From contig JAKSYS010000067.1 of NCBI GenBank assembly GCA_022925895.1, forward strand, positions 62,001-126,000: 64,000 bases of DNA, given 5' to 3'. Within the stretch, counting starts at the first letter, position 1. Each line of letters begins with the position of its first letter. This document shows positions 1-64,000 of the stretch, one piece after another. The position numbers and the translations under genes were made by a program. The stretch is from Fragilaria crotonensis. Taxonomy: Eukaryota; Bacillariophyta; Fragilariophyceae; Fragilariales; Fragilariaceae. The notes below the pieces were generated by a model. That model worked only from the letters and a program-made list of their open reading frames with translations, had not been told where the DNA came from and searched no databases.

Positions 1-101
1 TCAATAGTTGGAGGCGACCTTCAGTTGGGTATGGAGGGGAAGGGGTTACAGTAATGAGTATAGTGGGCACGACGGTTTCGTAACACAAGACCGACGCAAA
101 C

Positions 102-410
102 TCACATGAACTCTGGGGTATCCGGACCTTCATGAGCCTCGGCCCTCTCAACCCATATCATCGAGAGAAAAGCCAATACGGCGACGGGGACGTAAACAAA
201 AGGCGAGTAAGTCCCATCAACAAAAAGGAATGATAATGCAACAACAATAATTGCAGGGTACCCAATGCGAAGCTTGGAATACGAATCCCTTGAGAGTGGA
301 GTGTTGGATCCTTTACGAAGACGTTTGAAAGGCGAGTCCATATGCGTCGGTGGGTCCTTCACAGCAGCCCCCATTGACGAAAGTCGCTCTGGCAAAGAGC
401 CAGATTTCAT
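102..410 (-). CDS. possible small membrane protein, 102 aa
   Basis: I do not recognise this open frame. It runs from an ATG to a stop and codes for a basic, Ser/Pro-rich N-terminal half of about 48 residues followed by two hydrophobic stretches (about residues 50-65 and 70-86) separated by a short DGTYSP turn, then an acidic tail. That is the shape of a small two-pass membrane protein with both ends on the same side. No upstream or downstream partner is visible, and the frame lies next to a gene-poor, GTAC-rich region. It could also be one exon of a larger gene or a chance frame. Confidence 0.4.
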   Translation of the reverse strand: MKSGSLPERLSSMGAAVKDPPTHMDSPFKRLRKGSNTPLSRDSYSKLRIGYPAIIVVALSFLFVDGTYSPFVYVPVAVLAFLSMIWVERAEAHEGPDTPEFM

Positions 411-1567
411 TTTAAATTTCCGATGGTCGTCTGGTGAGAACGATTTGTTGTGCCGTTTGCTGTCGTTGTATTCAATCAGAAGAGATATTGCGTCTGGACA
501 ACCTGACCTGAGAACTGACTAATACAGAGCGAACGAATGAAATGAGTGACAGGGAATCTTCACATACATTTCTCACGACATCCCTGACTGGCCGACTTCC
601 ACGTGACTGAATAGTACTCCGGATACCCGACAGTACAATGTCACAAATTTGACCGATTGTGTGTTGTGTGGCCAGTGGCCATACGTGTGTGGCCGTGTGA
701 TACAGTAGAAGGTGTTCAGAGGTTTTAAATGTTCGCATTCCGTGCTCGGAGTATACTCCGAGCGTAAACACAAGCAAGCAGACGTCATTCTATATTCTAC
801 ACCTCCTCCAAGTACCTTGTACAGTAATGTAGTACATTCCATAAATACGCAGACTTGGAGTACCAGACACCACATGTTTCTGCCAGCATTTGTCAGCTGG
901 TTTCTGATTGGCCGCACATAACCATCTGTCATTTGTCGAAGTGCCGAAGGAAATTTGAACCTATTCACAGGCGAGGACGCCGATTCGTGGGACAATCGCT
1001 GACGGTAATTCAGCTTCTAAACAATGTATACCGTATTGTTCTCAAAAGGGTATCCATACAGGTAACTTCTTCACACTATCTACATTGCCGGCGTTCGGCC
1101 GTTCTTTTCGACAATCAAAATCAAAACTCGTGTCGTCGACGACGCTTGTACCTTGTACTAGCTACTGTAGTACTCGGAGTACCTTATTAACACACGAGCT
1201 GATAGGCTACGATTATGGTAGTATGGTCCTACGATAATATGCATAGACCTCCGACCTCCGACCTCCGACACCAACAGCACACGACAGTATGCACCAAATG
1301 CACACGTATGCATAGGAGGAGATAAGTACTGTGTACTGTGTACTGACTACTGGAGTGTAGTATTAGAAACTTTGTTACGGTAGTGCCCTCCTCATTTTAC
1401 CGTTTGCTACCACAGGGGTACTAGTACTGGGTACTGGTAGCGTACAAACGTACCATCAAGCTAAAAGCTACAAGGCGACATGTACCAGTACTGGATCCAC
1501 CGGCCTACGTAATACAGTACTACAGAGTACTGGAGTACCATGTACCAAGTACCAAGTATTGTACCCC
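411..1567. other. intergenic region rich in GTAC words
   Basis: No convincing gene. Overlapping short frames on both strands show no family motif. From about 1320 to 1560 the sequence is dominated by GTAC, AGTACT and TACTGG words. A CTCCGAC-type octamer is repeated three times near 1246-1268. The Copia element begins at the right edge. Confidence 0.6.
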
Positions 1568-1569
1568 CC

Positions 1570-2166
1570 AGTCGAAGTACACAGCGTGATCAAGGCTGCG
1601 TACTAGTTCGTAGAAATCCGGGGTTCGGTCAAACGTAGAGTTTTAATTCTAGAGTTGTTTAACTTATAAGCTTATTTCTAGGTTTCACTTTGAAGGAACC
1701 AATTCAATCCAGGACCGATTGAATCTTGCCGATCTACTTTCGCGAAGTTAGAGGGTTGTGGGAGTGAGCATTCAAAGCCTTCATCCCACTGATAAAGGCA
1801 TTGACATGTCAGCACCAACTCCGCCTTCACGAGCGAATTGACGAAAGTGACGATCGCAACAACTGTTGCAACATGGCCAGACTTAGCCAACATCATGAAG
1901 GACACATGTTGGAAATTAGATAGCACATGGAGTGAATTTGCAGTTGAATTGCCCAGGGTAAAGATGGACAAATTGTTGTTGTAGGAAAGGAGGTTATGAG
2001 GGCGGAAAGCAGTCCGGGACAACTGTAGTTTTCGTACTGGCATTTTGCCGTATACAGTTGGCGTGAGAATCTTCGTATCCAAAGCCGGATGGGACTCAGC
2101 TGGCGGGGACGAAATTTCAACGTCAATAACGGCACAATAAAAGCTGTCAGCTGCTGTACCTTGACT
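1570..2166 (-). repeat. 3' LTR of Copia element 1
   Basis: Left LTR, about 597 bp, nearly identical to the copy at 9063-9657. The ends are AGTC...GACT in + orientation, an inverted tetranucleotide rather than the usual TG...CA. The left flank is a run of C that matches the run to the right of the other LTR. Confidence 0.9.
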
Positions 2167-2309
2167 CTCCCTCTCATTCAATGAAACAAGAAATAGATTA
2201 GTGATGGTGTGGTGAAAATGTAGGACATGAACAATAAACATATGGGCTTGCAGGATAAGAGGGAACACTCTTAAATCCACCCAACACAAGTGCGGCGGTG
2301 CCGCGTGTC

Positions 2310-5300
2310 ACCAACCTTGAGCAAGCTTTCGAATGCGTTCGAAAACTTCTCGATTGAGGCCCTTTGTAAGGTAGTCAGCCAACTGGTCAGTGGTTGCAAT
2401 CTTGAGCACTTCAACATCTCCGTTGCGGACGTGGTGCCAAAAGAAGTGCCACTTAACCAGGAAGTACTTGGTGCGATTAGTAATGCGTTGCTTGGTAGCG
2501 AGCAGCAGAGCACCATTGTTGTCTTCAAAGACTCGGCAGCGAATGGTAGACTTGAAGTCAGGTGGCAGAGTCAATTCCTTGCAGATTTCTCCAAGAAGAT
2601 CACGAAGTGGCAACAGAGTCCTCATGCTTGCACTGAGAGCAGAGTACTCAGATTCCAATGTGGACAGGAGATCTCTGTTTGTAGCTGAGACTTCCAGAGA
2701 ATTGGACAACCTCCAAGAGTGATGATGTAGCCGGTGCGGGACTTGGCGCTGGTGTCAGAATGATCAGGGTCACGACCATGGAGGCCAGCAAAGTCAGCAT
2801 CAACATAACAATCAAGAGAGAGGTCTCCAGTGGGAGTCACAATAGTTCCTTTGTCAGCAGTGCGGTGCAGGTAGCGGACAATTGTTTTGATTGCCATGGC
2901 ATGGCTTTTCTTGGGAGAATGGTTGAACCTTGCAACTTGACTTACTGCAAAGGTGATGTCTGGCCTTGTGTTTGTTGACAAGTATAAGAGCATTCCCACA
3001 ATAGAGCGGTAGTTCCAGAACTCATCCATGGGTTCTCCATCAGGGTCAATCCCAAGGCATGCTTGCATAGCAGGAGTGTGGTTGGGGTTGCAGTCTTGAA
3101 GTCCTGTTGCCTTGATGATCTTCTGGATCAAACCCTTTTGTGTTAGGGTGACAGTGTTGGCAACTTCATCCTTGACAAACTTGATTCCAAGAAAATCAGT
3201 GAATGTGCCTTCACGAGTGAACTCCAAACCCAAATCAGTAAGATCCTGGAACAGTTTGTCAAGATCCTTCTTGTTGGAGTAGGCAATACCAAGATCATCA
3301 ACATAGAGAACAATCATGATGGTCTTGTTGTACAAAAGGCATGAGTCTGTGGCACTCTGCTTCAATCCTTGGAGGAGGAGTGCTTCACGAATGTGTTGAT
3401 ACCAAAGGCGGGGAGCAACCGAGAGGCCGTAGAGGCTCTTAACAAGTCGTAGGCAGGTCCTTTGGTCACTTGGCTGATCAGACTTGAAGCCCCTTGGCAT
3501 GTGGATCCAGACTGGGTCAGTTAGGTTGGCTTGAACAAAGGCACTGCTGAAGTCAATGGAGCAAGTTTGCCATCCCAATGTTAGGGACAAGACAAGGAAC
3601 AATCGAACTGAACTCCAAGCAACAACTGGGGCATAGGTTTCAGGTTCTCCTTCTTCAAGGTCGCCTCGAACACAGTAGCGCGCTTTGTACTTGGTGACTT
3701 CTCCATCTGGGGATCGCTTGCGCCGAAATACCCAAGTCCCTGGGAGAATCTTGGTCTTGGTTTCAAGGATACTGACTTCCTTCCAAGTCCCATTCTTCTC
3801 AAGGCTTGCCACTTCCTTAGCAGCTGCCTCCATCCACTTGGTCACATGCTCAATGTCAGCCATAGCTTGGTCAAAGCTCAGAGTGTCAGGATCAGATGCA
3901 GCTGCCTTGAAGGCAGTTGGGGAAAGGATGATTCCATTTTCCTCAAAGATCCAAGCACTTGGAGAAGCAAAGTATCCATGGCCTTGAGTGTTATCGTATC
4001 CAAGGCGTTGTGGTGCTGCGCGAATGCGGTTGGACCGGCGCGGAGACGTTGGTGGCGGAGGCGACTTGACTGGTTGCTCGTCACGTGGTGAGTCAAGGGC
4101 GAATGCATTGTCTGGAACAGAACTCTCCCTCGTTTCAGACATTGGGGTCTGCTCCCGAACTGGGGAGAAGATTGGCTGATGAACTGGGGAGATCGGGGTA
4201 GCTGGGACCTTGCGTGGCGTCTCTTCCTTGGCTTGTGAGCTGGAGTGTGGACGGCGTTGCAGAGGTGAAGTTCTGATGTCTGGCGTTGGAGGAGACTGGA
4301 GAGACCGAGGATCGATAGACTGCTCCTCGTTTGAGACATCATGGGAGTTGGAGGCCTTGGAGTGAGCAATGGAGAGCTTGGCAATGGCTGTGGAACAGTT
4401 GGTGTCCTGGGTGGAGCCTCAGCCAAGGGAGGAACTGGGAGTTGTTCAATTGCAACAGCTTCATCCATGGAGGCAGCAACTCTTGTTTGGTTCTCATTGA
4501 TGGCTTCTGTAGCTTGGGAGTCCATTCGCGCTTCCTCTGTAGCATCATTGTCGTCGTCGTCATCGAATGGGAACTGATATCTTGAGTCGCCAAACAAACG
4601 GGCCCAACGCGTTGTATTAAAATCCGGGAGGGCATCCACATTAGTAGCCACCGTTGCAAACCAATCGTCAAACACAATGTGATATTGGGGAGTGATGTAC
4701 CCTGTCTCTGGATTCAAAACCAAGGGGACTGTGCTTGCATGTTTCTTGAGAGCCCCATGTTGACGCAGCGGATGGACCGAGGCTTCCAGCGAGGCAGCTT
4801 CTTTCCATCTGCAATGGTTTTCTCAAGAGCATACACAGGACATCCCCACACATGCAGATCATGATACTTCCTTTGCTCCCATCTGGACTTAGTGAAGACA
4901 TCACTTGGACAGAGACCTGTTGCCAAATCAGGAACATGGTTGTGGAGAAAGATAGCATGGGAGACTGCCATTGGCCAAAGTGTTGCATCAGCCACATCTG
5001 GCCAATGTACCGCTGAATGGAGCATCATTGTCCGAGCGATCGACATGATCGTTTGGATTGCCCTCTCAGCATGGCCATTGTGATGGTGAGCTCCAACTCC
5101 AGCAAACTTGACGACTTGCTTCAGAGTTCCAAGGTGCTCAGTGAACTTAGCTGAGGTGAAGCTCCCACCATTGTCAGAGAGATAGGATTGTGGAATGACT
5201 CCACTGTCCCTTGCCATCAACTCAAAGTTCTGCTTGGCCTTCAGAGTCTCATGAGTGTTCAGATGCTTCTGAAACTCAACATGCACAAAGTTGGAAGCAT

Positions 5301-6285
5301 GATCAATGAAGAGGCAGCCACCAGCAAACATGTCTGAGTTCAAGCTCCTTCCAGCTGAAGAGAAGAGCCTTCCCTTTGTTCCACAAATGAAGTGATCAAT
5401 GGAGACTTGTTGTCCAGGGAGCAAGTTGTCTGCCTTGAGAACTCCAGCTCGATCCTTGATAACAGTTGTGATCTTGGCAGGAGCTGGTCGCTGATGTTGC
5501 TTCCCATATTGGCATGCGGCACACTTGGGAGGGTTGACAATTCGGCAAGCAGCAGTATGGAGTGATCGATGCGACTCACTCCGACTCAGGACACCAGTTC
5601 GCATGATGAATTGGATCTTGCGAAAGGAAAGGTGTCCAAGGCGGTGGTGCCACCTTAATAACTCCTTCTCAGCTTCAGTCAAGTTGAGGTTACTCTCATG
5701 AACAGTGTTGAGAGTAATGTTGAGAGCTGCAACTGCCTTGGGAGTATCTGAGCTGCGGTGTGCATCAGAGGTAGGCAAGTTGTTGTCAGGGTTGACTCTT
5801 GCAATGAGTTGCCCTCTGGCTTCATCAGAGGTGCCACTCAAGGTCAGTTGATGAGCTTCAATGGTGATGGTCTCTCCAGGGTAAGCTTGGAGCAAGCTTG
5901 TGGTGGATAGGAGCCTGACCTTGATGCAAGACACCAAGTATGCTGGGACCTTGAGCATCCTTAGGTTGCCCAGAGTATCTTGCATTGCCCACAGAACATG
6001 ACCTTGGCCTTCAATCCTGAGTCCCTTTGCAATGCCCTGCAGTTGAGTGATAGGGCCAGGGGTGTTGATGGGTCCAACAAAGTCCTTGCGGTCAGGAGTG
6101 ATCGAGATGCTTGCACCAGAGTCCCAAATGACAGGAAACGTTGAAGCCTTGGGAAGGGATTCGCGGAAGCGGTCGGTTGACTGGAGAGCCATGCGAAGGA
6201 TTGTGGAGTAGTTGCCGTTTGGAAACTTAGCCATGTTCACTTGCATTGCCATCTTGCGAGCAGCTTGAAGTTGCTTGAGGTCCAC
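2310..6285 (-). pseudogene. pol region of Copia element 1 (PR-IN-RT-RH)
   Basis: Pol-derived coding sequence in Copia order. The protease carries DSGASISIT, and the integrase has the HHCC zinc finger (HxxxH...CxxC, seen as WHHRLGHL and CAACQYGK) followed by a core with SIDHF and DNGGSF. The reverse transcriptase has FVQANL and the catalytic YVDDLG, and RNase H contains VDADFAG and the terminal DQLADYLTKGL. A Pro/Thr-rich linker separates the integrase from the reverse transcriptase. The region appears interrupted a few times and is listed as a fossil. Confidence 0.85.
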
Positions 6286-7257
6286 TGATGGTTCCCTAGG
6301 CCTTGGAAGCCAATGGGAGAGACGGGGCGATAGACGCCGTTGGACTTGGGAAGCCTGCGAGCGCGGCGTCGCTGCTGGCGAAGCGGAGCGTCGAGGTAGG
6401 CGTCGTTGACATCGCAGTGGTTGATCCTTGGCCCTTCCTCTTGCGTCGACAAATCCGATGGCGAGCGGGATGTGTTACGGAGCTTGGGGCAAGGTTCAGT
6501 TGGCCCATGGACGATTGTATCGTTGCAGTGGCGGCAGGTCCAGTGAGTTGATCGCGGAATGGAGCGCTTGAGCGAGTCGACACGCTGAAGGAGAGTTGCA
6601 ACCTTGGAGTGAAGGTCGTTCAACTGCACTTGCTGCTGTTGTTCAACCAACGTTGGTGCATTCCTCCGAATGTAGCGTCCCATGGATCGCAAGTTAATGG
6701 GGTACCTGCGATGCAGTCCATGGGAGCGAATACTTCCGGCTTGGGGAACATTCGCGCGTCGTGTGACCTTGCGATTGTGTTGCTTGAGAGCACGACGATG
6801 GCGGCGAGAAGGTAGCTCCTTAGGATCAGGCTCAGGCGATGTTGAGCTGGGCTTAGGAAGCCAGAACAGTACGACCATGGCCAGTAAGGCCCAAAGCAAT
6901 GGAGCAATGAGCGCCTCCTGGTGAGCCTCCAAAAATTGCGAGACGTGCGGGCGAACGACCATGACATGCGCTCGAAGGATTGCCATGACTTGGCTCCAAT
7001 CGACGGCGTTAAAATGCGCCATGGCGAGTTGAATAATTTCCAGCGTGGAGGTCCACATAGTTTTTGCAAACGGGACTGAAAATATTGCCATCACGTAGGT
7101 GAGCAGTAGAACGAGTACGGGAAGGATCCGGGTCACCATGGTGCGCAGGATAAAGAGCGCGTCAGTCACACTTGGGACGACCTCAATTTCCGTGGTCCAC
7201 ACCGGATCGAAGGCAAGGGAGACATTGTTGATTGCAGAACCAACACCTTGAGGGCCC

Positions 7258-8544
7258 TCAGAGCTCTTCTTGACGCCAGTGTGTTGCCGTTGCGTGCGTA
7301 GTGGTCCAACGCTTGCAGCTTGCGCACCAGTTGAAAGCCTTTCCGTTGGCTTGCTTGACTTGAGGTGCTCCAGATGGAGGAGGAGTAGACTTCCAGGACT
7401 TGACATCCTTTGGTCTTTCATTGCCATTCCCATTCCTGCCCTTGCCCTTGTTGTTCTCTGGGCATTCGCGCGACCAGTGTCCAGGCTTGTTGCACTTGTG
7501 ACAGACTCCTTTCTTGGCAAGTCCAGCACCATTGTTGGAGGCCTTGGACTGGATGAGGTTGAGTACCTCAGCTCTGGTGATTGGAGTCGCCATGTTTCCG
7601 AATGCAGCTGGTGGAGCCTTGGAGTCGCGAGTGTGACGTGCAGGTGGCCACTCCTTCCTGTCAAAGAGCGTCCTGTAGGCATCCTCTGCGTGAGCGCAGA
7701 TGTCCTTGTAGGTCAGCTTGTTGACTTGCATGTGAAGGTTGGCAGCTTCCTTGTCCTTGAATCCAATGTCCAAAAGAGCTTGCTCCAAGTTCTGCTTGAC
7801 AGATCTCAGGGGGAAGCGGAAGTCCTCATTGCCAGAACCACCAGCCAAAAGAAAGATCTTGAGCATGGCCAGAGTGAGGTTGTGGTCATACTGGCCAGCA
7901 GTTGTCAACTCATTTGCATCCTTGCGAAAGTGAGCTGCCAATTGTTCAAGGTTCTCTCCAGAGTACTGACTTGGGAGCCTGGCCTTGATGATGGTCTTGA
8001 GATCTTCAAACCTCTCAATGGAGGTGGACTGGATGGACTTGAGGAACTGGAGCCAAACAACTGGGAAGGAGTCAGAATCATCCAACTTCTCAGTCACCTT
8101 ATTGCTTAGCTCAGTAGAGAGTGAAGCAAGCAAATAGGTCCTGGCTGCCATATCGTTGGTCCGGTCATACTTGTCGTAGCGTTGAACTTGAGCTTCCGCC
8201 AACAACTTTGCCGACTGGACCGTGTACCTGGCGTGAGCCTTGATAACGTTAGTCATCTTGGCGTCGTCAGTTGGGTCCCTGAGGTAAGCAATGGAGTCCA
8301 TCCCGGTGTCCTTGAGATGATCCCAGACAACATTCTGGAAGCTGATCAAATCATCACTTGGCTTGAAGGAGATCTTGTGCCCAGTTCTCCTGAAGTTGTA
8401 GCCTTTCTGGGCTGCAGAAACATAGACAGGGCGGAGCTGGTTGGGAGAGGTGTGCTCTAGGAGAGCAATGGAGCCATCCAAACCTGTCCAGGTGTGGTTG
8501 GGCTTTCCACCTGTCCAAGCAGACCATTCATCCTTGGTCACCAA
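7258..8544 (-). pseudogene. gag region of Copia element 1
   Basis: Gag-like part of 428 residues. The N-terminal two thirds are a helical capsid-type domain. Near residue 345 there is a CCHC zinc knuckle (CHKCNKPGHWSREC), then a basic, Gly/Asn/Lys-rich stretch and a second short Cys/His segment. It lies just inside the 5' LTR, as expected for gag. Confidence 0.85.
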
Positions 8545-9062
8545 AGTGATTCCCCAATGAGGGGAACAAGAGGCTTGAGCTTGAAGGAGCTGGGAGCTCC
8601 ACTGGGGCAGTCATTGAGTTGGGAACTCCAAGACAGACTCTTCATCAGTAGCAAGAGTCCTGGCTTGAGCGATTGCCTCGGTGAGGCGAACGTCGACAGG
8701 ATCGGAGATCTCGAATCCTTCTGGATTGCCGCGGCCTTCGACAGCAGTCCCGAGGATTCCAACAACAGGTTCGTCTGGAAGATTCGTCGGGGACGAGCCT
8801 TCAGATGGTGGAACCGACATGATGATTGGAGTCTTGGCTTGGAAAGCAGATCTTCAACCACTCAACAGATTGCTGACTGCGTACTCGAGTTGGCAGAGAG
8901 CAATGAATCAGCCTAGTCTTGGGAAGACGTGGGGCTGTCGCAGGATCGCCGGAGGAGACCTGCCTTGACGCGAGCGTGACTTCCTTGAAAGGAACTTGAA
9001 ACGAGCTTGCCGGAGAGGAAAGTGCGTTAGAGGGTAAGTCTTATTATTGGGCTAAAATAACC

Positions 9063-9657
9063 AGTCGAAGTACACAGCGTGATCAAGGCTGCGTACTAGT
9101 TCGTAGAAATCCGGTTCGGTCAAACGTAGAGTTTTAATTCTAGAGTTGTTTAACTTATAAGCTTATTTCTAGGTTTCACTTTGAAGGAACCAATTCAATC
9201 CAGGACCGATTGAATCTTGCCGATCTACTTTCGCGAAGTTAGAGGGTTGTGGGAGTGAGCATTCAAAGCCTTCATCCCACTGATAAAGGCATTGACATGT
9301 CAGCACCAACTCCGCCTTCACGAGCGAATTGACGAAAGTGACGATCGCAACAACTGTTGCAACATGGCCAGACTTAGCCAACATCATGAAGGACACATGT
9401 TGGAAATTAGATAGCACATGGAGTGAATTTGCAGTTGAATTGCCCAGGGTAAAGATGGACAAATTGTTGTTGTAGGAAAGGAGGTTATGAGGGCGGAAAG
9501 CAGTCCGGGACAACTGTAGTTTTCGTACTGGCATTTTGCCGTATACAGTTGGCGTGAGAATCTTCGTATCCAAAGCCGGATGGGACTCAGCTGGCGGGGA
9601 CGAAATTTCAACGTCAATAACGGCACAATAACAGCTGTCAGCTGCTGTACCTTGACT
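9063..9657 (-). repeat. 5' LTR of Copia element 1
   Basis: Right LTR, about 595 bp, matching 1570-2166 apart from one base change and a 2 bp length difference. Transcription of the element should start here and run leftwards. Confidence 0.9.
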
Positions 9658-10191
9658 CCCCCATGCGAATGTACAACAAATCTCCGGTCAAATCACCGCC
9701 TCTTGCTGCTACCCTCCGTCGTCATGTCGCGAATAGTTCGATGCCTCGCAGTTAGCGCTGCTGAACCTTCTCTGATGGTACCCTATTGCTACTACAAAGG
9801 CGTTGTGACTATCTGAAAGCTGGCATTTTGCTTTATCGTCCATATCCTCTTTTCTCAGCATTCTTGACTGAGCAACCTACAGTGCGTTCAAGGTAATAGT
9901 GGGATGAATTAATGTTAGCCATGTGATAGGCATTATTTTGTTAGGCCGTTTATACTTCTGATGTTCCTGGCTTCCTTCCTTAGCTCACGGCCTTGCGGTT
10001 GCGAACAACTGTCGGGACTTTAGTGCAATCTAGCTCACTGTCGCGGACAGTAGCCGTACCGACATGGTTTTCTCAAACATTATTCTAGAGCCATCACACA
10101 GTCCGCTAGCAGTAAAATGGAGTTGCCACGCGGGTTCAAGACGAGAGATATCAAAGCGCCGGGCTACAAGAACAAGAGTATATTAAACAGT
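9658..10191. other. intergenic, no gene seen
   Basis: About 530 bp between the Copia element and the 3' end of NOL10. I see no conserved frame, RNA gene or clear repeat. Confidence 0.6.
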
Positions 10192-12510
10192 TCAGGACTT
10201 TCGGCCTTTTTGAAAAGGAGTCTTGAAGCCAAGTTCCTTAATGCCTCTCCTCTCGTGATCCTTGCGTTTAGAAGAGGTGTCATCACCTTTGGTCGCTCCG
10301 TCAGCTTTCTCGCGCGAAGCCTTCGGTACGAAGGAAACTTCCCGGGAGACCCCTTGTCCCTTTGTAATGATAGTTGTTGATTCACCGATTGTCTTCTTCG
10401 CCTGCTCGTGCGCAGCTAGGCGCTCTTCAAGAGTCATGTTTAGCTCCTCGTTACGACGCCTTACTCTGGCTTGAGCCGACGAATCACCTAGCCCGATTCC
10501 AACAGCGTCCTTGACGGAGGATCCTAAGTCGTCTGCTTCATACATGACTGCCTTGCTCTTCGTTTTGAGTTTCTTTGCTGGCTTAGCTTTTTGCAACTTC
10601 GTCTTCGACTGTCGCATCTCTTCATACATCTCTCCCCGAACCTTGGCACCTGCGAAACCGTCCTCGTCGCTATCATCACCCGAATCGTGATCACTTTCTT
10701 CAGAATCGGCCTCGTCGCTCTCGACGCGGCTAAAGCCGATGGGTTTCTCCGATGAAATGCTTCCATTGTCCTCAGCGTCCATGTCTGCGTCGTCCTCTTC
10801 ATCATCACTATCAAGATCGTTCTTTCTCTTCTTGTTGGCAGCAACGCCACTTGGGTTGCGCAACTTAAAGGCGTGGTCATCTTCATCAATCTCGAAATCG
10901 GGATTTGTAAAGAGGTTGCCGAAACGATTGTCGGTGAGCACCTGCTTGGCGACTTTTCCAGCCTTGGTATTGTCGCTCTTTTCGAACAGTCGGTCAGCGA
11001 GTTCAGGGTTCACAGATGTCTTGGGCCTTGCGGTTTCCTTTGGTGCAATGCGACTGGCACGCTTGGCCTCCATACGCTCCTTGAGCTTTTTCTTGCGATA
11101 TTCTTCATATTCGAATGGATTAGCAACGGCTCGGACTCGGTTGTACAGTTGAATATCCATAAAGAAACCATGCATGTACCCTCGTAGGAGTGGTGTGCCG
11201 ACCAGGTTGCTGATACCTAGACTCTCCACTTCGTCTCGACTGACAAATTTATAGTTCTCGAAAACAGTTTCCTGACCATCCTGGATGAACGAATCTGTTC
11301 CAGTTCCACTCCCCTTAGCAACGTCGCGTTCCTCCAGTTCTTCGGTGATATTCTCCAAAAAGGAGCACCACTTCGGCGCCAGACCGACGGAGGGAATATA
11401 GAAAGACTCCATCTTTGGCTCATCGGTTGCGCACAGCAAAAGTCCACTTCGATTCCCTGTTGGGTCTGCTTCATCGCCCGCCAAGATAAAATGACTGAAC
11501 TTCCCAGTGCCCTCGACATTAACAATAACTGAGCCCATGGATAAATTCTGATCGTCACTAACAATGTCTGTCGATGCCTTGTAGCGCCACACCTTTACCA
11601 ATTTTTCGTCTCCACTTAAAATGCATCCGCTGTACGGGTGAAACTTGACAGTGTGGATTGGCATTCCGTGTTTGTGTTCCATGACATGCAACGGTCGACT
11701 AGATCGCACATCATAAAGCGCGACAATCCCCCCGGCAGTTCCTGCAGCTAAGTAAAGCCCACTTGGATCTTGAGCAACGGACCTTATTTCAGCGGCATTG
11801 GTAAATGGATCGTCGGCATAACCATACCCCTTCGTGCCGCTGCTGACATCGAGACTCAGGAATGGCTTGAGAAGCGAATCGGGGGATCGATTGTCCCAAA
11901 ATCGCACCACACCATCATCGCATCCCACGACTGCAATTGGATGAGTTGGTCCGACTGCAATGCATGACGAGGACGCAGTGCTCTTCTCTATTGACCAGGG
12001 CTCGCTGAAGCGACCCTCCTCCAGATTGACTCTATACAGTTGGTTGCCTTTGGCTGCCACCAAAATTTCGCAGGTCGTTGGCTCATAGGCCATGGCTCTA
12101 CCAAAGGAAGGAATTCTAATTGATTCGTGTGCGCCATATGGTGCGTGGAAAGCAATGGTACGGTCGTCCAGCAGCAGCGCCATTTTTCCATAGTCATCAC
12201 CCAGCATTACCATGTCAGTCACATGGGCATTAAGGTATCTTTCAAATTTCATGGAGAGCTCGTGCACGTCGTAACACCGAACTCGCGGTGGATAGGTCCC
12301 GGCCGCCATTATATACCGACCATCAGAAGACTGAACGAGTTTCGTTGACGACGATGGCATTTGAAAGTCCTGAATAAGTTCGATGCGTCGTCTGATGGAT
12401 TCATCTCGCTTCGACAAGTTACGACGGGCTCGCTCTCCCAGCCACTCTGGTATTGTAGGCCCTGAAGACAAGCAATATATTAGCGCCTCGTTGCGTTTCT
12501 GAACGTTCAT
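10192..12510 (-). CDS. NOL10: NOL10/ENP2, nucleolar WD-repeat ribosome-biogenesis factor
   Basis: A single-exon gene of 772 aa that matches yeast Enp2 and animal NOL10 from end to end. These proteins act in the nucleolus in early pre-rRNA processing of the small subunit. Residues 1-60 carry the conserved leader (IPEWLGERARRNL, then RIELIQDF). A WD40 propeller follows to about residue 370, including YPPRVRCYDVHELSMKF and DNRSPDS. The NOL10 signature segments come next: APKWCSFLENITEELEE, SRDEVESLGISNLVGTPLLRGYMHGFF, and a C-terminal RFGNLFTNPDFEIDEDD. Long acidic tracts (about 575-630) and a Lys-rich tail fit a nucleolar protein. Length and start agree with the family. Its 3' end lies about 530 bp from the young Copia element, which left the gene intact. 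Confidence 0.95.
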   Translation of the reverse strand: MNVQKRNEALIYCLSSGPTIPEWLGERARRNLSKRDESIRRRIELIQDFQMPSSSTKLVQSSDGRYIMAAGTYPPRVRCYDVHELSMKFERYLNAHVTDMVMLGDDYGKMALLLDDRTIAFHAPYGAHESIRIPSFGRAMAYEPTTCEILVAAKGNQLYRVNLEEGRFSEPWSIEKSTASSSCIAVGPTHPIAVVGCDDGVVRFWDNRSPDSLLKPFLSLDVSSGTKGYGYADDPFTNAAEIRSVAQDPSGLYLAAGTAGGIVALYDVRSSRPLHVMEHKHGMPIHTVKFHPYSGCILSGDEKLVKVWRYKASTDIVSDDQNLSMGSVIVNVEGTGKFSHFILAGDEADPTGNRSGLLLCATDEPKMESFYIPSVGLAPKWCSFLENITEELEERDVAKGSGTGTDSFIQDGQETVFENYKFVSRDEVESLGISNLVGTPLLRGYMHGFFMDIQLYNRVRAVANPFEYEEYRKKKLKERMEAKRASRIAPKETARPKTSVNPELADRLFEKSDNTKAGKVAKQVLTDNRFGNLFTNPDFEIDEDDHAFKLRNPSGVAANKKRKNDLDSDDEEDDADMDAEDNGSISSEKPIGFSRVESDEADSEESDHDSGDDSDEDGFAGAKVRGEMYEEMRQSKTKLQKAKPAKKLKTKSKAVMYEADDLGSSVKDAVGIGLGDSSAQARVRRRNEELNMTLEERLAAHEQAKKTIGESTTIITKGQGVSREVSFVPKASREKADGATKGDDTSSKRKDHERRGIKELGFKTPFQKGRKS

Positions 12511-12892
12511 GGTCGAGATGCTTAGGTTTTATCAGCTTTTCGCAGCTCTTCGACGACTTAATTGATTAAGGATGAACGAAAATCGTAAATCTGCAAGGGA
12601 GTGCTACCGGAGTGTCCAAAATTGTTGGTTGTCATGCAATCTTGCATCGTTCCAAATCAATACAAGTAATACAGTAACATGAAAACTTGTACAGTCACTG
12701 CCACGACTTTCGACAGGAAGTTCCGGCAGTAGGGTTCCGCTCGAACAGTAAGTATTGGTAGTACGACAGTACATTGGACAGGAGTTTTCCTCTTCCCCTC
12801 ACATCCTCAGTTCTGTCCAATCATGCTCTAGTAGAGGAATTGGTCTTGTCTCGCAGGTTGACTTGGAAAAATAGTTGACCGCCACGAGCAAT

Positions 12893-13042
12893 ATGAACTA
12901 CTCCAACACCATGACACAGACAAATGCGACGGAACCGCTTGTACTGGACTACCTCATCGCTAGACACGATGAGGCGTTTCGAAGTTGCCAATTCTTAAAA
13001 GAAATCTACCGAGACACTCGATTCACACGAGTCCTGAAATAG
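12893..13042 (+). CDS. possible micro-ORF, 49 aa
   Basis: A short ATG-to-stop frame in the gap between NOL10 and the Lhcf gene. The predicted peptide (starting MNYSNTMTQTNATEPL) has a polar N-terminus and a charged C-terminal half with no known motif. Either chance or a small gene is possible. It would be divergent from NOL10 and convergent with Lhcf. Confidence 0.15.
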   Translation: MNYSNTMTQTNATEPLVLDYLIARHDEAFRSCQFLKEIYRDTRFTRVLK

Positions 13043-13097
13043 CAGGCAAGGAAACATTCGCTAAGCTCACGTTATTCTGCTTCATACTCTATGTGAC

Positions 13098-13685
13098 TTA
13101 GTTGGGAATGAGAGAGACTCCGAGTTGTTCGTGAACCATAAGGGCGAGGATTCCCATCTGGGCAGCACGTCCTTGGTTCAATTCGATGGCACGCTTGTTC
13201 AGCTTGGTTTCGGCGTCAAACGAATCCCAGCCGAAGTCAAGGGCACCGTTACGGAAGTCACCGACGAATTCACCTCCAGTGATGTCCTTCATGACCGCAA
13301 GCTCGAGGAAGCCAATGAAGGCAATAATCTGCGCAAGGCCAGCAGCAGGGATGGCATTGATAGCGGCAAATCCATTAGGGATGGACTCGAAGCTGGTGCC
13401 AGAGAAGTCGATGTCTCCCGGAAGACGAATTCCGCTCTCGGCCACGAGGTAACCGACAACGGCAAGCATGGAGATGCGGCCATGCTTGATTTCGACGTAT
13501 CGGAGACGGTCGAACTTCTCTTGGTCACCGTCAGCGACGAGGCCAAGAGGATCGAAGAATCCAAGTGGATCCTGGGCACCGAGTTCGCCCTCGAAGGAGT
13601 TCAGGGCGGTGACCTTGGAAGCAGACTTAGCTGGAGCGAAGGCGGCAGCGGAAGCGAGGAGGGAGGCGACAATGATGCACTTCAT
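13098..13685 (-). CDS. fucoxanthin-chlorophyll a/c-binding protein (Lhcf type)
   Basis: A light-harvesting antenna protein of 195 aa that binds chlorophyll a/c and fucoxanthin in the thylakoid membrane. The N-terminus is a bipartite presequence: a signal peptide (MKCIIVASLLASA) ending in the AAAFAP motif, whose Phe directs import into a plastid of red-algal secondary origin. The mature part has three membrane helices. Helix 1 contains the chlorophyll-ligand motif VEIKHGRISML (about residues 64-75). A middle helix lies in GLAQIIAFIGFLELAVM, and helix 3 contains ELNQGRAAQMGILALMVHE. Length, spacing and the LGFFDPLGLVADG leader are typical of diatom major Lhcf proteins. This gene is the main evidence for a diatom source. 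Codon use is strongly biased to C-ending codons, as in highly expressed genes. Confidence 0.96.
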   Translation of the reverse strand: MKCIIVASLLASAAAFAPAKSASKVTALNSFEGELGAQDPLGFFDPLGLVADGDQEKFDRLRYVEIKHGRISMLAVVGYLVAESGIRLPGDIDFSGTSFESIPNGFAAINAIPAAGLAQIIAFIGFLELAVMKDITGGEFVGDFRNGALDFGWDSFDAETKLNKRAIELNQGRAAQMGILALMVHEQLGVSLIPN

Positions 13686-16539
13686 TTTGATGTTATGGAT
13701 TTAACAAATTGTGAGCAGAGGAACGTAGTTGCCTATCAAGATGTACTTCCGGGTGCGTAAGCAACGTGGCGTACTGTCAGAAAACAGCAGATGCGAATTG
13801 GGTTCAGGGCACATTCCCTCCTACGCTTACGATGGCTACTAATGATTCTGTCGAGTCTACATAAAACAACCCGGACGTTTGGAACCCACTGGCTTCAAGT
13901 TCCGGGTGCCCGTGACATTGGATCTGAGCAAACGTTGCACTTATGAATGGTAGTATCTATTAGGAATTAGGAGGCATGACGTGTAGTAACAGTACCGACC
14001 GTCCCGCATCAATGCCGAATCTGTCAACTTGAACCTGATCCCTTATACCAGGTACTATACCCTTGTACCACGAACTACTGATAGAGTTTGTTAACAGGAC
14101 ACCTGCGACACGGAACAGTATGGTACTAGTACCACACAATGCACAAGTTTACGTCCGAGTAGCAGTACATACACGTACAACACAAGTATGCATATTTTTT
14201 TGAGTCTGTTTTGTAGTTCCGGTACTCAGTACACTACTCCCTGGTACTGTAGTAGTAGGAAACAAGCACTGTCTTGTTTGTATAGTACTACAGTACGGAG
14301 TATTGCGTGATTGCTTGTTATATGCATGATGGCAAAAACCATCTCCTCGCGGTGAGGGTTAGATTTTAGGTTTTCCAATGAAAAACCTACTACCACTAAA
14401 ACCAAAATCAATCTTTAGTTCACGACGTCCTTCATAGTCACGTAGTACTATGTGGGATGATCACGGATCTCAATTGTCCAAGCCCTTTTTTGCCTTGCGA
14501 AAGGCATGACATACACTACTCAGATGCACAACTGCCTATTCATTTTCTTGTGGTGATGTTCTCTGATGCAAGAATCATTCTATGAAACAGCTCTTTTCAA
14601 TTTCCTTGTCTAGGATCAGCCATCAGTAAATTTCTGGCAAAAGTATGGCACTGCATCCTCCTGATGCTCTGGCCCATTGGAGTTGATGGTATCAGTTGGA
14701 TTCACAGGATTTGTCAATGTTATCAATAACATCATCCTCATTCATTTCCATCATTGAATTGTGCTGCTCAATGTTGTTGTTAGCACTACAGCAGTGCGGG
14801 AAAGAAATAGGGGTCACACTTGAATAACAAAAAGCAAAAACCTAGATTCGACGTAATAAAGCTAGAAAAAGCTACCGATCACGCCAGCCCTCTTTGCATG
14901 ATGTTGTAAATGTATTCAGAACACAACAGTGCTAGGTACTAGGTACTTGTACTCCAACTTCTGACGTGTCTTCGAATACTATCTATTGGAGTTACCACTG
15001 TCCGTGCATATTTCTGTTAGCTTGCCTAGCTCGACTACGGTACCATCGCCCACCCCGAACCGTAATGCGATACTTTCGCGTGGTCGCGTCACTACAGTAC
15101 ACTACTCAGTAACCCAGACAAATTGACTACTTGTACTAGATAAAGTCTTAAAGTGGAGTGCCTTTCTGGTCTCCTCCCGCTCACAACTTTATACTTAGCA
15201 TTTCATTGCCTCAATTGCGCTCTTGCCGGTCTCAGCAGATCGTAAGGGTCATGTCGTCTCCAAACACTCCATTGCTGCTCTTGCCGGTCTCAGCAGATCG
15301 TAAGGGTCATGTCGTCTCCAAACACTCCATTGCTGCATCAAAGGCAAACTTGTCCTGTTGCTTGTGAAACGCCTTGGCTCGCTAGTGTGTACATTGTTCC
15401 GAACCAACGGCGACGACGAGGGTGCCCGGCCGCTGTTTTGCAACTAAATCTGCTCCCCAGTGAGCGTGGTAACAAGGTAGGGCCTTGGAAGGTTTGGACT
15501 CTCAGTTTCTCCAGAACAGTATTTCTCAAGTATGCGGAGTGCATACGTTTTGTTGACGTACCATAGTGACGCATGGTTATATGAAGATGGTGTACACAGA
15601 GTACTGGCTGCCTCGACACTGGCAAGCAGCAGCTCAGGATTGCACTCCAGTATCCAGTTCCAATCAATATTGTTGACAGGCTGACTGAACCTTTCAAAAT
15701 GTTGATTGATGAGCAAGAATAAAACTACAGTATGACTCTGAGAGCATGTGATTGTCATCATTTTGACAAAATGAAATGATGTATACAGGTTAGCCTCTTC
15801 TGGGAACATTTCTCATTACTATCCTGCATATAACCTGATTTGGCACCCTCTCAATGTTTGGAGCAAAGGATTAGGTATATGAATTGAAAGACTTTGGTGG
15901 CTAATGATGTCCCCATAGGGGTTTACTCCACAGCCTCACAACAAAGGTGACGAGAAAAATCAGTCGCTGAGTTAACTAAGCACTAATCCCTCTTGCTCCT
16001 CCTGCAACCATCATAGATCCAAAGATGGAAGCTGACAGGTTGAGAAAAGCAACCATCTTTATTCTCCAAATCAATAATTTGCTCCAAGCAACCAAGGTTT
16101 TGTGGTATGTGGCTGGTAGTTGCATGTTTCCAAGTACCTTTCAAGGCATGCATACTAAGTCTCGTCCTAGAAGCAAGAAGCAAGAGCATCACAGGGTGCT
16201 GAGAAAGGGCATGCAAAAAAAGGTTTATGGAGAAACAAATGCAAAATTATCATGGGCAATGTCATCAGTTTTCCCAAAACTAGCTACAAAGAGAGGCACT
16301 GGATATCATTAAGCATACAAGAAGGCAAAAGATTGTTGGGTCAACCTACATGAGCACACTGTCATATATCAATATGGATCACACTCTAACATATGAAGGA
16401 GTTGGGTGACAAAGCATACTGCCAATGGACATACAAGGCAATTGGAGAATAGTCACAGTGTATGTAACAGAAACTGAATAAGGTGATATTTTGCTGAAAC
16501 AATTGGCTGTCTTAGCAAATCTTAGCAAATGGAAAACCA
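13686..16539. other. gene-poor, repeat-rich interval
   Basis: No convincing gene. 14040-14300 is rich in GTAC/AGTACT words. A 58 bp tandem duplication lies at 15219-15334. From about 15.9 to 16.5 kb there are short, stop-broken frames that look like an old element I cannot place. The upstream region of Lhcf (13686-13900) must hold its promoter, but no core element is clear. Confidence 0.5.
15219..15334. repeat. 58 bp direct tandem duplication
   Basis: Two adjacent near-identical 58 bp units (period measured from TTGCCGGT at 15223 and 15281). They share CAGCAGATCGTAAGGGTCAT and CTCCAAACACTCCATTGCT. The high identity indicates a recent slippage or duplication event. Confidence 0.8.
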
Positions 16540-16556
16540 GTAGAAGCAATGACAAA
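16540..16556 (+). repeat. left 17 bp target-site duplication of the LINE
   Basis: GTAGAAGCAATGACAAA, identical to 18814-18830. Taking out the insert and one repeat rejoins a continuous host sequence. Confidence 0.8.
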
Positions 16557-18813
16557 AAAAAATGTAAAACGAATTATACAGGTTTACCTCTAGTAGGAAC
16601 TTTTGCCAAGGACGCACACGGTACCCAACCTAGGCATCTCTCTATCTTTGAGAGGGCGAAGGATTTTGGATGTTGGTATGGTAGTCGGGGGGTCGTCCAG
16701 GGAAGAAGGCTGTCATGCGTTGCTGGGTAGTGTTTGAGGTACGTGTTCTGTTTGGAATGTTTTCCGGTGGAAGGGTTGCCAGTCTTGTGGAGACGTCGCG
16801 TGTCGGCGGGATAGCGATCATGTACTGGGTTACTTGTCTTTGTGTTTTTCCATCTTTCAAGTGCTGCTCGCGCTGTTTTAACTCGTCGAAGCCATCGTCG
16901 TCGAACGGAGGGTCTGCTGTGTAGAAGTTTGGTTAACGTGATGTTGCGGCAATAGTGTTGATCGGAGGTCTGAATGAGGGTTGATTCGAGTGGTAGTGGC
17001 GAAGCTCTGCGGATTCCATCGAGTAGATCTCTTGGTCAGTCTCATCTCGATGTTGATGTAAGACTTCATTTCGTCCAAGCCAGATTTCGTACCATAAGGG
17101 TAATCGCTTTGAGGGCCGTGTGTGCGACTTCGTCCCGCTGATAGATTCAGTTTCCCGGGGTGGGAGTGTCCATGGCTGCAAGCAGGAGCCACTTCTTGGA
17201 TAAGTATCCGAGAAGTAGTTGGTGCCATCCGATGAGGTTCTGTTCTTCGATTGCCGTTTGTAGGATGTCGTCGAGGCGGCTGGAGAGTTTGTCATTGTGA
17301 AAGTGGACGCGTTGCCCTGGGTGTGTTAAATATTGTTCAACGCAAGATGCAAAGGCTGGTCGACTGGGATGATCGTCTTCAGGATGGTCCGAAGCATGGC
17401 TGAGATGCTTTTGCCTCGAGCTGGGTTTTGGGAACAGTGCAGAAAGTGATGGATGTTTTCCTCCTGAAGTAAGCATGTGGACATAGTTTCAATTTCTCAT
17501 CCTTTACGTCTGATCGTTGGTACTTTTGTCTCCCAGTGGCAGTTGATTGTGGATGAATTTGACATGCGACGGTTGATGTTTTAGCGGAATTGCCTTAAAG
17601 TTCTTTCCAAATGCTGTCATGTCGATCATGTCCCAGACGTGATCTGGCCATTTGTGACGAGATTGTGTGTATTCACGAAGATATCCCCATTTACATGGTA
17701 CCGTATGTGTTCGTCTAAATTGCCGAAAAACCGTGTGTTGAGGATCGATATGCTCATCTGCATTGTCGGGATATGATTCGCCTCTCGCCGTGGTTTCGCT
17801 TTTTTGTTTTGGTGACATTTTGTGGCCAGTTCGTCCACGTCAACGTTCAAGCGGGCGTCGGGTGTCAGTTTGTCGTATGATATTTTTCCATCCTGGTGAC
17901 TTTTGATCCACTTGGTGAGCATGGGGCGACGGAGTTCTCGGAAAAGTTCTGTTATGGTTGTCAGGTAGTCACTATTGTCCGGCTGTTTTGTTGGTGAGTA
18001 GTCTTTCCGGGTGACGAACGTTACTCTGTTAATGGCCACCTCGCTATCCGCCAACCATCGAAACTTGCACCTATGTCGCAATCCCCAGTGTCTCGCCAGT
18101 ACGGTTACCAATAGGAGTGGCGCCGTAAAGCCCCCTAGTTCGCTCCGAGTGGAGCTCCCAATTTCGATCGGTCCGTCGACTGGCCCATACCCTTGAAAGA
18201 GAACGTGGTGGTTTCTCGTTGTCAGCTTCCAGCCAAAAGTGCCTGCTTCTTCCCTGAGACTTCCATCGGAGGCGATGGTTAGTCGTTGCCTTGATCGAAA
18301 AGCTCTCCATACCTCAACATCGTTTGCTATTTGTTTGTATTCGAATAGGAGTCGACGATGCCAGAGTGGTAGGGAGTTAATATGACTTTGTATTGATGAG
18401 TGGTGGGTGCTTGTATCGTCTGGTGGAGGATCTTCTTGTCTGATTTTTCCAGGGATCTTTCCATTTATTTGAATATCGCAGAAAGTTTTCTGAGATGTAT
18501 CGTGTCCAGAGTCGAATTTGTGGAGCTGTTGGTGGTTCCTGTCGTGGCCATGTTTTGATGCGGATCACTTGTGTCGGTCGCCGTTCTCCATTGAGGTGGT
18601 AGCAACATGCGGAGATTCCGTCTGGTTGCGACATGTCAGAGAGCGTGATAATCTGAAGGTACAAGCGGACCAGGTTGATATCGTGTTTTTGTTGGGTTGA
18701 GTACCGAGTCAGTGCATCCCTGTTCATAAGACATTTATCTTTAGGCCCCCTGAGAAGTACCGTGAATGTGTCAGTGAGAGAAATTGTAAGGTTGTGTTGG
18801 AATATAAACTGGC
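16557..18813 (-). mobile_element. 5'-truncated LINE-like non-LTR retrotransposon with RNase H
   Basis: A 2.26 kb insertion flanked by a perfect 17 bp direct repeat (GTAGAAGCAATGACAAA at 16540-16556 and 18814-18830), a length typical of LINE target duplications. Coding sequence on the minus strand starts right at the 5' edge, so the reverse transcriptase part is missing. An RNase H type I domain lies at about 18290-17810 with all four acidic positions: ASDGS, TRSELGG, LADSEVAI, and WIKSHQD followed by LNVDVDELAT. Further on, a zinc motif of the kind CPxCxxxEExxHHFLHC (about 17.5-17.43 kb) is seen, but it is split between two frames. The 3' part is spread over several frames, so the copy is decayed. 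The tail ends in a T-rich stretch, not poly(A). Confidence 0.7.
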
Positions 18814-18830
18814 GTAGAAGCAATGACAAA
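18814..18830 (+). repeat. right 17 bp target-site duplication of the LINE
   Basis: Exact copy of 16540-16556, placed immediately at the 5' (right) edge of the minus-strand element. Confidence 0.8.
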
Positions 18831-20348
18831 GAGATTCAAGATTTCCCTTCCTCCCCCCTTCTTATGACAATGCATCTGTGTGCATGTCAAGATTGAGCAT
18901 GCTGGATGGGCAAATATGTCATGATGTTACAATGCTTTGGTTGAAGGCGATTGCTGAAACTATTCAGCATAGATAAAACACATTCTGATGTGTAGCCTTT
19001 GATTCTCCTTGCTGATTCATATTCTTCTCAAATGATGCTCATGGCCAGTGAGTTGATTATTTCCAGAACCTGTTGGTCCTCCTCCTCACCAAGTTGAAAC
19101 GATACCAGCTGGTGGATGTTTTAGCACATGACTGATGTGCCATCTGCTTTGCGTCATATGGAATGGCATTTGTGCTAGGAAGAAAAAGAATCAGTGAAGG
19201 AGTATTCAATGCAGTGACTGGTGCTGTGTCTGCCATCATGTTTGATCTAGTATAGAAAGAAATGCCTTTCTTGAATAACGACCAACATAATATCATAGCC
19301 AAGGAGGTAACTGCACAAATCCCCTTAGGATGTGTATGCTCATCCCATGAATACACAAATGTGAGTTGTTTAGTCGTTGATAATTGTCACATAGCATCAT
19401 CAGGCGCCATGAATGCCAAGGACATCTTGGCAGCTTATTTGACCAATAGTTCAAAACCCAGTAACGAATGATCATCAAAGGTAGTAGTACTGGCGACTTG
19501 GCAACCACAGCGTTGTGCAGCGATCAGCGATACCTACGACATGACATCAGCCAATACTATCATCTCTTACCAAAAAATGCATGAAATCAGCTGCTACTTG
19601 CTACTCCTGGTTTTACTTTCTATTTGAAGACAAGTTAGGTGCATTGGGCTTATATCACGAGTGTTGATACTGGTGACTCACAGCCAGAATACTGTTAACC
19701 ATTTGCATTCTCCACAACAGTCAACAGTGTCAGTTGCAATGCCATTGCCACAACACAATGGTTCTTAGGAGGAGCATTTACAATTGCCCTCCCATTAGGT
19801 ACCAACTACTTCATTTTGCGTTAGGCTTGACAGGTTTCTCAACGGGCAATTTGTGGATTTGCCTAAATCCGAGATCCAGAGAGTATCCTCATCGAATGTT
19901 CAGTACACGAATGTTTTGACACTTTCATAACTATGTCATGGTCAAACAAAATCGGCTTCAGATCATGTTGCGTTTGGCTTGGATGGGCAGATTTCGCAAC
20001 GAATAATTGTGGATTTGCCTAAATCCAAGATCCAGAGGGTATCCTCACTCCAAACAACTGTTCAGTACTCGGAGATTTGGACACGTTCAGGCTTCAGATA
20101 AGTTGAACGTCCACTCGACGGCAGAAGACAACTTAATAGTGTGCTAAACGCGCATCCACTAACAATCTAACGGTAGTATTCCTTCCCAACCAGCTGTCGC
20201 TACACAAATAAAGATACTAGAGTTTGCAATGGATTAACGCGTCACCTCCTTCGAGACCTTAATCCTGGAAACAAGCAAACGAGGGAATCTAAACAGAGCT
20301 CTGAAGCACCATGATCCTGCCTGGGAACAGCGCAATGACCCAGAAGAA
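18831..20348. other. repeat-rich interval downstream of AP-2 alpha
   Basis: No recognisable gene. Short frames on both strands are broken by stops and show no family motif. The stretch looks like an old element that continues on the other side of the LINE. A 156 bp tandem repeat lies at its right end. Confidence 0.5.
19815..20100. repeat. diverged 156 bp tandem repeat
   Basis: Two units offset by 156 bp share GTGGATTTGCCTAAATCC, GATCCAGAG, GTATCCTCA and GTTCAGTAC. The copies have diverged by substitutions and small indels, so the duplication is old. Confidence 0.7.
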
Positions 20349-23300
20349 CTACGCTAGTTTGATACTAACCAACGCAACATTTTTGACTGCCTTCGAACAA
20401 AGTGGATGCAGAGTTCGTGTTGTAACCCTAGAGGAGAGGAGTGTCAGTCATATCGATTTCAAGGATTCCACAACATGAATAGTTCTCCTTACCTGAAAGC
20501 ACCCGCTTGCGGGTTGGCTTCAACTCGTACAAGACATCCGACATTGATGTTGTTTCCGTTCAGATCTTTCGCGCCGGTTCGGAAAGTAGCAGCACCTGAA
20601 ACAGTCCATGGCGTTGGGTCACAACCATTGCACTTTCCAAACTTAAGCCCCTCCGTTACTATCTTCGATATGCGAGCCATGTATTCCTCATCAATTGGAG
20701 GCGCGTTTGCTGGAGCCTTAACAACTTCCTGACATTCTCTCTCCTGACCCTCTAAGCTCTTCCATCTTTGCATGAACGCAGCGGGTTCAAGCGTAACAGG
20801 TTCCATGAAACAAGTCGCAACGACAGGCAGACGCAGAGGATACTCATGCTTGGCACCATCCTCAGTTTCAAACATAACTCTCATGGCTGGAGCATCATCG
20901 AAAGGAGCAGTAACTTCCACCAGCAAAAGGAGTTTGGCTTGCGTTCTCACGGCAACCGTGCAACCCCCGCTATCGTCTTCATCCAGCAATCCCTGAGTGC
21001 CTTGCTTTTGAATTCGAAGGTGCTCTACTTCATCCACTGCAACACGGAAATGGTGCAAAGGGGTTTTCGCACTCTTCTCACTCACATTACCGAAAAAAAC
21101 GGAGATCCTCCCCTGGGCGCCGACGTATTCGTGCTTGACTCCCACCTGAAGGAGAGAGTTCTCAAACAGCACCCCCGACTGAGAGGTGCAAAGATTCGAA
21201 AACGCCTTCCTCATGGCGGGGATGACTTCCTTTGGTATTCCAACCGTGGGAGCTGACTCAACTTCTGGCTCGGGAGCAGCAACTGTGGACAGAAGGATGT
21301 GTTAGCTGTGAATGCAATTCAGTAAAGCATCTCCTTGTGATAGACGTACGCATAGGAGCGGCACCATTCTCTTGAGCAAGGGCGGCCTCTTCAGCCGCAC
21401 GAGCGGCAGCCACGCTTTGAGCCGCTCTTTGTCGTTGAGCAGGACTGGGTCTTGTCGCCTTGATGACAGCGGCACTATCATCACCCTCCCTTTCCTTCAA
21501 TCTCTGTTCCAGGGCACTCTGTCGTCGATCTTCGAACGGAGGCATTTCTCGCAACAGGTCTTCAACTGCTTCGGGACTAAAGGCCTCGCGCATGGCCGAG
21601 TACTCCGTAGTGCGCTGCTGGATCTCAACATCGACGCTGTTTTTGCATCTCGCGAAAACAGGCGCAACGAGAGGTCGGCATTCTTCGTAGAGATTCGCAA
21701 GTTTGGCATACGTCGAAACGAGAATCGCACGCGTCTGCTGGTCTGAAGTTGCCCAGTGCTGATGCAAGATTCGAAATTGTTCCTCGCCACTCATGCCAGG
21801 GCGTTCCGCAATCAGAAACCCAAACTCTCCGAGTACGTAGGCCGCCACGCGCACTGCCGTCTCATGACAGCGCCTTGGACTGGCAGCAACCAAAGCGTTG
21901 CGGCCGCATACGCCTGTAAATCCCTGCGGATGGTTTGTGACGATTTGCACGACCCGATGCCAAATGGCGTCGCTTACGTGGTCGCCACTGATAGAAATAA
22001 GCTTCAGAATGGTATCTACATACCAACGTAGGTCAGTGGCGTACTTTTCAGCCAAAATGGCAATCTTGAGAACCATCTCTTCACGAATCGCGGCGTCGGC
22101 CAGAACCAGATGCGCCACAAGTTCGTCAACGATTCGCTCGGCATTATCCGTATCGCACATAACGAAGAGCAGGTCGAGAGCACGCCGCCTGACGCTTATG
22201 TCGGCATCCTTCAAGGACACGAGCACAGTCGCTTGATGCTTCTTGATACTCTCAGAGCTCCCGTCGAGTTGCGCAAGCTTTGCCATCGTCATCAAACCAA
22301 GGTATCGAATATTTGGTTCGCGGACAGATATGAACTTTCCAAGAAGCTTCATCGCGCCATCGCGAAGCTGAACAGGTCCAGCCGATCCCCAAACAACAAT
22401 GAGATTAACAGATTCGAACAAAATTGCATGGTCCGCGTTGGACTTGTTGATGGAATCTGAGACGTCTGTCTCGGTCAGAATCTTAGACACAACGCTAGTA
22501 AGCTGGGAAACATAGGCCTTGTTGGCGGCAGCGGAACTGCTTGGACCGTTTTCAGAAGGAGGCGAGATCGCCTGTGGATAAAGCTGTAAAAACTTCAAGA
22601 GCTTGATCTGCAACCATGGTGATGGAGTACGATAGTAGAGGTACTCTTTTGCGCAAGCTTTCTTAAGCACCAACATTCCGAGAATGTGAACGACGTACGG
22701 AATTAGGGACTCGTATTCTGTAAAGTGCTGAGAGGCAAGTCCATTAAGAAGACTCATGGCGCTGGTCAAGACGCCTAAATGACGGTCTTGAAGTAATTGA
22801 GCAACATGAGGGGCGAACTCGCGACCAGCAACAAGATTTGGACTCGTCCGGACCAAGCGCAGAAGACACAGAGCGGCCTTCTTCTTGACATTGGGCGTGG
22901 ACGTCTTTGCGACAAGGACGTGCTGGACATCGGCATGGAGCGCCTGAATGAGCTCAAGGCCAGACATGTTGGCAATCGAACACAGAGCCAATGACTGAGC
23001 TGCATCTCCGGCGGGACCGCCGTTCTTTCCGTTGCCCACTATAGTCAAATCTTTACGAATAGTGCTTACAACACTATTCGTCATTGGATCGTCGCCTCGA
23101 AGCAGCAAACTGAGAGCTGTGTATCCAACATGTTTTTCCGAATACTTAGGAGAGCGAACCAAGGAAAGAACTTCCGGATGACCGAAATCAACGTCGTAAC
23201 CTAGAACGTGAATATACACGAGTTTCCAAACATACTTCTTCCTTTGATATGCCGACAGCGCGGGGTTGCTCCCGTCTTCGTTTAGTTTGTTGCCAGTTGA

Positions 23301-23717
23301 AGTAAACTTCTTACGAATGTTTGCCAGCTCTCTATCAACTCGACCAGTCTCTTCTTCCTGTTGAAAAGAATTTGGAAACGAAGTTTGTTAGCATTCAAAC
23401 AGCAGAGTCAACGAAAGACGCAAGAGGAAGGCGCTCTAGACAACAAGGAACGACCTGATAGGATGTACGCAGGATTTGAAAAAATCAGAAATCAAAACCG
23501 TGAACTAAAAATTGAAATTGCCCTCCTTCAAACATGATTGGGGGTTTGTATTCGGATATGACGTATGCAGGTGGAAATTGCGAAAAGATTTTGGACGATG
23601 TCGAAATGCATCCAAGGTCATCGCTTAATGGCTCTAATGTCTCAATCAACGTACCTTGCTCTTAGCATTGCGGAGATCCGAGATAAAATTCTGCAATCCC
23701 CTCGCCTGTGATGCCAT
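20349..23717 (-). CDS. AP2A: AP-2 complex subunit alpha (alpha-adaptin)
   Basis: Large alpha subunit of the clathrin adaptor AP-2, which links clathrin, PI(4,5)P2 membrane and cargo during endocytosis at the plasma membrane. Four exons were inferred: 23717-23655, 23357-21350, 21282-20493 and 20427-20349. All introns are GT-AG (297, 67 and 65 bp), the frame is kept throughout, and the protein is 979 aa. Exon 1 gives MASQARGLQNFISDLRNAKS, the classic alpha-adaptin start, followed by ELANIRKKF. The HEAT-like trunk fills exon 2 (YVWKLVYIHVLGYDVDFGH, then KKKAALCLLRLVRTSPNLV). A short Ala/Glu hinge follows. Exon 3 is the appendage (ear) domain, with GVLFENSLLQVGVKHEY as the beta-sandwich start. 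Exon 4 adds the final VTTRTLHPLC strand. Total length matches the family. Confidence 0.93.
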
Positions 23718-24158
23718 GATCAACCAAGGGAGAACAGAAGAGGGATGAGATAGAACTCACAAGAAACGCAGAATCAAATCAAAAGAGTCCTTCGAGCAAT
23801 GTTTGTTGACATGTCTCTCCTGGTAGCTCCCGGCTGGGCTGAGGAAACTGAGTCGGCACTCTACGCTCGCTTTCCGTTGGAAAGCAGTATTCATACCAGG
23901 CACGCCAAACCAAACCGTACTGAAGTACTTCTACTCATTTTACATTACTGGTACTAATGCCAAGTACAGTTTCGCATAGTAGACCGAGCATAGAACTTCT
24001 CAATAAGCTACATACGACCACAGTGGACGCATAGTAAAATATTTTGTGACGCGGAAATGCCAGACCCCATTTCTTTTTTTGAATGCCTCTCGTATAAATC
24101 TTGAATGCATTGAAAATATCAGTAGTTGTATATGATATGATATGTTGACGTCATCGAT
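23718..24158. other. intergenic between AP-2 alpha and the NIPSNAP gene
   Basis: About 440 bp between two divergent start codons, probably a shared promoter region. No RNA gene or repeat is seen and no core promoter element is clear. Confidence 0.5.
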
Positions 24159-25013
24159 ATGTCTCCCATGTTTTCATCTTCTTTGGACTTTGGACTGACC
24201 GGAGCACGACGAATAGCATCAGTGATCACCACCATGTCGTACTCGATCGTTACAACACGGCGAGCAGCCATCAGGCCAGTGATGTATGCAATGTTCTCTA
24301 CTGCTCCCACTCCTATTGTAGAATTTTGCGAGTATACTTTGAAACCAGCATTGGCCACGGCGTATCTTGATGCAACCGACCAATCGGTAGGTTTACGAAA
24401 ATCCTTGCTTCCCCTTCGTTTCTTCAGTATGCCGGATACAGGAGGGCAGCTGAATATTGCGACGCATGCATACTACTACGTTGGAGGGCATAAGGAACGT
24501 GATGCTGGTCGCTCAGAAATGGCACAAAGTCCCGCTTGGCAAACATATCTGGAGGCATGCGGGCCTTGCATGCAGGAGCAAAAATCTCAAATATTCGTGG
24601 AATCACCCTTGGTAGAGAAATTTGAGGAAATTCAAGGGCTTTCCTCAATTGCAGAAGAAAATGTCAATGGCAGCAACAGCATACTTGAAATTCGTCGTTA
24701 CAATCTGATATTGGGATACGATACGGTTCCAAACTTCATGAAACTCTACGAAGCTGGTTTGCCATCGAAGTTATCAGCGCAAGGCACGGATCCGACAACG
24801 TCACTCATCACTCTTTTGTATTCTGAAGTTGGTCGGTTGAACGAAGTGATTGAAATTTGGCGACACGGCGATGGGACCGCAGCCATGGAGCGATCTCGAG
24901 CGGCCGCGAGGGGAGCAACTCCCTGGCGAACGTCGATTGCGCAGATTGCGCCATTGGCTGTGGAGTTCACCAGCACGATTCACAAGCCAACTTCCTTCTC
25001 GCCATTGCAATGA
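24159..25013 (+). CDS. two-domain NIPSNAP family protein, probably mitochondrial
   Basis: A protein of 284 aa with two NIPSNAP (dimeric alpha/beta-barrel) domains. Domain 1 starts at PIVEFCEYTLKPALATAYL (about residue 52). Domain 2 starts at SILEIRRYNLILGYDTVPNFMKLYEAGLP (about 172) and ends with the conserved GRLNEVIEIW and a terminal PWRTSI/FTSTI segment. NIPSNAP proteins are mostly mitochondrial and their chemistry is unsettled. A second in-frame ATG at 24234 would give an N-terminus (MSYSIVTTRRAAIRP) that is a better mitochondrial presequence than the first, so the true start may be there. Single exon. Confidence 0.88.
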   Translation: MSPMFSSSLDFGLTGARRIASVITTMSYSIVTTRRAAIRPVMYAMFSTAPTPIVEFCEYTLKPALATAYLDATDQSVGLRKSLLPLRFFSMPDTGGQLNIATHAYYYVGGHKERDAGRSEMAQSPAWQTYLEACGPCMQEQKSQIFVESPLVEKFEEIQGLSSIAEENVNGSNSILEIRRYNLILGYDTVPNFMKLYEAGLPSKLSAQGTDPTTSLITLLYSEVGRLNEVIEIWRHGDGTAAMERSRAAARGATPWRTSIAQIAPLAVEFTSTIHKPTSFSPLQ

Positions 25014-25155
25014 GATTTGGTTGAGACAGGGCTGAAGGTGCTTACATTGGACGATTATTGGATGCTACAGTAGGTTTGCCCATCGTTCTGGCACGCATCC
25101 CGCTATTACTATATAGAGTGGTTCTACATTTCATCAGCTTGGGGCACAGAAACTG

Positions 25156-25205
25156 GAGAAAACTTAATGTCTATATATTTCGATCTATTTAGAATCTATA
25201 TCGAA
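25156..25205 (+). repeat. left terminal inverted repeat of the MULE-like element
   Basis: Outer 50 bp of the left arm, preceded by the 9 bp target duplication CAGAAACTG. It pairs with the reverse complement of 26213-26262 with one mismatch. Confidence 0.78.
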
Positions 25206-26212
25206 GATATACTTATCGATACATGTACACATTTATGTAGCTTCGTTTCGACGTCATCGATACGAACCCCTCAGTGCAATTACAATCTCATCCCATGTGT
25301 ATCCAATATGACTTACTTGGGGTAACTGGGGTCTACGAGGGTGCATTTTGAATGCATGTCGACGGAGCCGCGCCCAAATCCGAATTTGAAAGCCACGGGA
25401 GTTACGTATGTCTCCTACACGCGTACGTAGAAATGGTACTCAAACTACGGGTATCGTACACATTGTGAAAACTGATCACACAAATACTCCACAATTGCAA
25501 TTTGGCCGAATGCACCTCAACTGCAGACAATCTGCATGTAATATCTCTGTAGTTCATTAATTAACTTACTTTCCATTCTGTGTCTGTATTGCATGTAGCA
25601 ATTACAGTCAGTTGTAGTAACTGTGGGAATGAAACTTGTTGTTTTTGATAGATATTCAATGCATTTTTGACAGGAACCAGGACAACAACAATTTTAACAG
25701 GAGGCTACCGGTATCAACGTACTGTAGGTTTCACAATCGAGTACTGCGCTACTGGACCACCTGAGTACCTTGCATAGAATCTACGGTGTACTACTCCGCA
25801 TTTCTAATGTATTTTCGAACGTATAGTGCTATACTACAGTACTCCCTTAAATCATTGAACGCGGTGTTGTACAACAGTACCGGTAGTACCATAAGCCATT
25901 TGCTGACAGATGACATCGACTCGTAGACTTTGAGTAATAAGCGGTTGTAGGTTTGTCTTCAAAATATTTGAGGGGTCGATTTGGAGTTTACCAACCCAGA
26001 TTATAAACGGCGTAAGCATACCGGCAACGTACACAAGTATGTTACACATCCGCCATGTATGTCAAACAAAAATTCGGCAACCGGGCCAGCGCCGATCTTG
26101 CGAACAGCCGAGTTTTTGAGCTGTCTGATTGGTGAAAATCGAAGACGGGATGACGTCTATGGGGCTGAAGGACAAATGAAGATAAATGTATACAAAAGTG
26201 TTTACTTTTATA

Positions 26213-26262
26213 TTCGATATAGATTCTAAATAGATCGAAATATATAGACATTAAGCTTTCTC
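26213..26262 (-). repeat. right terminal inverted repeat of the MULE-like element
   Basis: Outer 50 bp of the right arm, followed by the second copy of CAGAAACTG. Confidence 0.78.
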
Positions 26263-26442
26263 CAGAAACTGACTTGCATGCAGTAGTGCAATGTGTATAT
26301 CGATGATATATAATGATAAGTATTTGAGATATTGGAGTGTTATGATCACTATCATACACGTTAAATCTGCAAATCACTCTCACATTCATAGAAAATGTAG
26401 ATATCCACCGAAAGGATACAGTACTTGTACTGTATACTGTAT

Positions 26443-26500
26443 ACATGGGTGGGCAGTGGGCAGTTGGCAGTTGGCAGTGGGCAGTGGTCAGCGGGCAGGC
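26443..26500 (+). repeat. GGGCAGT/TGGCAGT short tandem array
   Basis: Seven or so imperfect copies of a GGGCAGT or TGGCAGT heptamer, about 320-380 bp upstream of the first EGF gene. A simple minisatellite. Confidence 0.7.
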
Positions 26501-26820
26501 ATGGTCATCCCGATCTTGCATCGCAGCATCGCTCATCGGCTTTCACAAGATGCATCAACAATTTCCGGACATTGTTCCAGAATCGGGGATTGGGGCACGA
26601 CCCGCCTAGAAATTTAGCTAATCAAATAGTGAAGCCCAATTGCTGGATTGGGGAGGACAAGGAGGACCCAAGACTCATCCGAACACGTCGTGTGTACTCG
26701 GAGTGGTCCCTACAGTAAAATCGAGCATGCATCGAGGCGAATCGGTTCTGCCCTCCCTCCCAGTGCCTCTCAGCATCACCTCTACTTGCTGTCACTTTTC
26801 TATTGATCTCGACCAGCAGA

Positions 26821-29001
26821 ATGCGCTTTCACACTCTTCTATGCGTATTGCTCCCATTACTCTCAGTCCACGGAGACAGCAGTTGTACACTGGAGTGTCG
26901 TCAAGAAGCCCCATGCTTCCGTGGAAATGCGAACTTTTCGGATCACCCAACGTATCAAGATGGCACGCCTTTGCCGTTTCAGGTGCCTCTGCAATCAAAC
27001 GGAATGCACTGTGCCTGTCCTCACGGGTGGACTGGAGTAACATGCAATCGAATCTTCGAATCCTGTAATGGAGATCACAAGTGTTATAATGGAGGAAATG
27101 TAAGTGAAACTTGCGCAAGGGCCAAAATGAGCATCGACAAATTGGCTCTGGTGTCGGTCTCGTGACCCTATGAGTGTCAAGACCATTGTGTCCAACATCC
27201 GCTCATTGTCTTAAATCTACTAAAATTGCAGTGCATCCCTGGTCTTTTGGATTACTATGACAATGAACAACTCTTTTGCGATTGCTCGGATGCACTTGAT
27301 GAAAATGGTAATCCGTACGTCGGAAAATTCTGCGAGATTCAAAGCAAGGAAAACTGTGGAACAGAAGAGGATGACCTCTTTTGCGTCAACGGGGGCGAAT
27401 GTAATCCTAACTACGCCAGCGGAGGATCTTTCTGTGATTGTCCCTCTGGCTTTGAGGGACCTCACTGTGAATTCGAACAAGGTTCTATGCCACAATGTAC
27501 CTTGGACTGTCAGAATCAAGGAGAATGCCAATTTGGCTTGCCACCCACGACTGCGGAGGTTCATGACTTGGACGGATTATACCTGACTGCCGATGGAACT
27601 GCTGAGGATTCCATGCACTGCGTATGTCCTCCTTCGTTTGGTGGAAAATTCTGTGATATCGAAATTGAGCCTTGTGGGTCACAGGAGTGCTATCATGGCG
27701 GAACTTGTATTACTCGGGAGAATACAGGTATGTTAAAGCAGCCTTGAAAACAACGCAGGGTATTGTGACTCTTCCTTTTTCTCACTTGCTGTATTCATTC
27801 AGATGGAGTCGTCGAGTACCGATGTGATTGTACAACAGCGACCTACGACGGGAAGAGTTACGCGGGACGCTATTGCCAATTCCCATCGACAGTTTTCTGT
27901 ACTGAGGACCAGACCGAGAATGGAAAATTATTCTGTGTTAACGGTGGAACTTGCCGAGAGAACGCCATTGAGGGTTGTAATTGTACGAGTGGTTACTACG
28001 GTGACAGCTGTGAGTATATGCACCGTCCACAGGATTTTTCCCCCTCGGCATCCCCAGAAAACGTCAGCGCTGGACCTGTTAGCCCGAATGACCCGGTGCC
28101 TGCACCAACAGAAGCAGCAGGCCCTCCTGCACCGACGGCTTATCTTGACACTTCAGCTCCAGTGGACGCATTAGAACATCTAGATGTATGCCAATTGGAA
28201 TGCTTGAATGATGGCATATGCCGAAAGGGCGTCAAGGACCTTGGAATCATTACAGACATTGCTCAAAATGTTGAAGAACTGAACCAGACATCGAATGCGG
28301 ATTTCGAGCACTGTGTTTGCCCTTCTGGCTTTGTAGGCCTTCGTTGTGAGCATAAGGTTGAAATCTGTCCCGGAGGGGAGCACGTGTGCTTACACGGCTC
28401 CACCTGCGTAGCAAACGGAAATGAACAGTCGTGCGACTGTACTACGTCCACGTTTACCCTCGCCGGTTCGTCTTGTGAACATAAGAGTTTTGTCTCGTGC
28501 AATCAGGACGAGTTAGGGACCGCACAACCGCGAAGCTTCTGTGTGAACGGGGGTATCTGCAAAACTTTGGTGAGTGAAACGGAGGCACACCCTGGGTGTG
28601 AGTGTCCCGACCAGCATTGGGAAGGTCCTCATTGCGAACTGCATAAGGCAACTGTCGAGAGCACTGTTGATACTGAAACAGCAGCCAAAGTATCCGATCC
28701 TTCACCGGATGCCACCTCAAGTCCGTCCGAGCTTAACAATGGAGTCTCAATGGGAGTTCTCGTTGTTGGAATTCTCGCCCTGGTTGCCTCGTTGGTGGTC
28801 ATGGTGCACACCCATGTTCGCAATAAGAAGGAGAGACGCCGGATGGAACAAGAGCGGAAGTTAACATTGGCTTTGGCAACACACCGTGAACTTGAAGTGA
28901 ATAAGGGCGTGCAGAATTTTGCGGTTGGGGAGCCTGAAGTCTACCTAGGACCACCTCGCGATGAAGATGGGCATGAACTGCATCAGATCGAGATCCTTTA
29001 G
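26821..29001 (+). CDS. nine-EGF type I membrane protein A
   Basis: The first of three paralogues. Three exons were inferred (26821-27099, 27232-27727, 27803-29001; GT-AG, frame kept), giving 657 aa. A signal peptide (MRFHTLLCVLLPLLSVHG) is followed by nine EGF-like domains in three triplets. Each triplet begins with a CxLxC segment (CTLECR, CTLDCQNQGEC, CQLECLNDGIC), continues with a CxxHGxxC domain, and ends with FCVNGGxC...CxCPxGFxGPxCE. A Pro/Ser/Thr-rich stalk lies before triplet 3. One membrane helix (about 573-596, GVLVVGILALVASLVVMV) has a basic stop-transfer NKKERRR and a 60-residue tail that ends RDEDGHELHQIEIL. The domain layout points to cell-surface binding or adhesion, but the ligand is unknown. 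It is convergent with gene B (137 bp between stop codons). No catalytic domain is seen. Confidence 0.85.
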
Positions 29002-29138
29002 TACGGTTGTTAGTAGACTTTACAATTTTATACGGTTGCATATGCTCTCATCGTTAAGGCCGATGTGTACTGTAGCTTGGTCGAATCGTTACCAAACCCG
29101 TTACGAGCCTTCGAAGTTAGAACCGTCCAGACGTTCCT

Positions 29139-31083
29139 TTAAACAATCTCTACATTGACGAGTTCGGTCCCGTCTTGGTCGCGTTCAGGTCCAAAGTCTA
29201 GCACGGGCTCGTCGTCTGGATTGTCCAGCATGCTGTGTAAGGTCGAATGGGTTGGGGCTGCGGCGCACATATTGGCATCCCTCAGGACGAATTCCTTGTC
29301 CCTTTCATCTCGCTGTTTGATTCTTCGTCGAACATACACTGCACCAGCCAAAACGACGACGATAACAGCAACTACGGAGAAGAATATTTTGATGCCCTCT
29401 GTACTAGTCGGGCGATCGTAGCCTGCTTCGGAAACGTTGTTCCCAATTGAACCTTCTGGAAGTTCACAACTTTCACCTTCGAACCCTTTGGGACATATGC
29501 ATCCAGTATGACCATCGCCTTGAGCAATGCTCTTACATTTCCCGCCATTCGTACAAAAGGAAGATGCACCAGGCATGTTGTCCGGCGTACAGTAAACGCT
29601 GGCTTCGTGCTGACAGTAGTCGCCAGCGAATCGCTTGTCATTGCCACCAACGTCGTCGCAGTTGCAGGACCACCCATTATTTGCCTCACTGACGCACTTG
29701 CCGCCATTCATGCACACGTATTCGCCACTTCCGCACATTTCGATGGTTTTATCACATGTCAATCCGAAGTAGCCTTGTGCGCAGATGCAGTGTTCAAAGT
29801 TCTCATCGTGCTCAGGGTCCTTGACCTGAGACACCGCGGGCCCAATGTCGTCCAAAAATGTGACATCCTTAACTCCTTTTGTACATACACCGCCATTGTC
29901 ACATGTGAGCTTACAGTCAGGTTCGCCTCCTTGGACTAGAACATTGTATTCACACATGGGGCCTTCAAAACCAGCTGGGCAGTCACAACCTGGTTTTCCA
30001 ACTTTGCAGGTTCCGCCATTGACGCAAAAGTCTCTCCCTTCAATAGCGTCGCTGGATTCGCAAAAAACATTTGACTTGTATTGACAGAATTTTCCAGCAA
30101 ACGACTCATTGGCTGAGTGGGCGGTTGTGCAATCGCAGTGAAAGCTTTCCCCCGCGTCGTCGATCGTGGTAGTGACACACTAAATAGTGTGGCAGGTGTG
30201 TTAGGTCAGGCATGGTCACGAAGAAAGTCGACGAATGAGAAGACTTACAGTAGCACCGTTGAAACAGTGATGATCGCCGCATGCTTGAGCCGAAATCTCA
30301 CACCTTAAACCAAAGAAACCTCGTGGGCATTGGCAATACATGGCTTCTTCCTGGTTGTTCCAGAAGTCGTTGTAGCCGAGCTCAGCCATCGCATAGTTCT
30401 TAATCCCCAGGACACACTTGCCCCCATTCATGCACGACAAATCGCAATCTGGAACCTGGTCCTTGACAAATTCGCAATGTGGGCCTTCATATCCACTACT
30501 GCATTGACAGAAATCAACATCGGACGTTGTGGCAGTCGCGCTGCAGGTACCGTTGTTGACGCAGAACTTTCGACCATCCGTGTCACAGGCCACAACTGCT
30601 TTGAGTTCGCAGTACTTTCCGACAAAGTGTTGTCCATCGGCATCCACGGCATCGGAGCAATCACAAAAGTATTGTTCCGTACCGTATACATCCTTGAGGC
30701 CTGGAATGCATTTACCTCCATTGTAACACGAATGGTCAGTGTCGTAACATGATTCGTGTTGATGGCCGCATCTGAATTCGAAAGATCAATGCCTTGTGAG
30801 CTTTGGTACCAGAATAGCGGGTCGAGACATCGTCTACTACTACAAAGAAACGAGACGCAACTTACCGTAAACCAGACCAACCGGTTTGACATTGGCAATG
30901 TAGCCCTTTGCCGTCCTTGCCATAACGACACAACTCGACATTCCCAAGAGAGGCGTCTCCGTCGCAATGGTCGCACACGGAGTCATGCATACATTCAAAG
31001 TTGCAGGTGGCAGCATCTTGTGCTGTTACTATGCCAAAGAATGGCAGTAATACGAAGAGATTCGAAATCGTTAATGCTGTCAT
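29139..31083 (-). CDS. nine-EGF type I membrane protein B
   Basis: The second paralogue. Three exons were inferred (31083-30866, 30771-30249, 30179-29139), giving 593 aa. The signal peptide is MTALTISNLFVLLPFFGIVTA. It has the same three EGF triplets as A and C: CNFECMHDSVC, CDLSCMNGGKC and CKLTCDNGGVC open each triplet, and FEGPHCE/FEGESCE-type ends close them. A membrane helix (FFSVVAVIVVVLAGAVYV, about 510-528) is followed by RRRIKQRDERDKE and a 63-residue tail ending ERDQDGTELVNVEIV, clearly related to the tail of A. An in-frame ATG upstream lies inside the LTR of Copia element 2, so I chose the ATG at 31083, which gives a clean signal peptide. The retroelement ends only 38 bp before this start codon and must have displaced the native promoter. 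Confidence 0.85.
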
Positions 31084-31121
31084 GGTCACAAATCGGTGTA
31101 TTTGTACAATAAGAAAGGATG

Positions 31122-31446
31122 TGTTGGAAATATGCAATCTGACCCCATCGCTACCGTCGACTCAAGTAACGGTACGGTGGCAAAGGCGAATGGAGAAACT
31201 GATGTCTGTCCACAAACTCACGTCACGTGGGCTGACGTAGTAAAAAGGAAACGCGTCACCAAAGCAATCAATCAAAACCACATGAGTTTCAAGAGTCGCA
31301 TTCTCTTGAAATAATCCAGTTAGTAAGCTTCAGAGTTTGATTGACTCTTCTCCGTTTGTTATCAATAGTTTCGGACACACTGCGTCTTCTTCACCGCGTT
31401 GGGTTTAGGGCCTGTATCGCCACGCAGTAGGGTTCACTCTACAACA
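31122..31446 (+). repeat. 5' LTR of Copia element 2
   Basis: 325 bp, TG...CA ends, one mismatch to 36882-37206. It sits 38 bp from the start codon of EGF gene B, on the opposite strand. Confidence 0.93.
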
Positions 31447-32038
31447 TTATTTCAAGAGAAAAAGGTTTTTTACTACGTATGGAGGATTCTCGCATCGACG
31501 ATCTAATCGCTGAACTACACGCGTTGCGGATTCAAGTCGCTCGTCTGGAGGCTGAAGTTCATCGCCGCGAGCAGAGATAATCCTCCTCCTACTACCCCTT
31601 CGGCAGTAGTCCCTCCGCGAACTCCCGAGTACGCCGTGGGCGACAGGGTGCGCATACTTAACAAGATCAAGAAGCCTGCCACTTGGAATAACAGCATTGT
31701 GTGGAGTGAGTCTTCCGCGCGACTAGCAACAGTCACCCAGGTCAGGGCCACACAGATATTCTTCACAACGGACAACGGCGTGGAGACGTGGAGGGCCCCT
31801 AACAACCTTCGCAAACTCTGATCGGAATCATGAGTAGCTCCATCATTGGCTCGACTGTGACCACAGGCGCTGACGCTTCCGGGCGTGGGAGAGGACAGGA
31901 AGGATCCTCCGCAGCGGATCCGGAGGCCGAGGTCGAAATGGAGGACGGGGGGGACGAAACAACCGCCCCAACAGGACGAGGTCAAATCCCACCGGAAGGA
32001 GTGGACGGGCATCTGGTTTCAAGGGCAACACCGAAGGA

Positions 32039-33060
32039 ATGAACGGGCATGTGTTCGAGTGCTATTTTGAGCAGGGCGATAAGCGCCAATACGCTCGCAC
32101 CGTTGAAGCACTCGAGGGATACGCGAAGAAGAACTTAAAGTTCTCCGAGGATTTTGCCTCCTTGTTTGCTTTTGAAGCATCGGAGCCTGTCATCGAGAAG
32201 CCATCGGATCTTGAACCTGGGTACTCCACTACGGACGAGATGATCTGGAAGGAGGAAATCAAGGCCTACGTAAATCGACTGGGAGTACTCAGGGGAAACC
32301 TTGCCGCAATTTTTGCTGTTGCCCTGGGACAGTGCAGCGAGGCCATGAAGGCCAAACTCAAGTCATTGAAGGAGTTCGAAGCTCGCAGTAAGAAAAATGA
32401 CTGCCACTGGCTTCTCAAGAACATACTCTCGATTACTCTTCAATTCGACCAGAAGCGAAACGGGTACCTTGCCATCATGGACGCCCATCAGAACTTCTTA
32501 AACTGCAAGCAGACCCAGGAGCAGACGACCGAGGAATACCTTGAAAATCTCACACTGTGGGCCGACACCATCGAATACCATGGAGGAACCTTTGTGGAGA
32601 ACTACCACCTGGCCGGGGCCCACACTGCGGACGGCACTCTTCGCACGGAGGACGAACGGAAGAGCGCAGCCAGAGATGAAACGCTCGCCATGGCTCTCAT
32701 CAGGGGCGCAGACCCTTCGCGATTCGGCACCCTCATCGCCGAGTTATCTAACCAGTACGCTCGGGGAAGGAACGAGTACCCGACTGATTTGAACTCCGCC
32801 TACAGCCTCCTCGTGAACTACCGCACGCCGGCAAACACGAGACCCAGGAACAGCACCGGAAACAACGACAACGCCACCAACCAGCGAGCAAACCAGACCT
32901 CCCCGGCAGCCGAAGAGAGCGCTATGACGTTCACTCAGCAGAGCAATGCCGCCGCAGGGGGCCAGGGAGCCAACAACAGCATTCAGTCATCGACGGATCC
33001 CAACACGGCTGTAACCGCTGCTCCAAACTCCTCTGCCGTGTCCGTCAACACCGGTACGAC
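32039..33060 (+). pseudogene. gag region of Copia element 2
   Basis: Helical Gag-type domain with the Copia/UBN2-like pattern (LKNILSITLQFDQ, then TTEEYLENLTLWADTIEYHGG), followed by an Asn/Thr/Gln-rich linker. No CCHC zinc knuckle is seen. Confidence 0.75.
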
Positions 33061-36000
33061 ACTCGTGCAGTATGCTGTAATGATGGCGCAGTCCAACACC
33101 CAGTCTATTGACCCCAATTGGGTGCTCCTTGACTCTCAGTCTACCATCTCCGTCTTCCGGAACAAGAACATGCTGCGCAATATTCGTCACAGTCCACACG
33201 TCCTGCGTGCCATTACAAACGGGGGCTATCAGGATTCGCACATGGTCGGAGACTTCCCAAACCTTGGCCCCGTGTGGTATAACGAAGACTCCATCGCAAA
33301 CATTCTTTCGCTGTCGGAAGTTAGGCGGGTGTGCACGGTGACCATGGACACGTCCAAGGAACCCGCCATGAATGTCCACCGCAAGGACGGCACTATCATG
33401 AGTTTTATTGAACACCCCTCGGGTTTGTATGTCTACAGCGGTAATGACGTGACTAGTGATGCTGTTAATGCGTACACGTTACTCAATACTGTGGCTGAGC
33501 ACAAAAAGGTGTTCTCGCAACGACAAATCGCAGCTGCCGACGCCGCCCGCGCTCTGTACAGAAAAATCGGACGCCCCGATGAATCTGAATTCCAGTCGAT
33601 CCTGCGTAAGAACCTCATCCGGAACTGTCCTGTCACCCCGGATGACGCGAGCCGTGCGCTTCTTATTTACGGACCCGATGTCGCGGTGTTAAAAGGAAAG
33701 ATGACACGCTCGCAAGCATCCCCACGCGCACCGACTTTCGACGCTGTCCCCATTCCGCCTCCAATACTGGAGCACCAACGCAACGTTACCCTGTGCGTGG
33801 ATTTCTTTTTTGTCCAAGGTATCGGTTTCCTGCACACCATCTCGCGCGGGATCGGTTTCCGCACCGTCGCCCATGTCGCGGATCGTTCGCACAAGACCAT
33901 CTTAAAGGAACTTTCCACCGTCATCAGCGTCTACGAGGCTCGGGGTCTCGTCATCCGGGATATCCATGCCGATAATGAATTCGAGTGTATACGAAATGAC
34001 GTTCGACCAATTGCTCTCAACATTGTCCCTGCGGACAGTCACGTTGGAGAAGTGGAGCGCTCTATCCGAACAATCAAGGATCGTCTCAGGTCGGCGGTCC
34101 ATGGCCTTCCGTTCAAACGCCTCCCGAAAATAATGATTCGGCATCTCGTTTCTGATGCCGTACGGTGTCTCAACCAGTTTCCCCGTAAGAACGGTGTCTC
34201 CGACACCATGAGTCCCGCTACCATTGTGGTGGGCGTCGGCACGCCCGATTTCACAGCCATGCGGATTGAGTTTGGGGCCTATGCCCAAGTATTCGAGGAA
34301 TTTGACCCAACCAACACCCGCGTGCGCGTTCGCTGGGCGCCATCGCTCTTACCCCTACTGGCAATGCTCAGGGGGACTACTATTTCATGTCGCTGGCCAC
34401 TGGTGCCCGCATCTCGCGCCACCGCTGGACGGAACTTCCGATCCCCGACACCGCCATTGCCCGCGTCGAAGCCCTGGCCATCTCTGACGGTCAACCTCTT
34501 ATCCAAGCAACCGGTTTTGTCGTCGAGTGGCGTCCTGACCACCTATTGACGACGATGAGTACGACTTCGATTTTCAGCCATCGCCTGACCATGCCGCTGA
34601 CGACAACCTTGATATCGATTATGATCCCATCGACGCCGACGAACTTGCCGCCCTCGCCGTCCCTGACTACGATCCCACACCGCTCCCGCTGGTCCAGGAC
34701 CGAGGAGCGAACGAGGCTGCCGGCGAGGTCGACGAGTATGCAGAAGACCCGGAGGATACAACAGACGAGAACTACGAGGACTACACCGGCGACGAGGACG
34801 AGGATTACACCGGCGACGAGGACGAGGATTACACCGGCGACGAGGACGAGGATTACACCGGAGACCATCCCGATGATCCGGTCGACAACACAGTGGCGGA
34901 ACAGGTTGTTGAACCCCGCCTAAATCAAGGAGCGGATGAGACCGTGGAACCTACGGTTCAACCAGAAGTGATCGAACCCCGTTTAAATCAAGGAGCGGAC
35001 GAGATCGCTGAGGCCCAAAACGTTATTAACGTTCCGAATCCCACGAGCCATCCGTATAATTTACGTCGTCGGGGTACGCCACCTACTGATTTCAGAGCCG
35101 CCATCGATGAACCCCACGACAACAAGTCCTATTTCCCTCCACGTCACCAGATGCATCAAGTCGGCCACATCAAGATCCGAGATCCTCATCGTTTTGCGTT
35201 CGACTATGTATTCGCACACATGAGTGCCCTTCTCTTCACGCAAATGAGCGCAAAGGCTGCGATCAAGAAACACGGGAAAGCTGCAGAGGCCGCCCTCATG
35301 AGAGAATTTGGGCAAATGGAAGATTTGGACGTATACGAACCGATCCATGCAAGGACTCTAAGCAAGGAACAAAGAAAGGGTGCCCTGAGGGCCCTTCCAC
35401 TCGTCGCGGAAAAGCGCTGCGGAACTTTGAAAGGCAGGACTGTAGCGGACGGGCGACCACAACGCAATTTATATGACAAGTCCGAAACAGCGTCACCCAC
35501 TGTCTCAAACGACGGCTTAACGCTCACCATTGTTGCGGATGCTTATGAGGCAAGAGACGTCGGAACTGCGGATGTTGCGGGCGCCTACTTAAAGGCCTAT
35601 ATGAAAGATTTCGTGATCATGAAATTCACTGGAGAAATGGTTGATATCCTTTGCAAGATGAATCCCAAGTACATTGACTACGTGGTGCTGGAAGGGGGTG
35701 TACGAACCCTTTACGTGCGCCTCATAAAGGCCCTCTATGGGTGCGTGCAATCCGCACTTCTCTGGTATGAGCTTTTCAGCGAGACCCTGCAAAAGATGGG
35801 TTTCGTGTTGAATCCCTACGACCGGTGCGTCGCAAACTGCGACATAAATGGGAAACAGTGCACAATCGCTTGGTACGTGGACGATACCAAGATATCACAC
35901 GTGGATCCGGAAGTTGTGACTATGATAATCAACAAATTGGAGGCTGCGTTTGGTAAAATGACTGTCACCCGAGGCTCGTCGCATGTGTTTCTTGGAATGA

Positions 36001-36866
36001 ACATTGAGTATAACAAATCTGAGCGAACAGCGAAAATCACGATGAAAGACTATTTGAAAGAGGCCATCATAGAATCGGGTTTAGCGATCAACAGGACAGC
36101 GTCCACACCAGCAAGCAAGGAACTGTTTGAGGTGGATGACACTTCTCCTGCATTACCGAAGCGGTACGGGGACGTTTTCCACAGCGTTGTGGCCAAGTTA
36201 TTGTACGTTTCCATACGCGCACGGATGGACCTACTCTTGTCCACCAGTTTCCTCACCACCAGAGTATCGCGAAGCACACGACAAGACATGGGCAAGTTGA
36301 AGAGGCTATTGGAATATGTTAACGGTACTATCGATTTGGAGTATATCGTCGGTGCAGACGACCTGGGACGCATGCGCACCTGGGTTGACGCAGCATACGC
36401 CGTACATGCCGACATGCGCAGCCATACTGGCGGAGTTATCTCATTCGGCAGGGGCGGCATAGCTTGTAAGTCTAGCAAACAAAAACTCAACACCAAAAGC
36501 TCCACCGAGGCAGAGTTCGTGGGTGCAAGCGACTACCTCCCAAACACCATCTGGGTGAAAATGTTTATGGAAGCACAAGGGTACAACATTACCGAAAATA
36601 TCCTCGAGCAGGATAACGAGAGCGCCATAAAGCTCGAAAAGAACGGGCGCACTTCGGCAGGACCAAAATCCAGACACATCAACATCAGGTACTTCTGGTT
36701 GAAGGATCGGCTGAAGTCGGAAAACATCACCGTCCGACATTGTCCAACTTTGCAAATGCTGGCGGATTTTTTTCACCAAGCCCCTACAAGGAAATCTTTT
36801 CCGACGTTTCCGCGACGTCGTCCTTGGACGTTGCCACACCGAAACCCTCACCTCCGTCAGCGATGA
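33061..36866 (+). pseudogene. pol region of Copia element 2 (PR-IN-RT-RH)
   Basis: A protease-like segment around WVLLDSQSTISVF, an integrase core (DFFF, then DNEFECI), and a very acidic linker with YTGDEDED repeats. It then has a reverse transcriptase with DVAGAYLKA and WYVDDTKISH, and RNase H with TWVDAAYAV, KSSTEAEFVGA, and the terminal MLADFF. The lineage is clearly different from that of element 1. It appears interrupted and is listed as a fossil. Confidence 0.82.
34770..34862 (+). repeat. 24 bp tandem repeat in the Copia 2 linker
   Basis: More than three copies of a 24 bp unit (GACGAGGATTACACCGGCGA core) in the linker between integrase and reverse transcriptase. In one frame it reads as YTGDEDED repeats. 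Confidence 0.8.
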
Positions 36867-36881
36867 GCCATTTGAGGAGCG

Positions 36882-37206
36882 TGTTGGAAATATGCAAGCT
36901 GACCCCATCGCTACCGTCGACTCAAGTAACGGTACGGTGGCAAAGGCGAATGGAGAAACTGATGTCTGTCCACAAACTCACGTCACGTGGGCTGACGTAG
37001 TAAAAAGGAAACGCGTCACCAAAGCAATCAATCAAAACCACATGAGTTTCAAGAGTCGCATTCTCTTGAAATAATCCAGTTAGTAAGCTTCAGAGTTTGA
37101 TTGACTCTTCTCCGTTTGTTATCAATAGTTTCGGACACACTGCGTCTTCTTCACCGCGTTGGGTTTAGGGCCTGTATCGCCACGCAGTAGGGTTCACTCT
37201 ACAACA
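36882..37206 (+). repeat. 3' LTR of Copia element 2
   Basis: 325 bp, one mismatch to the 5' LTR. The right flank does not repeat the 5 bp left of the 5' LTR. Confidence 0.93.
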
Positions 37207-38117
37207 GTATATGATGACGGAGGTGATGAGACGACGTCTGTTGCTCCCAGGCTCCCAGGTTGCGATTTGCGAGTTTCGAAAGGCCGATGGCCAGTCACGT
37301 TCACAATATACATACTCATATACGAATATTTGCATAAAAGTATGACTACAGGTTTACGATCTGTCGAATCAAAACGCAGCGTACATACGGAGTATCAAAA
37401 TGCAAACACATCCCACAAATTTTAAATACATGACACTCCGATTACTATGCGCATGACACTTTTAAGATTTTATGCGTGGTCCAAGTTTATTATCGTAATG
37501 CTACGTACATTTTCATGTGCTAAAGGGAAGGTCCGGCAAATGACGGTTTCGAAGTTTAGCAAACCCACTACAAATTCCACATTCGTCCCACCTAGTTAAA
37601 AAATCCTGAAGTGTACAGTGTACAGTACGCTGTACGGTTCCTCTGTTCTCTCTCCTCTCTCAATCAGGTGCTATGGGAAGTCAACCTGCCGTCTTTGCCG
37701 AAGAGAAGAGAGGCATACACACTCTGCAGATCATGCTCTGCATTTTTCCTACATCGTCCTCAGTGCATGCACCAATTATTCCGATAGAGTTTTGGTGATT
37801 TGTATGATCTTCATGAATCTGTGTAATGGACTTAGGGAGTTGCAGACGTAGGAGCCATGATCTGCGGTGAGGTGTCTGGGGATATGTACCTTTGGTACCT
37901 GGTAGAAATGATTGCGGGCGAAAGTTTTCGAAAATAGTCTCCGATTACAAAGGTAAATCAGAGCGAGTGAGACATGGAGCTAGCCTTGCTGATGATGTGC
38001 CTAAGGAGCGGTAGCCGATAGCGATTTCAAAAATCATCAATATCAAATACAATAGAACGCTTTAGTATAGTCAAGGTTCTTTCCTGTGGCCCGTCCGCGA
38101 AGGTGACGATGATCCCA
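37207..38117. other. intergenic between Copia element 2 and EGF gene C
   Basis: About 900 bp, AT-rich, without a conserved frame. It lies downstream of gene C (which reads leftwards) and holds no visible repeat or RNA gene. Confidence 0.5.
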
Positions 38118-40108
38118 TTACAGAATTTCCACGTTGGAGAAAACATGATCATGGTACGAAGTCGTTGGACGGATGGGACTGTCCATATCGGGAATGTCAG
38201 GGTCGCGCAAAAAGTCTCGGTATCGTCGAGTTTTCGTATTCGGCAGGGGAATTATGAACTGATTTGTTTCTTGTACTTCTCGTAGAGCATCTTCAATATT
38301 GCGAGACTTACGCCGGGTATGACGGCGGTACATGATGGCAACTACCAAGGTGCACGCAATTACCAAAACTATAATGCCAATTGCACCTCCCGCCGAAAGA
38401 CCACTTTTCGCTGCCGTGTTGTTAGTTGTTGAGACGTCGGAATTTTGTTCAGCGTTGACTGGTGTCTTCCCCACAGGTATGCCAATTCCATCGTCTCCAT
38501 CATCGCCGTCCTTTTCTGGGTCGCCAGCGACCTGGTCTCGCTTGAGAAATTCACAATGTTGTCCGTAATATGCTTCTGGGCATTCACATCCTGGTTGTCT
38601 GCGGAAATGAAATGGGTGAGTGACGCCAAATATCTCGGCTACAGTCGAATATAAACGATTCCAACTTACTCTTTGCCATCTTGTCCGATGATGTCCACGC
38701 ATTCCCCCTTGTTCACGCAGAACGAAAATCCAGAAGAACTACTCCCCCCTGAAGTGCAGATGCTAGTTGATTTGTGCTGGCAGTAAGTTCCTGCCAGCAT
38801 GACGAATGAAGTCGAACCCGTTTCACAATTGCACGCAGAACCGATTCCATCCGATTGATCGGGGATGCAAGTGGATCCGTGCAAGCAGACATGTTCGGCG
38901 TCCTCGCAAACTTCTATTTTGGTCTCGCACCTTAAACCGGCGAAACCATCCGGGCAAACACAATGCTCGAAATTGGAGTCGTGGGATACGCTTACATTGG
39001 ACAAATCATTGCCAAATTTGTCGAGCAGGGATGTATCCTTTGCTCCATTGCGGCATTGTCCGTTGTTTTCACAAACCAAGGTGCAATTTTCGTATTCGTT
39101 GACTTGGGTGGCATCCTTGAACTCGCAAATGGGACCATGAAACCCAGACGGGCATTCACAACCGAGTTGAGATGCGTCTGAATGACACACGCCATCATTG
39201 ACGCAGAAAAGTTGGCCATTGGCCGTGTTCTGTTTGTCACAAAAGTTGTCGGATTCGAACTGGCAAAACTCTCCAGCGTAGGCGAAACCATCGCCCACTG
39301 CCTTGGTGCAGTCGCAGTAATGCATGCGCTGACCGTCTTGCGTGACAGTCACACACTCTCCACCGTGAAAGCAGTGATGATCTCCACATTTGCTGCTCTG
39401 AACTTCACATTGAAGCCCGTAGTACCCGCTAGCGCACTCACAGTATTGGTAGTCTGAATGTTTTTTCCAGAAGTCATAATCGATCTCTCCCTTGTCTGAA
39501 GCGTCTTTCTTTATGCCAAGCCTGCATGAACCCCCATTATGACACTTCAAAGTACACTGAGGGATTGCTCCTGCGTCGAACTCACAATGAGGTCCATCAT
39601 GCAGTGTACCACAGTGGCAAGGACGACGTGGATAGGAAGCATAGTCAGACTTGCACCAGCCACCGTTCACACAGAAGACCTCTCCAGCATCATCGCAAGT
39701 TTGAGTCTTGGGGATCTCGCAATACTTTCCGACGTACTTCACACCATGCTCGTCAACTGCTTCGGAACAGTCGCAGTAGAGTTGATCGTTGCCGTAGATA
39801 TCACTAAGTCCCAATATGCACTGTCCGCCATTATAACACATGTGGTCAGAATCGGTACAGTCTTCGTACTTGATTCCACACAATAGTCCAGTGTATCCTG
39901 GACGACAATGGCAGTGATACCCATTCCGTTTTGTTTCAATGAGAAATGTCAATGCCGTGCCGTTGGCCAGGGTAGGATGTGCCGAGAAGTCGGCGGCGCC
40001 TGCCTCGCAATATCCATTGTGAAAACAATCCAAGCCGCAAGTTGGCGACATGATCGAGCCAGCTGCCACGCAGGCAAGGAGAAGGAGCAGAATCAATCTC
40101 ATCGTCAT
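38118..40108 (-). CDS. nine-EGF type I membrane protein C
   Basis: The third paralogue. Two exons were inferred (40108-38670 and 38598-38118; 71 bp GT-AG intron), giving 639 aa. The signal peptide is MRLILLLLLACVAAGS (a second Met two codons in is an equally good start). It has three EGF triplets as in A and B: triplet openers are CGLDCFHNGYC, CTLKCHNGGSC and CTLVCENNGQC, and the middle domains contain CGDHHCFHGGEC. A Gly/Asp-rich stalk precedes one membrane helix (AIGIIVLVIACTLVVAIMY, about 548-568). A basic YRRHTRRKS and a tail of about 70 residues end in HVFSNVEIL. The single intron lies within the last EGF domain, a position not used in A or B. The function is unknown, and surface recognition or adhesion is the natural guess. 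Confidence 0.85.
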
Positions 40109-40590
40109 GGGAGAACAGTTCAGCTGTCCTGAGTTGTGCCTGTGAAGTCAACTTCTGCGAAAATTTTGTGAGCGGGTGCGTTGGGGGAGGGACGGGACGA
40201 GGTGCGCAGTCATGACGTCAAGTCGTGGATTCCACTATGTACGCTACTAAAGTCGGACTACTACGGGGTACATATTACACCAATAGAACTCGGAGGTCTA
40301 CTGTCTACTGGCAGCTCGCGAAAGACCTGCAACTTGCTTGCTAACAACTTACAACTGCAACTTGCTTGTTAACAACGAAGTCCAATGTCAACCCTCTGGT
40401 CGAGCTGCATTTAACAATCGATGTTTCGAAACGATGGGCGCGGACTGAAATTAATTAGTGTAGTTTCGCGTCATAAAGCTACCGAAGGGTTTGTATTGCG
40501 AAGAGCTAGCTCAATAACAAGTCAGTACTGAAGTTTTGAGTTGTGCAGGACTGTTAAGCTTCTGATTAATGAAGCGAGCAGCTCAAGCGC
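40109..40590. other. intergenic between EGF gene C and DIS3
   Basis: About 480 bp upstream of gene C and downstream of DIS3. ACAACTTGCTTG-type direct repeats occur near 40327-40373. No gene is seen. Confidence 0.5.
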
Positions 40591-43500
40591 TTAGCTTGTA
40601 CGCTGTCGTTTTGACGCCCTGTCGATAGTATGATGCGATTGTAGATGGGGCTCCAACAACTCGATCACCAACTCCCTTTGGTGATCTTCTAACTGTCGGA
40701 CAATAATCTTGATTCGAACCTTGTCAAAAACCTGAATAGTTGTCCCTTGGTAGGTCAGAGAATGTTTTTCGACGTCGCGCTGTAAGTCAGGGTCCGTCGG
40801 CGATATGCTTGATAGAATGACACGTCCTTCGATTCCATACTTCGGAACCATGACTGAGAGCGATGGTTGGCTGGTCTCTGCAGTTTCGACATCCAACACG
40901 TACGCATCTTCCTCCTTGGCACCATCACCGGAGAAAAATATGAGGGTGTGCAGCTGCACACTGGCTCGACCAGCTAGCTGAGCGGAGCGATGTCGGCGAT
41001 TCATATTTGCCGTAAGGTCATGTAGATAGGACTTGGACGACAAATGGACAGGCAAAGGCGAGACGCCAATAGCCGCAGCAAGTAAACGGTGAACGCAAAC
41101 ATCAGCATAGCGTCGAATAGGTGAAGTAAAGTGCGTGTAGACTGGAGCTGCCAATCCGTAGTGGTGCCATTCCGTCGGTTTGCATTCGCCAGAGCAGAAG
41201 TACTGCGCAGGAGACATGCAACGAGTTGACAGGATTCTGAGCAACTCGTTGAAATAAGGATCGGATTCCATTACTGCCGCATCCAATGAATCCGCCAATT
41301 GCTTTGAATCCTCAATGCTAATCTCAAATCCTCGACAGCGAGCTTTACTGATAAGTGACTGGAACATGCTGCGATTTGGAGCGACGTGTCGACGCAGAAC
41401 AGATAGGGTCGGGTAGTGTCTCAGAATTTTCTTGGAGACAGTCACGTTGGCCAGGAGCATGAATTCCTCCACAAGAGCGTTGGCTTCCAACAGTTGGTAT
41501 TTTTGCACATCAGTCGGGTTCAATGATTCGCGATCGAGTACAAATTTTACCTCGGGACTGGCAAGAGTGAGCGCGCCTGCATCGATTCTTCTCTTCCGAA
41601 ACTTCCGAGCTAGGGATGCCAATCGTTTGACCGCACCAACTTTCACGTCAATTGCGCCATCGTCAGGTAGATCTATCATTGTCTGCGCTTCTTGGTAGGT
41701 CAGGGCTCCAACGGAGTGAATTATGCTCTTCTTGAAATCTACATCAACAATATCAGCATCAGGAGTTACTTCCCATAGGATGGAGAAGGCATACCGATCA
41801 ACGTTGCCTTTCAGACTGCACAGGTCTGTTGTAAGCAATGAAGGCAACATATCCAATCGCCTGTTCACCAGGTATGTTGATGTGGACCTGTTGGCAGCTT
41901 CCAAGTCAATTGCGGAGCCAGCCTTAACGTAGTGCGTTACGTCAGCAATGTGAACACCGACCTGATAGTTTCCATTCGGAAGAACTGTGCAATGCAATGC
42001 ATCATCAATATCTTTACATCCGGGTGGATCGATTGACAGAACTGGAATGTATCGCAAGTCTGCCCTATCTGGAGTGTATTCAATCTTGTAATCAGTTGGT
42101 GGAAGGCACGCCAAAACCTTGGCAGGAAAGGGTTCATGAGGAATCTTGTGCTCCTGCAACAAGACTTCCGTTTCGACATCCTTGGAGCCTGCTTCACCGA
42201 GGGTTCGTACGTAGTGACCAAGAGGGTAAGGCGAGGTAGCTGGCCAAGAATCCATAGCTACTTCGATGCGCATGCCCGTGAGGCGCTCTCGCTGAGTGGT
42301 CCGCATAAGAATGGGGGGAATGTTTTTGTCAACAGCAAAGAATACGCACGTGGTACTTCCATCTGCATTTTCTGTCTGGCATTCTTTGGCAATGGCTTCG
42401 CGGGACGAGTTGACAGCACCGGCGCTATATGTGGAACCACAATAGGTTGCAAAGTTGCGGCGAATAATGCCAACGACCTTTCCTGTGGGTCGAAGGCTAT
42501 CGATGTCATTTATGCTGAGAAAGTCAGGGACATTTGTCAACTCACTGTCTGTTGGTTCAGCAGTATCACTCGCAATCCCAACAACGGGATCCTCCTGCGG
42601 GGGCAGTTTAGAAGTGAGTGCGCCCGACAACCATTTGTCCAAAGGATTTAGGGCAATAGCCACGACATCGCCGTCTACAGCTCTATTGCGATCTTTCCAC
42701 TCCGTAATCGTAACACCGACGCGTTCATCGTCTTTGCGAATCGTCACGCGACCCATCCCATCCGCTGTCGACCGAAACACGCCGCGATGGTAGGTTCCTG
42801 ATTGGACCCCTCGCGTCAGTTCGACGGATTCCAAATGTTTCGGGAAGTAATCCTCAGATGGACCACTTTGTTGATGTGGATTGGGCCCATAATTGGCAAC
42901 CAGATCGCTGAGCGCCAACTTGGGATTTCGCTTCTCTAATTCTTGAACATACGACCGTACCGATTTCGGTTGATACACGCCCTTGCTTTCTGCAATGGCC
43001 TCACGACGCGATGCTGCATCATCAGTAAGCAAGATCACGGACACTGAGGATCCACGCAACTGACGACCATAAAAGTCGGCTGTAAGACGAATGCGAGCAT
43101 CATTCTCGTCATTCTTTGAAACTGCTGTTTTCACATGAGCGGTTGCGGAGTGATGCTGATCGGCAAAGAACATTACCAAGCGCTGGTTGCCCACGGCCCG
43201 AAGAAGTTCGACAGTGCGGTCATATGCAGTAAGTTGATTAGATCGACACTCTTGCAACGAGGTTTGCGGAATAACAAGATTGCGGATTGGTGCTTGTTCC
43301 AGAACATCAAGGTTGTGCAACAGCACATTGGTGTCACAAATCACCAACGTCGTCGTTTCCGCGTCGTCATCCTTGTGTAGCAAGGAAAGGAGATCGACCG
43401 CGGTTGCAATATCACGTGGCTTTCCCACTACAGCATCCTTGACACGACGTGTCTTTTTATTCTCGCCATCGTCAACGAAGTAGCACCCAAGTCCCAAATC

Positions 43501-43668
43501 GTCGCGGATGTATTGTTCCATGACAGTCTTGAAGATTTTGCCTCTTTTTCGTGTCTGACGAAAGAACGTGCTTCTCTTGTATAGAGACGGAGCTGATACG
43601 ATTCCTTCATATTCACTATTGTCATCATCATCGCCGCCGCCGTCGGCCAAGTGAAAGTCGTCCATCAT
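40591..43668 (-). CDS. DIS3: DIS3/RRP44 exosome exoribonuclease
   Basis: Catalytic subunit of the RNA exosome, a 3'-5' exoribonuclease of the RNase II/R family with an added PIN endonuclease. It is 1025 aa in one exon, close to the yeast and human lengths. The PIN domain (about 107-235) keeps four acidic residues, at CDTN (D112), LQEC (E140), NDAR (D190) and TDD (D216/217). Two cold-shock-like domains follow. The RNB domain has the metal-binding signature [15 protein letters not shown] (545-559), with D547, D553, D555 and D556. [23 protein letters not shown] lies near the RNB end, and a C-terminal S1 domain begins near YGIEGRVI. The N-terminal CR3 region ([11 protein letters not shown]) keeps only one of the three cysteines found in yeast and human. 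The first ATG (MMDD) is followed by an acidic leader. It is divergent from PIGC. Confidence 0.96.
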   Translation of the reverse strand: [1025 protein letters not shown]

Positions 43669-43985
43669 CTAGTAGTAGTAGTTATGGAGGTATCGATGTG
43701 TTGTAGGTTGTAGCACCACTTGTTCGTTGAGCATTATTTGATGTGCAAGATTTCGTTGGTCGGAAGATTTTTGTCCGTCAATCGCCCGGCGGCGATGCGA
43801 TGATGTGATTATAGGACAGTAAACAGTATGCCAGTACCCAATTCTCCATCTTGCATTTCCGTTGTGATCAGTGAAAGCAGTTGGAGCAACATGACGAAGC
43901 ACGACCGAGCGCACAGCTCTCGCGAGGAAAGACTCCCTGGTTGATTCATCTGCCCACCATTCTCGACAGAAAGTTATACAAGCAG

Positions 43986-45000
43986 ATGAAGCGAGACTAC
44001 CCACCGCTGTGGCGAAGACGTGACTACAAAGAGGATGCCAGCGACGACCATGAATCAATCACGTACGCTAGTCTTTTGAAGCAGTTCTCCTCCAAACCAG
44101 AACCCAAGCGATGGACGACCATCTGCAAGAACTCCTTCGTGGTCGGCCAGGAATTTGCACTGGCATGCTACGTTCTGGCACGACATCGGCGGGAAAAATA
44201 CAACGAACAATTCCAGCAGCTGTCCGATGATTGGTGCCATCTAGCGTGGTCGCTTGCAACAATCCTTGCGTCGTTGTTGATCGTCGTGGCCTTGAAAAAA
44301 TTCCAACCTACCCGCAGAAAATCAATAAGGTGGTTATTTCATCCAATCAATTTGACAGCCCGATTGACACTGCTCGCTGCTACACTCAAGATTCTGACAA
44401 ATTCGCTTTTGTCCGCTTCGATCCATACACTTGCAGTTGCAGGTTTCGCGATTCACTTGTTGGGTTGTGATTATACCTTCGCCAATGGCATGACAGTGAG
44501 ATCGGCTGAATCCTCATCTTCGTCATCATCAAAGCTTAGTCCACCACCCACAATGTCCAGTGCGGCCTTCTTCTCAACCATCCTATTGGCATCTCAACTG
44601 CAGTCCCACTGGAACACTTTGGTGTTCATTTCAGCATCTGTCATCGTCTTTTCCTTGCATCCTACGATTCAATATGATGTGCATACCAAAACACCTCAGA
44701 TGGCACCGTACTGTAAGTTGGCCAAAAAGATGTTTTGTGCATGTACATGTTTCTTGGTGATCAAAACGACCTGCTCAAACATTTCGCCACACCCTATTCT
44801 GCAAAGTCGTATTAGTGTCTATTTCCTTCATTGCCATGGGCACATGGCGTCTATTAGAAAGCCAACGTGAACAACTAGCCTATACCGGGATGCTTATCAC
44901 CATTTGTCTGGTGGCACCGTCCTGGAAATGTTATCTTCAGCACTACAAGGTTCACATCGCAGGGCCATGGGACATTGCACACATTACCATTGATGCCTAA
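43986..45000 (+). CDS. PIGC: PIG-C/GPI2 subunit of GPI-GlcNAc transferase
   Basis: Membrane subunit of the endoplasmic-reticulum complex that starts GPI-anchor synthesis by adding GlcNAc to phosphatidylinositol. Two exons were inferred: 43986-44712 and 44807-45000, with a 94 bp intron (GTAAGT...AAAG), giving 306 aa. Without the splice the frame runs on for a few dozen codons and loses the conserved end. With it, TPQMAPY joins FVLVSISFIAMGTWRLL, which aligns with human PIG-C, and the protein ends KVHIAGPWDIAHI, matching the family's IHGPWDEA. Other family features are the ARLTLLAATLKILT helix and IHLLGCDYTFANG. Several hydrophobic helices are present. The frame is open upstream of the chosen ATG, so a longer N-terminus with another exon cannot be excluded. 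It shares a 317 bp divergent promoter with DIS3. Confidence 0.85.
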
Positions 45001-45386
45001 AACTGAATGGGTCTGTCTGACGGCCAATACGAGGTTGTCCAATTAGGAGTACTCGAGTACTTGATAAGACACGATACTCCTCAGAGATTTATTTCCGATA
45101 TTCTGTAATTCAAACCTGCCGTTGATGCTCAGCGTTGAGAGGGTTGCCGAGGTTCATTGCTCTTGGAAATGACGATAAGTAACCATAGAAATACAACTGA
45201 GTGTTAATATTTTTATAGCAGAGGCCAAGTAGTCTTGTCGATTCCGATCCCACCAAACATTTTCAGTGCCGCAGCTAGTATTTATTGGATACCAGCCCAC
45301 GGAACGTCATTTCACAACATTGTCGTTGTCTTTGCTCGGCGCGAACGGGAAGGGTTAAATTCGACAATACGCTACTTGGCGTGACC
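45001..45386. other. intergenic between convergent genes
   Basis: About 385 bp between the stop codons of PIGC and the P-loop gene. No gene or clear repeat is seen. Confidence 0.5.
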
Positions 45387-46907
45387 TCAGCAGGAGTCTT
45401 GAGCACCAGCTGCTGCTGCGTGCTCTTCGATTTGTTGCCGAGACATGATTGCTTTATTCCCATTCCTCGGTACTGCGTGAGGATTGGCGATGACAGCGTG
45501 TCCTGGGTGGTGATCGTGACTGTCATTATGGGTGGAACCGACCTTGGTTTTCTTGGCAGGCGTGGCAAAAACCGGAGAGGAGGATTTGGCAGATGGTATT
45601 AATGTCTGGATCTTCATGGCACTCGCCAGGATGCCGTTAACGTCAACATTCTCCGCGAAAACTCTGAAGAAATCATCCAGGTGGTCCATAGCGTCCTCTC
45701 CACCAAGTTCTGGGAAAACCGGAAGGAATCCGAAGGCTGTCCTCGTCAACTGATATTGATGAAAGTATGACGATACCTGGTCTCGACAGTTCTCAAGTGA
45801 GTAGTATCCATCCAGCGAGAGTTTGTTGAAAATAGCTCCCATGACAGGTACTTGTCTTGCTTCGAAATAATTACAATTGAGGTTGAAAGAATCGACTGCA
45901 TGACCAACTCCAGAGGGACCCACCAAAATGACGCCCGGTGGCTTTTGTTCCGAGTACCCACATGCGAGTGCCACAGACGCATTATCGACTCCACAAATGG
46001 ACCCCACCGCAGGGTATCCAACACCATCAATTATCACAACTCGCTTCCCCGCAGCCAACTCGTTGACTGCCGCACTAACCTTGTGCAACATTTCGGTCGA
46101 AGATTCTGCTTCGCCAGCCAAAAATGCTCTTGTAAATCCTTTGTAAAAAACTATGGGACCGATGGGAACACAGTGAATGCCTACCCTTTCACAATACATT
46201 TGCAGCAACTGTTTTGACTCGTCTTGCGTAGCTGGCTTGATGTAGGCAATACTCGACGGTTCATAACCCATCGCCACCAGCGATCCCAACATTCCTAAGC
46301 AAACGCTTGTCTTTCCCACATTGGCTCGATCCCCCGCCACAAAGATCCTCAGTGCATCCCGCCGCGCGGGGGAAGCTGAAATCTTCCTCTTGCGATCGGC
46401 GGGGGACGAATTTTGCACCCCTAAAATCAACGAATTGAAAGTTGCCTTGATAAGAGTCATAATCCTCGGCGACGCTCCCTCCAGAATAATGTCTCGAGCA
46501 GTGACGCCCGAAACAATCTGAACTCTGGTCTCCTGTGACGATGAATCTTGGACTGCCGCCAGGAGCGCCGGTAGTTCGTCAGGGAGGGGATGACAGCCAA
46601 TGCGGAGAGGACAGTCGTTGTCGCCACAGAATACCTCCATGGATTCGTCCGATTCGTCGACTCGGACCATGCCAGCAACGAATTTGCGACCCCGATTGAT
46701 GGTGGGCCTCCATTGTTTCAACACCGACTCGGCGGATTGCACGTCCTTGTTCCACGATCCATACAAACAAAAGAGACCACGGACAACATCTTCATTGAGT
46801 GTGGATCGCAAGTGACAGATATCTTGAACTGAAATTGATGTCAGCCATTCGACTCCGGAGGCGTCACCGCCGTCGTCGTCGTTCATGGCCGATGATGGTG
46901 GTTCCAC
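45387..46907 (-). CDS. BioD/CobQ-like P-loop NTPase (AAA_26 type)
   Basis: A protein of 506 aa with a P-loop domain of the dethiobiotin-synthetase/CobB-CobQ class. The Walker A motif is GDRANVGKT (192-200). It is followed by KPATQDES (a BioD-like second motif), VVIIDGVGYPAVGSICGVDN (the BioD GAGG region) and PVMGAIFNKLSLDGYYSLE. The N-terminal 180 residues and the C-terminal 90 residues (Lys/His/Asn-rich, low complexity) have no known motif. The same fold is used by BioD and by the N-terminal regulatory part of some phosphotransacetylases, so the substrate cannot be told. No biotin gene is nearby. Single exon. Confidence 0.7.
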   Translation of the reverse strand: MEPPSSAMNDDDGGDASGVEWLTSISVQDICHLRSTLNEDVVRGLFCLYGSWNKDVQSAESVLKQWRPTINRGRKFVAGMVRVDESDESMEVFCGDNDCPLRIGCHPLPDELPALLAAVQDSSSQETRVQIVSGVTARDIILEGASPRIMTLIKATFNSLILGVQNSSPADRKRKISASPARRDALRIFVAGDRANVGKTSVCLGMLGSLVAMGYEPSSIAYIKPATQDESKQLLQMYCERVGIHCVPIGPIVFYKGFTRAFLAGEAESSTEMLHKVSAAVNELAAGKRVVIIDGVGYPAVGSICGVDNASVALACGYSEQKPPGVILVGPSGVGHAVDSFNLNCNYFEARQVPVMGAIFNKLSLDGYYSLENCRDQVSSYFHQYQLTRTAFGFLPVFPELGGEDAMDHLDDFFRVFAENVDVNGILASAMKIQTLIPSAKSSSPVFATPAKKTKVGSTHNDSHDHHPGHAVIANPHAVPRNGNKAIMSRQQIEEHAAAAGAQDSC

Positions 46908-47499
46908 AGGTAATCGTTGACTTGCATCTAAAGCGGAGTGATTGATTGCAATTTATTCGTCGAGAACCAGCGGTTTGTATTTGTGGTGCTAATGGCTAAC
47001 TCCAGTCGCGTCACCAACGAGGTGTGTCTGCTCGCCAACTGCTCAATGAGCTTTGTGTTCCCAAGGTCCCGGAAGCGTTCGGATCATGGTTGGTAGAGAG
47101 ACAGATTTTTGACACCCCTGCGCACCTGTACGAAGTTACGATCTCTCCATAGGCTGCCGGCAATACCAGGTAGTACAGTAGATCTATCACTCTACAAAAC
47201 TGTGGCAGTAGTACTGTAGTACTCCGTGTACTCCAGCCTCCAGTACGAGTGTGTGATATGCTGATATGCATACACCGAGCATGTTGCACAGTACAAGGTG
47301 CAACAGCTGCTCAGTACTCGTATTGTACTTGTACCGCGTGCCGGTACAAGTACTGGATTCACCTTGCTACGTAGTACTGTAGTACTGTGATACTGTAAGC
47401 CATAATGGAGTACAGTACGCGGTACGCGGTCTACCTGAAGATTTTTCGTCTATGCAAAATGAATGACACTGTAGACCTATCATACTCAGTAAAAATTCA

Positions 47500-47575
47500 T
47501 GACTTAAGATTCATGATTCATGCCATCATGTCTCATGTCTCATGACTCATGACTCATGACTCATGAATCATGACG
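47500..47575. repeat. ATGACTC/ATGTCTC heptamer array
   Basis: Roughly nine imperfect copies of a CATGACT-type heptamer (CATGTCT, CATGACT, CATGAAT). A simple microsatellite. Confidence 0.75.
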
Positions 47576-47944
47576 CAGGAGGTTCCGGAATATCTTCTTT
47601 TCGACGCTTATGTCGACCGACATGAAAACAAGTGAAAACGGTTACGACGAGTTTAGTGATTTCCAACGGAATTTTGCATTTGACATACTGGAGTACAAAC
47701 TAATTCTTTTATTCAATATGGTACACCTATCTAAATTCGTCGTAAGCATGGAATAGTAGAAATGTACGTAGGACAAATTCGCTCGAAAAAAATGTAAGAA
47801 GGCTTGGAAAAATGCACTGGTATCGACTGGTATGACAATCCGATGAATGAATTCTTCACGTTTGATTCTTATGGAATTACTTGAGATACTCCGTCGCATT
47901 CGAATGGAATTTTATGATTAGGAATCGTCAAGATACATATATTT

Positions 47945-48175
47945 TCGAGCTGTTTCTTAAATTTTCTTAAGTTTTCTCAAACTTTCTTAAGAAACTTTAA
48001 GAAGATTTGAGTTGCTTATAAAATCTCAAATAATCTACGTGAACCTGGTAATAAAATCGTGCCTTCTTAAATTTTCTTAAATAATCTCAAACTTTCTCAA
48101 TCGGACGTGAGAAAAAAGAAGTTGCTCATATTTTCTTAAACTTTCTCATTCTTTCTCAACTTTACTTAACGCAAG
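47945..48175. repeat. dispersed TTTTCTTAA/TTTCTCAAA word cluster
   Basis: More than ten copies of the words TTTTCTTAA, ACTTTCTTAA and ACTTTCTCA within 230 bp, irregularly spaced, with both orientations in places (TTTCTTAAGAAAC). It is not a regular tandem repeat. Confidence 0.6.
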
Positions 48176-48770
48176 ATTCCTATCTGTAACTCTTTGTTCG
48201 AAAACAATTTGTCCGAACGATAGTCTGCCAACGAGGACAAAATGAACTTACCGTATTGTAGAACAAGCTCGTGTGTAGGAAGGTGAAGGTGATATTGGTA
48301 TGACACAAATAGTTAATAGACAAACATATTATACATAGTCATTCAGGATTTATACATAGAAGTCTCTGAGGTGCGTCACGTTTTGACATGAGATCTGATC
48401 GTAAATTAAAGAATTTCGTGGTTGAGACATTTTCAATATGCACTGACAAATTCTACCAATCCTGTCATACGGAGTACGATACACTATGTAGCAGGAATTC
48501 CGGAACCTCCAGCTTTCAAGGTGGGCGTAGATGAGGATTTGAGAAACCATTACTTAACGGCCGATTGCCGTTAACCGTTATGTGAACGTCCCTAGCAATG
48601 CCTCCGCGCCCGCCACCAAAACAGTAGAATCGAGTAGTCTACTGGAGCACAAAAAATTGAAAAACTGATCCTGCGAAGCGCTTCCCATTTTCCCATAATA
48701 GTCCGTTCTGATCCCGCAGAAGCTATCTCACACTTTCGGCTGGAGCAAAGCAAATACAGCAACACCAACC

Positions 48771-49696
48771 ATGATACTCTACGCCTGCATTTGCCGAGCT
48801 CGTGACGCGGTCATGTTGGTGGAATTGAAGGAGGTTGGCGGCAATTCGGACCAGGTCATGCAGGCTCTGACGGAACGTTTGGTGGAAATCCCGGAAGCGT
48901 TGCCTTCTGGGACTCGCAAAACGTTTTCGCAGCGCAATACGGATACGGGGGACTTTTTCGGGGATCTAGTGGCCGCCTGCACGGGTGGTTATGTCAGTAT
49001 GGATGGAACAGAGCATTTCTTTCAGGTGTGGCACAGCAGCGGTCTGTTTCTTACCTGTATCTCGGATGATGCAGAATTCAAAGGACAAGAAGTGTAGGTG
49101 AAGTCCGTCGTTGTGACAGCGAATGTGGAATGTGCAATACATCTATAGTGCAAGGATATCAACCGGCTGCGGCTTGCATTTTATCGGAATTGTGTGAAAG
49201 GCACTCACAGCCTCGTTTTGTTTGCAGAAACTTTGACTTTTTGAAGGAGCTGGAGACTGATTTCACCAAGGAGTATTCGTCCTCTCGCATTGGCCGGGCC
49301 AAGGCCTTGAGCATGCAAAAGCAGTTTCTGCCCAACATTCGATCTAAGGTGCACTATTATAATATCAATCGGACGAAATTGTGCCGTGAACAAAAGGTTC
49401 AAAGTATGATGGACAAGATTGAAGATATGAAAACTGTTTTGGATCAAAACATTAGACTCATGGTAAAGCGTCAAGAAGGACAATTGGACGAAATGTTGGA
49501 AAAATCAGAAACTATGAAGCAAGATACCGTTGTCTTCAGAAAGAAAGCGGAAGTTCTGCTTTTGTCAGCGAGACGCCGACAATTTGTACGAACTTTGACG
49601 TGCACGATCATCAGCCTGGGTGCCATCTACCTTATCCTGGCCGCGGGGTGTGGATTTACATTCGAGGCATGTCATCCCAAGAACTCATCATCATGA
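48771..49696 (+). CDS. VAMP7: longin-type R-SNARE, VAMP7-like
   Basis: A v-SNARE for vesicle fusion, most like VAMP7/VAMP72, which act in endosome, lysosome/vacuole and plasma-membrane traffic. Two exons were inferred: 48771-49093 and 49228-49696 (134 bp GT-AG intron, frame kept), giving 263 aa. The longin domain covers residues 1-125 (MILYACICRARDAVMLVEL...FFQVWHSSGLFLTCISDD). The SNARE motif runs from about 163 to 220 (KVQSMMDKIEDMKTVLDQNI), with the zero-layer arginine at R189 in MVKRQEGQLDEML. A C-terminal membrane anchor spans 229-248, and the lumenal tail CGFTFEACHPK recalls the CGGFTWPSC end of VAMP7. The longin loop is longer than in animals. The ATG lies 5' of the conserved longin strand. 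Confidence 0.92.
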
Positions 49697-49890
49697 GGAC
49701 CTCTTCATGTTTCTCCTTCGTATTCTTCCGTGAGTTTGAGCCGCATTGTTTCAGACTATTCGAGCCCTTGCTTCTAGACTATATCTTCGCTCATGGCGTT
49801 CGAACACATACATAAAACCATCAATGCACGTAAAAGTTTCCGCTAGTCTGCTCGCTACCTAGTGACTGTGTTTGTTGTTGTTTGTTCGGC

Positions 49891-50775
49891 TTAGCTCTCC
49901 TCCATGGCTTCAACGTCATCGTCACCTTCAGGTTCTACCTCGGCCTCCTCAACATTGCCCTTCAGTTCCAACCGATCCAGGTATGGCTGCAAGTCATCTC
50001 CTTCAATAATGACAAGTTTCTCGTTCACACCTAGGACAGATATAGATGCATTATCCTTGGTGAGTTCATCATCTCCCGACACACACCCCACCAGCGCCTG
50101 AAGGGCGTGAACGATCAAATCGTCCTTGGTCGCTTCGGCATACGAGTCTGCATGTTTTTCAAGGTACGTACGAGCCGACTGGGAACGAGCACCAACGGCG
50201 GAGGCATAGTATTCGTACAAATTTCCAGAGGGGCAAGTCTGATAGAGATGTGGCTTTTGAGTGCGCGGATCCACCGAGGCCACCAAGAGTCCCACTCCGA
50301 ATGGTCGTCGAACATACGTTTGTGTCGTTCTCTGATGCTTGTCCGCAAGCTCTCCCATGAGAAGGTGAGGTGGTAAAGGAGCACCGTAAATGTACTTGTG
50401 ATTCAAACATTCATTTCTCATGTACTTCGCGAGGGATCGAGCGTCGGCTGTCAAACCAGCAATACCGATCCCAATGTGATCATCGATTTCTAGAAGTTTT
50501 TTCTGATGAGATGACAATTCTGACACGGAACGCTTAAGGGCACCAAGGACAGCGTGTGTATTGCTTCGCAATCCAACACAAGCAGAGCCCTGCTTGACAG
50601 ACTCCATAGCGTACTCCACCTGCGGTGACACTAGGTTAATACACAAAATTGTAAATACTCACCAAATTTGCCACATTACATGGCCATGTCATTCTCTATG
50701 TTCACTACTTACTTGCAGGAGACGTCCTTCTGGGCTCCAAACAGTCACGTCGGTGTCATATTGATTGCGGAACAT
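49891..50775 (-). CDS. PSMA1: 20S proteasome subunit alpha-6 (PSMA1)
   Basis: Alpha-ring subunit of the 20S proteasome. Two exons were inferred: 50775-50713 ([21 protein letters not shown]) and 50619-49891, joined by a 93 bp GT-AG intron, giving 263 aa. The alpha-type N-terminal signature continues across the splice as [19 protein letters not shown], identical in layout to human PSMA1. Other family segments are [36 protein letters not shown], and [11 protein letters not shown]. The C-terminus is a Glu/Asp-rich tail, as in other alpha-6 subunits. The intron right after codon 21 is well placed to divide the N-terminal gate segment from the body. Confidence 0.96.
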
Positions 50776-51365
50776 GGTCAAGTAAAAAATTCGGAATCGA
50801 TGGTGAACTCTATCTTCCTTGAAATGGTCAACACAGCAGCATGACCGTCACGGATTGGATGCTCCTCGCCCCTTGCCTCCCAAAGTTCCGTTGCGTTCGA
50901 TGAGCGTCTTTGCTAGATCCAAGAAATATCTCTATTGGAGCTCGTGAGAAGATAGGAATCCAAATGAAGGCAACACGATTGTATATTTTTTAATTACAGT
51001 ACTCAATTTCTCCACTACCTCTTTATATGGTACTACAGTACTCAGAGTAGATAATTGGAATCTAAAACGGTGCGACTGCTCGAATATATGCAAATAAGGA
51101 TTTCGTGTACTTTGACGAAAGCAGCGCTTTCACGGTGTATTGTACTGGTAGCTGGTAGCATTTTAGCATAGTGTACGTGAGTGATGAGTCACATATCATC
51201 GCACGTCGGACGTCATCGGCAATATCACTGACGGCACTTAACGCGAAGGCGGGAACGCGAACATCAAGGATCATTCCATAACATTTCACCCGATCACATT
51301 ACCAACGTTTATCACAAATTTGATTCTGCGCACATCACTGAACGACTGAACCACATCCATCAATC
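50776..51365. other. intergenic between PSMA1 and the SOUL gene
   Basis: About 590 bp between divergent start codons, presumably holding both promoters. GTACTACAGTACTC words occur near 51028-51045. No gene is seen. Confidence 0.5.
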
Positions 51366-52067
51366 ATGGGTATGATTTTAGGAAGAATCTCCGAGGAGAT
51401 GCCAAAGCATGTGGTCGTTCATCGTACTGCAAACTACGAAGTGTGGCGATATACTTCGTCATCAGTGGCGGCCGTGGTGCATGCGATTGACCTGAAGGAC
51501 CCCAAGACGAACGAGATTCCCACTGACCAACGCTTTTCTAGCATGGCATTTGGGATGTTGGCTCGTTACATTGGTGTTTTCGGAAATCCTCAGAATGAGG
51601 CATCCTCGACCGGATCTCACGAAGCAATTGCCATGACAGCGCCCGTCATTATGGATCCTCCGAGGAACAAGGAGAAGATCGCCATGACAGCCCCAGTTAT
51701 CATGGATCCAGCCGATGGCGCGTCGAATGCTTCGGGTTCCGCCATGAAATTTCTCCTCCCCAGCAAATACCAAACACTGGAAGAAACGCCCAAGCCCACC
51801 AACCCCGCCGTTAAACTAGAAATCGTCCCAGCTGGTCGGTGCGAGGCAGTTCGAACATTCAGTGGCAATTTCAATATGAAACGTGCAACTGAAGAGGCCA
51901 CCAATTTTTTGGAAGTGTTGAAGCAGGACCAAGAAAAGATCATGGTCATAGGAGACTGGACAGCACAGGGCTACAATCCACCGTTCACGTTGCCGTTTTT
52001 GAAGCGAAGTGAAATTCACGTCCCTGTTGACCCCGCACCATTCGATGGAATTGAATCACTGAATTAA
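51366..52067 (+). CDS. SOUL family haem-binding protein
   Basis: A protein of 233 aa with the SOUL/HBP fold: VVVHRTANYEVWRYTSSSVAAVVH at the N-terminus, a SMAFGMLARYIGVFGNPQNE segment, MKFLLPSKYQTLEETPKPTNPAVKLEIVPAG in the middle, and VIGDWTAQGYNPPFTLPFLKRSEI at the C-terminus. Family members bind haem or tetrapyrroles, and in algae some lie in the plastid or eyespot. The N-terminus here shows no clear targeting signal, so a cytosolic location is likely. Odd point: the conserved SOUL motif IAMTxPV occurs twice in tandem (IAMTAPVIMDPPRNKEK and IAMTAPVIMDPADG), and the 54 bp coding units are nearly identical. Single exon. Confidence 0.9.
   Translation: MGMILGRISEEMPKHVVVHRTANYEVWRYTSSSVAAVVHAIDLKDPKTNEIPTDQRFSSMAFGMLARYIGVFGNPQNEASSTGSHEAIAMTAPVIMDPPRNKEKIAMTAPVIMDPADGASNASGSAMKFLLPSKYQTLEETPKPTNPAVKLEIVPAGRCEAVRTFSGNFNMKRATEEATNFLEVLKQDQEKIMVIGDWTAQGYNPPFTLPFLKRSEIHVPVDPAPFDGIESLN
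51622..51717 (+). repeat. in-frame tandem repeat in the SOUL gene
   Basis: Two in-frame copies of the coding segment for IAMTAPVIMDP, separated by a short PRNKEK linker, within the SOUL domain. Base differences at wobble positions show that the duplication is not brand new. Confidence 0.8.
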
Positions 52068-52312
52068 GAATTAAGTGTTCCTGGATTTCTTTACGCGGTG
52101 GCGCACCAACTGTAGGCAATCCAGTTTGACAGTAAAATAGCATCGACAACAAGCACCTCAAGATCAATCCGAACATTTATTTTTTATTTAAGAAAGCAGG
52201 CCTCCTAGTTCTTGCAGAACATATCATTAACTCCTGCACATTGGAAAAAGCACGGAGGAGTAGATTTTCATGACAAAATTAAGACTCCCTGATTCATAAC
52301 GATTTGACAACC

Positions 52313-52588
52313 CTATGTAAGGGGTTTCAACCTTAGACCAGCCACGATCACAGGGGCCGAAGGAGGTTGTCCTGTCTTGTTGAAGCAAGCACCGGTGCAG
52401 CATTCAACGGGATAGGCATTGTAGTCATTGGTATGACGAGCCATTTGATTTACAGTGCAGCAAGAGCACCAAAACGAACAGCAGCAATCATCACATTCAC
52501 CGCAGGCGGTAGGTGGGATATTGTACTTCTCGCGCATCTTCCTCCATGTGCCAGTGGTGCGTGACAACAAGGAAGACGTGTCCATCGT
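52313..52588 (-). CDS. partial PLAC8-type cysteine-rich protein
   Basis: The C-terminal half of a PLAC8/Cys-rich small membrane protein. TWRKMREKYNIPP is followed by the Cys cluster CGECDDCCCSFWCSCCTVNQMARHTNDY, a good match to the second Cys block of PLAC8 (RxKxRxKYxI...CGDC...FWCxxCxxxQ). The first Cys block (the N-terminal half) is not visible upstream, where the sequence merges into a repeat-rich interval. It may lie in an exon I could not find, or the gene may be truncated. The start used here is the ATG of MDTSSLLSR. The frame remains open 66 bp further upstream. Confidence 0.5.
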   Translation of the reverse strand, partial: TMDTSSLLSRTTGTWRKMREKYNIPPTACGECDDCCCSFWCSCCTVNQMARHTNDYNAYPVECCTGACFNKTGQPPSAPVIVAGLRLKPLT

Positions 52589-55029
52589 GGAATCTGAGTC
52601 ATGTGTATCACGCTCTCCGAAGGAGCAGAACAACAAGCAGCAGTGTTTGCTCAATCACTACCAAGAAGGACAACCAAAGTGGATATACCAATATGGAATT
52701 ATCAGATCTTGTTGGTGGTGCTGCTTCATCTTGCAGCAGCCATTTGACTTGTAGTGTTGAATGTGCTTCTGATGGCCAACAGGTGATAGTGTCCAACCTG
52801 CTCCATGTCATGATGTTGCCTGCAGACTGCTGCGTCATCATCTCTTACAGCAACCACTTCAAGAATTGCTTGATGACTTCAGAAGAGAGCAGTGAAACAG
52901 AAGTACTACTTGTAGCTTGGATTCATGTATTTGAGGGGAAGATTGTATTGCTTACAGGACCAAGACGCTAACAAATTGTTTCTCAAGGCGATACAAAAGA
53001 GCAATGGTCCTGCAACTTTGAGCATCATAGATGTTCAAGGGACTGATAGAAATAGGAGCACCAGCAGCATTGATAACAAGAATGCAGGTTTCACACTCCA
53101 AGTTCTTGAAGCCATCAAAAGCGTAGCTGGTTCTTGAAAGAGATGCAAACAATTGGGAAAAGAGACATGGCACTAGGTTGAAAAAGCCATATTTTCGCTC
53201 TGATGTAACCTCTACTGACCACACTTGCTCCTAGTACTGGCCCATGAGCATGATTTCTGAGAGTAGGTCTTTACAGCCTCCAATATTCTACTTGAGATGG
53301 ACCTTGCAAGAGGCACCCTTTTGAAGGCATAGAAGTACTGCAATGCGTTGGGGCACTAGCTAGCTAGTGCTAAAAGGATTTTGCGGCTCCATTATTCAAC
53401 AAAATTCAGCATTGAATTCAATGGCCTATGCTCTTGAATGAAATGCACAAGAAGAGCAATGCCGTTTTAGATTGCAACAAAAAATAGTGGCAAGCAGTTC
53501 AGTTTGTGTATGCCAAATCGAAGTTACGGTATTCTGAGATTTTTCATCTGGAGTCAATTGGAAAATCTTGGAATCTTTCTGTTGCGCCCTCAATTGACAG
53601 AGCCTCAGTATCCAAGAATCTGTATGTCCTTGTTGCTGGTGGAATTTTGATAGCTGTTCGAGGCGCAAGGGTCCTGTGACAAACAGACCACCCCTTGAAA
53701 ATCCACGTACAATGAGTGCACAGTCTCACAACCAGTCTATTTCATTCAAAATCATGATTGGGTGCGAGAAGTAGAAACCTATGTTTTGCAAGTTAAGTTC
53801 ATACTAAGTCTTACCAAAGTGTCCTTCCGTTTTAATACTTCACTTACTAGTAGGAATTCAATGCAATTCTTCTCGTGGACCCAATTTTGTGTATACCACT
53901 CATCAATCCAGGGGGGTCTTTTCTTACTACTACAGTAGCATGAGGCACTGGATGCACATTATAAAGATTTGCATGGCATGCAGTTTCATTGACAAAATCA
54001 GTGTTTCTTCTTTGTTGCTTTGGTTGAAACCATCCCTTAAGAAGCAGCAACCATGGTTCATTCTCAAGTGAATGCAGAGATGCTGTATCATAATCATCAT
54101 TCACATTAAAACAAAACACAGCAGGAAGAATGTCTTTTTATCATTTCCTATGTCCACATTGGGCAACCAAGCTCTAGTACCACTCACAACAACATGATGA
54201 CTTGTTGTAGTTTGGTGCTGTTATCATGATATTCACCAGCCACGGAGTCTTCATATGAGAGGCACCACAGGTGTCATGCCTCTCTTACTGCAGCAGGACA
54301 ACACATCTGACGTTCATGCTGATGTGTGCATCTTGTGCATTGAAATGTGCTTCATGTTTGAGGATCTTGATTCTTCTTCGTGATGACACAAAGGGCGGAA
54401 GGACTAGACAAATTGCTTCTTCAATAAACAGCTTATGAAACTTTGATGCAAACTTGGATTTTGAGTGTAACGAAAATTGAGTCCTGCTAACGCAAAATCG
54501 TTGAGTCAGGAATGAATGGCTAATGAGGTAATGAGCACTTCGATGCCTTGATTTAAAAACCTACTCGAGTAGACCCCCCTATGACATGCGACGAGAAATT
54601 CTGGCTCAACGGAAGTTCGAGGAGCTTCTGGTATGGTAGATTACGTACTACGAGTACAATGATATCATACATGCTACTACCGGTAGACATACTGGAGGAC
54701 TCGATTTCTACATATGACCTCTCTGATTCTTGATTCTGGTGGTTTGTCGTGTTCTGAGTACTTGTATGCTAGTAGGTAGAGCTCGAAGTACTTGGTACCC
54801 AGTATATGCACGTGCACGTGCACTACATTGACTACTGTAGTACTGGAGTACTCCTGGTATTCCAGTACTCCGTACAAGTACTCCATGTCCAGCTACTAGT
54901 AATCGATCCTGTATCAATAGATCTGTAGCGAGGCAACTACGAACAGCCATCAGGTCCCGGAAGAACAATCACTGTTTGACAACATAATCACACGCGTCGA
55001 CACCTATCTGCAGTGTTTGATCGATTCCA
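52589..55029. other. repeat-rich interval, no recognisable gene
   Basis: 2.4 kb of AT-rich sequence. Fragmented open frames on both strands (for example a minus-strand frame at 54119-53847 containing KDPPGLMSGIHKIGSTRR) look like the remains of one or more mobile elements, but I cannot assign a family. 54620-54900 is a GTAC/AGTACT-rich island directly upstream of the sorting nexin. Confidence 0.5.
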
Positions 55030-56552
55030 ATGATGTCCATGGCTGGAGGAGCAACGTTGCCCCGGCGCCCAAAGCCGGAGGATGCCGCAAGGAACATCAC
55101 TGTGAGTTTCCTGCTGCAGGTATTCGAGTCGTATTAACGTGCATCGCTACGGTATTTCATGTCTCCAGTATGGTTGCCCTGTATCTGATGATGTCTTTCT
55201 TCCTCCTACTTCAGGTATCCGACCCCGTTCAGCACTCTGAAGGTATGAACAAATACACTTCGTATCGTGTTGATGTTCGTCCTCCAGCAGCTATCCCTGG
55301 CGAGACACAGGATGTGATGATCAATCACGCAACCTTTAGTGCAGTCTTGCGCCGCTATTCGGACTTTTTGTGGCTCTACGAGCGCCTTCACATGGAAAAG
55401 GCGGGAGCCATCATCCCCCCTCTTCCAGAGAAACAACCTGTCGGTCGCTTCGATCCTTCCTTTATTGAAGATCGACGTATGTTCTTGGAGCGCTTTTTGA
55501 GGAGAGTTGCAGTCCACCCCGAACTGGCGGACGCCAAGTGTCTGGATAGCTTTCTTCGCGCCGACGATGTCGCATTTTCCGCCGCCAAACAAGCCAAGGG
55601 GGAAGTTGTTTTAGCGTCGTCGACACTCAATTTGGCTGTGAAACCCAAGGCAGATAGCTCCTTCAAGCGTTGGTTCGCGGAAGCCAAGACCTCGATCAGT
55701 GGAGACTTGGTCAGGTCTCCCGATGACGATTTGTTTGAAGAGATTCATCGTTATGTCCATGGATTGGATACTCAGATGAAGAACGTATCACAGCAGGCTA
55801 CAGGTTTGGTTCGCAAGGGCAAGGAAATTGCGAATGGTTTGTTCGAATTTGGACTTGCGTTCAATCTCTTGGGACAATCAGAAGCGGATGCTTTGGGCGA
55901 CGCTTTGGGTAAAGTTGGCGAGACAGCCGATCGTCTCTCCGTGTTGAGTGCCGATCAAGCAGACAAGGAAATGTCGCAGTTTGAGGAACCCTTGCAGGAC
56001 TACATCAAGGTGATTCACTCTGTCAAGTTGGCTCTCCAGCGGCGACACGAGAAACGCCTCACCTACTCAACCTGCCTGGCTTCCGTTGAGGCCAAGCAAG
56101 TCGCCTTATCAAAGCTGAGAATGCAGCCAGGACAAGAAGCGAAGGCTTATGCAGCTGAAATGTCGCTCCGCCGGGCTCACGAGGCTGCGCAGGTGGCTCA
56201 AGATGACTTTGCGGCTGTTTCGCAACGTGTTTTACGAGAAGTGGATAGATTCAAGCGCGAAAAGGCTGAAGAGATGAGAAGAACAGTGCTGGACTACATT
56301 AATTTGCAGGTGGAGTACAACAAGAAGATGGAAGAAATTTGGGCGGGTCTAATTCCCCAACTTGAACGAGTACAATTGGACAATAACTCGAACGCGATTC
56401 CGCCGCAGGGCGCGGCAATGACTCCGACTCCTCAGATGCAGCAGCAACAGATATATGCCCCTGTTCAACCCGCGTACATCCCGCAGGTGCCCGCTCCATT
56501 CCCAGGTGGAGATATTTCAGTTCAGTACAGAGATGCTCCTGCCACCATGTGA
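55030..56552 (+). CDS. PX-BAR sorting nexin, VPS5/SNX1-SNX2 type
   Basis: A retromer-associated sorting nexin that binds endosomal PI3P and bends membrane into tubules. Two exons were inferred: 55030-55101 and 55215-56552 (113 bp GT-AG intron), giving 469 aa. Without the splice the frame would run through an odd hydrophobic segment. With it, AARNIT joins VSDPVQHSEGMNKYTSYRV cleanly. The PX domain (about 36-146) has RRYSDFLWLYERL (70-82) and PPLPEK (92-97), the phosphoinositide pocket. The BAR domain (about 180-430) is a long coiled coil with FEFGLAFNLLG, LSVLSADQADKEMSQFEEPLQDYI, and YINLQVEYNKKMEEIW. The last 70 residues are Gln/Pro-rich and look unstructured. Two further Met codons follow the first ATG within three residues. 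Confidence 0.92.
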
Positions 56553-57225
56553 GGTACTGTCGATGAGAAGGCATTGGTAAGGTAGAAACTGGTATATGCG
56601 TATCTATCAATTTGAATTGGAGATCAGAGTCCATTAGTGCACTCCTGTACTCGCATCACAAAGAAGAGGACTTGGCATGGACGCCGAAAATCTTTCCAGG
56701 TCTGGAATGGATTCTTGTCCTTGGTTCCCCCCCAAGGCACCCCAACATCCCGCCTATGTTATTACACTTCCTTCGACTCGGTTGAGTTTTTCATTTTCTA
56801 TCTTTAACTGTTATGACTGCCTTCGCATGATGTAGCATTTAGCCTACTCTACTACTATTGTTAATCCGTCGAATCGTGTTGGGTCAGGCGCAGAACGCAG
56901 AACAAGTGGGGAACACTGAACACGTCATCAGAATGTTTCAACGTTGCTTTCTACTGATACTGTACATTGTATGCATACGTTGTACGTTGTACCTCAACGG
57001 TCAAGGACATTTTCAAGAAAATCTGCCATGCAGCCAGCAGGACCCGGGACACCCTACAAAACAGCTCAGAACCCCTGGTTTTGTAGGTCGTCACCACTGC
57101 CTTTTTTGGGTCATCGTAGGTTAAAATCAACCTACAAAACCGGAGAGGATGCGTCCCCCAAATCGCTATTCAAGTAGAATCGTACTACGACTGCATGTAG
57201 AATTTTTTCTTCTCAGGAAGAATTA
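56553..57225. other. intergenic with CCTACAAAAC motifs
   Basis: No gene seen. Three copies of CCTACAAAAC or its complement occur at 57053-57062, 57078-57087 and 57130-57140, partly arranged as hairpins. Confidence 0.6.
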
Positions 57226-57506
57226 GGTTTTGTAGGTGTCATTAACCTACAAAATCAACGACCAATTTTCGATACATTATCGTAGTGTAACATCTGATTG
57301 ACATTTTTCTGTCTGCGCCGTCACTTGGGAGTTGCATACAGCAGGTTTCATCACCAAGAAACCTGGCGCAGCACCCAGTACAAAATGTACGTGTAGCCAA
57401 TAAAAATGTTAGTGATGACGTAATCAAACGAGGATATTCTCGTGTTGGAAGCAAGGCGTTTCACAATGAGATTGCATGCCGCTCAACACAACAGTTGCAC
57501 TCCTAT

Positions 57507-57577
57507 CTATCAACCCAACCCTGACAAGTGCCTTCTTAATACAGTTTAAAATCAATCTGACGAAATTGGGTTGATAG
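57507..57577 (+). repeat. hairpin-forming inverted repeat ahead of the transposase
   Basis: Perfect 11 bp arms CTATCAACCCA (57507-57517) and TGGGTTGATAG (57567-57577), 49 bp apart, immediately before the likely start codon at 57583. Confidence 0.6.
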
Positions 57578-57582
57578 TCAAG

Positions 57583-60500
57583 ATGGCTGACCAAGGCATT
57601 TATACAATTTTTGTGAACGCTGTTATGTTGATTCGCGCCGATCCTTTGTACGGACCTCGAATGTCAAACTGCTGGCTCCCAGCGGCGACATGGGTAGAAG
57701 CACTTCGAAGAACGGGACATATTGATGCTGCAATCGTCATTGACGTTCGGAAGTTTAATACGGCAATGTCCAAGGCTACAACATTTGGATCTGTCATGTC
57801 GAGATTCGATGGGTCAAACCAGAGCGGAGTCTTCCGAGTCAATTACAATCATCAACACTTCTACTATATAACAAATGAAACGAGACAGGTAAGCTATCCA
57901 AATCCGCTGAATAAGGCCTGGAAGGAAAGAGTGCTGGAAACGGCATCAAATGCACTTGTCATTCCGTCGACAAGGGCAAGACCTGGTGCTGGTACTCTCC
58001 TCGTAAATCATGTCGACACAACTGAATCCACCAATGGGAATGACGGTGCTGAAGCGATAGAAGAACAGCCATCACCACAGAAACGCCCAAGATTAGAGCA
58101 GAGGGAGGAGGGCACCGCACTTATATCATATTGGCCTGATAGCCCTGAAGCACGTCAGCTCTTTCGTCCAAGAAGGACGACGACGACGAGAGCATCGACA
58201 GCAGCTGCTGTTACTGACAACGACGCCGACGTGGCGACGCTATGCATCAATGAAACTGCACAAGAGGCAGTGAGGCGAAGAATTAGACTGCTTCAATCTG
58301 TGCATGACAGTGAGGACGGCTGGAGAAACATTTTAATAGGCAGGGACGAGGATAACTTCTGCAGCAAGGTTGAGATTTTTGAGATTCGGCAGCGGGCAAC
58401 CTTTCTTTGTTGCGCGTACCAGATAGCCTTGACAGATATGAACGAGAGAACTTGGCATGATTGTTGCAGACAGGCTTGCAAGTTTCTGAATAGCCTCGGA
58501 CTCCGCCAAGCAACATTCTTCAAGACCGTCGCAAATTGGAACAAGTTGTTCCGGCAATTTGATGGTTTTCCACACCCCAACCCGTATGTCCAATGTGGAA
58601 AGCGTCCACTCCCACGGTTGCTTGAACTTTTTCCCGATGCCAAGGACCAGATTGTCTCCTTTGGCATCAAGAACTTAGCAACACTAACTATAGAGAGTGT
58701 TCACGATTTCCTTGTGACATCAGTCATTCCAAGGCTAGCAAAAAACTGGCGGAGCGAAAATGGGGTGACTGCAAGTACTACTGACACTACATGCGATGCT
58801 GCTGGCGATGAACTTCCTGATGACAATACCACCACACCAATCCATTCATTCTTGCATGCTCACAGACTGGAGTCCGTAGGTTTGACTACAACTTGGCGGT
58901 GGATGCGCTGTCTCGGTTTTAAGTATGATTTAAGAAAAAAGAGCTTCTATGTTGACGGCCATGAACGTGATGATGTGGTTGCCAATCGGCGAACGTTCTG
59001 CAAACGTTATCTAACAGTACACGAGCCCTATTGTAAACGCTGGGTACAAGTATCGGTTGATAAAGCAAAGGCAATGAAAAATATTAATCTGGCATTTGGT
59101 TATTCGTATCATGACATAATCGGAAATGAGGACAGGATTGAGTTCCACATTGACTATTGGAATCAAGCAACAAACATCGGCAGCACCGACCGTGAGGACA
59201 CCGACCACAATATAACACCAACAAAAAGCATTCGCGTTTCTTCGCAGGCACGCCCTTTGATGATAATTGGCCAAGACGAGAGTGTCTTCGCTCAATACTT
59301 GCTTGGAAGCAAGACATGGGTAGGGCCAAAAGGACAACGCCCGTTACTCCCGAAGTCCGAAGGCGACGGCTATATGCTTTCTGCCTTTGTTTCACGAGAG
59401 TTCGGCTTCGGACGAGAGATGACAGCAGCCGAGTTAGCGAAGGTCAATGATGAAAGGCGAGGAACACACAAGACATACCTTGACACTCTGGCTGCCACCG
59501 AGATTTTGAAGACCACCCAAAAACCGCTCTTAACTGAATCGCCATTTGTTAAGTATCTATATATTGGAGCCAACAATGAAGGTTATTGGAACAGCTATCA
59601 CATGAGCTTGCAATTCGAAGATGTGGTGGATTGTTTGCAGGTTTTATACTGGAATACGATTTCGTATTCTTGTTCGATCACAGCCAGGGTCACGCACGGA
59701 AGCGATGCGGAGCGCTGAGTGCTTTTCATATGTCGCGAGCCTACGGAGGGCACAGCCAACAATGAGAGACACAACGATTGAACAAGCAGAGGGTTATCTT
59801 GGTGTGCACTCACCAAAACTGAATGTTGGCGACACTCAGTCCATGGTTTTCCAACCACAAGATTCTGGCCCATGGTACCTCTCTCCCTCAGCAAAGAGAA
59901 GCGCAAAGACATGATCAGGCAACAGGAAGAGCAGGCGTGTTGAACGGTCAAAGAAACTCTTAATTAAAGCTCTGTCTGAAGCTGGAGTTGAGATGCCAGA
60001 ACAACGGGGCTATACAAGGAAAGAGCTGCAAACGTTTGCAAGACGTCACGGGATTGACTTGTTCGAGGAGAAACAAGGAGTCATTCCAGGGTGGCAAGGA
60101 AAGCCTAAAGGTCTTCTGCAAGTCCTTTGGGAGAGGGGGTTGATTTCGGAGGGTTCATTAGCGAAGTATACATTGGATGGGCGCAAGGATGCAATATCGC
60201 AACAAGTTGACTTACAATACTCGCTTCGGCATCTCATGTCTGAGTGCATCGATTTCAAGAATGAGGAAACAGCCCTCCAACATTTGGGAACTCAACTTGG
60301 AGTCAGTGTTGAGCTGACGCCAAAGTTTCATGCAGAACTTGCCGGTGAAGGCGTTGAATATAGCTGGGCGCAGGCGAAGTCGTTCTACCGACGAGTTCCA
60401 GTGTCCCGAAAGCGAGGGCGAGAAAACTTCAAAGAACTTGTACGAGAATGCACATGCCCTGTGAATGTTCTGAGCAGAGTGAGAATAGAAAATTTGCTGC

Positions 60501-60751
60501 AAGAGCACGTATACATTTGCACTTACCACTATCTTGATCAGAAACTTGAAGAAGCGAATTCTGCTGCTGCTGGTACTCACGCCACCATGCCAAGTCATAT
60601 GAAACAAGAGCTTTTGTACAATGAGATTGAGAGGCTCATGAAAGCCTTTAAAGGACACCGATGTGCCCTTGATTTTGACCGTGGCTTTGTCAATTCTCAG
60701 TTAAGGGAAGCAAATGAAGCAAGAAGAAGTCCTGATGAAGAAATGGAATGA
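57583..60751 (+). pseudogene. DDE-superfamily transposase of the DGHERxDVV type, frameshifted
   Basis: Transposase remains of about 1050 residues in three consecutive reading frames (breaks near 59.64 and 59.74 kb; main frames 57583-59718 and 59993-60751). The N-terminal 400 residues have no clear motif. A helical DNA-binding region is followed by FYVDGHERDDVVANRRTFCKRYL and then the DDE core. The first Asp is in IIGQDESVFAQYLLG, with WVGPKGQRPLLPKSEGDGYMLSAFVS after it. The second Asp is in FLFDHSQGHARKR (second frame), and the Glu is in GEGVEYSWAQAKSFYRR (third frame). The tail has PGWQGKPKGLLQVLWERGL. This is the type known from many basidiomycete fungi (HDESTFYAND...KGEGPSLMVSDFVS). The start ATG gives MADQGIYTIF. 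A plain DNA transposon, not likely to be active in this state. Confidence 0.75.
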
Positions 60752-61669
60752 TGCGTTGCGAAGTATGATTCTTCTTCGTCGAGGAGTTTGACTTCAGAAA
60801 ATCTTTCAGAATTTTACTGTGCGAATTTGTATGCTTAGTATGAATTTTACGTAGGGGTACGCCAGGACGGTCGAGGATGAAACCTGCTGTACTTGATACT
60901 TGATACTGTACTACATTCGAGTACTCGAGTACTCCAGTCTCCAGTGCCCTGTCTATTGTACCAAAATCTACCGTACCTCGTAGTCCAGTAGCATTCGATT
61001 TACTGTACTAAAAATAGCAATCAGTGATTGCCGAGCGATGGTTCCAAATCCAATTCACCTTACTCCACAGCTCATGTGCTGTCATCATGGAATTGCACAT
61101 TGCAGTTACTTGCAACAAAGCAAAAGGATCGATTACTTCATGGTCGCGAAGTACTACCGGTAGTACACAAGCATTAATACTGTGTACTCCGAGTACTGCA
61201 GTACACCAGTAATCAGGATCGATGCCAGGTCCGGAACGCCGTAAGGCCATACTCCGTATGTAGCAGTAAGGAGAAGTAGCTAGTAGTACCACCCTTATTG
61301 AACACGCCATTATGTCCTATCCTCGGAATACTGGAGTACATTTTACAAGTACTTGAAGTACTCTTTTATGTCAAATATTTCGTATTTACAATACATATAT
61401 TGTTGTAGTATGCATATTCATGCTAGCTGGATCCCAGACTTGGCCGGTCTATGCATGTTTTTTGCCTCGCAGTCAGCCCCCCAGGGTGAGATGTTCCCAT
61501 CTGTCGATTTTGCCCGTATGTAAAACTTGTACCAGTAAATAGTAGGTTCAAGATAACCTACAAAACGGAGTGTGAAGTAGAACTTTCACGTACGCCTATT
61601 TGGTGGTAGCTGGGGTACCCCTCGCGGTGTTGAGCACCGTGTACGTTGCTGGTGGTAGAATGGTTGAAA

Positions 61670-61710
61670 TAAAATCGGTAGCTAGCATCCGAGATCTACC
61701 ATATCAGTCA
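61670..61710 (+). repeat. left copy of the GGTAGCTAGCATC direct repeat
   Basis: TCGGTAGCTAGCATCCGAGATCTACCAT-like unit matching 62643-62675 (TTGGTAGCTAGCATCTGAATTCTACCAC). Each copy is preceded by a GGTGGTAGCT segment. About 970 bp lie between the copies. Confidence 0.55.
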
Positions 61711-62642
61711 TAACTCAGTCACAATTCGTGCAATTTTACGGACTCCTACAGTACTGCAGTAGGAGACACAGCGCCATCAACCAGTGGTCATCCAAAAAAG
61801 ACAGCAATATCACTTTCACTCCAAAGATGACAATCAACAGCGTCATCATACATGCACTACTAGACTAGTATGGTAGTCCTGCTACTATGGCATTCACACT
61901 CTAGGGATCTGTCAGCAAATAATGAATAGGGAAGGCTTTGGCATATCTGCTACTAGTGCTGCATTCTTGACACTCAACAGATAACCATCAATAGTGAAAT
62001 CATCTGTGGCTGGTCAGGATCCTGCAAAGAACAAGTTCTGGCAGTCCTGTTTGTGCTGTGCATTTCAGCAAATCTACGGATGAGAGTCAACAGCTGTGGC
62101 AGCATAGATGCATCATACATGGTCATCCAGTGGAGAACAAACAACGACTAATGTAGACTACAGTAGTGCTGGTGGAATTGCATTGACACTCTATGAACAA
62201 TAATCAACAGCAAGCACATCTATGATCATCCAGCAGCAACAAACAAGGAAAGCAGACTGGTAGTAGACTATGACAACGGGCAACACAACTAGTACTACTC
62301 ACTGACCAGCACTCTTCAGACAAGGAACTATCAAATGCTACGACAACTATGGTCACTCGGCAGCATAGAACAAAGAAAGACTGGGCTTTTTTGAGCAAGG
62401 CAAGGGTTTTAATTTGACACATTGCATAAACAATTGCTCTCCCTCCACTATGTCATACAATGCCAGGAGGCTTTTTTCAGGATCCCACTTGCGGCATAGG
62501 TAGTACTCGTAGTAAGTAGCACCTCCGTACACCAGGTACTCCACACTCCACACTGGCAGAAATCAACCGTACACTAACTAGTAGCATGCTCGTCACTGAA
62601 CTGAAGTTTACCAGTGGTGGTGGTAGCTCTTTGCTGAGAATT

Positions 62643-62675
62643 TTGGTAGCTAGCATCTGAATTCTACCACTAGTG
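62643..62675 (+). repeat. right copy of the GGTAGCTAGCATC direct repeat
   Basis: Direct counterpart of 61670-61710. The pair may mark the ends of a decayed insertion. Confidence 0.55.
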
Positions 62676-62689
62676 TCTAAACGCCCGAA

Positions 62690-62735
62690 ATCTTTAATTA
62701 AAGATCTCCCAGTGGTGAAATCTTTAATTAAAGAT
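62690..62735. repeat. two identical 16 bp palindromes 30 bp apart
   Basis: ATCTTTAATTAAAGAT is a perfect palindrome and occurs at 62690-62705 and again at 62720-62735, each preceded by GAA. Confidence 0.85.
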
Positions 62736-64000
62736 CAATTTTGGCCCTTACTCAACTTCGTCATTTTACCTCGCACACCATAATTAACAAGCCAAACGTG
62801 TTCTGCATAGAGTCAAACCTCATGGGCCAAATGGGGGCATCTTAGTCAGCGACAGTTCCTGACGTATGATGTTGAACGCAAAACTGGAGCCAATTTTTCA
62901 CGAGTTTTTTAGGTGGAAAAATAACACGGTTTACCCGGATGTATAGTATATCACCTACGCAGGCCACACCAAATCACGTCGTTTGAGGCCTCAATTAACA
63001 CATTGACTTCATCATCTTCCATTTCGATTGAGGCAAAACACTGAAGTGCAATGGTCTCGAGCATCCTTTAAATGAGAGGTATGTCACTGGTGTGAATCTC
63101 TAACTTTTGTTCGTTGTCGAGTTGTGATAACAAATTTATCGGGCGTTTTTTATCGCGCGCCACTATCTTATCATCATCCCATTTCTCACTTCCTTTGTTG
63201 TGTAGCACTTGTGTTGACCGTGCTAGAGTCCAACCAAATGATCCTTGAGCTTCTTCTTGTGCATCTTTGAACCAAAGAAATGGTGATGTTCGTTTCTGAG
63301 TGCAGTCGTTGCCGTGGAAGCAACACCAAAAGTCTCGCTCCGTAGCAGTCCTGCTCAAACCAATGGTACTTTGACGTTTTCCTCGCGTCTTATAACTTCA
63401 AGACTTAAGTCATGAAACAAGGAAGGCCATTGACGAAGATATTGTGGTGGGAAATGTTGTGAGATAGCAATGTCACGAGGTCAATGACTCGAATTCGGTT
63501 ACCGTCAATGCGGACCGGACAACGACGAAAAAAGCTCCAGGCGGAGAGGACGATGACCTTTTTACAAATTGCATGCTGAAGAACTCATAAACAACACCAG
63601 CAGATTGGATTCCGTGAATGCTGAACTTTGGCAATAAACAATGCCGTGGGCGAGGCTGAATCGCTCGATTATTGACCGATCTGCACCACTGCAAGAGCTC
63701 GAGTATTGGGTCATCTAACTCAACAAAGTAAAGGAAAAGAACAATACATGGTGAGATCACTTCCATTAGCCTTTATCAGGGCCAAATGCCAAGCCTGCAA
63801 GTGTTGAACAACATGCATGTGCTCTCGGTGCAAACTTGCTTTTGAGTGCACTACAACAAAATGCATTCTCTGCACCAGAAAGGAAAGTTATGCATTTCTA
63901 CCAACATAGAGTCCTGCTACTGGGAATAATGAATAGATGTCCATTGCTACTTTATGAGTCTTAGGCTTGATGTATCATTCTATTGACGACGGCGAATCGC

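Follow-up and report, generated by a model that had tools for sequence, protein, structure and literature searches.

Three neighbouring paralogous genes, A, B and C, encode single-pass membrane proteins within a window of 64,000 nucleotides of DNA from Fragilaria crotonensis. Position 26821 is the first base of the gene A ATG, and position 40108 is the first base of the gene C ATG. Re-splicing leaves all three genes open, with products of 657 aa (A), 593 aa (B) and 639 aa (C). All five introns run from GT to AG and are 132, 75, 94, 69 and 71 nt long. In the paralogue alignment, none of the five joins coincides with an intron in either of the other two genes; gaps of one or two residues lie near the joins of A intron 2 and the C intron. 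The exon joins are predictions made from the DNA and from paralogue comparison. The features of the locus are:

26821..29001, + strand: gene A, exons 26821-27099, 27232-27727 and 27803-29001; 657 aa (spliced translation; B and C intronless at these positions)
26881..27474, + strand: gene A triplet 1 (EGF 1-3), with intron 1 (27100-27231) within it; cysteine pattern
27493..28017, + strand: gene A triplet 2 (EGF 4-6), with intron 2 (27728-27802) within it; cysteine pattern
28186..28641, + strand: gene A triplet 3 (EGF 7-9), starting 59 residues past the last cysteine of triplet 2
28750..28806, + strand: gene A membrane helix (hydropathy core), then a 64-aa tail ending EIL
29139..31083, - strand: gene B, exons 31083-30866, 30771-30249 and 30179-29139; 593 aa (spliced translation)
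30468..31008, - strand: gene B triplet 1, with intron 1 (30865-30772) within it and extra cysteines C40 and C52 in the EGF 1 long loop
29946..30449, - strand: gene B triplet 2, with intron 2 (30248-30180) within it; cysteine pattern
29460..29918, - strand: gene B triplet 3; cysteine pattern
29331..29387, - strand: gene B membrane helix, then a 63-aa tail ending EIV; hydropathy
31122..37206, + strand: LTR retroelement with a copia-type reverse transcriptase, between B and C and outside the EGF family
38118..40108, - strand: gene C, exons 40108-38670 and 38598-38118; 639 aa (spliced translation)
39578..40042, - strand: gene C triplet 1; cysteine pattern
39119..39559, - strand: gene C triplet 2, the unit used for structure prediction
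38547..39088, - strand: gene C triplet 3, with the intron (38669-38599) inside EGF 9
38331..38387, - strand: gene C membrane helix, then a 70-aa tail ending EIL; hydropathy

The retroelement has identical LTRs (31122-31446 and 36882-37206), and its left edge lies 38 nt from the gene B ATG. A fucoxanthin-chlorophyll antenna gene at 13098-13700 marks the genome as diatom-like. A, B and C were also run against the window with tblastn (E up to 1) to look for a further copy, whether a gene or a pseudogene. The search returned the three loci and one weak match at 9565 (E 0.062), and a fourth copy was rejected.

Each protein has one strong membrane peak near its C-terminus (hydropathy 2.89, 2.89 and 2.91 for A, B and C). 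Signal peptides were judged by eye and by hydropathy; the N-terminal peak exceeds 1.6 in B and in C but not in A. The tails are 63-70 aa long, and all three end in -EI(L/V). Over the last 20 residues, A and B are alike at 10 of 20 positions, while A-C and B-C are alike at 5 of 20 each, and the similarity of the tail ends rests on A and B. The tails showed no kinase domain and none of any other known kind. There are 3 to 4 N-glycosylation sequons per protein.

Organization of the 3 x 3 EGF array

The cysteine totals are 55 (A), 57 (B) and 56 (C). In each protein, 54 of these form nine blocks of six once the extras are set aside. A has a single extra cysteine, in the signal peptide; B has three, of which two lie in the EGF 1 long loop and the third in the tail; and C has two, located in the signal peptide and the membrane helix. 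All 27 domains have six cysteines with a single residue between C4 and C5; for B EGF 1, this count holds for six cysteines picked by the analyst out of eight.

The 27 domains fall into three classes that follow one another in a fixed order in all three proteins. Loop lengths, given as C1-C2, C2-C3, C3-C4, C4-C5 and C5-C6, are 3,5,25-31,1,8 for class 1; 4-6,5,8-14,1,11-15 for class 2; and 7-13,5,6-13,1,8-9 for class 3. In a tree of the 27 domains, which uses 52 columns only and leaves many inner forks unresolved, a single branch separates each class from the rest (support 81/64, 89/89 and 96/90). The class splits were recovered in 82, 90 and 96% of 200 bootstrap trees, and none of 500 label shuffles gave a grouping as low.

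The linkers between domains are a newly found feature of the array. Within triplets they are constant at 6 and then 7 residues (9/9 triplets for each), and triplet 1 is joined to triplet 2 by 9 residues in all three proteins. In contrast, the linker between triplets 2 and 3 varies, with 59 residues in A, 12 in B and 13 in C; the long linker of gene A is Pro/Ala/Ser/Thr-rich by eye.

An earlier note on this DNA had proposed that three spliced proteins with nine EGF-like domains each, arranged as three repeats of one triplet, lie at 26821-40108. Re-splicing, the cysteine count and the domain tree bear this out, and the sequence features agree with its description of single-pass, surface-type paralogous proteins with a regular 3 x 3 array. 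The motifs given there for each class hold as a consensus but not as a strict rule, with exact matches in 2/9 to 8/9 domains per motif. The class-1 opening CxLxC is present in 8/9 domains and the exact HCxCPxGFxGLxC in 2/9. Class 2 has the exact CGxHxCxxGxxC in 2/9 and AGxxC in 6/9, and class 3 has FCVNGGxC in 5/9 and GPxCE in 6/9.

Domain families and structural resemblance

A, B and C are EGF-like domain proteins by their 27 six-cysteine domains and by EGF profile matches. The Pfam EGF model scores 31 bits in A and 58.9 bits in B, both above the cut-off, but 17.5 bits in C, below the cut-off of 21.5. C is counted in the family because it is homologous to A (34% identity, E 4e-126) and B (41%, E 2e-125) over the best stretch. 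The only Pfam families that reach their cut-off are EGF types, in A and B. In line with the earlier note, which knew of no named family with this triplet, Pfam gave none for A, B and C; a single exon of B and a single exon of C likewise had no PHROGs or NCBIfam family with E up to 0.01. The open-access literature yielded no description of a nine-EGF triplet family in the portions consulted.

A profile of the nine triplets matches the arrays of Delta-like 1 (5.5e-19) and Notch 1 (1.6e-15) among 32 solved sequences, which include neuregulin and urokinase EGF domains. When one exon of B was searched by itself, the only solved sequence matched was that of a coagulation factor IX chain (0.00091). 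Structure prediction of one triplet, which had also been suggested, was run on gene C triplet 2 (147 aa, 11 rows) and gave an EGF fold matching Notch-type arrays, with a mean pLDDT of 83.6 and lower confidence in the class-1 loop (blocks of 64-78). The model has 11 solved matches at E up to 0.001, all of them Notch or Notch-complex entries. Whole-triplet TM-scores for these 11 best matches are 0.19-0.24, and the domain-to-domain geometry may differ from that of the Notch entries or may be poorly modelled. No match was found in a viral structure library at E up to 0.001. The full-length model of C exon 1 has a mean pLDDT of 54.7 and is too poor for use.

The animal Notch and Delta/Jagged arrays are the best solved matches in sequence and fold, and like A, B and C they belong to type I membrane proteins with EGF domains in tandem. 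The Notch receptor is marked by LNR, ankyrin and calcium-binding EGF repeats, and the Delta/Jagged ligand by a DSL domain. In the Pfam tables (E up to 1), A, B and C have no DSL, LNR or ankyrin family, and the Delta-like/Jagged EGF model scores 10.5 bits in A and 12.2 bits in C, below its cut-off of 27. The calcium motif [DN]x[DN][EQ] precedes the first cysteine in 0/27 domains; the one regex match lies inside A EGF 8. By these tables and the motif scan, A, B and C belong with neither the Notch receptors nor the Delta/Jagged ligands, and the three-class higher-order repeat is a feature of A, B and C. The teneurin EGF region (PF25024) gives a weak profile match over adjoining EGF domains (8.8e-05, 0.00065 and 0.0016), but the EGF_TEN scores of 22.6, 19.8 and 18.5 bits fall below the cut-off of 65, which places A, B and C outside that family.

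Relatives were sought in viral, prokaryote, phage and plasmid collections, none of them of diatoms. None was confirmed in viral contigs or prokaryote genome contigs by scans seeded with short peptide patterns, which miss distant relatives, and C exon 1 has no tblastn match in phages or plasmids.

Age of the paralogues and candidate roles

The paralogues are 33-41% identical to each other. Third positions at shared residues agree in 87/221, 100/232 and 84/231 cases (0.39, 0.43 and 0.36), where codon usage predicts 0.39, 0.40 and 0.40; synonymous sites are saturated. The dS between paralogues is not computable, hence there is no dN/dS. The array itself appears older than the gene split. The earlier note had taken local duplication to make the cluster a good candidate for a fast-evolving recognition system, for example in mating, attachment or partner sensing; this argument from recent duplication fails because synonymous sites are saturated and the array appears to predate the split, and a recent expansion of the cluster is rejected on the same saturation. 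The three genes are an old set that has stayed together, and neither rate nor selection is readable from the cluster. Fast change within each gene is compatible with saturated paralogues, but there is no sign of recent diversification.

Constraint is uneven along the array, because EGF 2 (30/47 identical in all three pairs) is far more alike than EGF 1 (13/54 to 24/54). Identity between paralogues in the C3-C4 loop is 74/274 for class 1, 37/112 for class 2 and 17/95 for class 3, counts that reject the class-1 loops as the most variable part. Gene conversion at the facing A and B 3' ends is not supported either, with third-position agreement of 6/16 in a 50-column window, close to the overall 0.39.

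Diatoms meet, attach and pair, and their known surface recognition proteins are few. The favoured reading of A, B and C, at about even odds, is that of type I proteins for adhesion or recognition at the cell surface. The signal peptide would send them into the ER, and they would reach the diatom surface as glycosylated single-pass proteins. The nine EGF-like domains would form an extended rod of three same-plan modules, a shape inferred from the linkers because the full-length model is poor. The 6- and 7-residue linkers may hold the three domains of each module in set register, the 9-residue linker may tie module 1 to module 2 in a single arm of six domains, and the variable hinge would set module 3 apart. 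By its size rather than its variability, the class-1 C3-C4 loop (25-31 residues) is the likeliest candidate binding site. The stalk, the one helix and the 63-70 aa tail would anchor the protein, and the -EI(L/V) end is a possible signal for trafficking or for binding to a scaffold. The proteins would most probably serve in surface adhesion or recognition, between cells or between the cell and mucilage or wall, with partners that parted long ago.

The array could instead act inside the secretory pathway or a silica vesicle. In the secretory pathway, a receptor for sorting or endocytosis would work like the plant vacuolar sorting receptors, which are type I proteins with EGF repeats, a short tail, a protease-associated domain and a tyrosine tail motif. 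A, B and C share the type I plan, the EGF repeats and a similar tail end; the C tail has one YxxPhi match (YRDF), and B has a weak match to Pfam Vps3844_C (15.3 bits, below the cut-off of 27). However, the Pfam tables hold no protease-associated domain for A, B or C, YxxPhi is found in 1/3 tails (none in A or B) and dileucine in 0/3, which sets them apart from the plant-type receptors and makes such a role very unlikely. In the silica deposition vesicle, the array would sit in the lumen and link the membrane with the wall as it grows, in the manner of silicalemma-associated proteins (SAPs), while the tail would touch the cytoskeleton. SAPs share the outline of signal peptide, lumenal part, one helix and cytoplasmic part, and they are marked by an RXL site that follows the signal peptide and by a lumenal region rich in Ser (PMC5647440). 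The A tail has two RXL matches, and in TpSAP1 and TpSAP3 an RXL likewise lies in the tail, past the conserved domain (PMC5647440); the A stalk (38 aa) is 18.4% Ser. Yet no N-terminal part of the three proteins contains RXL, B and C lack RXL altogether, and ectodomain Ser is 7.4, 6.1 and 7.3%. The SAP features described in the consulted part of that paper do not include cysteine-rich EGF arrays, and the term 'cysteine' does not occur in it (PMC5647440). By these features A, B and C stand outside the SAPs, and a silica-vesicle or cell-wall function is unlikely.

A set specific to mating, induced by sex pheromone and used in partner pairing or gamete fusion, is similarly doubtful. The only lead in print is Sro65_g036830 of the pennate diatom Seminavis robusta. 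This gene codes for an EGF-like transmembrane protein, responds to sex pheromone in both mating types by induction, and has potential orthologues across diatoms, including P. tricornutum and T. pseudonana (PMC8027222). The consulted portion of the paper speaks of 'an EGF-like domain' and not of nine (PMC8027222). The saturated paralogues also give no sign of recent diversification, and candidate mating receptors or adhesion molecules in Pseudo-nitzschia are, in the source portion consulted, LRR transmembrane proteins. Kinship with Sig1-type mastigoneme (flagellar hair) proteins is the least credible reading and extremely improbable. Sig1 is not known to have a membrane helix, while A, B and C are each membrane-anchored by a helix with a tail. 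Sig1-3 of Thalassiosira weissflogii and stramenopile mastigoneme proteins are extracellular proteins with EGF-like repeats. The authors of the S. robusta study, in the part consulted, detected no Sig orthologues in that pennate diatom (PMC8027222).

A more specific form of surface recognition is quite unlikely: the 3 x 3 array would be a diatom recognition scaffold of its own architecture, a fixed-register EGF module used three times. In it, six domains set at rigid spacing would offer, through their long class-1 loops, binding faces that differ from paralogue to paralogue. On this view A, B and C would be ancient receptors for surface identity or for partners, in mating or attachment, and would be common to the diatoms. 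The finding that class-1 loops are no more variable than other loops makes it slightly less likely.

The three cysteine classes and the linkers 6/7/9/6/7/n/6/7 make a strict, searchable signature. It is usable on diatom genomes and on published pheromone, bacterial and attachment RNA-seq sets, and a search with it would show if A, B and C are of one family with the EGF-like gene that pheromone induces in Seminavis.

Gene models and the triplet rule

Genes A, B and C are paralogues that code for single-pass membrane proteins of 657, 593 and 639 aa after removal of five GT-AG introns, spliced by sequence. A (plus strand) and B (minus strand) lie tail to tail, with coding ends 137 bases apart. 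None of the five intron positions is common to another paralogue, which supports the predicted exon joins, and small alignment gaps adjoin two of the five. Across these three old paralogues (26821-40108), each intron reflects a gain or loss later than the duplications, or its disappearance from the other copies. The window reads as diatom-like: among its genes is one for a fucoxanthin-chlorophyll antenna, with FCP proteins as the best solved relatives, and 9/10 other large frames tested match Pfam families of ordinary eukaryotic genes.

Leaving aside one extra cysteine in A, three in B and two in C, each protein contains nine six-cysteine EGF-like blocks. These form three domain classes, each with its own loop lengths, that recur in the order 1-2-3. 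A tree of all 27 domains, built on 52 columns and leaving 11 of its 24 inner branches open, sets every class apart by a single branch (support 81/64, 89/89 and 96/90), and 0/500 label shuffles per class match the true grouping. Measured from last cysteine to next first cysteine, the class 1-to-2 linker is 6 residues and the class 2-to-3 linker 7 residues in 9/9 triplets. The linker between triplets 1 and 2 is 9 residues in all three proteins, whereas that between triplets 2 and 3 varies (59, 12 and 13 residues in A, B and C). From these linker lengths we infer that each triplet keeps its domains in register as one unit, with triplets 1 and 2 acting as one fixed arm and a hinge ahead of triplet 3.

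The linker-length rule is a new result, absent from the earlier note. That note's 3 x 3 EGF array in three paralogues is borne out and can be stated more sharply; its motif consensus is fair overall, but exact matches are limited to some of the domains. In EGF 1 of B (30866-31008) the long loop is shortened to 25 residues and holds two cysteines beyond the usual six, possibly an additional disulphide without counterpart in A and C.

Fold relatives and age of the array

The structure of C triplet 2, predicted from an input alignment of 11 stretches from the window, reaches a mean pLDDT of 83.6 and a pTM of 0.65 and places two short helices, at lower confidence, within the long class-1 loop. Its 11 matches among solved structures at E up to 0.001 are all Notch or Notch-complex entries (best 9.3e-05; identity 21-26%). 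Their whole-chain TM-scores of 0.19-0.24 indicate that the domain-to-domain path of the model is not superposable on the Notch entries. A longer predicted model was too poor in quality to interpret. Against solved sequences, a nine-triplet profile matched 32 in all, including Delta-like 1 (5.5e-19), Notch 1 (1.6e-15) and, more weakly, neuregulin, urokinase and other EGF proteins; a single B exon as query matched only a factor IX chain (0.00091). No calcium-binding EGF motif was found at the domain starts of the arrays.

The array was most likely built before the three genes split. In a nine-triplet tree with several long branches, the triplet-1 copies from A, B and C group together (100/99; 9/500 shuffles as low), as do the triplet-3 copies (69/96; 7/500), and the best between-gene alignments are collinear across the whole length. 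The triplet-2 copies form no resolved group (2 changes; 147/500 shuffles). The proteins are 33-41% identical pairwise. Third positions at same-residue codons agree in 87/221, 100/232 and 84/231 cases (0.39, 0.43 and 0.36), about equal to the 0.39, 0.40 and 0.40 expected from codon usage alone. The duplications are old. The earlier case for fast evolution, made from local duplication, thus falls; the accompanying interpretation was right in kind, but recent, fast expansion is unsupported.

Judged by identity, constraint is uneven along the array: EGF 2 is identical at 30/47 positions in all three pairs, and EGF 1 at 13/54 to 24/54. The loops between cysteines 3 and 4 are identical between paralogues at 74/274 positions in class 1, 37/112 in class 2 and 17/95 in class 3. 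Class-1 loops were therefore rejected as variability standouts and are distinguished by length.

Tails and candidate functions

A single strong hydrophobic peak (2.89, 2.89 and 2.91 in A, B and C) lies close to the C-terminus of each protein. The stalk measures 38, 26 and 55 aa in A, B and C, and the tail 64, 63 and 70 aa. The last 20 tail residues are alike at 10/20 positions between A and B and at 5/20 in A-C and B-C, and the tails end in EIL or EIV. With this common acidic-hydrophobic end, the tails may serve in sorting or in contact with a scaffold. A Pfam search found no kinase or other known domain in the tails at the cut-off.

The chances are about even that A, B and C are surface adhesion or recognition proteins, acting through a rod that the fixed-register EGF modules would form. 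This proposal builds on gene models, domain order, linker rule and age of duplications, all established at sequence level, to which it would add a location, a rod shape, a ligand, and functions for loop and tail. EGF-array surface proteins are common, and the function proposed here is a prediction from sequence.

Comparison with Notch, Delta, teneurin, plant-type sorting receptors and silicalemma-associated proteins (SAPs) failed in each case on a tested defining feature. It is unlikely that A, B and C are wall or silica-vesicle membrane proteins: likeness to SAPs beyond the general type I plan includes the RXL matches in A's tail and A's Ser-rich stalk, and a defining SAP feature, the N-terminal RXL site, is missing from all three proteins. 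A mating-specific set is likewise unlikely. A role as sorting receptor is quite improbable, with a plant-type defining feature missing.

The best published lead, by description rather than sequence comparison, is Sro65_g036830 of Seminavis robusta, an EGF-like transmembrane gene. Excerpts of its report (PMC8027222) describe it as responsive to sex pheromone in either mating type and name P. tricornutum and T. pseudonana as carrying potential orthologues. A term search of the S. robusta genome article (main text; PMC7335047) gave no hit for EGF, and Pseudo-nitzschia mating-type candidates for receptors or adhesion molecules are, as excerpted, LRR transmembrane proteins (PMC6261938). Kinship with mastigoneme proteins is scarcely credible; orthologues of the mastigoneme proteins Sig1-3 went undetected in S. 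robusta, again as excerpted (PMC8027222). No description of the triplet arrangement was found in the open-access literature searched, mostly at listing level.

Mobile elements

Copia-type elements occur beside and apart from the three genes:

31122-37206, between B and C: LTR retroelement with copia-type reverse transcriptase (RVT_2)
2622-8610, minus strand: second copia-type element, overlapping open frames, with RVT_2 and gag_pre-integrs matches in two scanned frames

Gene C (minus strand) lies 7 kb beyond B, with the first element in between. The LTRs of this element are identical over 325 bases (TGTTG...CAACA), which points to a recent arrival. A matching target duplication is missing from the bases on either side (left GGATG, right GTATA), a hint that elements have recombined with one another. 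The LTR stands 38 bases from the start codon of B (31083-31122), and the insertion would have severed the gene from its earlier upstream sequence; the adjoining LTR may now drive B or silence it. Elsewhere, a 722-aa open frame (57550-59718), for which no Pfam match was found at E up to 1e-4, looks transposase-like by eye.
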